A stretch of 64,000 nt of DNA from Hemerocallis citrina (lineage: Eukaryota; Streptophyta; Magnoliopsida; Asparagales; Asphodelaceae), in contig CM030366.1 in the NCBI GenBank assembly GCA_017893485.1, forward strand, positions 105,807,796 through 105,871,795. The letters are read 5' to 3'. Numbering within the stretch: the stretch's first letter is position 1; each line of letters starts with the position of its first letter. The position numbers were made by a program, and so were the translations under genes. The notes beneath the pieces are model-generated. The model made no database searches, had not been told where the DNA came from, and saw nothing but the letters and a program-made list of their open reading frames with translations. Below are positions 1 to 64,000 of this stretch, one piece after another.

Positions 1-557
1 AACTGATGGGTTGTAATGCTTTGGACAAAAATGTATCCAGTATGCTAACACAAGCTATTCAATAAATTTTGTTCATGTGCATGACGATAACATCGTGGAG
101 ATGATGTATTCTGAGCCTGTATAATAGAACAGTGATCTTTTGACTAACAAATTTCCATATTTTTTTCTTATTACGAATCTAGTAATTCATGCAAGTGTAA
201 TGAGTTACAAAACAAGGGATACGATAACTAATTTCATTACATTATATTAAAATGATCTTTCATATTACTCTTTTGCATATCTCATATCAAGTTATTTTGA
301 ATGTCACATACAAGAATTATACAAAATCACCATTGGAAAAAAAAGAAAATGTCGAATATTAGTTCATATGAACAAGCTTAGGGTATATCACAGTAATACA
401 ACTCCTCATATTGACAAGATTTGCTCGATTCTGATGCTGCTCAGGCTTCTTGTTCCCATAAATGACCAACTTTGCTCTGTAACTGCAGCAGATAAAAAAA
501 CTTCAGCAGTAAATTAATGCAAATTGATTGAACAAACGCCTTTTATAATCTCATTGT

Positions 558-775
558 GAAAAATATTACGAAACAGCTCTTACACTTGTTTTTGGGAAAC
601 TGTTCTCAGAAAACAGTTTTGAGGAAAAAAATAATACCAAACAGCTTTTACACTCTTTTTTCAGAAAACAGTTTTTAGAAAAAATATTACCAAATAGCTT
701 TTACACTCTTTTTTCATAAAACTGTTTTCAAAAAACAGTTTTCAGGAAAAAAATATTACCAAACAGCTTTTACTA
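558..775. repeat. degenerate tandem repeat with hairpins, four copies
   Basis: Four imperfect copies of a unit containing 'attaccaaacagcttttaca' begin near 562, 631, 683 and 750, so the period varies from about 53 to 68 bp. Each unit also carries AAAACTGTTTT-like and AAAACAGTTTT-like segments. At 718-742 these form a perfect 11-bp stem with a 3-base loop. No coding potential is seen. Confidence 0.7.
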
Positions 776-968
776 AAAGATTTGAAATTAGTTGCTAGGT
801 TCTCTTTGAGTTCTAATTGATTGATGAAGAATTTGAAAATGAAGAAGAAAATTAAAAAGCAAAGTAGTATTTTTAAATATTAAGTATGTTTTTAGAATCA
901 ATCTGTTGAATTGAGGTGATAATACGGTAATATTAAGATTTTAGGTGGGGATAAAAATAACATAGATT

Positions 969-993
969 GTGGGTGTGGGTGTGGGTGTGGGTA
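969..993 (+). repeat. GTGGGT microsatellite
   Basis: Four copies of the hexamer GTGGGT. The plant telomere unit is TTTAGGG, so this is a simple G-rich repeat and not telomeric DNA. Confidence 0.8.
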
Positions 994-1247
994 TGGAAAA
1001 AAAAATCCATTCCGGATGTATTTTCTTCGTGAGAGGGGTTGTAGTTTCTGAGTTTTATTTGTTTGATTTTCGCCAGAAAAAATAATTTGTTTGATTTTCA
1101 ACACAAAAAAGTAATCCTGTGGGTTTTTTCACTTTGTAGTTATTTTTTACTTTGATTGTAATTATTTTCTCTAGCAGAATTTTTTTTTTAAAAATGTACA
1201 TTTTCATTTAAAAAAAAAACTGTAGATCAAGCACATAGTATATATAT

Positions 1248-2146
1248 GAGAACTGATCAGGTTCGCACCTGATCAGTAGCGAACTTGGCTAATGTGCCGT
1301 TGGATCAGCAAATTGATCATGGAAATGATCCAACGATCTCAATTTCTTCCGCTTATCTCTTCAAGCTCGGGGGTAGTTTAGTCATCACTTCGTTTTCGAA
1401 CGCTCTCCCTCTCTCCCCCTTCGACCCTGGAAACCCTAGACGAAGGAGGCTTTCGACCTCTCTCTCTCTCTCTCCCTTCGACGTTGGAAATTTGAATGCT
1501 TGTTAGAAATCCACTTAATCCCCCATCGAAATCCCCCTGCTGCCTCGTCTCTCTCTCCCCCTTCGACCTTCGAAACCCTAGACGGGGTCGATATCCCCTG
1601 AAGCCCCCGATGTTTCGAAACGCCTTGTTCTCTCCACCCCCACTCGACCTTCGAAACCCTAAACTGATCTCCATCTCCATCTCCAACTTGGATAGAGGTA
1701 AAATTTCAACTTGGGTAGAGGTAAAGTTGATATCTTTATTAGAATTACCCCGTTAATTTTATTTTTGGCAATGAGCATGTTGTTGCTCTCATTTTTTCTA
1801 AAACTGGGCTAGTTTGAAAGTGTTCTGATGCATTTTTTCCCTGAATCTGGGCTAAGATGACTGCTGATTTTGATGCTCATGCTTTGATGTTATTATTTTT
1901 GCTATGGCAGTGATGAGATCACACTATTATGCTTCATTATGAGATTACAATGTGGTGATATTACACTAATGCACCTAATTTGGTTATGACTGTGATGATA
2001 TTACACTATTATGCTTCATTCATATTTTAGGGATTGAAGATTTTCTGAATTTAGGCAATGATGAACTTAATTTGGGTCTCTTTTAGTTTTGCACTTTGTT
2101 TTGTCATGGTGCATTACACTTCTGCTGCTTCTTTGAATATGAGTTG
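1248..2146 (+). repeat. left inverted arm, outer part
   Basis: Pairs with 27975-28691 and then with 15551-15745. It begins with a 10-bp perfect hairpin (1252-1261 with 1268-1277) and contains CT-rich tracts and three AAACCCTA telo-box motifs near 1431, 1571 and 1656, each next to a TTCGAC-type repeat. Short open frames here are by-products of the CT-rich repeats. The last five bases, agttg (2142-2146), are the target duplication of element A. Confidence 0.85.
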
Positions 2147-3842
2147 TGATGAACTCAAGAATATTCACATTTAGGAGCAATAATTTTAGTGCAATTAGAC
2201 AATCAAATGCTTTATATGTGGTATTTTACTCTTCTTTTCTCTTTTCCATAGGAAACAACCAAAAGCAGCAAAACGAAGCAGATTCCAGACTATACAGACT
2301 GAGAAGATGATATACAGGGAACTGCAGTGCAACAGTCGACTTGCTCTTCATCAGTCGACCGGACAGAGAGATTACTGGGGCTCGGCACAGTCGACTGCCT
2401 CAATATCAGTCGACTTGACTGAGGAATCATGAAGCCACAGATGTCTCAGCATCAGTCGACTCACACCCAACATAAGTCGACTGGTATGCGGCGGAGTGAA
2501 AAGATAAGATGCAGCCGTATCTAGATCCAAATCTATCTAAACCCAGGCTATATGCGAATAATAACTTCTCCAACAAATCAAAGCAAGATACAGGGGATTG
2601 GCAAGAGCACGTGGTTAGCAGATAAGGAAGAAAAGCAGAAAAGAGAAAGAAATAAATCGTCGATCAAAAAAAAGAAGGAAAGAGGAGGACTATCCTGAAA
2701 AAGTGGAAAACCCTAATTCCTGTGCCGTGTTCTATAAATATCAATCAAGAGGCATTATTTTGCTCCTCCTCTCCTCCTTCGCTCTCGCTCCCAACCCCAA
2801 AATCACGAAATTACAAGAGTTTCTGAATCGTCAAGTCATCAACAAAGAGCAGCACTTTATCAGCATAGAAGAAGGAAAAAGGAGATCAAGTACTAAGAAG
2901 AGAACGGCCAGTCGACTGTGTGACAGCCAGCCGACCCATCTGACCGAACTACATCAGTTTATTCCTTCCCTTTCTAGTTCTTTTATGTTAATCATGTATT
3001 CGAACTTGTTAATCAATAAAAGTTTAATTATGTGGAACTAATTTCATAGTTGGGTAGATCGAAACCGTAGTTATGTAATGCTTCTATTCTTCTGGGTGCT
3101 ATTCTGTTACTTATTGATTAAACCTGAGAGTATTGGTGTAGATTTATAATAATCAAACTTGTTTAGAATTCTAAGGGCAGTCGACTGAGGTGACAGCAAG
3201 TCGACTGACATATAGAATCTGAGTTATCAGGTTTGCGTATTATAAATCTGAATCTGTTATATGAGCATATTGAGACGACCCGTATCTCGTGCTCATAACT
3301 TGTAACACAGGAGTCCTTGGGGATTCTTGGTTTAATCAACTTAAAGGATCTAGATCTGATACCAATTTCTAGAACTTTGAGTGTTTGTTCGTTTCCATTG
3401 TTCATATGCTTTCTTCAAGTGCAACTTAGTAGATACCATGCTAAATACTTAAGAAAAGAAACGAATTAGAGTAGATACCATGCCTAATTCTTGGCTTAGG
3501 GAAACATTAACTTTAAGGAGTAGATACCATGCCCTTAAAGGAACAAACATGAGTAACTAGAATAGTAAAGAAGGTGACTTAGCATTACTGACTACAGGTG
3601 GAAATCAAAACCCATCTACTTGATAAATATTTGTGATTCAGAACTTCTTGATATAGTTTTTAGTCTTTTTATTTCTTTAGGTACAACAATTTAAGATCCT
3701 TATTTCTATTTTATTGGTTAGTAAGTTAATTTCTACAATCTCTGTGGGATCGACCCTTTCTATTACTACGCTTCTCCAAACGATTCGTACACTTGCGAGG
3801 TTTTAATTTGTGTCTAGTTTAGATCATCTAGATAGCACAACA
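2147..3842 (+). repeat. Element A 5' LTR
   Basis: 1,696 bp, TG...CA ends. The TATA box is at 2733-2740 and an AATAAA signal at 3015-3020. It carries nine GTCGAC sites, eight inside AGTCGACT, arranged as five pairs (2335/2354, 2390/2409, 2455/2476, 2911 with a decayed partner at 2930, 3180/3200). The motif gtagataccatg occurs three times (3429, 3471, 3520). A 112-codon open frame at 2703-3041 spans the TATA box and is not a credible gene. Confidence 0.95.
2732..2741 (+). promoter_or_regulatory. Element A 5' LTR TATA box
   Basis: TATAAATA in the context ttctataaatatca, preceded by GC-balanced sequence and followed by a CT-rich stretch, as expected of a plant Pol II core promoter. The first three AGTCGACT pairs lie about 260-400 bp upstream. 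The same box is at 10982-10989 in the 3' LTR. Confidence 0.75.
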
Positions 3843-3848
3843 AGTTTT

Positions 3849-3866
3849 TGGCGCCGCTGCCGGGGA
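3849..3866 (+). other. Element A primer binding site (tRNA-Asp type)
   Basis: Six bases after the 5' LTR, TGGCGCCGCTGCCGGGGA matches the complement of the plant tRNA-Asp 3' end with one mismatch (C for T). This is where reverse transcription of the minus strand would start. Confidence 0.85.
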
Positions 3867-3962
3867 TTGTTAGCATTTTAACTTACAAATCAGTAAATCT
3901 TTTCTTTTATTTTCTTTTCTTTTATTAATAAATATTTCTTTTAGGTTACAGGATTTTGGTGG

Positions 3963-5663
3963 ATGCACGGAAGGAGATCACTTCGTCCAGAGCTACTACC
4001 TATTGACGCGGAAACAGAACGCACTTTGTACAGACTAGGAAGGCTGTCTGCGACCAACCAGTCGACTGTCACTAGGAACCAGTCGATTGCACAGAGACCC
4101 AATTCACGAGCAATAATGGCTGAGGAAATACCAAATCGAGTACCAATGCAGGAAAAATTCACACCGAAGAATATTGAGCAACCTTCCTGCATTGCTTATC
4201 AACCTAATGTCACAGGGAATATGTATCTATCTCCCCAATTACTTAGCATGGTTCCCCACTTTAGTGGCAAACCAGACGAAGAACCTCACCTCCATCTGCA
4301 AGACTTCTTTGATCTTTGCAGAACACAAAGTGTCCAAGGACTTACCCCTGAACAAATCAGGTTAATCTTGTTTCCATTCTCCTTAAAACTTAATGCTAAA
4401 CTATGGTATAATTCTTTGGAACCAGGATCAATCAATTCATGGGAGCAATTGGCCACGAAATTCTTGAAAGAATTCTTTCCAGCCCAGAAGACCAAACAAC
4501 TGAAAAGGGAGATTCAACTCTTCCAACAAAAAGATAGAGATTTATTCTTCGAAGCATGGAAGGATTTCAAGAACAAGCTTCTCAAGTGTCCTACACACAA
4601 CATGCCTAAAAATGAACAGGTACAAGCTTTTTATGAGGGTTTAAATGATATTAACAAGGCAATTGTGGATTCAGCTTGCAACGGGATCTTGATGAGGAAA
4701 AGTGGTGAGGAGGCCATCGAACTATTTGAAGAACTTAGCGAGAACTCACAACAATTTTCAACAAGGGGAAGAGGCATTTCTAAAAAACAGGGAGTTTACG
4801 AGATTTCTAGTAGTAATAACATACAATTAGAAATGGCAAACATGAACAAAAAAATTGACATGCTTGTTAATGCAATGACAACAATGGGCAATGCGAAAAA
4901 TCTAACAAAAGAAATTTGTGCAATTTGTTCTCATTGTGATTATACAACTGATACATGTCCCATGTCTTCGTTCACAGATCAGGAGCATGCAAACTATGTG
5001 GGACAAGGAGTGTTTCCACCAAAGAACAACCCATTCTCGAACACATACAACCCAGGGTGGAGGAATCATCCAAATTTCTCATGGAGCAACAATCAAGGCA
5101 CCCAATCTTCACAAGGACATGCACGGAACTTCCAAATGGGAAGTGGGTTTGATAGGCCAGTTCAAGATCAGAAGAAGTTGGATTTTGAATCTACCGTTCT
5201 TCAATTGCTCCAACAACAACATCAAACAAGCAACCAACAAGGGCAAGCAATTCAGAAATTGGAAACTCAAATTGGGCAAATCGCAAAGGAGTTAAGTGAG
5301 AGAAAGGCAGGAGAACTCCCTTCACAAACCATACCAAACCCTAGAGGCCAAGAACAGCTCAAGGCAGTAACAACTCTGAGAAGTGGTAAGACAATTGACA
5401 ACAAGGTTGGAACACACACCGAAGAAGCAGAAACACAACCATCAAAAGTTTTGGGTTCCAACAAGGTAAGTGAAAAAGAAAGAATAGTTTTGCCACCATT
5501 CCCTCAAAGGTTAGTCAAGCAAAAGAAAGAACAACATTTATTTGACATCTTTGAAACTCTCAGGAAGGTAGAAATTAATATCCCCCTACTTGATGCTATT
5601 AAACAAATTCCTTCTTATGCCAAATTTTTGAAAGAATGTTGTACTCACAAAAGAACATTTTAG
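3963..5663 (+). pseudogene. gag: Element A gag (capsid/nucleocapsid), closed by an in-frame TAG
   Basis: 566 codons from the first ATG after the primer binding site. The Athila-type capsid domain spans roughly residues 95-260 (FSGKPDEEPHLHLQDF at the start, then NSWEQLATKFLKEFFP). A cysteine-rich segment near residue 320 (ICAICSHCDYTTDTC) is a degenerate zinc knuckle, and the LRSGK motif typical of Athila gag lies near residue 475. Gag would package the element RNA in cytoplasmic particles. The TAG at 5661-5663 is in the same frame as the protease region that follows, so the usual Gag-Pol fusion is interrupted by a single stop. The N-terminus carries one AGTCGACT pair (4061/4082) that encodes QSTVTRNQSI. 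Confidence 0.9.
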
Positions 5664-6791
5664 GTTAGGGAGGATGTGGCTTTGACAGAGGAAGTGAGTG
5701 CTGTTTTGTTAAGGAAATTACCTCCTAAATTAAAGGACCCAGGTAGTTTTACCATTCCTTGCAGGGTTGGTGAGAACTTCTTTGAAAAGGCACTGCTAGA
5801 CTTGGGGGCAAGCATCAATCTTCTTCTTTACACTGTTTACGAAAAGCTAGGATTGGGAGAACTCAAACCAACATCCATCACTTTGCAGTTGGCTGATCGC
5901 AGCATCAAAAGACCTAGAGGTATTTTGGAAGATGTCCTAGTTCAGGTAAACGATTTCATTTTGCCTGCTGATTTTGTTGTGTTAGATATGGAGGACTCTT
6001 CAATGCCATCTTCTCTACCGATCATTTTAGGTAGGTCCTTTATGAGTACAGCTGATATAAAAATTTGTGTTAGAAAGGGTACTATAAGTATGAAAATAAA
6101 TGGAGAAAAGGTTGAATTTAAAATGTTTGATACATTAAAATTACCACATGATGACCATGAATGCTATAATGTTGATGTGGTACCGGAGATTGTTGATCAA
6201 ACATTTCAGGTACATAGCACTGAACCACTACAAGCTGCAATTACACAGTCTCTAACATTGTCTAATGTTGAACAGGAACACGATGACTGGAGGATAGTAG
6301 AAACAGTACATCACCTTGAAACTCCAAAGTCATATCCAAGTAAAATCACACCTACATTTGAAAATATTGTGACTGATGACACTTGTGTTTCCTCGGACCA
6401 GTCGACTGGTGGCAAGGATAAGTCGACTGTCCCGACTGTTACCAGGATGCCAGATGTGGAGCTGAAGCCGCTGCCTGAACACCTGAAGCACGCATATTTG
6501 GGTGAAAACCAGATGCTATCAGTGATAGTTGCTGCAAACTTGAGTGCACAGGAAGAAGAGAAGTTGCTAAGGGTACTGCGAGAACACAAAGGCGCAATAG
6601 GATGGACCATTGCAGACATCAAGGGAATAAGTCCATCCAAATGCATGCATAAAATACTTCTTGAAGACAACGCAAAACCAAGCAGGGAAGCACAGAGAAG
6701 GCTTAACCCACACATGAAGGAAGTGGTAAGAACAGAGGTCTTGAGGCTATTAGATGTTGGCATCATCTACCCTATCTCAGATAGCAAGTAG
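5664..6791 (+). pseudogene. pol: Element A protease and start of reverse transcriptase
   Basis: Continues the gag frame after the TAG. The aspartic protease active site reads LLDLGASINLL (about 5793-5825), followed by the flap and the ILGRSFM motif near 6030. A linker then carries another AGTCGACT pair (6401/6422, encoding DQSTGGKDKSTV), then the N-terminal RT connection (INPSxCMHKI-like through RRLNPHMKEVV). The frame ends at TAG 6789-6791, where Athila proteins have a tryptophan (SxWVSP), so this is a TGG-to-TAG change. The protease would cleave the polyprotein. Loss of continuity into RT makes this copy a pseudogene. Confidence 0.88.
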
Positions 6792-8060
6792 GTGAGTCCT
6801 ATACATGTGGTGCCTAAGAAAAGTGGAGTCACAGTGGTGAAGAATGAAGAGAATAAGCTCATCCCTACAAGAGTGACAACAGGATGGAGGGTATGCATTG
6901 ACTACAGGAAACTGAATAACGAAACCAGGAAAGATCACTTCCCTCTTCCTTTTATTGATCAAATGTTAGAAAGATTAGCAGGATATAGTCATTATTGTTT
7001 TTTAGATGGTTATAGTGGCTATAATCAAATTGCTATTGCTCCAGAAGATCAAGAAAAAACCACTTTTACATGTCCTTTTGGTACTTTTGCATACAGGAGG
7101 ATGCCCTTTGGATTGTGCAATGCACCAGCTACATTTCAGAGATGCATGATGAGTATATTTTCAGACATAGTGGAAAGGTTCATCGAGGTAGTTATGGATG
7201 ATTTTAGTATTTTTGGATCTTGTTTTGATGAATGCCTTAACCATTTGCAGCTTGTGCTTAAGAGATGTGAAGAATGCAATTTAGTGCTGAATTGGAAAAA
7301 GTGCCATTTTATGGTACAACAAGGTATTGTGTTGGGACATGTGGTGTCAAAAAAAGGCATAAAGGTGGACAAGGTAAAAATTGACATCATATCAAGGCTA
7401 CCCCCTCCCACTACAGTCAAGGGTGTTAGGAGTTTTCTTGGACATGCAGGGTTCTATAGAAGATTTATAAAAGATTTCTCAAAAATCTCCAAACCCCTTT
7501 GTGATTTGTTGGCTAAGGATATTGAGTTTGCATGGACAGAAGAGTGCACAAATACTTTTATTACATTGAAAAATCTTCTCATTTCTGCACCTATTGTCAT
7601 GGCACCAGATTGGAGCCATCCTTTCGAGCTTATGTGTGATGCAAGTGATTATGCTTTAGGAGCTGTTTTAGGACAGAGAATCAATAAGGTACCCCATGTT
7701 ATTTACTATGCTTCTCGAACTTTAAATGATGCACAGCTTAATTATTCCACTACTGAAAAAGAAATGTTAGCTGTTATTTTTGCTGTAGAGAAGTTTAGAT
7801 CATATTTAATTGGTTCTAAAGTTATTGTTTTCACTGACCATGCTGCTTTGAGATATTTGTTTGCTAAAAAGGATGCTAAGCCTAGGTTGATCAGATGGGT
7901 GTTGTTGCTTCAAGAATTTGATCTTGAGATTAGAGACAAGAAAGGAAGTGACAATGTTGTGGCAGATCACATGTCCAGACTACTGCATGAGGAAGAGAGA
8001 ATTGTGCTTCCACTTAATGAAGATTTCCCAGATGAACATTTATTTGAAATAAACATATAA
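6792..8060 (+). pseudogene. pol: Element A reverse transcriptase and RNase H
   Basis: Same frame as the protease. RT fingers and palm are complete: [44 protein letters not shown], and the catalytic VVMDDF with aspartates at about 7197-7202, then VLGHVVS and [16 protein letters not shown]. RNase H follows, with [32 protein letters not shown] and VADHMSRL supplying the D-E-D-D residues. These make cDNA and degrade the RNA template. It ends at TAA 8058-8060, an in-frame stop placed just before another AGTCGACT pair. Apart from the stops, all key residues are present. Confidence 0.9.
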
Positions 8061-9416
8061 CGGGGGCAGTCGACTGGTAACAGAACCAGTCGACTGGTAT
8101 CTCACTGCTCATGTTTTCCATGGTTTGCAGATATTGTAAATTATCTCACTGCTCATGTTTTCCCTCCAGGTATGGCAAGTCAAGAAAGAAAAAGATTGGT
8201 GGCTATGTGCAAACACTATTATTAGGATGATCCTTATTTGTTCAAATTCTGCCCTGATCAAATTATAAGAAGATGTGTGACAGAAGAGGAACAAATGAGT
8301 ATTCTATAACATTGCCACCAATATGCATGTGGAGGACATTTTGGACCAAAAAGAACAGCACTTAAGGTATTACAATCAGGTTTTTACTGGCCTAATGTAT
8401 TCAAAGATGCTTTTTCTTTTTGCAGGACTTGTGACAAATGCCAAAGGACGGGCAACATTTCTTCTAGAAATTAAATGCCACTGCAAAACATTCAAGTAAT
8501 CGAGCTTTTTGATGTGTGGGGAATCGACTTCATGGGTCCCTTTCCTAACTCATTCGGTCATTTATATATTCTTGTGGGTGTGGATTATGTGTCTAAATGG
8601 GTCGAGGCTGTCCCCTAAAAAACTAATGATCACAAAGTTGTTGTCAAGTTTTTGCAGGAGAACATTTTCACTAGGTTTGGTACACCACGGGCAATAATTA
8701 GTGATGGAGGGAGTCACTTCAATAACTTTCCATTTGCTTCTTTGATGAAGAAATATGGGATTACACATAGAGTGGGCACCCCATATCATCCTCAAACCAG
8801 TGGGCAGGTGGAGATTAGCAACAGAGAAATCAAGAGCATTTTGGAAAAGACAGTAAATACAAGGAGAAAGGATTGGTCGCTGCGCTTGAACGATGCATTA
8901 TGGGCTTACCGAACCGCATGCAAGACACCCATTGGCATGTCACCATACCGATTGGTTTTTGGAAAGGCCTGTCATCTGCCAGTGGAGTTGGAACACAAAG
9001 CCTATTGGGCCATCAAAAGGTTCAATTTTGATATGAAACAAGCAGGCGACAAAAGGAGATTACAACTGAATGAGCTTGAAGAGTTGAGGCACGACGCATA
9101 TGAAAATGCAAAATTGTACAAGGAAAGGACCAAGTTGTACCATGATAAACAGCTAGCAAGGAAGGAGTTTTATGAAGGACAGAAGGTATTGTTATACAAC
9201 TCAAGATTAAGACTTTTTCCAGGCAAGCTTATGTCACGATGGTATGGCCCATACATTGTTACAAAAGTCTTTCCACATGGTGCATTGGAGGTTCACAGCA
9301 AAGAAAAAAACCAAACATTCAAGGTGAATGGGCATAGGGCGAAGCTGTACACTGAGATGAGTCTAGAGCCGCACGAGGAAGATGTGAATCTTCAAACCAT
9401 TCAATACATTGCATGA
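8061..9416 (+). pseudogene. pol: Element A integrase
   Basis: Same frame, interrupted by TAG 8223, TAA 8307, TAA 8472 and TAA 8616, all in the N-terminal half. The WFADIVNYL start motif at 8121, an HHCC zinc finger (about 8310-8445, ending CRTCDKCQR), the catalytic D in WGIDFMGPF (near 8520), D in ISDGGSHF (near 8700), E in [11 protein letters not shown] (near 8812) and a C-terminal GPY-type segment [13 protein letters not shown] (near 9235) are all visible. Integrase would insert the cDNA. A 21-bp duplication (atctcactgctcatgttttcc at 8099 and 8143) sits at the RNase H/integrase boundary next to the AGTCGACT pair at 8069/8089. The stretch from 8652 to 9416 is open. Confidence 0.88.
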
Positions 9417-9614
9417 ACTCATCATGTCTAGCTGAAGACAGAAAACACAGCGCTTATTGGGAGGCAACCCAATTTTTCAGGGGAGTATTTACACTCTTTT
9501 CATTTATTCATTTCTTTAGTTATTTCTTTATTTTATTTTCTTTCCTTCAAACTAGTTGGTAACACATGCCTATATTTTAAGTTTTGTGCGAACATTGAGG
9601 ACAATGTTCCATCT

Positions 9615-9628
9615 AAGTTTGGGGGTAT
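9615..9628 (+). other. Upstream copy of the polypurine tract of element A
   Basis: aagtttgggggtat is identical to 10381-10394. Both are preceded by TTGAGGACAA. It could be an internal second plus-strand primer. Confidence 0.55.
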
Positions 9629-10380
9629 TAGTTAGTTACATTTGAAGTCTTTTGATTTTTTTTAGGATAAACAATTTCTTATAAAGTAAGAGGAAGGATA
9701 CTTATTTACTTTAGGATTGTTGAGTTTCATAATGCCTTACAAAACTATATGAGTCATGCGATTATACATAAAAACAATTGTGATGCTTTTTCTAGTGATT
9801 ATTCCCTTGGATCTAGTCTTAAACAGAGTTTAAGTAAATAGAGTAAAAAAAAAGAAAAGAATGTATATATGAATAAAGTCAATCTACTCCAATGTTTTGA
9901 GTGCTTAGTAACTAGGGGTATTCATCACCAATGTTTGCCTTTACGTCAAACGGCAACTTGAAATATGAGTATGCAAAGCACTAAAAGTTTGTGACTTGTT
10001 GAGTAACCGGGTGGATTCATCACAAATGTCTTGCACTCGCGTAAAAAGGCAAGTAACGACTTAAAGAAGAGACTAAAAAAAAAAAAAAAAAAATTCTAGT
10101 TTGCTACTCGGTTTGTAGTAGAGAAAGGGGATAATCAGAGATGGAGTGTTAACTATAATTAATTGCATGACAAGTGTGGTTGAGTTTGGAGTTATGCATA
10201 GACAATTGCACTAGAGAAAGTGGGTATACTTGTTTTTACTTTATTTGCAAATTGTTTATAATTTTGATTGCAAAGTTTTGATGCTTACACAATGAGACAT
10301 TTTCTTGGAGTGATGGGTTGAGACTATTATTTTTTCCCATGTTCATAATTTCACTTTTTGCTTGAGGACAAGCAAAAGCT

Positions 10381-10395
10381 AAGTTTGGGGGTATT
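10381..10395 (+). other. Element A polypurine tract
   Basis: aagtttgggggtatt directly abuts the 3' LTR start at 10396. It would prime plus-strand DNA synthesis. Confidence 0.8.
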
Positions 10396-12091
10396 TGATG
10401 AACTCAAGAATATTCACATTTAGGAGCAATAATCTTAGTGCAATTAGACAATCAGATGCTTTATATGTGATATTTTACTTTCTTTTCTCTTTTCCATAGG
10501 AAACAACCAAAAGCAGCAAAACGAAGCAGATTCCAGACTATACAGACTGAGAAGATGATATACAGGGAATTGCAGTGCAACAGTCGACTTGCTCTTCATC
10601 AGTCGACCGGACAGAGAGATTACTGGGGCTCGGCACAGTCGACTGCCTCAATATCAGTCGACTTGACTGAGGAATCATGAAGCCACAGATGTCTCAGCAT
10701 CAGTCGACTCACACCCAACATAAGTCGACTGGTATGCGGCGGAGTGAAAAGATAAGATGCAGCCGTATCTAGATCCAAATCTATCTAAACCCAGGCTATA
10801 TGCGAATAATAACTTCTCCAACAAATCAAAGCTAGATACAAGGGATTGGCAAGAGCACGTGGTTAGCAGATAAGGAAGAAAAGCAGAAAAGAGATAGAAA
10901 TAAATCGTCGATCAAAAAAAAAGAAGGAAAGAGGAGGACTTTCCTGAAAAAGTGGAACACCATAATTCCTGTGCCGTGTTCTATAAATATCAATCAAGAG
11001 GCATTATTTTGCTCCTCCTCTCCTCCTCTGCTCTCGCTCCCAACCCCAAAATCACGAAATCACAAGAGTTTCTGAATCGTCAAGTCATCAACAAAGAGCA
11101 GCACTTTATTAGCATAGAAGAAGGAAAAAGGAGATCAAGTACTAAGAAGAGAACGGCCAGTCGACTGTGTGACAGCCAGCCGACCCATCTGACCGAACAA
11201 CATCAGCTTATTCCTTCCCTTTCTAGTTCTTTTATGTTAATCATGTATTCGAACTTGTTAATCAATAAAAGTTTAATTATGTGGAACTAATTTCATAGTT
11301 GGGTAGATCGAAACCGTAGTTATGTAATGCTTCTATTCTTCTGGGTGCTATTCTGTTACTTATTGATTAAACCTGAGAGTATTGGTGTAGATTTATAATA
11401 ATCAAACTTGTTCAGAATTCTAAGGGCAGTCGACTGAGGTGACAGCAAGTCGACTGACATATAGAATCTGAGTTATCAGGTTTGCGTATTATAAATCTGA
11501 ATCTGTTATATGAGCATATTGAGACGACCCGTATCTCATGCTCATAACTTGTAACATAGGAGTCCTTGGGGATTCTTGGTTTAATCAACTTAAAGGATCT
11601 AGATCTGATACCAATTTCTAGAACTTTGAGTGTTTGTTCGTTTCCATTGTTCATATGCTTTCTTCAAGTGCAACTTAGTAGATACCATGCTAAATACTTA
11701 AGGAAAGAAACGAATTAGAGTAGATACCATGACTAATTCTTGGCTTAGGGAAACATTAACTTTAAGGAGTAGATACCATGCCCTTAAAGGAACAAACATG
11801 AGTAACTAGAATAGTAAAGAAGGTGACTTAGCATTACTGACTACAGGTGGAAATCAAAACCCAACTACTTGATAAATATTTGTGATTCAGAACTTCTTGA
11901 TATAGTTTTTAGTCTTTTTATTTCTTTAGGTACAACAATTTAAGATCCTTATTTCTATTTTATTGGTTAGTAAGTTAATTTCTACAATCTCTGTGGGATC
12001 GACCCTTGCTATTACTACGCTTCTCCAAACGATTCGTACACTTGCGAGGTTTTAATTTGTGTCTAGTTTAGATCATCTAGATAGCACAACA
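10396..12091 (+). repeat. Element A 3' LTR
   Basis: 1,696 bp, nearly identical to 2147-3842. All eight AGTCGACT octamers and the TATA box (10982-10989) are retained. Most differences are single transitions. The target duplication agttg follows at 12092-12096. Confidence 0.95.
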
Positions 12092-12096
12092 AGTTG

Positions 12097-12404
12097 TGTT
12101 TCTGAGGCTCTATCCTTCAATAGTCTTTCATAATGATCACTGAGATCACTGAGAAGTCATTATGGCTCTCTGAATATGAGATTGGTTTTGACATGGTATA
12201 TTTCACTATTGGTGATGCATTCATTCTGCTTCCTCAGACAATTTCCTAATCTTCATGAAATGTGATATTCAAAAAGTTCTGAGCCTAAATAGTGAAGAAA
12301 TTAGTGTGATGTTGAGCCATACAATTGCCTTTAGAATTGTGTTTCTTGCATCCTTGACAAAAAATTGTTCAAAGCATCGACTTCTATTTTTTTCAGTTTC
12401 TACA
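12097..12404 (+). repeat. left inverted arm, inner part
   Basis: Continuation of 1248-2146 after element A. It is the inverse complement of 15241-15555, and homology stops near the shared 'ttcagt..ctaca'. A 68-codon open frame at 12255-12461 has no recognisable domain. Confidence 0.85.
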
Positions 12405-12564
12405 CCTGATTTTATTCCTGCTTTAAGCATTTTAAGTACTCTGGATATTTACATATCATGAAGTATAAGTTTTTTATTGTACTTGCTAAACTATTGTCAT
12501 CCTCTTGTAGTTTGCTTTAATTCTGCTCTTGTAGTTTTTTGGGCAAAGACTTGGTTGATTATCT

Positions 12565-12864
12565 TAACAATGAGAATGAGACCAAGACATGGTTGTTTTT
12601 CTTGCAAGAAGAAGTTACAGCAGGATGAAGATATTTACATGTATAGGTTGGTTGGTATAGATTCTCATGAATATTCTTTAATCTTAATTTGCAGCTTATA
12701 TCATATATTTCTACTTCAAATAATTGTTTGATGAATGAATGAATTGCAGGGGAGAGAAAGCTTTCTGCAGCTGTTACTGTCGCGATAAAGAGATTTTGTT
12801 GGAAGAGGAGATGGAGAAGCCAACAAGTGATACTTCCACCGAGTGTCTGGTTTCTTCGTTTTAG
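12565..12864 (+). pseudogene. Captured FLZ (FCS-like zinc finger, DUF581) gene fragment, two exons
   Basis: Exon 1 ends at 12646 and encodes CFSCKKKL followed by DIYMYR. A 103-bp intron (12647-12749) with GT...GCAG ends follows. Exon 2 (12750-12864) continues in the same frame with R-G-E-R-K-A-F-C-S-C-Y-C-R and ends at TAG 12862. Together they rebuild the FLZ zinc finger: C-x2-C, then FCS-x2-C-R, with the intron right after YMYR as in plant FLZ genes. FLZ proteins bind SnRK1 kinase subunits and act as adaptors. The long N-terminal part of normal FLZ proteins is not seen upstream, and the fragment lies between the inverted arms, so I read it as a captured, probably non-functional piece. The 5' limit of exon 1 is uncertain. 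One extra residue lies between R-G-E and K-A-F compared with the usual spacing. Confidence 0.78.
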
Positions 12865-13909
12865 AAGGAAACATTCATTTCAGGATTGGCTTTTTGCTTT
12901 GCTTCTGGGGCTGTAGAAATCAAATCGCTAGTCGAAAATAAAATTCCTACTACTACTACTGCTGCTTTAGATCAATGAACAACGAGAGACTTGTGAGGTA
13001 AACAAAATAATCGTCCATCAATAAAGAAGAAGAGCTGTTTGTATGAATCGTTAAGCGTGGTCGTGGATGATCCCTATGTATACTCCATTTGTCTTGCTGA
13101 TTTGTTTCAGTGATCGACGATGAGTTGTGGTAGTGGAATATTGACTGTGAATAATGCTCTGCTGCTTAGTACATTTTCATCAGATAAAAATTTGGCTATT
13201 TCTTTGTATAGTTTTGATCGAATTGGGCATCATATTTTCATAAGTTCATCAATGAATATGATCTAGTTTTAGATACATGTATGTTCAAGTTTGTTTGCTT
13301 CAGTTCTGGTTGGTTTTGTTGTTAGAACTTGAATGAAGATTTTGGTTCTATGGAAATGTTATGTTCTTTAGAGTTGTACATTTTGGTTCTATGGAAATGT
13401 GTTCAACTGATATAAATAAAATTCGTTCTTCTCGTATGAACACATAGCTGGCAAATTGTTTTCTTCACAGGATATTATTGGCTTATTACTGACAATAGTT
13501 CCAGTTTGTTAGGTTGCGTTCTTTCTTGAACCGAACTCTGATTGTATGGTCGAATGCTTGGAAAGTTGTTGCAGTGAAAATTTGCCTCCAAGGTCTCTCT
13601 CTCTCGACATCCTTACCATGACTAAAAAGAGTATGAGATTATCATAAACTTTCTTAGCTTTTAAATTCAAAACCCTTTTCAGAGCTTTCAGTTGAAAGAA
13701 CATGTTTTGCATCCAGAGGATTAAAAAAGTAAATGCCTACTTGATTGACAAACCTTCAATTTTATTTCAGAAGTTTGTCAATGCAGTGATAGATATAGTA
13801 TCTATACTTTGACATTTTACTTTTGGAGCATAACATGAGATCATTTCACCTCTCCAGTCCTCTCCTAATCATATACCAGGCAATATCAAGCATGCATTTT
13901 TCCATTTTT

Positions 13910-14064
13910 CCAGTAAGCACAGAGTCTTCACCATCACATACATTTTTCCATTCAACAGATGCTCTAAGTAAGCACAGAGTTTATAAAGCATCCATTTGGG
14001 AACATTCTAATTAAGCACCTTTGGCATGATATGAACATAAAGCACAGAGTTTATAAAGCATCCA
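13910..14064. repeat. short dispersed direct repeat agcacagagtttataaagcatccatt
   Basis: The phrase beginning agcacagagt occurs near 13915, 13972 and 14041. The last two copies continue as ttataaagcatccatt. Confidence 0.7.
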
Positions 14065-14140
14065 TTCATTCATCCATTCATTCATTCATTCACTCATCTA
14101 AGGCTCTTAAAGTACATACATCAAACAACAACAACAAATC

Positions 14141-14278
14141 TGCTCTATGCCTTCCAATTCAGTTACCATATATACAGTGAAAAGGAACATTGTAATTCTA
14201 ATACATTCATGCTCTATGCCTTCCAATTCAGTTACCATATATACAGTGAAGAGGAATATTGTAATTCTAATACATTCA
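14141..14278. repeat. 69-bp tandem duplication
   Basis: 14141-14209 and 14210-14278 are nearly identical, starting tgctctatgccttccaattc. They differ at only two positions by eye. This is a recent duplication inside the element. Confidence 0.9.
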
Positions 14279-14639
14279 TAGACAGACACTTCAAAAATTC
14301 AAATACATGTCGTACTCATCTTTAGACTTCTCATCTTTACACTTTTCATCTTCATACAAAATGCTAAAGATTATACAAAAGATTCAACAAAATTCTAAAC
14401 ATTGTAGGCTCAGAACAACAAGTCAAGTCTTTATCTGTAGTATTGTGTTTGTAACTGTCTGCTGATGCTGCTGCTCTGGCTCTTCTCAGTTGCTCTTGCA
14501 CATCTTAAAATCGTCAAAAGTTTCTCTTGAAGCTAAAACTCAAAACTTTCTAGCAGTTAAATATTTCAAATTGCTCAGTACATATATAATTCCTTCATCA
14601 AAAGGGCTAAGAGAACACTGAAACAAATGAACATAATTA

Positions 14640-14800
14640 TGAATACAACTGTATGGGTCAGTTCACGCTAATTTTCTTCACTATCTAGGCTCAGAACTTT
14701 TTGAATATCACATTTCATGAACTTAGAAAATTTCATTCAGCAAATCATAAAGTAGACTATATCAATGCAGTCAAAAACTCGATGGAAGCATAATGAATGC
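14640..14800. repeat. partial direct copy of the right inner arm
   Basis: The stretch with ttcttcactatctaggctcagaac and aatatcacatttcatgaa matches 15300-15440 in the same orientation, so the arm sequence has an extra degenerate internal copy. Confidence 0.75.
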
Positions 14801-15240
14801 ATCATGATAGTTCATTACTTCGTTACACTCAGATTCCTCACACTCAGATTTTTATAGACAATTTGCTTTCATGATAGTTCTGCTATGTAATTTAAGAAAC
14901 AAGCACCCAGATGTATACACATTTTGTGCATTCGATCATTAACTCAATTAAGACCTTTAGTTCCTGGATATAGTTTGCACCAACAATTGCAGGAACACTC
15001 ATTCAGAAGGAAAAATAAACAATTGCAGATATTTTATAGCATATTTAGTGCACCAATGGAATTTAATACTTGTGCAGTCCATATAAAACATTCTACTCAT
15101 GTGTTTGATTTTTTTAGATATTGCAGAGTGAGCATGTCCCCATTTGGTTGAGCTCGGTTTACACCATGGCAAAAGCTCTTCCGCAAAAACTAAAAACAAC
15201 CTGCTCAACCTTTCATTCAATGATAATTTCATAAATTGGT

Positions 15241-15750
15241 CTGTAGATACTGAAAAAAAATAGAAGCAGATGCTTTGAACAATCTTTTGTCAAGGATGCA
15301 AGAAACACAATTCTAAAGGCAACTATATGGCTCAGCATCACACTAATTTCTTCACTATTTAGGCTCAAAACTTTTTGAATATCACATTTCATGAAGATTA
15401 GGAAATTGTCTGAGGAAGCATAATGAATGCATCACCAATAGTGAAATATACCTTGTCAAAACCAATCTCATATTCAGAGAGCCATAATGACTGCTCAGTG
15501 ATCCCAGTGATCATTATGAAAGACTATTGAAGGATAGAGCCTCAGAAACACAACACATATTCAAAGAAGCAGCAGAAGTGTAATGCACCATGACAAAACA
15601 AAGTGCAAAACTAAAAGAGACCCAAATTAAGTTCATCATTGCCTAAATTCGGAAAATCTTCTGTCCCTAAATTATGAATGAAGCATAACAGTGTAATATC
15701 ATCACAGATTCACAGTCATAACCAAATTAGGTGCATTAGTGTAATATCAC
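15241..15750 (-). repeat. right inverted arm, inner part
   Basis: Inverse complement of 12097-12404 and of 1950-2146. It ends with atcac (15746-15750), the target duplication of element B. Confidence 0.85.
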
Positions 15751-16495
15751 TGAGGTGGGATAAAAATGACCCAAGGCCCGGCCAGGGCCCAGGATTGCTT
15801 CCACTCAATAACACGCCAGCTCGGCACCGGACCGTCACGCCCTCGGAGCCGAGCAGATAACTCGCCCCCGCGAAACCGGCCGCCTCGTTCCGACGATCCG
15901 CCACCACCTTCGGCCTCCGATCCTCGACAGTCCCGTGGTCCCCCCATCAGCCTAGTAAGGGATAAGGATGACCTGGTGCTACCTAAGCCATCCGATCCCC
16001 CCAGAGGCACAGGGACCCCACGATCCGCCATGTCAGCTCCAAAACCACCTAGGGCCTTGCCACGTCAGCCCTAAACCACCTATGGTACTGCCACGTCTGT
16101 CCTAAACACCCTGGGCCTCCTGGCACGTCAGGCCCATGGGCTTTCGGGTCCAGACCCGGCCCCCAAACGGATCTAAACCCGATTGGGATTATCTATAAAT
16201 ACCAGGCCCTCTCCTACATTTACAGGTAATCAATCTTTTTCCACCTAATACCCTAGTTACTGCTACTCCCTTTCAGAGACTAACTAGATCGTCAGAGGGT
16301 CTGCCACCGGGATCAACCCCGGTGTTCCAAGACCGTCTGCAGGTACGCGAGGCGAGGCCACCCAATCCGAGCCGATCCTCTAGCACCCAAGCGAGCCTCC
16401 CGCTCACCGTCCAGCATCGCATCCTTCCACCATTACAAATCGAGTCCGAACTCACACCTGGTGCATCCACACTCCCCCAAAAACAAACCGCATCA
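15751..16495 (+). repeat. Element B 5' LTR
   Basis: 745 bp. The TATA box is at 16194-16201 (atctataaatacc). The R/U5 part carries the GGGTCTGCCACCGGG...CCCCGGTG block, which recurs in degenerate form in the J/K LTR (near 56176) and on the minus strand in the G 3' LTR (near 34400), tying these elements to one lineage. Confidence 0.92.
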
Positions 16496-16498
16496 GGT

Positions 16499-16515
16499 TG
16501 GCACCGTCTGTGGGA
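16499..16515 (+). other. Element B primer binding site
   Basis: TGGCACCGTCTGTGGGA, three bases after the 5' LTR. The related element K has TGGCGCCATCTGTGG at the same place. This class of site is usual in Tat-group elements. I assign it tentatively to a tRNA-Arg without having checked the tRNA. Confidence 0.75.
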
Positions 16516-16588
16516 AATCTATTAATTGTTCGGTGCGGACAACAGCCCGAGCCTCGTCACCAATGGTCTCCCCTCGACCTGCGCTCCT

Positions 16589-19009
16589 ATGGCTCCCAAG
16601 GCCAGGAGAGCAGTCACCTCCGTCCTCCGCCTGAACAGGACTCCTCTTCAGGACGACCTCGGCGGCATACACGGATCCAACAATTTGGGGGTAAACCCCA
16701 GGCCCCAACCGAATGCACAGCATCTCGCCGACTCCGACCTTCGTCAGATCATCCAGGACCGAAGGGCTAATCAAGGAAGGGGAAGGGCCGCTTCTAACTC
16801 GACCCCGAACCGCTCCCGGCCTGCGAACGAGGAAAGGCCATCGGCACTCAGCCGCATTGGCCGAAGACCGACTGCACAACTCGACCATGGCGCGGTCACG
16901 AGAGCCGAGTTCCGCAGCTTCCGGGACGAAATCATGGAGGCTATTCATGGAGCACCAAGGACTGCGACGCTCAACCAACCCCGTCAGATGGAGGAAGGGA
17001 GGAGCTACAGTCGCGAACCAACCCCTCCACCTGAGCGCACTGACAAGGTACTTCGGCGCCTCCTAGAGATGGAGAATCGCCTCGAGCGCATAGGCGACGG
17101 AAATCCGAATCCCAGGCTAGGCCGACGGCCTACCCGACCGCCATTCTCTGCAACCATCTTCGAGGCAGAAGTCCCTCAGAATTTTAGGCCTCCACAGTTC
17201 GAGAACTACAACGGTGAGGGTGATCCAGCTGATCACATGGAGGGCTTCAAGACCCTCATGATGATTCACAGTGCCTTGGATCCACTGCTGTGCCGCGCGT
17301 TCCCTGCCACCCTCCGGGGTCCGGCCAGGGAATGGTTCTCCAAGCTCTCCCCCGGCTCAATCTTCTCGTTCGACCAGCTGGAAGCCAACTTCTTAGCCCA
17401 CTTCGTCACCAGCAGGAAGGCCGAGAAAACAAGCGCGTCCTTGCTTGACCTCCAGCAGAAGGAGGGGGAGTCGCTCCGTGGCATCGTCAAGAGGTTCACT
17501 GCCGAGGCGAGGTCCGTCTCCGCCCTCGACGCCGGGGTCGCCTCAGCCACCTTCCGGCACAATGTCCGGCACAACCAACTGAAGGTCTCCTTGGCGAAGA
17601 AGCCCCCTCTGGACTTCCCCGACCTTCTTAACCGAGTCAAGAAGTACATACGAGCTGAAGAAGCTCTGAACCTGGAGGGCGGTAAAGAAGTGACAGGGAA
17701 GGGCAAACGCAGGGTCGACGAGATCGAACCTGCCAGAAAAGTGGCAAAGGAAGGGGTCGGCATGAAGAGGGTACCCCCGGTCCCTCACTTTGAAAGATAT
17801 ACGCCCCTGATGCAGAACGTGTCCGCCATCCTCTTGGAGGTCGAGGACAAGGGCCTCATCCGGCTACCTCCCCGACCGAGCAATAACAAGAAGCGAGATC
17901 AGCGCTTCTACTGCCGCTTCCATAGGGACCATGGGCACGAAACCGACCAGTGTCGGGCCTTAAAAGACGAGATCGAGGCCCTCATCTCTCGAGGGTACCT
18001 CCGCAAGTTCACAAGAGAAAACCTAAGGGATTGGAAGGATACGAGGAACCGGAGGCCTTCGCCTCTCGCCCGTACTCCGAGCCACCAGCAGGAGCGGGAT
18101 CCCGAGCCCAGCGGAGCCGAACGGCAGGCCATTTTGCATTGCGTCCACAGAGGACCGATGGGGAGGGAGTCCAAAACTTCCCGAAAGGCATTCGTGCGGG
18201 AGGTGAACGCTGTCCAAGATCTCCTTTCGCCCCAGGTACAATTGCTCCCTGTCTCCTTCTCCGGAGAGGATCTAGAGGGCGTCCACCTCCCTCATTGCGA
18301 TGCCCTCGTCATCAATCTCAACATGGAAAATTTTGAAGTTCGCCGCATCCTCGTCGATAACGGCAGCTCGGTCAACATCTTATTTCTTGAAGCCTTCGAG
18401 AATCTCAAACTGCCCCGACACAAGCTCAAGTCGGCCGGGTACACCTTACACGGGTTCTCCGGCATCCCCGTCGTAATAGAAGGAATCGTGACTCTTGATG
18501 TCACAGCGGGCTCGGCTCCCATCATACGAACCGAGTCTATGGACTTCATGGTGGTGAACGTCAATGCGGCGTACAATGCCATTCTCGGCCGACACGGGCT
18601 CTGTTCCCTTCAAGCGTTACCATCGGCCTACCACTTAAAATTAAAATTCCCCACCGAGCAAGGGGTTGGCGTCGTCCGAGGTAACCAGGAGGCAGCATGG
18701 TCCTGCTACATGACCGCCGTCGGAGGGGGCGTCTTCCCCCTCGTTGCCATCAAGATCGGGTCCGAGAGGGATAGTTCCAATCCCGAACCAGTCGACGAGC
18801 TGGAGGAGGTTCCATTCATGGCAACAGACGAGTCGAAGTGGTTCCGAGTGAGCCGCTCGCTCTCCGAAGATCTGAAGTCGGACATAATCAGCTGCATCCA
18901 CCGCAACGTCGACCTCTTTGCCTGGAATCCCTCCGACATGCCCGGAATATCCGAAGACCTGATCATGCATAAGCTAAATGTCAACCCAGGCTCCAAGCCA
19001 GTCGTCTAG
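16589..19009 (+). pseudogene. gag: Element B gag and protease
   Basis: I start at ATG 16589 because it gives MAPKARRAV, which is conserved at the start of gag in element K (57639). The frame is also open upstream to 16526 without an ATG. The capsid domain is at about residues 205-370 (FENYNGEGDPADHMEGF to IRAEEALNL), then a zinc-finger-like YCRFHRDHGHETDQC near residue 445, then an aspartic protease (ILVDNGSSVNILF near nt 18349, and AILGRHGLCSLQALPSAYHLKLKF after it). The frame closes with TAG 19007-19009 just before RT, where the family has a glutamine (VV-Q-K-R), so a CAG-to-TAG change. The frame then continues, so Gag-Pol was one polyprotein. Confidence 0.9.
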
Positions 19010-22000
19010 AAGAGGCACAAATTCGCTCCGGAGAGGCAGCAAGCAGTAAAAGTAGAGGTAGAGAAACTCTTGTCTGCCTAATTCATTCAAGAGGTCAGCT
19101 ATCCAGAGTGGCTGGCAAACATCGTCATGGTGAAGAAGGCGGCCGGGGGCTGGCAGATCTGCAAAGACTTCACAGACCTAAACAAGGCGTGCCCAAAAGA
19201 TCCTTTCCCCCTCCCCAGCATCGATGCCTTGATCGACGCGACCTCGGGACACGAGCTACTGTCCTTCATGGATGCCTTCTTGGGGTACAATCAGATCCGG
19301 ATGTTCCCGTTGGACATTGCAAAGACCTCGTTCGTCACCGACCAGGGTCTTTTCTGTTACCGCGTTATGCCATTCGGGCTGAAAAATGCCGGAGCCACTT
19401 ACCAACGGCTCATGAACCGAATTTTTAAACACCTGATCGACCGCAACATGGAGGTCTATGTCGACGACGTGCTCGTCAAGAGCCAGGAAGGGCCAGACCA
19501 CGTCGCCGACCTCGAGGAAGCCTTCGGAATCCTCCGACGTCACAACATGAGGCTCAACCCGGCCAAGTGCGCCTTCGGTGTCTCCTCAGGAAAATTTCTG
19601 GGGTTTGTCGTCAGCCAGCGCGGCATCGAGGCGAACCCAGACAAGGTCCAGGCCATAATAGACATGGCCCCGCCCCGGAATGTCAAGGAAGTTCAGAGGC
19701 TCACGGGCAGGTTGGCGGCCATCAATCGTTTCCTCTCCAAGTCGGGGGAGAAGTCTCTCCCCTTCTTCAAAGCTTTGCGTGGAAAAGGAGGCTTTGAATG
19801 GGGCACCCATCAGCAAGAGGCCTTCAAACAGCTGAAGCAGTACCTCGCCAACCTTCCTCTCCTCAGCAAACCCGAACCGGGTGAACCGCTATGGCTCTAC
19901 CTATCCGCCTCGGATAGCGCCCTCAGCACTGTCCTCGTCCGAGAAGAGGACGGGGTTCAGAGGCCATCATACTATGTAAGCAAAGTCCTACTCCCCGCCG
20001 AGACGAGATACGCAAAGATAGAAAAAGTGGCCTATGCTCTGATCATGGCAGCTTGGAAACTCCGCCCTTACTTCCAAGCTCACTCCATCCAAGTACTGAC
20101 TGACCAGCCATTAAAAATCGTCCTTCACAAGCCAGAGAACTCCGGCCGCTTGGTCAAGTGCTCAATCAAGCTGAGTCAGTTCGACATCGGCTATCAGCCG
20201 AGGACTACGATCAAAGGTCAGGCCCTGGTCGAGTTCATCACTGAATGCACCATTCTCGAGCCTCCCTATATCGAAGGGTCGGATCCGACCTGGGAAGTCT
20301 ATGTCGACGGATCCTCCTGTGAAACCGGGAGTGGCGCTGGGATCATCCTCCGAGGCCCCGACCAATTCCTCCTTCAATACTCCCTCCGCCTCAACTTTCT
20401 GGCCTCCCACAACGAGGCAGAATACGAGGCCATGATCACCAGAGTGACCCTAGCCCACCGAGCCGGAGCCAAGAAAATTCAGGCCTTCAGTGATTCTCAG
20501 CTCGTGGTCAATCATATCACCGAAGAATACGAGGCTCGCGACGACCAGATGGCGAAGTATTTAGCTATGGTCCAACGACTCCTAGCATCCTTCTGCTGCT
20601 CCACGATCGTTAGGGTCCCCAGGGAGCAGAACGCCCAGGCAGATGCATTATCAAAACTCGCCTCTTCCTCCTTCGACGGTCTCGACCAAACAATACTCAT
20701 CGAAATCCTCTTAAAGCCCAGCATCAATGACCAAGACCAAGAGACGATGTGTGTACAAGGCGGTGCCAGCCCAGACGACTGGACCACCCCCATTCGAAAA
20801 TTCTTAATCAATACCGAGCTTCCTGAAGACCGGGTCGAGGCAAGAAGGGTCAGGATCCGAGCTGAAAGGTTCGTCATGATCAACAATGTCCTCTTCAAAT
20901 GCTCATACACACTGGCAGACGGGAAGCCGTACCTCCGTTGCCTCGCCAGTGACGAAACTAGTTACGCCCTGAGAGAGCTTCATGAGGGGATCGGTGGATG
21001 CCATATGGGGAGCAGATCACTCGCTCGAAAGGCCCTGAATCAGGGGTACTATTGGCCAACCATGCTACAAGACTCCCAGGAACTAGTCAAGAGGTGCAGC
21101 CCGTGCCAGAGGTTTTCCCCTATCAAGAGGCTCCCTCAAGCCAACCTTCGATCCCTGGCTAGTCCCACACCATTCGCCATGTGGGGCATGGACCTGGTGG
21201 GCCCCTTTTCCGTAGCCACCGGACAGAGAAAGTTTCTGATAGTCACCATCGACTATTTCACGAAATGGCTCGAGGCCGAGCCACTGTCCAGCATCACCGA
21301 GCGCCAAGCCCAGCAATTTTTCTGGAAAAACATCATTTGCCGGTTCGGAATCCCACAGGTCCTCATCACGGACAACGGGACCCAATTCGCAGGTCAAAAC
21401 TTCCGAAAATTCTGTGAAGACATCGGCGTCCAGCAACGCTTCTCCGCTATATGCCACCCTCAGTCCAACGGCCAAGCGGAGAACGCGAACAGGCAAATCC
21501 TCGACGGGCTTAAGAAACGCCTCGACAGTTCCCCCAAGGGGCAGTGGGTAGAAGAGCTGCCCAGCGTGCTGTGGGCACACCGGACCACCAAGAGGATCCC
21601 TACGGGAGAGACGCCGTTTAGCTTGACCTACGGGACGGAGGCGGTGATCCCCGTCGAGGTCGGTCTACCTTCCCCCCGGATCATGGCCTTCGACGAAGCA
21701 GACAACTCATCCGGCCTAAGGGCCAACCTGGACATCGTTGCCGAGGTCAGGGAGAAGTCTTCCGTCCGAAGGAGCATCTATCAACAGTGGATCGAGAGAT
21801 TTTACAACAAGAAGGTCCGCCCAACGGACATCAAGGCCGGGGACCTCGTGCTACGCAAGTTGTCCGTCTCCGACCCGACCAAGAAGAGGAAGCTGGCCCC
21901 CAACTGGGAAGGCCCATACAGGGTAGCTGAGGCTATACGCCCCGGCACGTACCGACTGGTAGATATGGAAGGTCGAGCGATCAAGCAACCCTGGAACGCC

Positions 22001-22036
22001 GAGCACCTAATGAAGTTCCTAGAAGAGCGGATATAG
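19010..22036 (+). pseudogene. pol: Element B reverse transcriptase, two RNase H domains and integrase
   Basis: Same frame as gag, with one early TAA at 19079-19081 and then open from 19127 to 22036. RT: FTDLNKACPKDPFPLPSIDALID, FMDAFLGYNQI, RVMPFGLKNAGATYQR, catalytic YVDD near 19459. The gypsy RNase H follows (LYLSASDSALSTVL to LTDQPLKIVL). A second archaeal-type RNase H begins at WEVYVDGSS (about 20290) with NEAEYEAM, FSDSQLVV and NAQADALSKLA. Integrase has the H-H-C-C finger (CSPCQRF), D in GMDLVGPF, D in ITDNGTQF and E in GQAENANR, ending with NWEGPYRV and WNAEHLMKFL. Enzymatic residues look intact. Only the two stops at the PR/RT junction block a full polyprotein. Confidence 0.92.
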
Positions 22037-22681
22037 ATTTCCTGCTTGGCTAGTGTAAATAATGGTTTTTGTAAACTTTCTTATGTAAAAGGCCATTAGT
22101 GCCCCTCTCTATATGTATGGAAGAGATCCCTTTTTGTTAACTCCAAACGCCTCGGTCGGTCCGACCCCATGCTGAACAAAGGGATCGCTTTCTCAAAGCT
22201 GCGGTACCCGAGTCATCACTCCGGTGCCGGCCACCGAGGTCTCGGTAGGTCAGAACCGGCTCCAAGCCAAGGAGTCGCCTTAACGCCCCACGGTGCCCAA
22301 GAGGCCAAACCCGGTACCTATCCCCCACGGATCGACGGGTCCGACCCTCAACTCCACAGACAATCAATTAACAAATTCATCAGAGCAAAGAGTGGAAAGA
22401 AACCCCTTATTCATACTCCCTTATTACTTCCGAAAACGAACAACGACCGTTACAGGACCACTTCACTCATCTAAATAGAAAGAAATTACTGGCTAAGGGA
22501 CCTCTTAGGGCCCCTCGGGTCCGACAGAGGGTAATCCCACTCCGACCGAACGGCTAGGAGCCCTCTCCTCGTCACGGTGGTCCTTGGACTCTGCCAAGGT
22601 CGACACACCGACCACGGAGCTATGGGCGTCAACCGGTCGAACACGCTCTAGCAACAGCAACGCCGAGGGAACCCCCTCCTT
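22037..22681. other. Element B downstream of pol, non-coding
   Basis: Begins AT-rich after the integrase stop, then GC-rich. Short frames on both strands show no family features. It separates pol from the convergent antisense gene, so it probably contains the 3' ends of both transcripts. Confidence 0.5.
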
Positions 22682-23056
22682 TCACCGGCCTCCCGAGGAG
22701 GATCCCGTCCTCGTCCCAGACATACCCAGCATCGTCTTATAACGGTGTATCTCCATCTCCTTCTCCACGATGACGTCACGAAGGAGCCTCTCAGACGAGA
22801 GCCGCTGCACCGACGCACTCGACATGGTGTACCCCAGACCGGCACTTCCGAGGTCCCGATCCACCATTGTCCTCTTCAGCCGGGTCACCTCCGCGCTCAG
22901 AGCCTCGGACTTTTCCTGATAATAGTTAAAGGCGGCATCCTGATCACGGGCCCCCTCGCAGTAGCGGACCAACGTGGCCTCCAGGACCTTGATTTTACTC
23001 CGGAGCCACGCCACGTCGGAGCGATGGGGATCCGCCTCGGGAAGAAGAGCCGTTGC
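22682..23056 (-). CDS. Second antisense coiled-coil ORF or last exon of the antisense gene
   Basis: On the minus strand an open stretch of about 124 codons runs from an acceptor-like CCTTTTAG|G at 23057 to a stop at 22682. It has heptad-rich, charged sequence (LRSKIKVLEATL, KSEALSAEVTRLKRTM, RLLRDVIVEKEMEIHRY), predicted coiled coil. There is no ATG at its 5' end, so it is more likely an exon than a separate gene. About 200 bp with a TATATAAA-like tract near 23150 separates it from the upstream stop at 23262, so either an alternative intron or a second promoter is possible. The function is unknown. Confidence 0.45.
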   Translation of the reverse strand, partial: ATALLPEADPHRSDVAWLRSKIKVLEATLVRYCEGARDQDAAFNYYQEKSEALSAEVTRLKRTMVDRDLGSAGLGYTMSSASVQRLSSERLLRDVIVEKEMEIHRYKTMLGMSGTRTGSSSGGR

Positions 23057-23261
23057 CTAAAAGGAAACCAACCACCACTCAAAACACATCGGCAAAAGGG
23101 TCCGAAAAGATCCGGGATCAAAATACTTGGCCAATCAAAAAATCCTTTTTTATATAAAATAAAATTCCATACTAAAATGCGGTGGCCAGTCCGCGGTCGG
23201 CAAATACAACAAAGAAGAGAAAAAAGACAAAAACAGGGAGGCAAGCAGCCTAGTTCCCCAC

Positions 23262-25499
23262 CTATGCGTCGGCCGGGTTCACAGGTGGGTCGGCGGCCGA
23301 TCCGACGACCGTCCCTTCACGCACGTCCCCTTCGGGAGTCTTCGGCCTCGGCTCGACTTCCAAGTCATAATCGAGGCGGGACAGGTCGATGGTCGGATAG
23401 AAGTGCCTCACATGGCTGAGGGCCTTCTCATAGACCTCATTCTGGGTCGTAATTACCATGTCCTGGCCCGTCATCATCAATACCTCTTTCTCCTTCGCAA
23501 ACTTCTTCTTCAGGATGCCCACCTTCTTAACCCACTCGGCCTCCTTGGCCTCGAGCTCGACCTTCAGTTGTTGCTCCCTCTTGTGCGAGCCCTCGAGCTC
23601 GATCTTCATCTCCTTCATCTCCTGCTGATACTTATCTGCCCGTCCTCGCTCCCGCTCCACGGCCGCCTCATAAAGGCTCTTCACCCTGGCGGCCTCCAAA
23701 CAAACCTGCAGCACCTAAGAATGGCTCAGGAAAAACTCGCTTAACGAAAAATTACAAGGGAAGGGGGTCGGCAGACTTACCAGCACGCTTGCCTGCGATA
23801 AGCACATGAACGCCTCCTCCACAGTCTCACCGCTCATATTCTCACGGTCCTGGGGAGTCGCCAGCTTCTCCACCACCTCGATGGCATTGGGCCCGCGAGT
23901 TAGGCTGTCCCCCTCCCGTATCGACCAAGCCGGCACCCACGGTCGCTGCACCTCCTCCACCACAACGTCCACTCCCTCGGCTCCGACCAGAGGGACCTTC
24001 CCCTTGTTGCGATCAACCACCTTAGCCTGGCCCGAGCTGATCGGAGCAACCACCTCCTTGCCCGCCTCCGAGCGCGTCCTTTTAGCCTTTTGGTCGCCCG
24101 GGGCCTCGGAGACGACCTGGGACGACTCCCTCGTCCTCTTCGCTTGGCCCCCCTCCTCGGCCTTCTGCTTCTTCAAGGCGAGCCTCCTGGCCTTAATCGA
24201 TTCTGGGTCCATACCTGCAAGAAGACCCATTAAGGACAATGAGCTCGAAAGAACGACAAAACAAGAAAAAAGAAACGACTACATACTAGACACGGTCGAG
24301 CTCAGTCCGACGCTGACCAGATGACCCTCTGTCACCCTCGGCCAGCTGATGCTGTGCCCCAGATGGAGATGCTCGACATGTCTCCACTCCTCAGCAGACA
24401 GATCCTTCAGCCTCGGCGCTTTGAAGTTTGGTTTGTAAAAGTTCCATCGGGTGGGGATGTCCCAAGGTTCCACGCTCCGGATCACGAAGTATTTCCGCTT
24501 CCACTCCTTAATGGAGTCCGGATGGCCGTGGACTATCTTCTCTCGGCTCTGAGGAGAGATATAAAAGATCCCCTCGGACTCCCCCGACGAGTTGATCCCC
24601 AGCATCGCGCGGAACACATCCAACCGAAGCGGCACCTTCCTCTCCTCACAGAGCAACACGAAGCATACCATCTGCTTCCATGAGTTCGGCCCATATTGCA
24701 TCGGGGCCAGAGATGCCCAATTGAGCACCTCTCGGATAAACGGATGGATCGGCAGCCTCAGCCCGGAACCGAATGCATCTATAGGGAAGATGCATTACCA
24801 CTCCGGTAGTGGGTCGGTGGGACGAAAACCCGGACTCGGTAACATCAGCTCGTAATCGGACCCAATGTGGAAGGCCGACTGAACAAACTCCAGATCACCT
24901 GCCTCCAAGATCATCGGCAGCGCGTCCATCCTCACCTTCCGACTCGGCGATGAAGGCTGCACCCCGTACAGCTCCTGGTCGGAAAGGTCGTCTGGATACC
25001 GCCTAATCGGCTCCGGCCGCACCGGTGACCCTGTCACTATATTTCGAACAGGGGACGTCTCCCTCGGATGGCTGGCCCTCACCCCCTTCTGCCTTGACAT
25101 CCTCTTCTTCTTGGCCCTCTCTGGCGAAGGGGTAGCTAGGGGCTCGAGGACGGTCACCGTGGAAGAGGAGTCTGCACCCCGATTCCACCTCCGAGCCAAG
25201 AATTTTCTCCCAGTACCCTTCCTCCGAGCCTCAGCCACTTCGGCCTCTCCATCGCCCTCACTATCACTACTGTTCTCCTCCGACACCGGATCTAATATCT
25301 GCACCTCGTCCGAGCTATCACTACTATCCTCCTCCTCGGATTCGCTGCTCTGCACCACGTACGACTTCCGGACACGTAGGGGCTTCACATCATACACCCT
25401 GGTGTCTTCTTCCTACGACGTCGAGTCTGAGAGCCCTGCACCAGGGTTGTCTTCCCCCCTCGAGGTCGAAGCTGACGAGCCGGACAGAGCCCTAGACAT
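23262..25499 (-). CDS. Element B antisense spliced gene (PF04195-type 'putative gypsy type transposon' protein), with two stops
   Basis: ATG at 25499 (MSRALSGSS). Exon 1 runs 25499-24287, intron 24286-24215 (GTATGT...TTGCAG, 72 bp), exon 2 24214-23781, intron 23780-23715 (GTAAGT...TTAG, 66 bp), exon 3 23714-23262. The frame is kept across both joins. Exon 1 has a Ser/Asp/Glu-rich N-terminus, then the PF04195-type domain (HIGSDYELMLPSPG, GLRLPIHPFIREVLNW, GPNSWKQMVCFVLL, DSIKEWKRKYFVI). Exon 2 is basic (KKQKAEEGGQAKRTR), and exon 3 is a coiled coil (KYQQEMKEMKIELEGSHKRE). Two in-frame stops, TAG 25415-25413 and TAA 24797-24795, break this copy. Tat-group elements are known to carry extra antisense ORFs in this position. 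Their role is unknown. A nuclear or regulatory role is only a guess. Confidence 0.72.
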
Positions 25500-25650
25500 G
25501 CTACCGGAATAAAGCTAAAACTAACCTATGTTGCCTCGGAAAGACGAGCCGGTGCTGCTAATCAAGAGGATGGGCGCCGAGGTGCTTTTGTTTTTCTTTT
25601 GGGGAAGGCAGCGAGAGAGAGATAGGCAAAAACAGGAGAAGAGTGGGGGG

Positions 25651-25660
25651 TATTTATAGA
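25651..25660 (-). promoter_or_regulatory. TATA box of the element B antisense gene
   Basis: On the minus strand tctataaata, followed by CCCCCCACTC and a CT-rich leader, about 155 bp upstream of the ATG at 25499. It is separate from the LTR promoter and points against pol. Equivalent boxes occur in elements G and J. Confidence 0.65.
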
Positions 25661-26596
25661 GGAAAGGTTGACTCCTCGATTCTCGCATTACTGTTTCTCG
25701 ATTTGCATGAGATTGTTCCTAGGAAATCACGCCACTCCTCGATTTTTGCATTACTATCCCGTGACGTCACCCGGTTGGGCAGTTGGCAACCCCTCGGTTC
25801 TCGCTAAAAATGCCGCCAGATACAGAGGTCGGCCCGGAAGGAAGGCCCCGGTACCCTAGCGCCACCACTTGTTCTTGTCAACAGAAGAAAAGTTTTGTTT
25901 AAAGTTTTAAGGCGCTCGCCTTGGACGAGCGCCCTGGGCTCCAGAACTCGGTCGGGTCCCCTCTCACCCGCGAGCAACTCGGGGCTTACGGCCTCGGAAG
26001 CCGAAACCCCAAATTGTTCGAGGGTGGGAGAAAAACCACCATCACCTGGGGCCCTATCGGAAAACGGATCGGCCCTCCTCCCATCCCTGTCTCCTTCGGG
26101 CAGACAGCCCTCAGAAACCATCGGCCCGAAAGGAAGACAGAGATTACAGAAGAGCCATCCATCCGAGGCTCCTTATCCCCCGGCCCGGACTTCGGTCGAT
26201 ACCCCTCCCGTCCCGATCTCTCTTAGGCAAACAACCCCATCAGGGCCGCAAACCAAGAGAAGATCCGGACGGCAGAGTAACCACCAATCCGGGGCTCCCA
26301 GAGTTGAAATTCTTCAAGTATCAGGCGTCCGCCCAAGGCAGACACCTCTGATGGTCGGTGGACCACTCCCGATGTGATCGAAAAGGCAGTGGGGGCGTGG
26401 GGCTATTTATAGCCTCCCCCAAACCTGCCATTATGGCCCCTGGGAAGCCAAGCGACGAAAGGCCCAACCGTCACGCCTGGGGAATTGAAACGTCGCGCAT
26501 TTATTAGGGGACATCATTAATGCCCCTGGGAAGTTGGAACGTCGCACACACCCCGGAGCGCCATTAATGGTCCGTGAAACAGTAATCAACTCAGGA
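25661..26596. other. Element B 3' non-coding region, upstream part
   Basis: GC-rich sequence lying upstream of the antisense promoter. It would hold the antisense gene's regulatory DNA. Another ctatttata (minus tataaata) near 26403 is seen. Open frames are short and unlike any family. Confidence 0.5.
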
Positions 26597-27107
26597 CAAC
26601 CTTCCCACGAAGGCACGACGGCCCGCCATCATCCTTGCCGACCCGGTAACCCTCGTCTGTCCGAGGTCAGGTGGAGCACCAGGGCAGCCTTCCCACGAAG
26701 GCACAAAGGCCCGCCATCGTCCTTGCCGACCCGTTGACCCTCGTCAGTCCGAGGTCAGGTCGAGCACCAGGGCAGCCTTCTCGCGAAGGCCCAACGGCTC
26801 GCCATCACCCTTGCCGACCCGTAAACCCTCGCCAGTTCGAGGTCAGGTCGAGCACCAGGGCGGCCTTCTCGCGAAGGCCCAACGGCTTGCCATCACCCTT
26901 GCCGACCCGTAAACCCTCGCCAGTCCGAGGTCAGGCTGAGCACGAAGGCACAACGGCTCGCCATCGTCCTTGCCGACTCGAAAACCCTCGTCAGTCAGAG
27001 GTCAGGCCGAGCACCAGGGCAGCCTTCTCACGAAAGGCCCAACGACTCGCCATCGTCCATACCGACCCGTAAACCCTCGTCAGTCCGAGGTCAGGCCGGG
27101 CACCAGG
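26597..27107. repeat. 88-bp tandem repeat in the element B 3' region
   Basis: Six units. The phrase cagccttc(c/t)c.cgaagg starts at 26597, 26685, 26773 and 26861 (period exactly 88), a fifth unit is shortened by 17 bp, and the sixth starts at 27020. Each unit has GCCATC.(T/C)CCTTGCCGACCCG and TCCGAGGTCAGG. Frames through it reflect the repeat and are not genes. Tat-group elements are known to have tandem repeats here. Confidence 0.92.
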
Positions 27108-27204
27108 ACTCACCGTCCAGCACCGGCCCCAGAGGCCCCCGGAAAACCTCTCCCGTTCTTCTCCGTGACTAAAAATACTCCTCCACGGCTAACTCTCGCA
27201 TCCC

Positions 27205-27223
27205 CGCAGGAGTGGGGGGCTTG
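27205..27223 (+). other. Element B polypurine tract
   Basis: gcaggagtggggggcttg immediately before the 3' LTR TGAGG. The same gagtggggggctt motif precedes the J/K LTR at 55743-55755. Confidence 0.8.
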
Positions 27224-27969
27224 TGAGGTGGGATAAAAATGACCCAAGGCCCGGCCAGGGCCCAGAATTGCTTCCACTCAATAACACGCCAGCTCGGCAC
27301 CGGACCGTCACGCCCTCGGAGCCGAGCCGATAACTCGCCCCCACGAAACCGGCTGCCTCGTTCCGACGATCCGCCACCACCTTCGGCCTCTGATCCTCGA
27401 CAGTCCCGTGGTCCCCCCATCAGCCTAGTAAGGGATAAGGATGACCTGGCGCTACCTAGGCCATTCGATCCCCCCAGAGGCACAGGGACCCCACGATCCG
27501 CCACGTCAGCTCCAAAACCACCTAGGGCCTTGCCACGTCAGCCTTAAACCACCTATGGTACTGCCACGTCTGCCCTAAACCCCCTGGGCCTCCTGCCACG
27601 TCAGGCCCATGGGCTTTCGGGTCCAGACCCGGCCCCTAAACGGATCCAAACCCGGTTGGGATTATCTATAAATACCAGGCCCTCTCCCACCTTTACAGGT
27701 AATCAATCTTTTGCCACCTAATACCCTAGTTACTGCTACTCTCTCTCAGAGACTAACTAGATCATCGGAGGGTCTGCCATCGGGATCAACCTCGGTGTTC
27801 CAAGACCGTCTGCAGGTACGCGAGGCGAGGCAACCCAATCCGAGTCGATCTTCCAGTACCGAAGCGAGCCTCCCGCTCACCGTCCAGCGCCGCATCCTTC
27901 CACCATTACAAATCGAGTCCGAACTCACACCTGGTGCATCCACACTCCCCCCAAAAACAAACCGCATCA
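27224..27969 (+). repeat. Element B 3' LTR
   Basis: 746 bp, ~95-96% identical to 15751-16495 by eye. TATA at 27667-27674. Followed by target duplication atcac (27970-27974). Confidence 0.93.
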
Positions 27970-27974
27970 ATCAC

Positions 27975-28691
27975 CATATTGTAATCTCATAATGAAGCAT
28001 AATAGTGTGATCTCATCACTGCCATAGCAAAAATATTGACATCAAAGCATGAGCATCAAAATCAGCAGTCATCTTAGCCCAGATTCAGGAAAAAATGCAT
28101 CAGAACACTTCCAAACTTGCTCAGTTTCAGGAAAAAATGAGATTAACAACAAGCTCATGGCCAAAAATAAAATTAATGGGGTAATTCTAATAAAGATATC
28201 TACTTTACCTCTACCCAAGTTGGAATTTTACCTCTACCCAAGTTGGAGATGGAGATGGAGATCATTTTAGGGTTTCAAAGGTCGAGTTGGGGTAGAGAAA
28301 ACAAGGCATTTCGAAAGGTCAGGGGCTTCAGGGGATATCGACCCTGTCTAGGGTTTCGAAGGTCGAAGGGGGAGAGAGAGAGACGAGGCAGCAGGGGGAT
28401 TTCGAAGGGGGATTCAGTGAATTTCTAACAAGCCTTTGAATTTCCAAGGTCGAAGGGGGAGAGAGAAAGAGGTCGAAAGCCTCCTTCGTCTAGCGTTTCC
28501 AGGGTCGAAGGGGGAGACAGAGAGAGAGAGAGAGAGAGAGCGTTCGAAAACGAAGTGATGACTAAACTACCCCCAAGCTTGAAGAGATGAGCGGAAGAAA
28601 TTGAGATCGTTGGATCATTCCCATGATCGATTTGCAGATCCAACGACACATTAGCCAAGTTCTCTACTGATCAGGTGCGAACTCAGTTCTC
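27975..28691 (-). repeat. right inverted arm, outer part
   Basis: Inverse complement of 1248-1965, including the CT-rich tracts (here GA-rich) and telo-box motifs. The terminal hairpin of the left end is not preserved here: one half (ATCAGG) is missing. Confidence 0.88.
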
Positions 28692-28757
28692 TTTAGATGT
28701 GATTGTTGAAATGTATTATTTGTGTTCTACATAAAGTAACCGGCCTATTTATATATA

Positions 28758-29148
28758 GGCTAAATTTGGAAGAAAAAGAAAAGAAAAAAAACCTTGAACT
28801 ATGGTCTTTATGCAAAAAAAATCTTGGTTTTTTTTAAATGCAAAAACCCTCCTGAACGATTGTTGCAGAAAACCCATCGCGCCAACGTGAGACTTCTTCT
28901 AAAGTTGAGGGAGGTTTTTGACAATAATACGAAAGATATATGAAGTTTTTTGAAACAACTTGTAATGATAATTGAGGTTATCTGATACAAGTAGAAAAGT
29001 TAAATGTGGTTTTTTGAAATAATTTAGGAGGGGTTTGCAACAACCATACTTTAGGGAAGTTTTTTGCATAAAAAAAGATCGGGGAGATTTTCTGCATAAA
29101 GGTCATAGTTCAAGGGTTTTTTTTTTTTTTCCCCCCTCATATTTAGCC
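28758..29148. mobile_element. MITE with 9-bp target duplication
   Basis: Terminal inverted repeats begin GGCTAAAT and continue with a matching ttgaactatg(g/a).ctttatgca(a/g)aaa block (28793-28820 and 29085-29115). The flanks 28749-28757 and 29149-29157 are both ttatatata. A 9-bp duplication suggests a Mutator-like MITE, but the flank is low-complexity TA, so chance similarity is possible. No coding capacity. Confidence 0.7.
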
Positions 29149-29157
29149 TTATATATA

Positions 29158-29448
29158 CATAGTAATATCCAATATTGAAAGGCACGATGGCTTGGCACCA
29201 GACAATTTTTATGAATGTGATCAACACAGCTTGAGCTCGGTCAATGGAAATGTAATCTTCTGACTTAGCCAATATTGCAAGACCAGCCCCCCTTTTACAT
29301 ATTGGTTGGCCGTCAACCCTGTTTCTTTTGGGTAATCGAACAACAATTGAACGTGCTTATAAACAATGAAGTTATCTCTCTCGGTTATATATAGTTCAGT
29401 TTAGTCGAATATATACCCCTAATTAGTAATACACTTCATTTTTGAAAC
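29158..29448. other. AT-rich spacer, nothing recognised
   Basis: About 290 bp between two transposons. No ORF, repeat or RNA gene recognised. Confidence 0.5.
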
Positions 29449-30264
29449 TAAGGGTCTGTTCTTTTTTTTTGCCTCTTATAAGAGATTTACAGTAAGAGCC
29501 TCTTATAAGAGCCTCTTTTTGAGGTGTTCTTTTATATTATAAGAACCTCTTATGAGAGATTTCTGTTCTTTTTCCACCTCTTACAAGAGGCTTTTCTCTA
29601 TTTTTAGATATTTTTGTCCTTACTATATATTTTCTCTATTTATACCAACATTTCTCCATGCAACTTCATGTCCACTTTTGTATTCTATTGACTTGTTAAA
29701 GAGAAGGTAATAATCATAATAAATTTGCTAGAGAATCATCTTTTTCAAGTAGTATTGTTCTCCATGGTTGATCTTGTTTTGATTGAACAAAGCTGTAGTT
29801 CATAATGAGAGCTGATGCCAAGTTGATCTAATAGTTGTAGAAGCAGCTCAAACCATTTTAAGTGATATATTGAAAATGTCACTAATTAGCATTAAAAAGT
29901 CAACTGTTTTACATAACCTACAACAGGTGGTAAGTTAAACTATTCAAACCGCAAAGTGTTGATATAATCTTCAATCAAAATGGTAAGTGAGCTATAAACA
30001 AAAAAAATCAATAACATATCATGAAACTGTGTGTAATAAACTAAAAAACAAGAAAAGAAAACCAAGATACAAATTATCAATGCAATCAAGTGCAAATTAT
30101 AAGGAGAAGCAATATGAGAAAATTTCTCAGCCAATAAGCATAGGGAACTTCAATTAAGTGTACTACACATGCTCATTTAAAAAACATAAAATGAAAATAC
30201 TATTAAAACTGTGTGTTGAATATCACTGAACTAAATTATCAAATCAACAGTGAAAAAAGCACCT

Positions 30265-31729
30265 CTTCATTCAGTGTCCCACTGTAATTCCCTTATGGAA
30301 GATTTGTTCTCTTGCTTGGGGGACTACTTCTATTCCCCTTCTCTTGGACTACGTTTGGTCGGCTAAGCTCTCGAGCCCTTCTTTCAGTTTACCTTGGACT
30401 CTATCAGTCCATGCCATTATATGGATCATTTGGAAAGAAAGAAACACTAGGCTGTTCCGAAATCATAGATCCTCTATAGCGGTTTTAATTGATGAGTTTT
30501 TATTACTTTTCGATCTGTGGTCTTTGGTGTTAGATAACAAGGGCTTAACCTCTCGCTTCTCTCACTTATTAGGAAATGCTTATCGATGCCTTCGCACTCT
30601 TAATGCTATTTAATTCCTGGTTTTGCACTTGTTTCTGATAATAACTTATCTCCTCATCTCCCTTCTTCATCTTGCAGGATAAAGCATCTCATCCAGATGC
30701 GGCTACCAGCTCTAAGCCCCAGTGAGCATTGCTCTCTTTTTATCGGGGCTTTTGCTTATTTTGTTTGGATAGTTCTGGCAGTGGTAGCACCTTCCTTATC
30801 TCTTGGTGGCTGATGTTTTTTGTTCGTTCTTGGTCGCGGCTGTTTGCTGCGCTGCTGTCTTACTGTACCTACTTCGCTCCTCTTTTCTACTATGTTATGT
30901 TTGCTTATGCTATATTATATGATGATCCTGGTTTATGTTGGTTGATGGTAGCCTTCTGGTTTTCTTATGTTTGTTAGATCTGTGCTTGCTTATCTCTGGA
31001 TGTTAATTTGGCCTGCTCTATTGCTGTCTGTTTTTTTGTTCTCGCTTGGCTGGGCTGTGTGGGATGATTGTTATGTTTGAAGCTCTTCTTATTGAGGTTA
31101 CACTCTTCGGCGGTTATTTTCTGCCTTCGGCAATTTTGGCTGCTCATCTATTTCCCTGTTTGGTATGGGGGGTTTCAAGATTTGTGGAGATCTCACTTAG
31201 TGATCTACCTATTTACACCTGAATCTCTTTTTTCCCTCTCCTGGATTGAATGTTTTAGCATATTTTTTTTCTCTACTATGTTTTAGCTTCCGTTTCCTTT
31301 TAATTTTTCTTCCCTGTCTCTCTATTGATCAGTGGTGATTCTGTTATTGAGTTTTTTCCCATCGATTGGGAGCAAGTAGGGTATTAGCTTTGATGCTACT
31401 GCTGTCCGGCCTGTTGCTGGTATGCTGGAGTGACCACTGTTGAGGATCATTGGTGTGCTACTGCTAGGATGGTGCGGGAGGCCCTATCCTTTTTCTTCGG
31501 TTGGGAATCCTCGGCTGATGAGTCCTTGCCCAGTCGGTGCCGGTTCTTCATCGCGCTATCCTCTGATCTGCTAATGCTCGCATTAGTTTAGAATTTCATC
31601 TTTTTCCTGTAATTTTGTTACTATGTGCTTGGTCATTCATTTTACGACTTGTAAAATTTCTGTTGACTGATTCGATATATAATATTTTGATGGCTGGGGT
31701 CGCAAGATCCTATCCGATTCATCAAAAAA
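30265..31729 (+). mobile_element. 5'-truncated LINE (plant L1 type)
   Basis: Flanked by a 19-bp duplication, aacagtgaaaaaagcacct, at 30246-30264 and 31730-31748. It ends with a short A-rich tail (tcatcaaaaaaa). It retains only the last part of ORF2 and a ~1.1 kb 3' UTR. Insertion into the Harbinger-like element shows relative age. Confidence 0.85.
30344..30613 (+). pseudogene. LINE ORF2 C-terminal fragment
   Basis: 89 codons with AIIWIIWKERNTRLFRN, the tryptophan-rich motif found near the C-terminus of plant LINE ORF2 after the RT. A preceding frameshift separates it from residual coding sequence starting at 30265. The RT and endonuclease domains are absent through 5' truncation. Confidence 0.75.
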
Positions 31730-32400
31730 AACAGTGAAAAAAGCACCTAATTTTCCCAGAAATATATATAATCATTTTACAGAAGTATCATAATCTCAAC
31801 AATATGCACAAGACCTAAGAAATAAATGAAAAAACAAAACTAACCTCACTCCAGTCTAAGCAGTCTACTGCATGTACATCAAGCATGCCACATAACCATT
31901 GGTTCCCAACTGAGCCCAAAGGTACATTCAAGCACATCACAAACTATAACTGGTTCGCTTTTGGCCCAGTGCTTCTAGAAATGCTTCAATTCTCCTTGAG
32001 AATCACTAGCATTTGGACAATATAGATAATTATCATCAGAATCTTGTCTATGGGCAGCTAGTCGTATCGTATGACCACCGGGAGATAAACATGAGCAAAT
32101 GCCAGAATTGAGTGTCAAAGCCATAAGATTATGTTCATAAAAATGAAAAAACTGAAACTATCTGTGTAATAAAGAAGATTTGAAAATCATTAATTTAGGG
32201 GTAATGTAGTCTTTTTAAGTTATAGAAGACTTTTAAGATTTTGAAAGAGGCTAGTAGAAGCCATTTAGGTTTAGAAGCAATTCTCGAAGAAATCTCTTAT
32301 AAGAGGTAAAAAAAGAACACTAAAAAAAACTCTTGTAAGAGGTGGACCACTTCTTACAAGAGGTAAATCACTTATAAGAGGAGAAAAAAAAACTACCTAA

Positions 32401-32874
32401 GAGCTGAGAGGGGGATATGAAAAGGACGCCAACTGGTATTGCCTGTGGTTTTTAAAAGCTGCCGACCACACCCTCGTGTTCTTAAAAATCTTGGATTGTT
32501 TCTAATTCATATGAAACCTAATGATGGTTTGGTAATTCTAAAAGGAGGGGCATTCTCATGTTCCTTCAGCGACATTCTCATGTTACTTTAGCGCTTCTAT
32601 TCATGGTTATGCACTACCTTCGCGTTAATATTTGGAGACATTGTTGAGAGCTAACTACATTTCTTTTGATCTGTATGAGAACTGAAACTATTTTTTTCTT
32701 ATTCAATATATATATTCATTTAATTTGAAGACTTTACTCTTTTTAGACGTACATTGCACGTACATTATACTAGTATACATGAGCGCGAGAAAATAAAAGG
32801 CAAGGATCTTCGATAAAATACTTGATATTGCTTTGAGAAGCAGGTAGCAAATGATACATTGGTTATATAGTAAT
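32401..32874. other. AT-rich spacer, nothing recognised
   Basis: No ORF of note and no clear repeat. Confidence 0.5.
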
Positions 32875-33761
32875 TAGGGGTGGACAACTATTATCCAAAC
32901 CGATCAATCCGAACCAATTGGGGGTTTGGGTTGGTTCGGTTCTTGATCTTCAATAACCAACTGGACCGGTTCGGTTATTGGATAGGGCTTTCAAATAACC
33001 GGTCAAACCGAACCGACCATACCTCTATTCATAAGTCCATAAAAAATACAGTTCTCATTTAATTTCTTGAATATACAAATAGTCATTTCTCATTGTATTG
33101 GAGATACAAACAGACTTCTTTAATTTCTTTAATAAAAACCGAGCAGTTATTCTACCTATGTTTTGATTCTCCATAATCTTGTGTGTTATGTTGTTGAGAA
33201 ATTCTTGATTTACAGTGTGGCCCAGCTTAACAGAATTATGAAGTTGATGTAATATTTAGTAGTTACTTTAATCAAGTCAAGCAGAAATTGTTTTCTAATT
33301 TTTTTTTATTGTACCTGAAATTCAATTAGCTCTGGTTATTGATGTTTCTTTTATGATAATAACCTAAGATTAAAAAAGTATGCAAGTGAAAAAATATTTT
33401 ATCTCACCCATTTAAACGTCATCATCTCAAACAATTAGTGCAAAATTCATTAACAACTTTTGGTTTTATGAATCTTCATTTTAAATTCATTTCTGAATAA
33501 CAAATAGCAGATTGTTTCTTAAGTTTTATTGAAGTTGATCTTTTTAAATTTCAACAAAATTATGAATGCTGTTGAAGGTGAAAAGTAGCACACCAAACCG
33601 ACCATCCAAACCAATCCAAACCGAGCTTAATTGGCTTGGATGGAAACCGATCCAATTAAGGTTCAGATTGGTTGCGGATGAGAAAATTAAAAAACCGATC
33701 TTCTTTGAATCGGTAGTGAATTGTTCATATTAGATCAGATACCGACCGATGTCCACACCTA
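32875..33761. mobile_element. hAT-like non-autonomous element
   Basis: Ends are perfect 12-bp inverted repeats: TAGGGGTGGACA (32875-32886) and TGTCCACACCTA (33750-33761). Subterminal regions are rich in AACCGA/TCGGTT motifs on both sides. This fits a hAT-type MITE. An 8-bp duplication is not seen in the flanks, so the class is provisional. Confidence 0.6.
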
Positions 33762-33899
33762 CTTGTGGCCATTGACCCTCACTAATTGCCAGCTAATAAC
33801 TTAAATCAGTCACCTGTCACCGAAAAAGACTTACCTATCTTGTGGCCATTGACCCTCACCAATTGCCAGCTAATAACTTAAATCAGTCACCTGTCACCC
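33762..33899. repeat. 77-bp tandem duplication
   Basis: cttgtggccattgaccctca starts at 33762 and 33839. About 60 bp of each copy is almost identical. A recent local duplication next to the hAT-like element. Confidence 0.9.
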
Positions 33900-34198
33900 T
33901 GTGGGAAGGTTGAAATTTTAAATTATAATGTTTGACAAATTCTAGTCATTGAGGGATTACCTTATATAACTGTTGGAGGAATGTAGACCATTAAGGAAAC
34001 CACTTGGTCTATAGTTTGTGACGGGCAGAAAGGAACCAATGTTTGGAAGCATTGATGGATTACCCCACTCTCAAGTCAAGTTATCTTTCTAATATCGATA
34101 AGTTTCTACTGGCTTTCCTTTAAATGCCCTAATATATAGGCATATTTTCTTTTAAATGCCTCTATTAACGCTTTTGTACTCTAAATTTTACTACTAGT

Positions 34199-34829
34199 TG
34201 CTGTTTTTTTCGGTGTGTAAAAAATTAGATAATGTATTCGGATTTTGAGAAATAAACTGCAGATCTAGCCATCGATCTTGGCTGAAAATATATAGTTGAT
34301 AACTCATTGTTGCTGAATCTAAATCATTGGGAGCACTTGGATTAGGATTGGGCAGCTGAGATGTCTCCAGAAATCTGCAACAAGTGTAAAACACCGAAGT
34401 TGGCCCTAGCGATAGACGCTTCAACGCTCAAGTGTGTAATTCATAAATAAATGAGAGATTTTACTGATGACAGATTGATCACCTTTTACTAATTGCGGAG
34501 GGGAGTATTTATAGGCTAGGAGTCTTGCTCTATAAGAAAATTCTAAAAATGTATCTTTTTCAGATTTGGTTGAAGATTCTCTTGATTAAGGAATCAAATC
34601 AGTTATATGATACACGATTTGGGAGATTTGATTGGAAGCTATAATTAGCTGGAAAACCCCCTTTCATAGGCTGTAAGTAAGCCTCATCTACTGGCCTGGT
34701 CAGACTAGTGGGCCCACATGCGTCCTATGTACCTCTAATGGGCTTGTAGTTGTTGTGAAATTACCTTTTATCCTTGGAAGCATTGAGATTCATGTCTGGA
34801 TCGTATGGTGGATATTTTTACTAATATCA
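34199..34829 (-). repeat. Element G 3' LTR (minus strand)
   Basis: Read on the minus strand it starts TGATATTAG (34829) and ends CAGCA (34199). The minus-strand TATA box is at 34513-34506. It contains the Tat-lineage GCGTCTATCGCTAGGG...CTTCGGTGTTTTAC block (near 34415-34375), homologous to the GGGTCTGCCACCGGG...CCGGTG block of element B. It is diverged from the other G/H LTR (42196-42773). Minus-strand open frame 34194-34424 is LTR sequence, not a gene. Confidence 0.7.
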
Positions 34830-34845
34830 TAATCCCCCCCACACC
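34830..34845 (-). other. Element G polypurine tract
   Basis: Minus strand ggtgtgggggggatta precedes the LTR start TGATATTAG. Confidence 0.7.
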
Positions 34846-35209
34846 TGAAGGGTGGATTTCTCAGTCTTTGAGGAGTAGTTAGCCATATTCTTCATGGTCT
34901 TGAGAACATGTGTAATTTTCGGGGGGGATTGGAAGTGTCAACAATCTTACTCCTAAAATTTTCTGGATTTTCTCAGATTTTTCTATGCTTTTCTGGATTT
35001 TTAAATTAATTTTCCAAAATTTTAATTAGTTTTTTGGAAAATTTTAATCAAAATTTATAAATTTATAATTATGTTGCAAAATTTTTAATCAACTTTTTTC
35101 GAATTTTTAATTAATTGTTTCAAATTATAAATTATTTTTTGGAATTTCTTTGAAAAAATCAAGGGGGCAAAAAATTTGGAGAGATTTGAAGGCCCTTTTC
35201 TCGTATTCA

Positions 35210-36205
35210 CACTGGGATGCTTGAACGACATATCGAGCATTGAGTCTAGGACCGAGCGTCGAGCTCCAGAGGCTTGGCTTGGTCGACCCCTTAGGGGTCC
35301 AACTGGACTAAGCTTCAAGCTCCAATTTTCATGTTTTCCTCGTTAAAGGTTTGAATAATAAGTCTAGCACCGAGTCTATGAAAAATTGGTGTTCCTGGTA
35401 GGGAACTTGAACGACACGTCGAGTACCGAGCCTATTAAAAATAGATGATTTTGGAGGAATGCTTGAACGACATGTTGAACCCCAAACCTATGAAAAAATA
35501 GGTGTTTTTTGGAGGGGGCTCGAACGATACGTCAAGCCACGAGCCCATGAAAAATAGGCATTTTTCGGAAGGGGGCTTGAGGACACGTCGATCCCATATC
35601 CCATGAAAAATAGGCATTTTAGAGGTGGACTTGAACGAAACAGCGAGCGCCAAGCCTATGAAAAAATAGTCATTTTTTGGAAGGGGGCTCGAATGAAACT
35701 TCAAGCGCCCAGCCTATGAAATAGTCATTTTTTGGAGCGCCTATGAAATAGTCATTTTTTGGAAGGGGGGCTCTAACGACACATTAAGCCCCGAGCCTAT
35801 GAAAAATATGTATTTTTGCAGGGGGCTCGAACGACACATCAAACCCTGAACCCATGGAAAATAGGCAATTTTGGAGGGGGTTCAAACGACATGTCAAGCT
35901 CCTAGCCTATGAAAGTAGGCAATTTTTTAGGGGGGCTCGAATGACACGTCGAGCCCCAAGCTTCTGAAAAATAGGCATGTTTGGGAAAGGGGTCGAAAGA
36001 TGTGTCGAGCCCTAAGACCCGAGCCCTAAGACCCGAGCCTATGAAAAATTGGTGTTTTTGGAGAGGACTCGAGCCCCGAGTCAATGAGATATATGCACTT
36101 TGGTGGTGGGCTTGAACGTCATGTCGAGCCCCGAGTCAATGAGATATATGCACTTTGGTGGTGGGCTTGAACGTCATGTCGAGCACCGAGCCTATGAAAA
36201 ATAGG
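35210..36205. repeat. ~55-bp tandem repeat in the element G 3' region
   Basis: About 14 degenerate units built on ggggctcgaacgacac.tcgagccc.gagcctatgaaaa, with starts near 35409, 35464, 35520, 35576, 35631, 35688, 35770, 35825, 35881, 35935, 35991, 36110 and 36167. The last two units are an exact ~57-bp duplication. Minus-strand frames over it mirror the repeat. Confidence 0.88.
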
Positions 36206-36470
36206 CGTTTACAAAGGAATTCACACTTAGTGGGAATTCTCCATGGGTGGACGTCCAGATAGTTAGCTACTTCATGAATTTAGTTTGACGTGATGTGCCA
36301 TGTCATCGGCTTGATTATCGAGGCATGCCACATTGGCAATGTAATTATCGAGGTGTTTTGCGTGTCTCTTGGTTTCTATAGTTGTATAGGTGATGCGTGG
36401 ACAAAGGAGACTGCCACATCATTGCTCGTGGTTATCGAGGCATCTCTCCAGATTCTTCTACCATTTATCT

Positions 36471-36478
36471 CTATAAAT
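36471..36478 (+). promoter_or_regulatory. TATA box of the element G antisense gene remnant
   Basis: ctataaat followed by CTCCTCCCC and a CT-rich leader, 170 bp upstream of ATG 36645. It is antisense to G's pol, in the same place as the antisense TATA of B. Confidence 0.6.
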
Positions 36479-36644
36479 CCTCCTCCCCACTTCATTCTTA
36501 TCCTTACATGGTCATATTTTCCTTCAGTGCTTTTCTCTACTTTTCTTTCTCTCTCTAGTTTTTCTAGTTCCAACGAGATTTTCGATATCAGCCGTCATAA
36601 GTTTTGTTGTCTTCATTCTCAAGTAATTTATCTTTCCTCCTATA

Positions 36645-36740
36645 ATGTCTAGGGTTCGGTCCAGTGACTCAGTCCCTATGTCTGGTCAAGAAGAGAGTGA
36701 AACAGAGTCCGCTCACTTGAAAGTACTTATTAAGTTTTCA
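36645..36740 (+). pseudogene. Start of the element G antisense gene, truncated
   Basis: MSRVRSSDSVPMSGQEESETES resembles the B antisense start MSRALSGSSAST in its MSR start and Ser/Glu-rich composition. The frame closes about 32 codons later and the integrase end follows within ~200 bp, so nearly all of the gene body has been deleted. Confidence 0.5.
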
Positions 36741-36869
36741 TAGAAAAAATGATCATAAGTGGCTGCCTTAATGGCTCCCCTTTAAGACATTCTTTGGATG
36801 TTAAAAGACGGTCTTATTACAAATTAAAAACTCACTACGGAAGAAGGAAATTAAGTGCACTCGTCATAT

Positions 36870-37990
36870 ATCATGAGGTGCTCGGCATTCCAAGTCCTTC
36901 ATATCTTCTTGCCACCCAAGTCTTCAAATCTGCGAGTGGAAAACTTGGAAGACCTTGTACGATCCTTCCCAGTTTTGAGCTAGCTTCCCCTTCTTATGCG
37001 GGTTGGAGATTTCGAGCTTCACTTTGAGGTTTGCAGGGCGCACCTTCTTATTGTAGTACTTCTCCACCCGCTAATGGTTGATACTTCATCATGGAGCAGG
37101 TTTCTAGTGGTCCTCCTCAATGAGATCGAGGTCTACCACAGTACACTTGGGAGCTCTTTGACCCATTGTCCCTTGGGGCTTCATTTGACCTCTTTTTTAG
37201 GCCGTCAAGCATCTGTCGGTTGGCATTCTCGGCCAGACCATTGGTTTGGGGATGTGAGATGGAGGAGAAGCATTGTTCAATCCCCATAACGGTGCAAAAC
37301 TGGTGGAATCCCTGTCGGAGAACTGAATTCCATTGTTGGTGACGAGGATTTGGGGGATCCCGAATTTGCACACGATGTTCTTCTAAAAAAACAGATGAAT
37401 TTTTTGTTCGGTGATAGAAACTAATAGTTCTGCCTCGATTCACTTTGTGAAGTAGTCACTTGCTACCACAAGGAAGTTTCTTTGGCCAGTAGCGGGTTGA
37501 AACGGTCCAAGTAAGTCCATTCCCACGTGCTGAATAGGATAAGACTCGACATGGAACTAAGGTTAGCTTGGGGCACTCGTTTGATGGAGGAGTCCCTCTG
37601 GCAAAGGATATACTGGCAGACGTACTTTTGGGCATCGTCGAGAAGTGTGAGCAAATAATACCCGTGGTTGAGAACTTTTTTTGCAAGGGACCTTACTCCT
37701 TGATGGCTACCACTGATTCCTTTGCGTACTTCTCGAAGGACAAATTTTGCCTCCTTGGGGGAGCGACATCGCAAGTACAACAGTCCACTTGTGTATAGGA
37801 ACGCTTGTAAAGAATCTTCTCTACAAGTGTGTATCTTCCAGCTATAACCCCTATCTTTCTTGCTTCTTTCGGGTCTGCCGTGAGAATTCCCTTTTCGAGG
37901 AAGTCAATCTAGGGTTTCATCCAATACTCTTCAGTTGTTTAGACAGTAACGAACATGAGTTCTAACACTTCATCTGTGATTCTTAGTTTG
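36870..37990 (-). pseudogene. pol: Element G integrase remnant
   Basis: Read right to left on the minus strand: YLRCRSPKEAKFVLREVRKGISGSHQG, KKVLNHGYYLLTLLDDAQKYV (zinc-finger region), FSTWEWTYLDRFNPLL (first catalytic region degraded), CFSSISHPQTNGLAENANRQMLDGLKKR (catalytic E retained), and a TWNAEHLM ending near 36890. Several frameshifts and stops. Confidence 0.75.
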
Positions 37991-38029
37991 AGTAGGACTT
38001 TAATGAGCACAGTGTCATCGAGTCCATCG

Positions 38030-39700
38030 AAAGAATAGGAGGCTAACTTCGAGAGGGAATTTGCTTGCCTATTTTCCTCGTGGGGACTGCAGGTGATATC
38101 GGCTTCTTTGAATGCGGCCAGTAGTGGCTTCACACAGGCTAGGTACATGATCATGCGGTCATCTATTGCCTCATATTCTCCTCAGATCTGTTTCACTGCC
38201 AGTTGTGATCATTAAACACCCTGACATATTGTGCCCATGCCTTCTGAGCTAGGAGGAGGCTGTCAATTAATCCTTCATATTCGACCTTATTGTTGGAGGC
38301 TGTGAAGTTGAGGCACTGTGAGTACTGGAGAGTGAACTCATCGAGTCCAATCAAGATGACTCCGGTTATGCTTCCCTTGAGGCAAAAGGACACATCAACA
38401 TAAATGCTCCAGTTCGAGGGTCATCGGCTTCTCCGGGGGGATCAGGGGTAATACTTTCTACTATGAATTTCGCCAAAACTTGGGCTTTGATAGCTATCCT
38501 TTGTCGATAGCTGATATTGTGTTGGCTTAACTCGATGGACCACTTCATGAGTCACCACGAATTCTTCGACTTATGAAATATCTGCTTGAGAGGCTACTCA
38601 GTGAGGATGAAAATGGAATTTGCTTGGAAGTAGGGGCGAAGCTTGCCGGTGGCCATTATTAGAGCGTAGGTTATTTTCTCCATTTTGGAATAAAGGAGCT
38701 CAGTGTCGTGAAGGACTTTGTTCACATAGTACATCTGCTTTTGTTTCCTTTCCACTTCCCTTACCAAGACAACCACTGAGAGTTTAGTTAGAAGTGACCA
38801 GATAGAGGTAGATAACCTCGCCTGGTTCTTGCTTACTCAGGAGTGGGGGTGGACGAGATGTGTCTTCAGTTGTTCAATGACTACTTGATGTTCTTCGCCC
38901 CACTCAAAAAGAGATCTTTGAAGAATGGAAGGAACTTTTCCCTAGACTTGAAGAAAAGCGACCGATGGTAGCAAGTCTCCCTGTAAGTTTCTGAACTTCT
39001 TTGAGGGTCGGGGGAGCCATGTTGATTATCGCTTGGATCTTCTCAGGGTTTGCTTCAATTCCTCTTTAACTGACCATGAAACCTAAAAACTTCCTCGAGG
39101 AGATCTTGAAGGTGCACATCGAAGGTTTCAATCTAATGTTATGTCTTCGCAACACATTAAATGCTTCTTCAAAATCAGGTACATGTTATTTTTTCTTAAT
39201 TTTCTTGATGAGCTTGTCATCTATGTAAACTTCCATGTTTCTCCCAATCTTCTCATGAAAACCTTGTTCACTAGTCGCAAGTAGGTGGCTCTTGTGTTCC
39301 TTAGCCTGAAGGGCATGACCCAGTAGCAGTAGAGACCTTGATCGGTAATGAATGATGTTTTTGCGATTTCAGGAGGAAACATAAAAATTTGATTATATCC
39401 TGATAAGGCATCCATAAAGCTTAGGAGCTCGTTCCCGGATGTGGCGTCGATCAAGGCATCGATGCTGGGAAGAGAGAAGGGATCATTCGGGCCTGCCTTG
39501 TTAAGGTCGGTCAAATCGATGCAAATTCTTCACTTGTCGTTGGCTTTCTTTACCATGTCCACATCGGCCAATTACTTGGGGTAGCTAACTTCTTGAATGA
39601 AGCGGCCAACTAGGAGCTTGTGGACTTCTTCTTTAATAGATTGTTATCTGTCGGGGGCAAACTTAAGGTGCTTCTGTTGGACAGGCTTGATGTCAGGGTT
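38030..39700 (-). pseudogene. pol: Element G reverse transcriptase and two RNase H remnants
   Basis: RT: TDLNKAGPNDPFSLPSIDALIDATSGNELLSFMDALSGYNQI at 39514-39380, then the VMPF region. The catalytic YVDD is not preserved clearly (39235 region). RNase H: LLYSKMEKITYALIMATGKLRPYF near 38680. Archaeal-type RNase H: LQYSQCLNFTASNNKVEYEGLIDSLLLA near 38330-38250, then NRQANSLSKLASYSFDG near 38060. The order and the second RNase H confirm Tat lineage. Confidence 0.78.
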
Positions 39701-39959
39701 CACACAGATGGTGAATGATTAACTCTTTGGAGATACATGGCATGTCCACAGTGGTTCAAACAAACAAGTCTTGGTTCCCTTATGCAAACGATTTGCTCTT
39801 TTACTTGGGCGAAGGCAGGGGGTTTGCTTTCTCGGAAAACCCCTCGTCTCTTATCTTCTTAGGAGAAGGGACTTCTTCCAATTTGTCTATGGGTTCAAAG
39901 TTGATTTAGCTCCTCTCGTGAGGGAGTTCTATGGCATCGAGAGGAAGGACTGATCCCCC

Positions 39960-42120
39960 CACTGTGGCAGTATAACAGGCCCGAGCGGCTTCCTGGCTTC
40001 CCTTGACTTCTCCTACACCCTTGGTTGTGGTGAACTTCATCTTCATATGGAAGACTGAAGGTACAGCATGAAGAATTACTAGACTGGGGCGTCCGAGGAT
40101 GTATTGTAAGTTGCCTTCACATTGAATACCATGAATTCCATGGTCTCTGTTCGAGTGGTTGGGGTTCTTCCCACGGTTACTTCGAAGGTCACTATTTCTT
40201 AGATTTGAATCGGAACCCCAAAGAATCCATAGAAAGTGTACCTGGCAAGATTGAGGCCATCAAACGCTTCCAAGAATAGGATGTTCACCGAGGCCCCATT
40301 GTCCACTAGAATGCACCACACTTCGTGGTTTGCCATGGCGATGCTCATTACTAGAGCATCACAATGAGGTATTCTGACGCCTTCGAAATCCACATCAGAG
40401 AAAGTTATCGGGACTCTGGAGCCTTTAGCATGAGGGAATTTATGCACTTGGTTTACCTAACAAATGAACGCCTTTCAAGGGGAGTTAACTCTCCGCCCAT
40501 AGGTCCCCATTTGTATAGAGTGAAGGACTGCCATGTGTTCCAAGCCTGGGGATTCGGACTCCTTTCTGGGAGCTTGTTAGCCCCCAGAGTGGGAGGAGGG
40601 GAGGTCCTATCTTTGTAGGAGAATTTGGATAGGTAACCACGGCGAATCAGGGTCTCAATCTCCTTTGTGAGGTCTCGGCACTGCATGTTCATGTCCCTTC
40701 TTCTACTTGGGAGGAAAGCAGAGCAATCCTTCTTTCTCAATCTCCACGATGATGGTTAATATGTTGGCATTGAGGGAAGTGAACTTGTCAAAATGAGGTG
40801 CTGGAGGACCGCGATGTTGGCCAGAATTATCTCTCTAGGCCTTCTTGGTCCCTTCTTCCTTTGTGTTTTTCCATTTGTTCCCTAGATGGGACTCCTTCTG
40901 GCCCTCGAGATGAAGGGCCTCTTCGGCATGGATGTACTTAACACTCCTTTCCAGGAGGTCGACAAAGTCCAGAAGGGGTTTCTTAGCGAGGGATGCTTTA
41001 AGCTTTTTATAGGTGACATTATGCCAGAAGACATCTGCTACCCCCGCCGAATGAAAGGAGGAGATGGATCTGGCCTTAGCTATGAAGCACTTGTCAAAAC
41101 CTTTAAGCGGCTCTCTTTCCTTCTGCATCAATTTGAGTAGTGAAGCACTTGCCTTTTCAGCCTTGCGATTGGTGATGAAGTGGGATAGAAAGAATTCCTA
41201 AAGTTGATTGAAGGAGGAAAGTTGGGAGTACCATTCCCAAGCCAATCCTTTCAAGGTTACCAAGAACATTTTGCACAGAAGTGATTTTAAGGCTTGGTAA
41301 ACCATTATGAGAATTTTAAAACTCTCGATGTGTTCTATCGAGTCAGAGTCACCATTATATGTGTTAGAGTGAGGAGCTTTGAAGTTCTATGTAAAAGAAG
41401 ATTCCATAATGGACCTGATGAAGGGAGTTCGGGAGGAGCGGTATGCTCTACCGCGGTGATCCTCCTCTTGGTCGATTCGGGCTAGGCGATCCTCCATCTC
41501 TTAGAGATGACGCAGGAATGGGTCTTACCATCCCTCGAACTGTGTTGACTCAAGAAACTCTTCTCTTTGCACAGTGGAGGGTAGGTGATTTCTTGTCTGT
41601 CGGCCCTCATTTGGGGCGACCAGGAGGGCTTGGAGGATTTCATCCTAGAAGTCTCGGAAGTCAGCCTTAGTGATGGCGCACTTCTTCTATGTGGTGTTTG
41701 GGGGCCTAGTGACTGACTAGAGTGGGGCTCCTTAGGATTTTTCACCCCCCAAGGTGAGGGTGATCATCGGGATTTCTGTAGGTGGGGAGAAGGGCTTCTC
41801 ATGCTTCCTTGTTGCTTTGAGAAGGGGACTCCGGGTACGCTTTTCTTCTAAGTGTTGACAGAGGTCCGCGCACCACAGGAGAGGAGGTTGTGTGAATGGA
41901 GAATTGGTCCTTAATCGAGTGTGGTTCGGAGTCCGGTTCAGAGCGGTGCTTGGAGCGTCATCGTTGGGAGCCCACCGACTTGGCCCTGCTAAGGGATACA
42001 TTATGCTAGCAGATGGAGGGCTTGCGACGATCGGCATGGAGGCTGCCCATGAGGATGAGGAGGAAGAGGAACTTCATGTTAAAAGCTGGTCGATGCCGCC
42101 TTCTTTACCTTTGGTAGGCA
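39960..42120 (-). pseudogene. gag: Element G gag and protease remnants
   Basis: ATG near 42120 opens a degenerate gag N-terminus. The capsid end is visible at 41131-40835 (SLAKKPLLDFVDLLERSVKYIHAEEALHLEG), a zinc-finger/linker part at 40740-40453 (LTKEIETLIRRGYLSKF), and protease at 40447-40199 (HCDALVMSIAM, ILVDNGASVNILFLEAF). Frames are broken between these. Confidence 0.75.
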
Positions 42121-42179
42121 TGGCTGAGAAAAGTAATTTTTACCCGTGCATTTGATCAGAGGCTGATATGTAGTTCTTA

Positions 42180-42195
42180 CAGGATAGCGTCAATC
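42180..42195 (-). other. Element G degenerate primer binding site
   Basis: On the minus strand GATTGACGCTATCCTG follows the LTR and aligns to the TTGGCGCCATCTGTGG-type site of element K with several mismatches. Confidence 0.5.
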
Positions 42196-42773
42196 TGTTG
42201 TTGCTTTTTTCGAAGTGACAGGCCTTCTGACACTCAAGTTAGAAAACTCAGAAATATATGAGAGTTTTTAGCCAAATACTGATTGTCTGGTACCTGTGGA
42301 GGTCATGGGGTACTTATAGTCGCTTTGGGGAACAATTTCCAGATATTGATTTATCTCTACTTCTCGGTGTTTTGATAGTTGGTTATTCTCTTCTTCATGA
42401 AGAGATAAGGTCGATTACCCTTTTCTTGATGAAGAGATATGGTTACTTGACTTTCTTCTTCATGGAGAGATAGAAGTGGCCGCGGAGATAGAGTTAGGAC
42501 ACTTCTCATGTAAATAGATTTGGTATTTAACCTGTCTCTTATGGATAATTATGAGTTTAAAGTGATATTTTAGATAATCATGAACTCCTTCATACTGGGA
42601 TGCTATAGCAACCCAGTATGAAAATTTTGTTTTGGGTCATTGGGCTTTAAAGAATCCCAACTCCTTTTTATAGACTCATTTTTGGTGGAATTTACCGTTT
42701 TACCCCTAAGAGCTTTAAGATTTGTGCCCAATTTGAACGGTCCAGATTTGTTTATACTTTTACCCATATCACA
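42196..42773 (-). repeat. LTR shared by elements H and G (minus strand)
   Basis: Starts TGTGATATGGG (42773) and ends CAACAACA (42196) on the minus strand, 578 bp. Minus TATA tataaaaa at 42673-42666. On its lower side is G's primer site. On its upper side is a polypurine tract (42774-42797, minus strand CGGGAGTGAGGGACT). One LTR therefore serves as 3' LTR of H and 5' LTR of G. Confidence 0.7.
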
Positions 42774-44557
42774 AGTCCCTCACTCCCGAAAACTGAGTTT
42801 CACAGCCTTTGATGAGTAGTTCGCACGTTTTTAATGGTTTACAAACTTATCGAAGTTTTCAGGGACGTTTGAATCTTGCTCGGGGTGTAACAGTGTTATT
42901 CCGAGTTAGTAAAATACCCAGAATTATTTTTAGAATTTTCTGAAACTTTTGTGACTAATCTATATTTTTCTGAATTTTTTCCAATGTTTAATCATTTTTA
43001 AGATATCTTATTCAATTTCCTGATTTTTATAATTATTTTTTGAATTTTTGATTAAGTACTTAAATTTATTATTACTTTTTCAGAATATTTTAATATTTTC
43101 ACAATTAATAATTATTTTTAGAATTTTTAATCAATTAATTCGATTTTTAATTATTTCAAATTTTTTAAATATTAAATCTGAATTATAATAATAATAAAAA
43201 AAATTAACTCATATTTGAACTAAATGGACCTGGAAGAGAGTATTAAGCACTCTTGCTAAACTTCATGAGTTGCTCAGCATTCCAAGTTCTTAATATCACC
43301 CCCCCCCCCCCCCGTCTTTAAGTTGGTAGGCACCTGGACGGATAACTTTGGAGACTTTGTACAATCCTTGTTCTCCCTGATATGCTTGAAAATTGATGCT
43401 TTGAGTTGTGGGAGAGTCTCTTACTCCCATGCTAGCACTTAGTCTCATCCTGTTTGAAGCAAGGGGTCTCTTCGAAGTCATCAACTAGCTCAAAGGCGTA
43501 GTGGCTTTTCTCTCGGGGAATCTTCACAAATCGAGGAACATGACCGAGCTTCCCACCATAGCGGTGTAACATGCTCGGGATGTTGCTTGGCTTCCTTTCA
43601 CTTCTCCTATCCTAGAGGATGTTGGGAATTTCATCATCATGTGGAAAACTGAAGAAACATCGTGGAGAGCTGCGAGGCCGGAACGACCAAGGATGACATT
43701 GTGGCGGCCTTTATGTTGACAACCATAAAATCCATGGCCTCGGTTGAGATGATGGAACCTTACCCGCAGTTTCATCTAGTGTGACTATTCCATGTATCTG
43801 AATGGAGACTTCGGAGAAGCCATGTAGAGTGTATCATGCGGGCTTGAGGCAGTCTTGGGACAACTTAAGCTTTTTGAATGCATCTAGAAATAGTATGTTT
43901 ACTGAGTTGCCGTTGTCGATGAAGATGCGGTGCACCTCTTGATTTTTCATATCTAGGTTTATGACTAGCGCTTCGCAATGAGGTGTTCGGTCACCTTCAA
44001 GGTCCCTGTCCTCGAAAGTCTCCGAGACTCCTAAACGTTAAGCGGGTGGAATGTTATGCACCGATTTTACTTTCCTGACAAAAGCTTTACGGGAGGAGTT
44101 CGACTCCCCTCCCAATGGTCCCCAGTGGATTGAGTGGAGAACTGCGCTTGGTTTTGTGTATTGGGACTTATAGGGTTTCTTTCTCTAGGCGCTTGTCAGC
44201 CCCCGGGGTTGGAGAGGCCCAATGTCTTTCGTTTGGGTGAATTTGGAGATGTAGCCTCGTCGGATGAAGCCTTCAAGTTCTTTTATGAGAGCTTTGCAAT
44301 TATCGGTGGTGTGCTCTCTGTGAAACTCGCACTACTTGTTCATTTCTCTCATCCTGGCTTAGGAGCTCATCTTGGGAGGAGGCCTTAGGATTCCTTCCTT
44401 TTGGACCTCCATGAGGACTGAGGATATGTTTGCATTGAGTGGAGTATAATTCTCAAAGCGTAGTCCTGTGGAGGGGCGACGCTGACCTGCAGTATTATTT
44501 CAGAACCCTTTGGGTCTCACTTCATCGTGAATTTTGAGATTGTTCTTAGAGGAAGAC
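42774..44557 (-). mobile_element. Element H: internally deleted Tat-lineage fragment, minus strand
   Basis: From right to left on the minus strand: gag zinc-finger end (KCEFHREHTTDNCKAL near 44330; FIRRGYISKFTQTKD near 44240), protease (FIDNGNSVNILFLDAFKKL near 43900; VILGRSGLAALHD near 43690), then an abrupt change near 43480 to the integrase C-terminus (QAYQGEQGLYKVSKVIRPGAYQLKDG 43385-43300; WNAEQLMK near 43275), then 3' UTR and polypurine tract. RT, RNase H and the integrase core are missing. A run of 14 C at 43299-43312 lies in the IN end. The gag side is cut by element I at 44558. Confidence 0.75.
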
Positions 44558-47500
44558 TGCCACGCCCCGCTTCCCAAAAAGGAATACGGAATACGGATAC
44601 GTGACTAAGCCCAGCGAATGATTTTTATCATCCATAAGCTGTCAGGTTCTTTACAATATTTCACAGGAATATCAGAGTAGGAAGCCAGAGAAGTCAACCA
44701 CGCATACATATATGAATCAATATACCAACAAGATTTTACTTGAAACAAGAATGTAATAATCTCAAATAAACCAAATCTGGAAACAAGTCAATAATTCTGG
44801 GTCACATTGCCCAATACAAACTCCATGTAGCAAATTACATTTACTCAAGAATAGCAGGAAAGTAAATATAGTAAAACTCCAACAACTAGAATCTCGGATC
44901 ACCTACACCGTCTGGCAGTTGATCTCCAAACTCTGCAATTTAATAAATTGCAGGAAGAGGGAAAAAAATTAAAACGTCCGTCAATGCAAGTTATGGGCCG
45001 CTTGTAGTGCAGGCACAAGTACAGGGAAAGATAAACAAATATAAAATATTAGCAGAAACAAACAAAGCATGGAATAGATATGACAGAACAAAACAGAATG
45101 TCTAACAGGAATCAGAACATAGAATCAAGTAACATGGTGTGCTAATAGGTACAGATGATATGTATCAAGTGTCATGCAAGCAGGTAAACAGGTAATAGGT
45201 ATACAGGTAAACAAGTATACAAATAGCATGTACAGATGTCATGTAACAGGTATCATGTTATAACAAGTCTTCTATTATTACTATCTATGTAACACTTCAT
45301 GCGTCCCAAACCTTTACCACATGGTTGCTATATTCAAACAAGTTACGTTTAGATTTCGTAGTGGAGTCCATACGTCCGTGTACTCAGGGATCAGGAAAAT
45401 AGGAACAGGAACAGGTACAGGTAGAACCTAATGGTCCTCTTCTGAGTACACCTTGTTTAGGGAAGTGTGCAGTCAAGTAATCAGGTAAACAGGATCGTGT
45501 ATCATGTAGTCATGAATACGTAACAGGTGGAAAACACGGGCCCCCTTCTAAGTACACATTTCTATATTTTTCACTACTAGATCTTTCCCTTAACCCCAGC
45601 TTGGTTATTTGTTATTATTATCAAACAGGCATGTATGTGTCATAAACAGGGCAAGAATAACATGGCATAAATAAGGAACAGGTTCAGATTGAAAGATAAA
45701 TATGTACAAGTGAACGATAAATCATAAAAGGATAAAACAACGAAAATTCTAGTTCAGGATAGCAAGACAGTACTGCACTAAATCTGGAATTCCTATTGCT
45801 ACAATGGTGCAAACTTGGATCGGTCAGAAAATCTGGAAAATAGACTCTCGGCTGAATCCAGCAAAAATAAATAAGTCATATGGTATTTCACAACAACAGG
45901 ACTCAAAACAGGTTTGTATCCAGAAAACGTCATCTGTCAGAAATCAGAAGTTTGTATTCATAAACAGGAAAACAACATAAAAACTTACTGATTAAATCCA
46001 CAAAAAAATGGGGTATTCCCTAGTATGTTTAGTAACAGAAAATAAAGTTTCATAATTTTCCAACATAGATAGAATAATCAATTAAAATAAGAAAACAGTA
46101 TGACACGGCAAATTTGTAAATCTAGAATCATAAACACTGCAGTACTAAAACAGCAATAGATTACAAAATACATATCAAAATCCAGAACCGTCGAAAGGGT
46201 GATAAAATAGATACAGTATGCTTCAATTCATATTCACAAAGTTTTTATAAACAGCGAACAGAATCAGGTCGAAATTATGTTTCTTTACTGAACAGTACGA
46301 AAATCTTGCAAGTATAGTGGTTGTTTGCAAGTATAAAATAGTTTATAAAAGTCATTAATTAAATCCAAAAAAAATTAGGGGTTAATCCCAATCAAGTCTA
46401 GTCGTATTCAGCAAAATATTGGATCAAAATATTGTCTTTATCATCAGTAGAAAAACAAATTACCATACAGAATTCATGTAAAACTGGATCTGGAATTTTA
46501 AACACATATGTAGTAAAATAGTCATAACTCACAACTCATAAATCGAAACTGAGATCTGTCAGAAAATATGGAAAGTAGAGAATTCTATAATTCATATTCA
46601 CAAATAATTTTCATATACTAACCTTAATAGGGAATAAAATACTGAACAAAAATGGGGTAACAACAAAAACTGAAATATTCTTTATCCATAAAATCCACAT
46701 AGATCATATGAAACTCATCCAACTCATAACAAACGTGAAATATAGTATACTAGATGTCCAAGAAACATGGTATAGGGTGTTTGACAAGTCTACAACAAGT
46801 ATACTACAACTAACACAACCAAGCATACGATATCACACAAACAATACATGAATACATCGAGAAGTGATTATCCCTAAGTTCTTTCATATCGTGTGTGTAA
46901 TGAGACAACTACGGGCGGGTCAACACAATAGAGACAAGATATAACAGGGGTTTTACACAAGAATTATCTCTAGGATAAACCTACACTATAGGTGGTATTT
47001 AGTACTTGTATTACACAACAAAAAGAATACAAGTTACTTGCCTTATAGCCGATGACGAGAACAGAGCAAAAGCAAGAATAACGGAAACTGATTCCTGGCA
47101 ACGAACTCAGCGAACGAACTCCGAAACAAAAACCACTAATAAAACGACACACAAACCCAATGGAATCACACGTGCACATCAAGAGAAGGCAGTGGGACTG
47201 GATGAGAAGATGACGGCGGCCACGGGCGACGGCGGAAGCACTCGTTGCTGCTGCTGTCAGTAGGAGACCGTGCAGGGGTTGCGGTCTGGCTGGCGATGTG
47301 AGAGGGCGGCACGGCAGGGAACTGGTGGCTTCGCTCGGTACGTCGATGGAGGGACACAGCACACGGGGGTGCACTGTCAGGGAGGGTCGCGACATAGGGA
47401 GGTCGCGAGGCGGCTGGCGCTGGCTGCATCGCGGAGGCCGGTGCTGCGGCTTCTGTAAGTGAGAGGAGCACAGGGGATGACAGTGCTGCTGGCTGATGTC

Positions 47501-48331
47501 GGAGCGGGGAGGCAGGGGAGCGCTGGAGGGTCGCAGCAGGGGCTGACAACGGCTGCTAGGGCCGAGCGACATAGGGACGAGGGGGAAACAGGGATGCGAG
47601 ATCAGGATGGGTTGAAGAGTGTAGCATAGGTTGAAGGTGGACTAGGGTTTCGGGAGCATGGGATGGAGAAGATGAAACGGATGGGTTTAGGTGGTAATAG
47701 GGTTCAATAGAGGGTAGGTTATATAGGGTATTAGGAATATTAGGGTTAGGGTTTAGGAGTGACGGCTGATGGGTTTTGTATTGATAATGGGCAGGTGAAA
47801 AGGAGTAGGTGGATCCAATAAGAAATTAAAACTGGGTTATAGGGTTTTGAATAAGATTCAAATAAGGTTATAGGGTTTTTGGGTTATAGAAATCCAATAG
47901 GAAAGAATAGGGTTTAGGATATTAAATCCAATAGAAAATAATTATTAAAATATTAGATAAATTAGAGTATGTTCTGGCTAAAAATAAAACAATAATAATG
48001 ATAATATTAACAAATAAATAATAATAATGCAAATAATAACACTAACAAAATAATACTGATAGTAACAATAATAATAGCAATATCAATAATTAGAATAATG
48101 ATAAAATAATGATATTAATATTAATAGAAATCCAGGTAATAATAACAATAATAAGATTTGTATTACAATATAAAAATCATAGAAAATAGTTACAAATAAA
48201 ATTATTGATCAAAAATAGATTTTAATAGAAGATCCCACAATACATTTTAACAAAAGAATTTGAAAGTGAAAAAAATAATTTACAAAATTTTTAAAAACAG
48301 AAAGTACGTATTTGTGGAAACAGGGGTTACA
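44558..48331 (-). repeat. Element I 3' LTR (minus strand, ~3.8 kb)
   Basis: Minus strand starts TGTAACCCCTG (48331) and ends GGGGCGTGGCA (44558). The first ~1.8 kb (44558-46345) matches 49454-51383. A minus TATA (tatataac) lies at 47726-47719, so U3 is ~600 bp and the rest is R-U5. It holds AGGTAAACAGG-type minisatellite DNA (45180-45260). A GC-rich 200-codon frame (46970-47572, minus) lies in the leader and has no recognisable domain. Flank 44553-44557 is aagac. Confidence 0.8.
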
Positions 48332-49453
48332 AATCCTGCCCACCTTACAACAAAATTTTATCCTCGAAATTTGCTTAGGCGGTACATAGGACAAGGCAAA
48401 AGTAAACTTGGCGAATAACAAAATAGAGAGTTATAGGGAAAGGAACAAAGTAGTGGCAATACCAGAAAAAGAAGGAAGTGGATAACAATGAGGTCAAAGG
48501 AATGCATGAAAGAAAATAAGTAGTATCAAAAGGAAGGAAACATCACAAGATAACAAAGCAATAAGGGAGTATGCAGAACTGAAATCAAAGGGAGAAAGGA
48601 CAGGAAAGAATTGAATCAAATAATGAATGGGTGCATGATGGCAAGATGGAATGCAAAGAAGTAACCGGTGTCAAAAATGAAGAAGAAACAATACAAGACT
48701 TGCAAGATAACATAGCAAAGAGATAAAGAAAGAGACAGAGCTAGAAAGGATGGACAAGGAAGAGTTAGACTAGCCAATGGGTCAACAGATGCGGACAAAT
48801 GCAAGGAATAGAGAGAAGCTAACAAAACAAAGGAGGAGAAGCAACAAGAAGATCCTGGGACCTGCGGGTTATGGGCCACTCTGATTGGGGAAGACTCTGC
48901 CAATAACATCCATTAGCTCTAGCAATCTGCTTCGTGGCTCACCATATCTTGACACATCCAACCTGTATCTCACTAGCGCGAAGTTCAAACTCCTGGCAAC
49001 TTTAGATTTCGAACACTTCCTGAAATCCTGGGACTCTGCATGCACACCTCAGAGCAAACGATAATACTTCCTCTCCTGTTGATGATCCGAGTTGCAGACA
49101 AGTCGAAGTAGAACCAACGATGCCGACTGACGGACCAAGTGGAAAATAAAAAGAATGGATGACACCAAAATTAGAAAGATATGGATACGAAAAGAACAAA
49201 TTCATACCCAACAAGGAATCAATCAAAAAGGGCGATTGAAAAGAGGGAAGAATCAAGGAATCAAGGGATTGAATAAGAAGGGATCAAAATGAACGGAACA
49301 AGACTAGTATTCAGATCAATGTTGATTATAATTCATTCATGTATGCATGGTCTGTGTACTGTTGAGCCAATCCCTGATCGAGCCAAGCTTGTCTAACATA
49401 TCAGTCAAACTAATACATTAGCCAAACCTGGGCTCTGATACCACTGAAAACCT
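48332..49453 (-). other. Element I internal region, no gag-pol
   Basis: 1.1 kb between the LTRs. At the low end, the minus strand carries the polypurine-rich AAGGTGGGCAGGATT (48332-48352). At the high end lies the primer site. Minus-strand frames of 97 and 84 codons (48616-48909, 49002-49256) have no recognised domain. Nothing else is identified. Confidence 0.6.
49432..49443 (-). other. Element I primer binding site (tRNA-iMet)
   Basis: Minus strand TGGTATCAGAGC, the standard initiator-methionine primer site of chromoviruses, ten bases from the LTR end. Confidence 0.85.
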
Positions 49454-51383
49454 TATCACGCCCCGCTTCCCAAAAAGGAATACGGAATACGGATACGTGA
49501 CTAAGCCCAGCGAATGATTTTCATTATCCATAAGCTGTCAGGTTCTTTACAACATTCCACAGGAATATTAGAGTAGGAAGCAAGAGAAGTCAACCACGCA
49601 TGCATATATGAATGAATATACCAACAAGATTTTACTTGAAACAAAAATGTAATAATCTCAAATAAACCAGATCTGGAAACAAGTCAATAATTCTGGGTCA
49701 CATTGCCCAATACAAACTCCATGTAGCAAATTACATTTATTCAAGAATAGCAGGAAAGTAAATATAGCAAAACTCCAACAACTAGAATCTCGGATCACCT
49801 ACACCGTCTGGCAGCTGATCTCCAAAATCTGCAATTTAATAAAATGCAGGAAGAGGGAAAAAAATAAAACGTTCTTCAATGCATGTTACGGGCCGCTTGT
49901 AGTGCAAGCATAAGTACAGGGAAAGATAAACAAATATAAAATATTAGCAGAAACAAACAAAGCATGGAATAGATATGACAGAACAAAACAGAATGTCTAA
50001 CAGGAATCAGAACATAAAATCAAGTAACATGGTGTGCTAATAGGTACAGGTGATATGTATCAAGTGTCATGCAATCAGGTAAACAGGTAACAGGTATACA
50101 GGTAAACAAGTATACAGATAGCATGTACAGGTTTCATGTAATAGGTATCATGTAACAGGTATCATGTTATGACAAGTCTTGTATTATGACTATCTATGTA
50201 GCACTTTATGCGTCCTAAACTTTTACCACATGGTTGCTACATTCAAAATAGTTACGTTTAGATTTCGTAGTGGAGTCTATAGGGCCATGTACTCAGGGAT
50301 CAGGAAAACAGAAACATGAACAGGAACAGGAATAGGAACAGGAATAGGAACAGGAATAGGAACAGGTACAGGTACAGGTACAGGTAGAACCTGATGGTCC
50401 TCTTCCGAGTACAACTTTCTATAGGGAAGTGTGCAGTCAGGTAATTAGGTAAAGAGGTACAGGTAGAACCTATGAGTCCTCTTCCGAGTACACCTTCCTA
50501 TAGGAAAGCGTGCAGTCGGGTAATCAGAGAAATAGGATTGTGTATCGTGTAGTCATGAACACGTAACAGGTGGGAAACAAGGCCCCCTTCTAAGTACACA
50601 TTTCTATATTTTTCACTACTAGATCTTTCCCTTAACTCCGGCTTGGTTATTTGTTATTATTATCAAATAGACATGTATGTGTCACAAACAAGGAAACAAT
50701 AACATGGAATAAACAATTAACAAGTTCAGGTTGAAAGATAAACATGTACATGTGCAACATAATCATAAAACAATAAAACAACGAAAATTCTAGTTCAGGA
50801 CAACAAGACAGTACTGCACTAAATCTGAAATTTCCATTGCTACAAAGGTGCAAACCTGGATCGGTCAGAAAATCTGGAAAATAGACTCTCGTCCGAATCC
50901 AGCATATACATATAAGTCCTATGACATTTCACAACAACAGGACTCAAAACAGGTTAGTATCCAGAAAACGTGTTCAGCCTGAAATCAGAAGTTTGTATTC
51001 ATAAACAGGAAAACAGCATAAAAACTTACTGATTAAATCCACGAAAAAACTGGGGTATTCTCTAGTATGTTTAGTAACAGAAAATAAAGTTTCATAATTT
51101 TCCAACATAGATAGAATAATCAATTAAAATCAGAAAACAGCAAGACCCGACAAATTTGTAAATCTGAAATTATAAACACTGCAGTACTGAAACAGCAATA
51201 GATTACAAAATACATATCGAAATCCATATCCGTCGAAAGGGTGATAAAATAGATACAGTATGCTACAATTCATATTCACAAAGTTTTTATAAACAATGAA
51301 TAGAATAAGGTTAAAATTATGTTTCTTTACTGAACAGTATGAAAATTCTGCAAGTATAGTGGTTGTTTGCAAGTATAAAGTAG
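49454..51383 (-). repeat. Element I 5' LTR, truncated
   Basis: Matches 44558-46345 with a few indels. It carries a 12-bp simple repeat (AGGAACAGGAAT, 50311-50380) absent from the other LTR. The U3 and start of R (equivalent to 46345-48331) are missing. It ends at a fold-back junction. Confidence 0.8.
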
Positions 51384-51402
51384 TTTATACTTGCAAACAA
51401 CC
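51361..51402. repeat. Perfect 19-bp inverted repeat at an LTR breakpoint
   Basis: 51361-51379 pairs perfectly with 51384-51402 around a 4-base loop (gtag). The first half is normal LTR sequence, and the second half is its inverse copy, placed where LTR identity ends. Confidence 0.92.
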
Positions 51403-51850
51403 AGGTAATCAGGTAAACAGGTAAACAGGTAATAAGGTAAACAGGTATAGGTAGAACCTATTGGTCTTCTTCCGAGTACACCTTCCTATAGGGAAGTGTG
51501 CAAGTCAGATAATCACATAAACAGGTACATGTAGAACCTATTGGTCCTCTTTCGAGTACACCTTCCTATAGGGAAGCATGCGGTTGGGTAATCAGGTAAA
51601 CAGGATTGTGTATCTTGCAATCATGAACACGTAACAGGTGGGAAACATGGCCCTCTTCTAAGTACACATTTCTATATTTTCCACTACTAGATCTTTCCCT
51701 TAACCCCGGCTTGGTTATTTGTTATTATTATCAAATAGGCATGTATGTGTCACAAACAGGGAAATAATAACATGGCATAAACAAATAACAGGTTCAGGTT
51801 GAATGATAAACAAGTACAGGTAGAACATAAATCATAAAAGGATAAAACAA
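51403..51850 (-). repeat. Shuffled partial copy of the element I LTR
   Basis: Repeats the LTR segment that also occurs at about 45390-45740 and 50440-50790, in the same orientation, with two copies of the block ending 'ccgagtacaccttcctatag'. It is fused to the fold-back junction. Confidence 0.8.
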
Positions 51851-51851
51851 C

Positions 51852-51955
51852 GAAAAGAAAAGTGCAAGCTAAGCAACTAACGATACAAGAAAAGAAAAGT
51901 GCAAGATAAGCAACTAACGATACAAGAAAAGAAAAGTGCAAGCTAAGAAACTAAG
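51852..51955. repeat. 37-bp tandem repeat
   Basis: gaaaagaaaagtgcaag starts near 51852, 51889 and 51926, period 37, about 2.8 copies. It marks the junction between element I and element J. Confidence 0.88.
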
Positions 51956-51987
51956 GAAACTAGATCATACCCTCACATGTGCCCTCG

Positions 51988-53463
51988 CTATCTCCAAGAC
52001 CGATCTCTTGGGGGCTCCATCTTCAACATCTCCTTGTCAGAAGGAGTAGGGATGTGGCGACAGGACTCAAGGCAAGCAGCGGAATTCCCCAAAAAAATCT
52101 CCTGGGCTTTCACATTCCAGTTGGGGGTGTAGACCATGTCCCCCCGACTAGCTAGCACCGCGACAGCCATAGTAGTCAGTGAGGCTGATGCGACACTAGC
52201 CACGACCAGAGCTAAAGAAGAACCTGCCTCAACGGCAGGCGGTACCCCTACAGGGGGCTCAGCCTGTGCAACGGGAGCCAGGGGCGGTAAGCCCTGGGAA
52301 GAAGAGGGATCAAACACCGACCTCTTCCGCTTCTTCGACTCTTCCTCCCTCTTATTTCATAGTGCATCCAGGTCTGCAAAAATGCCCTCGAAATCCATGT
52401 TCGTCCTACCTGCAAGATGAAACACAGAGTAGTCAGAAAACCGTAAGATCAAATGAAAACAACTGAGACATGAATAAAAGAACTGGAAATCAACAAAAGC
52501 ATGGATAGCAGGGCATGAAAACGATGATAGTAAAATCGTACTAGGAACGGCCGGTCCAAGACCGCCTTCAAAAAGCACTTCGTTGGTAATATCTTGCCAC
52601 GACAACACCTTCAGTCCTAGAAGCGCGTCACTAAGGCTCTTCTCCTCCAAGCTCATTACCGGCTCTGCTTGCACCACTGAGGGAACCGTTCCCCTCCATG
52701 TAGTGGGAATCCCCACGGCTCGGCACTGCGAACAACAAGAAACTTCTGCTTCCAACATTTTATCAATCGAGGAGCATCAACTAGCCCCCTATTCTTGCGA
52801 GGGCTGAGGTACCAACGCTCCTCCATTTGGCTGAGTTGGATAAGCTTAAAATGTTGTCTAAACACTGCGAGACTCAGCACAGCTCCGAACTGGCGACACT
52901 GCAAGACAAAGCCGACAACATGGCTCGACGTGTTCGGCATTAGCTGCACCAGACACAGCCGATACCAGTTAAGAACCTCTTTAAGGAAGGGGTGGAGGGG
53001 CAGGTGAAGCCCCGCAAAGAAAGCATCGCAAGAAAAGAAGCATTACTCCTCCGACATGGCATAATACGGCCTGACTCAAGGCCCGGGCAGGAGTAGACTG
53101 TACTCATGAGGAATGCCAAAACTCGTTCTTATCATGACAAGCCGTATGTAAGAATGGTGGTGGTATGATTAGCCTCAGTGGTATGGACGGACTTCGGCTT
53201 TTTGTATTCCACGCCGCTCCTAAGGAACTGTTGATCTTCTACCAAGTACTCTCTAATCAACTATGGAATAAGGAACAAGGAACAATGGGTTCTTGAGCAT
53301 ACACCCCTATATCTCTCAGGTTCGACGATCATTTCCACAACGGTGGAACGATCAGCCTCACCACGCACACTCTTCTCTTCGGAAAGTGATCAAGCATAAC
53401 ACCCTCTTCTCCATCTAGACCAGCTGATCTAGTAGAGGCACAGACTGACAGAATGCTAGACAT
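51988..53463 (-). pseudogene. Element J antisense gene (PF04195-type), degraded
   Basis: ATG at 53463 (MSSILSVCAST). The PF04195-type domain is visible at about 53035-52670: FFAGLHLPLHPFLKEVLNW, MPNTSSHVVGFVLQCR, RLIKCWKQKFLVVRSAEPWG, matching the same blocks in the element B antisense protein. A later exon at 52317-51988 carries the MVYTPNWNVKAQEIF-like and SCRHIPTPSDKEML segments, equivalent to WVPAWSIREGDSL...LATPQDRENM in B. Frames between them are disrupted or spliced. The coiled-coil exon of B is missing because the element ends here. Confidence 0.62.
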
Positions 53464-53671
53464 GATAAACAACGGTCGCAAGAATGATTACCTAGCCAAA
53501 GTGGAAGAAACTCCGAACCGACAGTTGAAGCTAGCACCCCCGTCAAAACACCAAGCAAGCCACCAAGCACCACTAGGTGAAACACCGCGATTTCTATAGA
53601 GAGAAGCTCTCAAAAAAAATAGGAGAGAGAAAGTGAAGGTGGTAAATAAGGGAGGGGAGGTGGGATCAATC

Positions 53672-53682
53672 CCTATTTATAG
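53672..53682 (-). promoter_or_regulatory. TATA box of the element J antisense gene
   Basis: Minus strand ctataaatagg, followed by a CT-rich leader, ~210 bp upstream of ATG 53463. Position and orientation match the antisense promoter of B. Confidence 0.6.
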
Positions 53683-53855
53683 GACCCTAGGGGTTAAATC
53701 GCCACGTGGCAGGATCCAAACCCTCCACAAGAATCAACGGTCAGATCGCACCACCCCGGGTCCAGTAGCAGTAACTTGACAACAGGACAGTCAGTCGATA
53801 ACGCGAATGATCGTCACAACGTTCGGTCAACAAAAAAGCAACACAGAGGAGTGAA

Positions 53856-54000
53856 CAATCTCACAAACACTTGGTGGATGTCGTGGGATGAGCAATTTCA
53901 CAAATACTTGGTGTATGTCGTGGGATGGGTAATTTCGCAAACACTTGATGAACGTGATAGGGTGAGAAATTTCACAAACACTTGGTGGGCACCATATTCA
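53856..54000. repeat. 37-bp tandem repeat in element J
   Basis: Four degenerate units of caatttcacaaacacttggt(g) with starts at 53856, 53893, 53930 and 53967. This is in the variable 3' region, as in B and G. Confidence 0.85.
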
Positions 54001-55756
54001 CCACCAACAGAAGAGAACCCATCGCCAATCAAGCTTCCTTGTGACGAAGCCTACTAACCCCGCAGAGTCTCAAGCCCATTCAAACTCTCCACCAAAATCA
54101 ACCAAGACTTCTATGAGATGATCAACTCCAAAAACCTAAGCACACTAGCGCTCCTACCTCGATATGAGAAAGAGCTCCGTCGAAGACAACTCATCCCCAA
54201 ACAAGACAAGCTTCTGGCAAGATCAAAAGCTTCAAAAATCCCCACAAATCTCCAAGAAACCCAAAGAGTTGCAAAAATGAAAATTTTCCAAAGCAAATAC
54301 AAATACACTCACCATTTCGTGAACAAGGGAGATTGGGTATTCAAGAATTTCAGAGCGGGTCGGGTTCGCAACCCATACTCGCAAGAATAATTCAGAGGGT
54401 TAGGGTGAAGGGGTATTAACGGGTCGGATCCAAAACCCACAGACCTGCAACACCGCTCCGCTTCTCCTCTCCTTCTTCTTTTTCAAATTCAAGCGCCAAA
54501 AAACCCAAAACAGAGCTCGCCTAAACAGCCCAGCTCCAAGCTCACGCTCGGCCAAAATCTCTGCCTAGACTCCTGGTAGACGGGGGGAGTTCACAACTCG
54601 ACCAATCCGCCAAGCACCAGCTCGTCGCCACGCTCGCCCAATACCGAGCTCGACCAGGGCTTCGAAAGATCCCAGGAAAGCTAAGTCCATAGCTCAACCA
54701 ACAAGCTACTCATAGCTTGACCAACGAGCCACTCATAGCTCGACCAACGGGCTACCCATAGCGCAAAAAATTCGCTAGTAGCTCGATGCAGCTCACTGCT
54801 CGACCATATTCGAAGAGCTTCGTAGCTCGAAGGCATCCAAAGCAGAGCTCGATGGGCTTAACCAAAATAGCACGATGAGGGGAGCTTAGTAGCTTGACAA
54901 TTGCCATCCTCCATAGCTCGAATGAAGGAGTTGGCCAGAGCTGGCAGGTTGAGAGCTCGAGCAAAGCTCAATCCCATAGCTCAACCAAAATTGCTCGACG
55001 AAGACCTCTTACCATCGCTCGAAGACAGCACTATAGCCTAATAGCACAACAAAGTCCCTAAAAATTAAAGAAATTGGTTGTAGCTCGACTAAACAGTCAG
55101 TCGAGCTAGGGGGTCTCCGCATCAAAACCTGGACCTCTTATCTTTTAGATAATCGAGCTCGAGTGCGAGGGACTCCTCAGATGTGTCCACGTCGCTCGGC
55201 TTCGTCCCCAGTACTCTTCTCACTTCTCCACCGTCTGATTCACTCAACAAGTGAGCCAGGGCATGATGGGCACTCCAGATCTCGCCACGTCGCCCTCTTT
55301 CACAGCAAAGAAATCTCCACCATTCGGTTCCCCCGATGCGTGAACCACCATCTAATGAGCGATCCAGATCACGTCAAGATCTGTGCGCGGGTCAACTTTT
55401 TGCAAAAAACCCCTTAAACTCATTTTTAATTCGAAAAAGTAACTAAAAGATTCAAAAATAATTATTTTAATTTCGAAAATCAATTTAAAAATTCGAAAAA
55501 AATAATTAAAATTGAATTTATTAATTATAATATTTGAAAAAATAATTTTAAAATTGGGAAAAATTCTAGAAAATTCGGAAAAATCCGAAGAACTATGGAA
55601 AAATCCAGGAAAAATATTCACTGCCTTCAGAAGCCAAAGATCTGTTCCACGTATCTCCGAACACTTCGACTACTAAGATTATACACCAGATTCCAAAAAT
55701 AAGACGTACTACTCCCCGAAAGCCAAGAAAATTGACTTTCGGGAGTGGGGGGCTTA
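54001..55756 (+). other. Element J 3' non-coding region
   Basis: Contains a ~23-bp tandem repeat (catagctcgaccaacgggc, 54690-54765), many AGCTCGA motifs up to 55160, an AT-rich stretch (55400-55620), and the polypurine tract at its end. Small frames lack family features. Confidence 0.6.
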
Positions 55757-56549
55757 TGATGATGGTAAAATCATAGCAAATTAGAGCCGTACGATTCCTG
55801 TGTAGATCTCAAAGCATCCACAGGAAAATTAGCCATCACATGCCCCTTTTACAGGTCTGGACCCACTCCAAGATATGGGCTTCTTCCAAGTCCATAAAAT
55901 GTGATAGACTAGGCCCACTGGGAGAAACACCCAGCCCATGCAGGCTAGGAGTCAAATATCTTATCCCCTAACAAGGATATCTTATCTTTTGAGGGGGAGA
56001 GACATGAAAGAGATTAGGTAGTTAAATCGATCCAACGGACACATATCAATCTCTTGCATTGTCTTTCAGGCCTATAAATACCCCTTTCCCTCTACAGTCA
56101 GAAGGTAATCCACAATTTGTCAGTTTTCACTCTCTTACTCTCTCTTTCTTTTTGGTTCTGACTTGAGTGTCGGAGGGTCTGTCGCTGGGGCATCCCCGGT
56201 GTTTCAGGTTTTTTGTAGATGCATCGACCGCATCAGCAACTGTCAAATTCAGATTACGGTGGTCAACCAACGATCCAGATTCAATCACAGGAGCTCTAAC
56301 CGCTTTAACGGCCAAGGTCAAAGGTCAGACTTTTAGTAGTTTCCTTCAATTATTAACTCACTATCTGTTTGCTCCCACACCGAAATAAGCAGCAATAGGT
56401 ACCATAGCGATCATCCTAGTAGACACCACGGGAGGAACTGTGGAGTCGATGGCTGAATGGACCGAGGGTCTGTTTCCCCTTGAACGTTCAGGGCGAGGTC
56501 CAGAGTGGCGTGCAGAATGACGCGGTTGAGAGCTTGTTGATGTGTCCCC

Positions 56550-56570
56550 TGTAACACCTCGTAATTTCTA

Positions 56571-56619
<49 letters not shown>

Positions 56620-57330
56620 AAATGGAGAAGATTGCCCCATAGAAAGATCTATGGGAGTATATATATATAAGGAAATGGAGAAGATTGCCCCATAGAAAGA
56701 TCTATGGGAGTGTTGTATGGGAGTTAGTGTAAGGGATTAATTAATTAAGAAAGTGGAATTAATATGAGAAGAATGGGAGGGGGTTCTGTGCTTCACGTGC
56801 ATAGGTGGGGGTCCCACCCGGGTGAAAGTTGAAAAAAAAACAGAACTCTCGCCTGTCACTCTCTTTGATGACGTGGCACCATGGGCCCACTTAGAGGCTC
56901 TGTGTACACGCAGTGAAGAGAGAGGGGAGTTTGTGAATTGTCCCACATCGAGAATTGTAGAAAAATAAATTAACTATAAATATAATTGCCTATGATCAAG
57001 AGTCACAAATCCGGTTAACCACCTTCTGAGAGGCAGCCTGTGGTGGGCAGTTATACAATACTATAAATAATTTGTCTTCTGAGCTAGGGGCAGGGGCGTT
57101 ACAAATGGTATTAGAGACGACTTTCGACACCGAGTGTGGGTATAGACTGGTGGTTATGCCTGAGATAGAGCTAGCAGATGTACTGGTATGTATGCCTGAG
57201 ACGGAGCGAGCTTGGGACAGGTCACCCAGGTAGGGGACTGTACAACTAGCAGAATCAGGGTACTGTACAGCTAGCAGAATCGGGGTATGCCATTCCACAT
57301 CAGCTAAAAAGAAGATCTTGCACTAGATTG
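56550..57330 (+). mobile_element. Truncated chromovirus-type LTR with leader
   Basis: TGTAACACC at 56550 to GGGGCGTTACA at 57103 (554-bp LTR, TATA 56974-56981), then a degenerate tRNA-iMet primer site (TGGTATTAGAGACGA from 57106) and ~200 bp of leader. The 3' part of the element is missing and the right boundary is approximate. Confidence 0.7.
56571..56710. repeat. TA microsatellite and ~50-bp tandem duplication with hairpin
   Basis: A ~45-bp (TA)n tract is followed by two copies of ataaggaaatggagaagatt...gatctatgggag. Each copy ends with CCCATAGA-aaga-TCTATGGG, an 8-bp hairpin. Confidence 0.85.
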
Positions 57331-57555
57331 TGCATGCCCCGTGCTCAGCGAGGACGCTGAATTCGAGTCGAGCCCACAGATCCAAGCCGAGCCCACAGAT
57401 CTGAGCCGAGCACCTGGTCCTTACCTCACTCCTGCTACTCCCGAGCCGGTCCCCAGCCGAGGGATGGACCAGGGCCAGTACCGCAACTTCTACTATATAA
57501 ACTACAAGAACTCACACCTGTTGCAACCACTATCCAAAAACAAACCACATCAGGT

Positions 57556-57570
57556 TGGCGCCATCTGTGG
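57556..57570 (+). other. Element K primer binding site
   Basis: TGGCGCCATCTGTGG, three bases after the LTR, the same class as element B. Confidence 0.75.
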
Positions 57571-57638
57571 AAAACACTCGGTTCTGACTCCAGTCCAATC
57601 CCAGCCAGGGACATCATCCCAGAATCTGAGCTCTTACA

Positions 57639-58850
57639 TGGCACCCAAGGCCAGAAGAGCTGTCACCTCTGGACATTGTCCAGATGCTCCTTTCCAGAAC
57701 TGCCATGCCGACACTCAGGGATCCAACCCTCCGAGGGTCGACGGCGAGCCCAGCATCGGACCAGGCACTTCTTGCTCGGATGGCACCGACTTACGTCGCG
57801 TCATCGAGAACCGGCAAGAACAAAGGGAGGGGCCGCTTCCAACTCGGTCCCGTACCATCCCAGGCAGCCGTCCTGGGAACGGGAGCTAGAGCTCAGTCTC
57901 ACAGCCCGGAGGCAGCCACTCCAACGCGACCCGGCCGGGCAAGCCCCAGTCACACGAGCCGAGTTCCAAAACTTTTGGCACGAGATCCTGGATGCCATCT
58001 TAGGGGCCCCCAGAACCAAGACACTCCACCACTCTCACTCACGGTCAGGTGCCGGTGGTAGCGAGCCTCATAGCTCGACCTGCCCACCAGAGCAGGAAGA
58101 TGCCGTCCTCCAATGCCTACAGGAAATGGAGAACCACCTCGCCCATTTTGGCGAGGGTGGTCAGATGCCAGATCAGGGTCATAGGCCGACCCAACCACCA
58201 TTCTCTACTCCTATTTTGGAAGCAAAAATTCCCAGAAATTTCCGGCATCCCCTGTTTGAGACCTATGACGGCGAGGGTGATCCTGCTGAGCACGTGGAGG
58301 GGTTCCCTCATGATGATTCACAGTGCTTCGGATCCCCTCCGAGGCAAGGTATGTCTCCTCCCTAAACACCGACGTCGCCTCGGCAGCGTTCCGACACGAC
58401 CAGCTAAAAGCTTCCTTGGCCAAGAAGCCTCCCCTAGACTTCCCCGACCTGCTCAACCGGTTCGAGAAGTACATTCGGGCAGAGGAGGCCTTAAACCTAG
58501 AAAGCACCAAAGAGGCCACTGGGAAGGGGAAGCGCAAGATCGATGAGGTCGAACTCGCCAAGAAGGTTCTGAAAGACGGGACTGGCATGAAAAGGGTCCC
58601 TCCGGTCCCTCGCTTCAAGAGGTATACGCCACTGACACAAAACGTGTCGGCCATCCTCCTAGAGATCGAGGATAAGGACCTCGTTCGACTCCCCCCTCGA
58701 CCGACCAGCAACAAGAAACGAGACCCCGGTTCTACTGTCACTTCCATCAGGACAACGGGCACGAAATCGACAACTATCGGGCCCTCAAGGATGAAATCGA
58801 ATCCCTCATCCAATGGGGGTACCTCTGCGAATTCACTCGGGAAAGCCTAA
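57639..58850 (+). pseudogene. gag: Element K gag, core deleted
   Basis: ATG 57639 gives MAPKARRAVTS, the same start as element B. The N-terminus shifts frame near 57890. Near 58320, FETYDGEGDPAEHVEGF...SASDPL is joined almost directly to NTDVASAAFRHDQLKASLAKKPPLDF, so about 100 residues of the capsid core present in B are missing. IRAEEALNLE and the linker to residues RLPPRPTSNKKRD follow. The zinc finger is frameshifted. Confidence 0.8.
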
Positions 58851-58976
58851 GGGACCGAAGGGATACGAGGAACCGAAGGCCTTTTCCTCCTCCTTGCACA
58901 CCCAAACGGCGTCCTTAGCAGGACCCAAAACCCGAGGAGGCCAGGTCATCCTACACTGCATCCATAGGGGGCCTAT

Positions 58977-59585
58977 GTGAGGGGAATCCAATACTTCCTG
59001 CAAGGCATTCATCCGAGAGGTGAATGCCATTCGAGACCTTCCTTCCCCCAGATCCAGCAACTTCCTATCTCCTTCTCTGGAGAAGACCTGGAGGGGGGCT
59101 GGCTCCCGCACTACAATGCACTCATCATCAGCCTCGACATAGAAAACTTCAAAATCCGCTGGATCCTTGTGGATAACGGGACCTCAGAGAACATCCTCTT
59201 CTTGGAGGCATTCGAGAACCTCAAACTCCCCTGGGACAAGCTCAAACCGGCCGAGTACACCCTCCACAGGTTCTCCAGCATCCCAATACAGATAGAGGGG
59301 ATCGTGACATTAGATGTATCCACTGGCACAACCCCCCTTAGACAGACCGAGTCGATGGACTTTATGGTAGTCAACGTCAAAGCGGCGTACAATGCTATCC
59401 TCGGTCGACCCGGGCTCTGCTCCTTCCAGACTGTCCCCTCGGCCTACAACCTAAAACTGAAGTTTCCTACCAAGCAGGAGGTTGATGTCGTTCGGGGGAA
59501 CCAAGAGGCTGCACGATCGTGCTATATGACAGTGGTCGAAGGCGAGGTGTTTCCCCTCGATGCCGTCGAACTTCAACCTAAATGA
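58977..59585 (+). pseudogene. pol: Element K protease
   Basis: Open for 202 codons. Aspartic protease active site WILVDNGTSENILFLEAF, then GIVTLDVSTGT and AYNAILGRPGLCSFQTVPSAYNLKLKF. It closes with TGA near 59583 before the RT linker. Same frame as most of pol. Confidence 0.82.
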
Positions 59586-59606
59586 AGCCAACCAGAGCCC
59601 GAACCG

Positions 59607-61330
59607 GTGGATGAATTGGAAGAAGTCTTGTTCGAGGCGGAAAATAAGTTGAAGCGGTTCCGCGTGAGCCGCTCCCTCACTCCTGACCTGAAGTCGGACC
59701 CAATCGACTGTATCCGCCGCAACATCGACCTCTTCACTTGGAAACCATCCAACGTGCTTGGAATCTCCGAAGACCTGATCATGCACAAACTGAGCGTGAT
59801 CCCGAGCTCGAAACTGATCATCCAGAAGTGGTGTATGTTCTCCCTCGAGAGGCAGCAAGCTGTCAAGGCGGAGGTGGAAAAACTATTGTCTGCCCGGTTT
59901 ATTCAAGAGGTCAGCTATCCCGAGTGGCTGGCGAATGTCGCGATGGTGAAGAAGGCCAGTGGGAGCTGGAGGATCTGCATAAACTTTACAGATCTGAACA
60001 AGACGTGCCCCAAAGATCATTTTCCCCTCCCCAGCATCGATGCTCTGATCGATGCAACGTCGGGTCACGAGCTCCTAACCTTCATGGATGCCTTCTCGGG
60101 ATACAATCAAATCCAGATGATCCATCCGAATATTGCCAAGACGTCCTTCGTCACCGACCAAGGTCTCTACTGCTACCGGGTTATGCCCTTCGGGCTTAAG
60201 AATGCCGAAGCCATCTATCAAAGGCTCGGCAATCGAGTCTTCAAAGATCAGATCAGTCGTAACATGGAGGAATACGTCGACGACATGCTCGTCAAAAGCC
60301 AACGGGGGCAGGACCACATCGCTGACCTTGAAGAAGCCTTTGGCGTCCTTCGGACCCACAACATGAGGCTCAATCCCGCCAAATGTGCCTTAGGCCTCTC
60401 CTCGGGCAAATTTCTCGGGTTCATCGTCAGCCAGCGCGGCATCGAGGCAAACCCTGAGAAGATCCCGGCCATAATGGACATGGCCCCTCCTAGAAACATC
60501 AAGGAGGTACAGCGGCTCACGGGGAGACTGGCGACCATCGGCCGCTTCCTCTCCAAGTCTGGAGAGAAGTCCTTCCCCTTCTTCAAGGCTCTACGTGGAA
60601 CTGGAGGCTTCGAATGGAGCATCGAGCAGTAGGAGGTGTTTGACCAGTTGAAGGAATACCTCACCAACCCCCCACTTCTGAGCAAACCTGAGTCGGGAGA
60701 ACCCCTCTAGCTTTACCTTTTAGCGTCGGAAAGCGCGTTGAATGTCGTTCTCATCCGAGATGAAGACGGAGTCCACAAGCCGTTATACTATGTGAGCAAA
60801 GTCCTGCTTTCGGCCGAGACCCGATATGCGAAGATGGAGAAAGTAGCGTATGCCCTGGTCATGACCGCCTGAAAACTCCGCCTTTATTTTAAGGCGCACT
60901 CAATCCAGGTCCTTACAGACCAGCCCCTCAAAGCCGTGCTCTATAAGCCAGAGAGCTCAGGCCGATTGTTCAAGTGGTCGATCGAGCTAAGTCAATACGA
61001 CATCTGCTACTAGCCAAGAACAGCCATTAAGCGGCAGGCCCTGGCCGAATTCATCACGATGTGCACCATCTCCGAGCAACCCAACAGTTAGGAGGTCGAT
61101 CCGACGTGGGAAGTTTACGTCGATGGCTTATCTTGCGAAGCGGGAAGTGGTGCAGGCATCATCTTGCGAGGTCCCAACAACTTCCTTCTCCAATATTCTC
61201 TCCACCTCAACTTTTTGGCCACTAACAACGAGGCGGAGTATGAGGCTATGATCGTGGGACTTACCCTAGCGCACCAGGCGGGCGCAAGGCAGATCAGGGC
61301 CTATAGTGACTCAACTCGTGGTCAATCAGA
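59607..61330 (+). pseudogene. pol: Element K reverse transcriptase and two RNase H domains
   Basis: RT is open to 60632: FTDLNKTCPKDHFPLPSIDALID, FMDAFSGYNQI, RVMPFGLKNAEAIYQR, catalytic YVDD near 60277. RNase H then has stops at 60630, 60708, ~60870, ~61011 and ~61089. It keeps YYVSKVLLSAETRYAKMEKVAYAL and LTDQPLKAVLYKP. The archaeal-type RNase H (WEVYVDGLSCEAGSGAG near 61108; NEAEYEAM near 61230) is broken by a 1-base deletion near 61314 in the SDSQLVV motif. Confidence 0.85.
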
Positions 61331-62835
61331 TCACCGAGGAATACGAGGCTCGTGATGATCGGATGGTCCGGTACTTGGTAGTGGTCCAATAGCTCTTAAC
61401 ATCCTTCGAATGTTCCGCAGTACTATGGATCCCAAGAGAGGAGAACGCCCAGGAGGATGCCCTGTCAAAGCTTGCCTCTTCATCCTTTGAAGGCCTCGAC
61501 CGCACGGTGCTGATGGAAGTCCTCCTAAAGTCGAGTATTGACCTCCACGAAACCCTCTGTATAAACAACGAAGCTCGGCCGGACAATTAGACCACTCCCA
61601 TCCGAAGGTAGAGGGCGAGCTCCCCCAAGATCGAGCCGAAGCAAGAAGAACTAGGGTTCGCTCGAAAAGGTTCATCGTGATCAACGAGACCCTCTTCAAA
61701 CACTCGTACACAACGACGGACGGAAGACCCTACCTCCGCTGCCTATCCCCTGATGAGGCCAAGTATGCCCTCAAGGAGCTCCATGAAGGAATTGGCTGGT
61801 GCCACATAGGGAGCCGTTCGCTAGCCAGAAAAGCCCTGAACCACAGGTATTACTGGTCCACAATGTTACAAGATGCCTTGGACCTAGTCAAAAAGTGCGG
61901 TCCTTGTCATAGATTCTCCTCAGTAAGAAGGGTTCCACAAGCAAACCTCCGTTCTTTAGCCAGTCCGACCCAATTCGCCATGTAAGGAATGGACCTGGTC
62001 GGTCCCTTTCCGAAAGCAACGGGCCAAAGGAAGTTCCTGGTGGTATCCATCTTCTACTTCACCAAGTGGATCGAAGCCGAGCCCCTAGCAACAATCACAG
62101 AACAACAAACTCATTAATTCTTCTGAAAACACATCATCTGTCAGTTCGGAATTCTGCACATACACATCACGGACAATGGGACCCAGTTTGTGGGCAAGAA
62201 TTTTCAAAAGTTCTGTGAAGATCTCGGTATCCAGCAGCGCTTCTCTTCGGTATGCCACCCTCAGTCGAACGGCTAGGCCGAGAACGCAAACCGCCAAATC
62301 CTTGACGGTCTCAAGAAACGGCTTGATAATTCCTCCAAAGGACTACGGGTGGACAAGCTACCGAGCGTGCTCTGGGCACATCAGACGACGAAGAGGATCC
62401 CCAAGGGAGAATCACTGTTCAATCTAACTTAAGGCACAGAAGCAGTGATCCCCCTCGAGATCGGGCTCCCTTCGCCCCGGATCATGGCCTCGATGAAGAG
62501 AGCAACTCGGTGCAACTACGTGCCAACCTGGACCTCATAGACGAGGTCAGGGAGAAATCCACCATCAGAAGGAGCATGTATCAGCAGAGAATCGAAAGGT
62601 TCTATAACAAGAAGGTCCGTCCACCGACATCAAACTCGGGGACCTCGTGCTAAAAAAGTTGGCAGTATCCAACCCGGGCCAAAAGAGGAAGCTAGTAGCC
62701 AACTGGGAGGGCCCGTACAAGGTTTTAGAAGTTGTGCGCCCCGGCACATACCGACTCACCAACCCCGAGGGCAAGGCTATGAAGAGACCCTGGAATGCGG
62801 AGCACCTCATTAAGTTTCTCGAAGGAGAGGGCTAA
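61331..62835 (+). pseudogene. pol: Element K end of RNase H and integrase
   Basis: 61677-61985 encodes the zinc-finger region (SRSLARKALNHRYYWSTML, CGPCHRFSS). A TAA interrupts at 61983 before GMDLVGPF. Further stops occur near 62115, 62272 and 62430. The D of ITDNGTQF (62167 region) and E of AENANRQILDGLKK (62277 region) are recognisable. The last piece, 62647-62835, is in another frame and carries NWEGPYKVLE and WNAEHLIKFLEG. Confidence 0.82.
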
Positions 62836-62988
62836 ACTTATGTAATCAATCCACTGTAATCGGCATTTACGTGTTGTTCCCTTTTTTGTAAATAACAAAG
62901 TGTAAATTTGGTTTTCTCCTACACTTTTTAAATTTTTCCGTCCAAGTTAAGGGGCCTCGACCCTCGACACTGACCTCGAGCTACGCCC
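62836..62988 (+). other. Element K downstream of pol, cut by element L
   Basis: Short AT-rich stretch resembling the B sequence after pol (tttgtaaat...tttttaaat). No ORF. Confidence 0.6.
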
Positions 62989-64000
62989 TGTAACACCCCG
63001 AATTCCATATAAGACTGAATTCTTCCACAGGATCTTTACACTTCTCTTCGTACAATTTTACAAGGAAATAAAAACTTTTATTACATCAGAGTTACATTTT
63101 AAACAGCGAAAGCAAAATTACAATAATTACATGAATGAAATAAAACAACACTTGAATAATTCTTTAAGCATCAATTCCTCCTTAGTCTTTTTCATTCACT
63201 TTATCCTGCGTAGAAACTGTGGGCACGTCAGTTCATCCAACTGACGCAAGGATATAATACATCAATTTTTCTTACTTAGAAAGCACACACTTGTCACAAA
63301 ATAAAGCTACGGGGACTATCCTATTGATGTCGTGTGTGAATGTGCACTTAGCCCTTAATACAATTATTTATCTTACATGACACTAATGCACACTTGTTCG
63401 GATTCTATGCATCCTATACTACATAGGTCCGAGGGGAAGTCCTTAATCGTTCTTCATCTTGTATGGTTCAATCCCTCGCCATGACTTAAACTACTACGGT
63501 AACTACGATAAGTATCCTAAATGTTCTATGAGTTACGATCTCATGTGCAGACAGCCTGGAGGGAAATCCCACGTCATGACACGACACATCGTGTAGACAA
63601 TTCAGCCTCCGTCATGGGACATGAAACCACCCATAGTCACCAAACACCCCATAAGCGTCGCCTGCGGTACGGACTCCTGGAGACATATCCAAGTTATGAC
63701 ACGACGCATCGTGTAGACAGCTTGTGAATACTCTCACACCGTAGCTCCGAGGACCTCATAGTCGTGTTTTTCTCTTATTTTCATCAAATCTTCACTATGT
63801 TTCTAATCCTTAGTTATTTGAATCATGAATAAAATCAATATCCTAGAGTTAGCACTCCCTCTATACCGGTCTTAACCATCAATTCAACAATCTGACCCAA
63901 AGTTGGTCTTTCGATTTCAATATCTTATCTCAAAAGTATTCATTCAATGCCGGTATAAGGCTTAGCTATACACTAGCTTTTAATTCCATTTCATGTTCAT
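62989..64000 (-). mobile_element. Element L: partial chromovirus-type LTR running off the window
   Basis: Begins TGTAACACCCCGAATTCC on the + strand. Read on the minus strand it ends CGGGGTGTTACA, preceded by AT-rich U5-like sequence with AATAAAAG, so I favour minus orientation. 63573-63599 and 63693-63719 are near-identical copies of (g)tcatgacacgac.catcgtgtagaca, each containing the hairpin ACACGA-NNCA-TCGTGT. No coding sequence. Confidence 0.62.

What the first reader, a model, noticed from the sequence alone, without database searches (positions are those of the whole stretch)
2333..11460. Paired AGTCGACT palindromes, 19-21 bp apart, decorate element A
GTCGAC occurs 23 times in element A (about 2.4 expected by chance in 9.9 kb at equal base use), 21 times as the self-complementary octamer AGTCGACT: eight in each LTR and five internally. 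They come in pairs whose centres are 19-21 bp apart: 2335/2354, 2390/2409, 2455/2476, 2911/2930 (second decayed to GCCGAC), 3180/3200, 4061/4082 (second GTCGAT), 6401/6422 and 8069/8089, plus the 3' LTR copies. The spacers between the two halves are unrelated in sequence, so simple duplication of a longer unit does not explain them. The other elements in the window lack the octamer. Two pairs in coding DNA use 21 bp and keep the reading frame (both encode Gln/Lys-Ser-Thr). The spacing is two helical turns. Possible roles: cooperative binding of a host or element protein (three pairs lie 260-400 bp upstream of the TATA box), RNA stem-loops with 11-13 base loops, or self-complementary RNA dimerisation sites. 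I know of no described Athila feature like it.
Basis: partly seen in the sequence, partly recalled or inferred. Interest (0 to 1): 0.78.

Follow-up and report, generated by a model that had tools for sequence, protein, structure and literature searches.

The report
Paired binding-site module in plant retrotransposons
In one large monocot genome, unrelated families of jumping genes carry the same paired 8-letter DNA palindrome at a fixed distance, kept while the DNA around it changes, which points to a shared protein docking site whose partner is not yet known.

Summary
Element A has 21 AGTCGACT; shuffles give 0.05. The same pairing fills its 3.78-Gb host genome: 224,687 AGTCGACT-N(0-30)-AGTCGACT matches, 76 for the reversed pattern; 96 of 100 listed lie 18-22 bp apart.

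Bearers seen belong to at least three groups: Athila-type Ty3/gypsy, Ty1/copia, and LTR elements with TGTAATACCC..GCGTTACA ends, including a gene-less 0.8-kb TRIM. Of 133 exact octamers in 12 loci, 131 have a partner 17-23 bp away; neighbouring distance windows give 6-8. Between diverged families the octamer positions stay 95-96% identical; surrounding ones are mostly 57-80%.

New: mirrored outer boxes, TCnGnnC-AGTCGACT-N(10-14)-AGTCGACT-GnnCnGA. CnG stands on 50 of 102 outer and 6 of 116 inner sides. A second sample agrees (12/32, 3/32), but most of it is related to the first.

Best reading: a dyad-symmetric binding site for a trans-acting dimer or tetramer, serving transcription or anti-silencing. 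RNA hairpins are not supported. Closest known: the Sirevirus palindromic repeated motif. The factor is unknown.

The parts
2147..3846 (+). 5' LTR of element A (Athila-type Ty3/gypsy), 8 octamers
   Evidence: 98.5% identical to 10396-12095, AGTTG on both sides of the element
10396..12095 (+). 3' LTR, same 8 octamers
2334..2360 (.). U3 pair 1: AGTCGACT 2334-2341 + AGTCGACC 2353-2360, spacing 19
   Evidence: counterpart pair, some halves decayed, in L034, L035, L036, L038
2389..2415 (.). U3 pair 2: 2389-2396 + 2408-2415, spacing 19; upstream flank ctcggcac
   Evidence: in L038 the first half is gone
2454..2482 (.). U3 pair 3: 2454-2461 + 2475-2482, spacing 21
2732..2739 (+). TATA-like TATAAATA, 250-398 bp downstream of the U3 pairs
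   Evidence: word match only
2910..2936 (.). LTR pair after the TATA: 2910-2917 + AGCCGACC 2929-2936 (two mismatches)
   Evidence: second half is AGTCGACC in L036
3179..3206 (.). LTR pair: 3179-3186 + 3199-3206, spacing 20
   Evidence: both octamers kept in L034, L035, L036, L038 while the spacer changes by substitution and by 1-bp indels
3849..3866 (+). primer-binding-site-like TGGCGCCGCTGCCGGGGA next to the 5' LTR
3945..5660 (+). gag open frame (Retrotrans_gag)
4060..4088 (.). pair in the N-terminal part of gag: 4060-4067 + AGTCGATT 4081-4088, spacing 21
   Evidence: in L036 and L038 the second half is AGTCGACT, in L035 it is AGTTGACT and the first half does not align
6400..6428 (.). pair in the protease-RT linker: 6400-6407 + 6421-6428, spacing 21; absent from L035 as a clean 42-bp gap, multiplied in L036
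6792..8057 (+). reverse transcriptase/RNase H frame (RVT_1, RT_RNaseH)
8068..8095 (.). pair between RT/RNase H and integrase frames: 8068-8075 + 8088-8095, spacing 20
   Evidence: both octamers kept in L036 and L038
8619..9413 (+). integrase frame (rve, below Pfam's cut-off)
10582..10608 (.). 3' LTR copy of U3 pair 1
10637..10663 (.). 3' LTR copy of U3 pair 2
10702..10730 (.). 3' LTR copy of U3 pair 3
11159..11166 (.). 3' LTR copy of the octamer at 2910 (its decayed partner follows)
11428..11455 (.). 3' LTR copy of pair 3179/3199

Best explanation
Each pair is one composite, dyad-symmetric cis-acting DNA site of about 40-45 bp: outer box TCnG, palindrome (C)AGTCGACT(G), an 18-22 bp centre-to-centre step (two helical turns), second palindrome, mirrored outer box. 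Shown here: the anatomy, its abundance, its conservation against a changing background, and its presence in unrelated LTR retrotransposons of one monocot genome, including a TRIM without genes. Inferred: a sequence-specific protein binds each palindrome as a dimer, two dimers sit on the same face of the helix and touch the outer boxes, and binding at the U3 arrays plus sites along the body raises transcription and/or keeps the copy from being silenced. Because a gene-less element carries it, the protein must act in trans. Families gained sites by convergent selection, partly through short tandem duplication followed by spacer decay. Whether the protein is the host's or is encoded by one of the elements is open.
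For: Abundance: 106,585 N12 pairs, reversed control 0; 224,687 N0-30 pairs, control 76; 20,186 triples, control 2. Spacing: 96 of 100 listed at 18-22; 131 of 133 exact octamers with a partner of at most 2 mismatches at 17-23, against 6, 7, 7 and 8 of 133 at 9-15, 24-30, 28-34 and 31-37. Conservation: octamers kept in 43-100% of cases by family pair, other 8-mers 15-45%, CG-centred 8-mers 11-40% (12 comparisons, 10 with alignable octamers); per base 95-96% inside, mostly 57-80% outside. CpG positions account for 6 of 45 mismatches in decayed partners. Outer boxes: 50/102 outer, 6/116 inner, p 4e-14; separately in the element-A group (p 1e-4), L001/L005/L034 (2e-3), L037 (5e-3) and copia (8e-7) (criterion chosen on the same data). 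Second sample 12/32 and 3/32, p 0.016. TRIM: four octamers at 20, 19, 20 bp, TATA-like word about 70 bp downstream.
Against: No factor, binding, expression or methylation datum is available. A transcription-only role does not explain pairs in gag, the protease-RT linker and the RT-integrase spacer. In L037 the TATA-like words I found lie before the array, not after it. One copia comparison (L003/L009) kept only 3 of 7 octamers against 0.36 of other 8-mers. The outer box is on both sides of a minority of pairs (10 of 47), and the TRIM shows none (0 of 1 usable outer side, 1 of 4 inner). The second sample is not independent: 9 of its 16 pairs share 23 or more of 32 non-octamer letters with a pair of the first; the other 7 give 6 of 14 outer and 1 of 14 inner, too few to decide. 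Two of 133 octamers lack a partner. The alignments overlap one another, and BLAST may be drawn to the octamers.
Confidence: 0.7

Rival explanations
1. RNA-level element: each pair folds as an 8-bp stem with a 10-14 base loop, or palindromes pair between RNAs, for packaging, dimerisation or small-RNA production, as suggested for palindrome clusters in maize Sirevirus LTRs.
For: A pair is necessarily a possible stem-loop. PMC10760457 (passages) reports small RNAs concentrating on palindrome clusters of maize Sireviruses. Sense-strand C>T slightly outnumber G>A (6 to 4), the direction a wobble-tolerant stem would give, but far too few to tell.
Against: A stem needs no fixed sequence, yet the same octamer is used in all bearers seen. 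Spacer ends do not clearly covary (0.235 against 0.262). Outer boxes are mirrored but separate from the stem.
Confidence: 0.09
2. A minisatellite-like by-product: 20-21 bp units duplicate by slippage and the octamer is what happens to be left, with no function.
For: Some arrays are plain 21-bp tandem repeats (C1:1530037, C1:3397875); TRIM spacers are alike. Weak direct-repeat similarity after the octamers (0.297 against 0.249, 12 of 1000 shuffles as high; before them 0.289 against 0.261, 92 of 1000). The block lost or gained in L035 is 42 bp, twice 21.
Against: Pairs, not long arrays, dominate (224,687 against 20,186 triples). All eight octamer positions are kept at 95-96% while spacers fall to about 60%. 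Outer boxes are mirrored, not repeated in tandem. The same octamer appears in families without BLAST similarity at the sites.
Confidence: 0.07
3. Host-recognition signal: the sites are bound by a host silencing or insulator factor and persist for its sake, not the element's.
For: Sites spread over the body of elements, including coding DNA.
Against: Elements would be selected to lose such sites; instead they are kept between diverged families and multiplied (L036).
Confidence: 0.08
4. A minute mobile or templated insert (pair of palindromes as ends) that spreads into retrotransposons by an insertion mechanism.
For: Clean 42-bp presence/absence difference between A and L035; pairs sit in variable-length linkers of gag.
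Against: Little but the octamers and outer boxes is shared; the spacer, which would be the cargo, differs between families. I saw no target duplication, but made no systematic search. Octamers at corresponding places are kept, not inserted anew.
Confidence: 0.05

Closest known systems
Sirevirus repeated motif (RM) of Ty1/copia LTRs (Bousios et al. 2010, PMC2829016; sections 9 and 19 whole, otherwise found passages)
   Same: Short palindromes in 8-32 copies per element, clustered in the LTR upstream of the TATA box, kept while the LTR diverges; some further copies near the ENV gene; the grape RM CGGTCGACCG even contains GTCGAC. The copia bearers here (L009, L018) have Sirevirus-like traits (624-aa gag with central CCHC in L018; junction CA/CTTGG-TATCAGAGC, near the described CA/ATTGG-TATCAGAGC).
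   Different: RMs were reported as absent from the other copia elements studied and with a CGG-CCG core (Tnd-1 excepted). Here the palindrome lacks CGG-CCG, stands in pairs at 18-22 bp with mirrored outer boxes, and is shared with Ty3/gypsy and TRIM elements. No pair spacing is mentioned in what I read.
VANC target motifs in Arabidopsis VANDAL transposons (Hosaka et al. 2017, PMC5735166, passages; PMC10398659, passages)
   Same: Short motifs accumulated by tandem duplication in related and even unrelated TEs (the VANC6 motif also in AT9TSD1), bound by a TE-encoded protein that strips methylation over the whole element.
   Different: VANC motifs (YAGTATTAY; AGTTGTCC) are not paired palindromes, lie in non-coding regions of VANDALs, and have a known protein; here it is LTR retrotransposons, coding sites too, and no protein known.
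Maize Sirevirus palindrome CACCGGACNNNGTCCGGTG also found in Helitrons (PMC10760457; passages)
   Same: One palindrome abundant in more than one TE class of a genome.
   Different: Discussed there as RNA secondary structure and small-RNA source; nothing on pairing in the passages read.

Membership tests
Sirevirus repeated motif (RM) | palindromic motif, at least 8 copies per element | tested here: met
   element A: 21 exact octamers, 16 in LTRs
Sirevirus repeated motif (RM) | clustered in the LTR upstream of the TATA box | tested here: met
   A: 2334-2482, TATA-like 2732; L036 (reverse strand): 160-318, TATA-like 550; L049: 418-484, TATA-like 553. Against: in L037 the TATA-like words precede the array, and no such word was found in the LTR of L035
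Sirevirus repeated motif (RM) | CGG-CCG core | tested here: not met
   AGTCGACT has none; Tnd-1's RM also lacks it
Sirevirus repeated motif (RM) | confined to Sireviruses among the elements studied there | tested here: not met
   present in Ty3/gypsy gag/RT-bearing elements and a TRIM
VANC-type anti-silencing target | motif in tandem repeats in non-coding TE DNA | tested here: inconclusive
   pairs dominate, 20,186 triples; coding sites too
VANC-type anti-silencing target | cognate TE-encoded protein that binds it and removes methylation | not testable with these tools
   no binding or methylation data; no search of the genome for candidate proteins was made
Athila lineage (element A) | Ty3/gypsy gag-protease-RT-RNase H-integrase order | tested here: met
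   Retrotrans_gag, Asp_protease_2 (below cut-off), RVT_1/RT_RNaseH, rve (below cut-off) in order
Athila lineage (element A) | groups with named Athila references | not tested
Sirevirus lineage (L009, L018) | large copia gag with central CCHC and coiled coil; CA/ATTGG-TATCAGAGC junction | tested here: inconclusive
   L018 gag 624 aa, CCHC at 291-306; junction CA/CTTGG-TATCAGAGC, one base off; coiled coil and multiple PPTs not tested

The most novel reading that the evidence does not exclude
A retrotransposon 'regulon': one trans-acting factor, perhaps encoded by one of the elements or a domesticated transposase, works across superfamilies through a shared paired-palindrome code written into LTRs and gene bodies, so that Ty1/copia, Ty3/gypsy and gene-less TRIMs are all activated or shielded from silencing together. 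It would be a VANC-like system for retrotransposons with a two-dimer grammar.
Probability: 0.35. Interest if true: 0.9.

Novelty: new variant of a known kind. Interest (0 to 1): 0.78.

Why it matters
If one protein recognises over two hundred thousand sites spread over unrelated retrotransposons, it would show how selfish elements of different descent converge on a common control signal. It makes the question of what switches on or protects LTR retrotransposons in large plant genomes directly testable: the site is sharply defined, the TRIM is a natural minimal reporter, and the protein can be fished with a 45-bp probe.

Tried and rejected
RNA hairpin reading: spacer-end covariation (31 non-redundant spacers out of 68 of length 12 typed from the listings; pair position 2 reached p 0.04, positions 1, 3 and 4 did not), inverted similarity within spacers (51 non-redundant pairs of 86), sense-strand asymmetry (one search gave 5 C>T and 5 G>A with one family in the wrong orientation; with it turned gives 6 and 4). 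None supports it clearly; numbers are small.

Plain tandem-duplication reading: kept as a route of gain, rejected as the whole story.

'Athila only' and 'this window only': rejected.

'All LTR retrotransposons here carry it': rejected. The gypsy element at about 15.7-27.5 kb of the window has RVT_1, RVT_3 and rve but no octamer. Of 20 chosen-by-coordinate 10-kb loci 2 (L009, L018) hold octamers. Of the 32 open frames of 200 aa or more in the other 18 loci I scanned 18: 5 loci gave retroelement domains (L011, L012, L016, L017, L023; RVT_1 alone in L011 and L017 could be a LINE), and L013, L019 and L022 gave Transposase_28.

Tat-type label for L001/L005/L034: in my notes and in the script I called these 'Tat-like' because of an integrase-like frame in L001. 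One search shows that the octamer-bearing element starts at TGTAATACCC inside that frame, and Pfam gave no hit for the frame; the label is withdrawn. They share the LTR start with the TRIM and the end type with L037 and the TRIM, and I count these three families as one group.

Controls that failed: a reversed-octamer control for pairing hit 52 of 133, because two-mismatch matches include the shifted partner itself; I replaced it by other distance windows (the windows 82-88 and 150-156 gave 30 and 25 of 133, as expected from the arrays). In one search a spacer-only relatedness filter with 45% mismatches was so lax that it left 2 pairs (outer 1/4, inner 1/4); one search used flanks too: at a limit of 19 of 32 letters 3 pairs are left (2/6 and 0/6), at 17 none.

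Other species: of 531 and 276 gag relatives the 120 + 120 listed were checked; 3 have QST pairs spaced 6-8 residues (one shuffle of each protein gave 1), all Orobanche and unlike the octamer arrays by their context, and none has SRL or VD pairs. This says only that coding pairs are not widespread in those proteins.

Viral contigs: 10 hits, which I judge compatible with chance (no calculation, collection size in bases not known); I looked at the octamer counts of all ten and at stretches of three.

Papers: searches listed no description of AGTCGACT pairs; of their hits I read only the four papers named (passages, or sections where stated). The library lacks most subscription journals. Bousios et al. 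2016 on maize Sirevirus palindromes was not seen, only cited in PMC10760457.


Full report
WHAT WAS CLAIMED.

One search finds 21 octamers, all between 2334 and 11455. Dinucleotide shuffles give 0.048 on average and at most 2 in 500. The element spans 2147-12095; its LTRs are 98.5% identical and it is flanked by AGTTG on both sides. Eight octamers lie in each LTR and five inside. Pfam finds Retrotrans_gag, an aspartic protease below cut-off, RVT_1 with RNase H, and an integrase core below cut-off, so it is a Ty3/gypsy element. The name Athila was not tested against a reference.

IT IS GENOME-WIDE. The window lies in an unnamed 3.78-Gb genome. A HERK1-like receptor kinase gene of that genome has monocots as its best named relatives (Typha 69%, Ananas 68%, Asparagus 72% over 92% of the query), so the host is a monocot. 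Its genome holds 106,585 AGTCGACT-N12-AGTCGACT (reversed pattern: 0), 224,687 with spacer 0-30 (reversed: 76) and 20,186 triples with spacers 8-16 (reversed: 2). The tool lists only the first places, all on contig C1. Of the 100 listed, 96 are 18-22 bp apart: 1 at 18, 3 at 19, 45 at 20, 35 at 21, 12 at 22, and 4 further apart. In 20 10-kb loci taken at preset coordinates on ten contigs the octamer occurs in 2 (24 copies).

WHO CARRIES IT. Element-A relatives (L034 in part, L035, L036, L038) match it at about 73-89% in long alignments. L009 and L018 are Ty1/copia (Retrotran_gag_2, gag_pre-integrs, RVT_2); L003 and L030-L033 are their relatives by BLAST. L037 is an element with a gag-type CCHC protein, no pol seen between its LTRs of 2.5 kb, which are 99.2% identical. 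L001, L005 and the middle of L034 form another family. L049 is a TRIM-type element: LTRs of 290 bp, 99.7% identical, TGGTATCAGAGC after the 5' LTR, TAAAC on both sides, no coding room. The last three families share LTR ends of the type TGTAATACCC..GCGTTACA in what could be read of them, so I count three groups, not five. At E 1e-15 and over 150 bp, BLAST finds no similarity between the three groups at the sites (the TRIM was not in that comparison). Other LTR elements of the same genome lack the octamer in the stretches seen, including the gypsy element at about 15.7-27.5 kb of the window and the copia in L023.

PAIRING IS NEARLY OBLIGATE. In 12 loci 131 of 133 exact octamers have a partner with at most two mismatches 17-23 bp away; windows of the same width at 9-15, 24-30, 28-34 and 31-37 bp give 6, 7, 7 and 8 of 133. 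These 12 loci were mostly picked because they hold pairs. Pairs in the LTR arrays seen recur at steps of about 55-78 bp, two to five pairs per array.

CONSERVATION. Where families diverge, octamers stay. One search shows this letter by letter: at 3179/3199, for example, both octamers are intact in four relatives while the spacer changes by substitution and by 1-bp indels. One search gives, for family pairs, octamers kept / other 8-mers kept / CG-centred 8-mers kept: A-L038 15/21, 0.45, 0.36; A-L036 21/21, 0.36, 0.27; A-L035 12/16, 0.30, 0.22; A-L034 12/16, 0.23, 0.24; L036-L035 14/17, 0.21, 0.16; L038-L036 10/12, 0.41, 0.18; L009-L018 8/9, 0.15, 0.11; L003-L009 3/7, 0.36, 0.40; L003-L018 5/7, 0.15, 0.14; L005-L001 7/7, 0.32, 0.30; L001-L037 and L005-L037 gave no alignable octamer. 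averages 170 octamer observations from 14 family pairs: every octamer position 95-96% identical, neighbours mostly 57-80%, with a second rise at the partner. These observations overlap and are not independent. CpG words normally decay fast in methylated transposons (recalled general knowledge), which makes the result stronger.

A NEW PART: OUTER BOXES. Tabulating 54 non-redundant pairs (49 and 45 usable outer flanks) shows T-7, C-6 and G-4 enriched on both outer sides, in mirror image, and not on the inner sides. With the criterion C at -6 and G at -4, chosen on these same data: 50 of 102 outer and 6 of 116 inner sides (Fisher 3.6e-14). By set: element-A group 16/41 and 2/42; L001/L005/L034 11/19 and 2/20; L037 7/12 and 0/12; copia 16/29 and 1/38; TRIM 0/1 and 1/4. 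Agreement of four separate sets is the main support. The criterion was then applied unchanged to 16 pairs whose flanks I had not seen, picked from the listing for differing spacers: 12/32 and 3/32, p 0.016. But 9 of these 16 share 23 or more of 32 non-octamer letters with a pair of the first set, so they are probably relatives; the other 7 give 6/14 and 1/14, too few to decide. The box is on both sides in 10 of 47 pairs. If right, this makes the pair a single dyad-symmetric unit and not two copies in tandem. A genome-wide count would settle it but the search tool did not complete.

WHERE IN THE ELEMENT. In A and L036 the array lies upstream of a TATA-like word; in the TRIM four octamers lie about 70 bp before one; in L037 the TATA-like words found precede the array. 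Further pairs lie later in the LTR, in gag, in the protease-RT linker and between RT and integrase. The copia has them in the LTR (before the primer-binding site), in the C-terminal part of gag (SRL repeated) and after the integrase (K/QST repeated). In gag they occupy stretches whose length varies between relatives.

HOW IT PROBABLY ARISES AND WORKS. Arrays such as C1:1530037 are 21-bp tandem repeats with diverging spacers, there is weak direct-repeat similarity overall, and A and L035 differ by a clean 42-bp block holding a pair. So gain by short duplication, followed by selection for octamers, step and outer boxes, is likely (inferred). A protein dimer on each palindrome and two dimers on one face of the helix fit the two-turn step (inferred). 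Sites over the whole element recall VANC anti-silencing, whose effect spreads over the element (PMC5735166 and PMC10398659, passages); sites before the TATA recall the Sirevirus repeated motif (PMC2829016, sections 9 and 19). Both roles may be combined. No function was tested.

NOVELTY. Palindromic repeated motifs in LTRs are known from Sireviruses, and shared target motifs from VANDALs. New are the near-obligate pair, the mirrored outer boxes, and the sharing between Ty1/copia, Ty3/gypsy and a TRIM. In the nine searches of the open library listed in Tried and rejected I saw no description of it.

Noticed in passing
L049:392-1191 (C1:3775300-3776799): A complete TRIM-type element with four octamers per LTR; its surroundings look transposase-like to my eye (not tested). 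Similar doublets about 490-520 bp apart appear in the listing.
   Followed up: partly
window 15751-27523: A second, larger Ty3/gypsy element with RVT_3 (extra RNase H) and LTR-like repeats 97% identical over 300 bp, without any octamer.
   Followed up: partly
window 597-773: Four imperfect copies of a 55-bp unit (AAACTGTTTTCA..) left of the element.
   Followed up: no
window 44561-51802: Long direct repeats of 90-96% about 4.9-5.0 kb apart, one with a further copy 1.07 kb on.
   Followed up: no
L042 (IMGVR_UViG_3300021560_000070): A viral-contig stretch with 15 AGTCGACT in 2.4 kb, often as TAGTCGACTA, without a fixed pair step (18-190 bp apart); looks unrelated.
   Followed up: partly
L036:5640-5740 (minus strand): The pair of the protease-RT linker is multiplied relative to element A, with differing spacers.
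   Followed up: partly
L034:455-2125: An LTR-length stretch of the element-A group, apparently standing alone inside another octamer-bearing family.
   Followed up: partly
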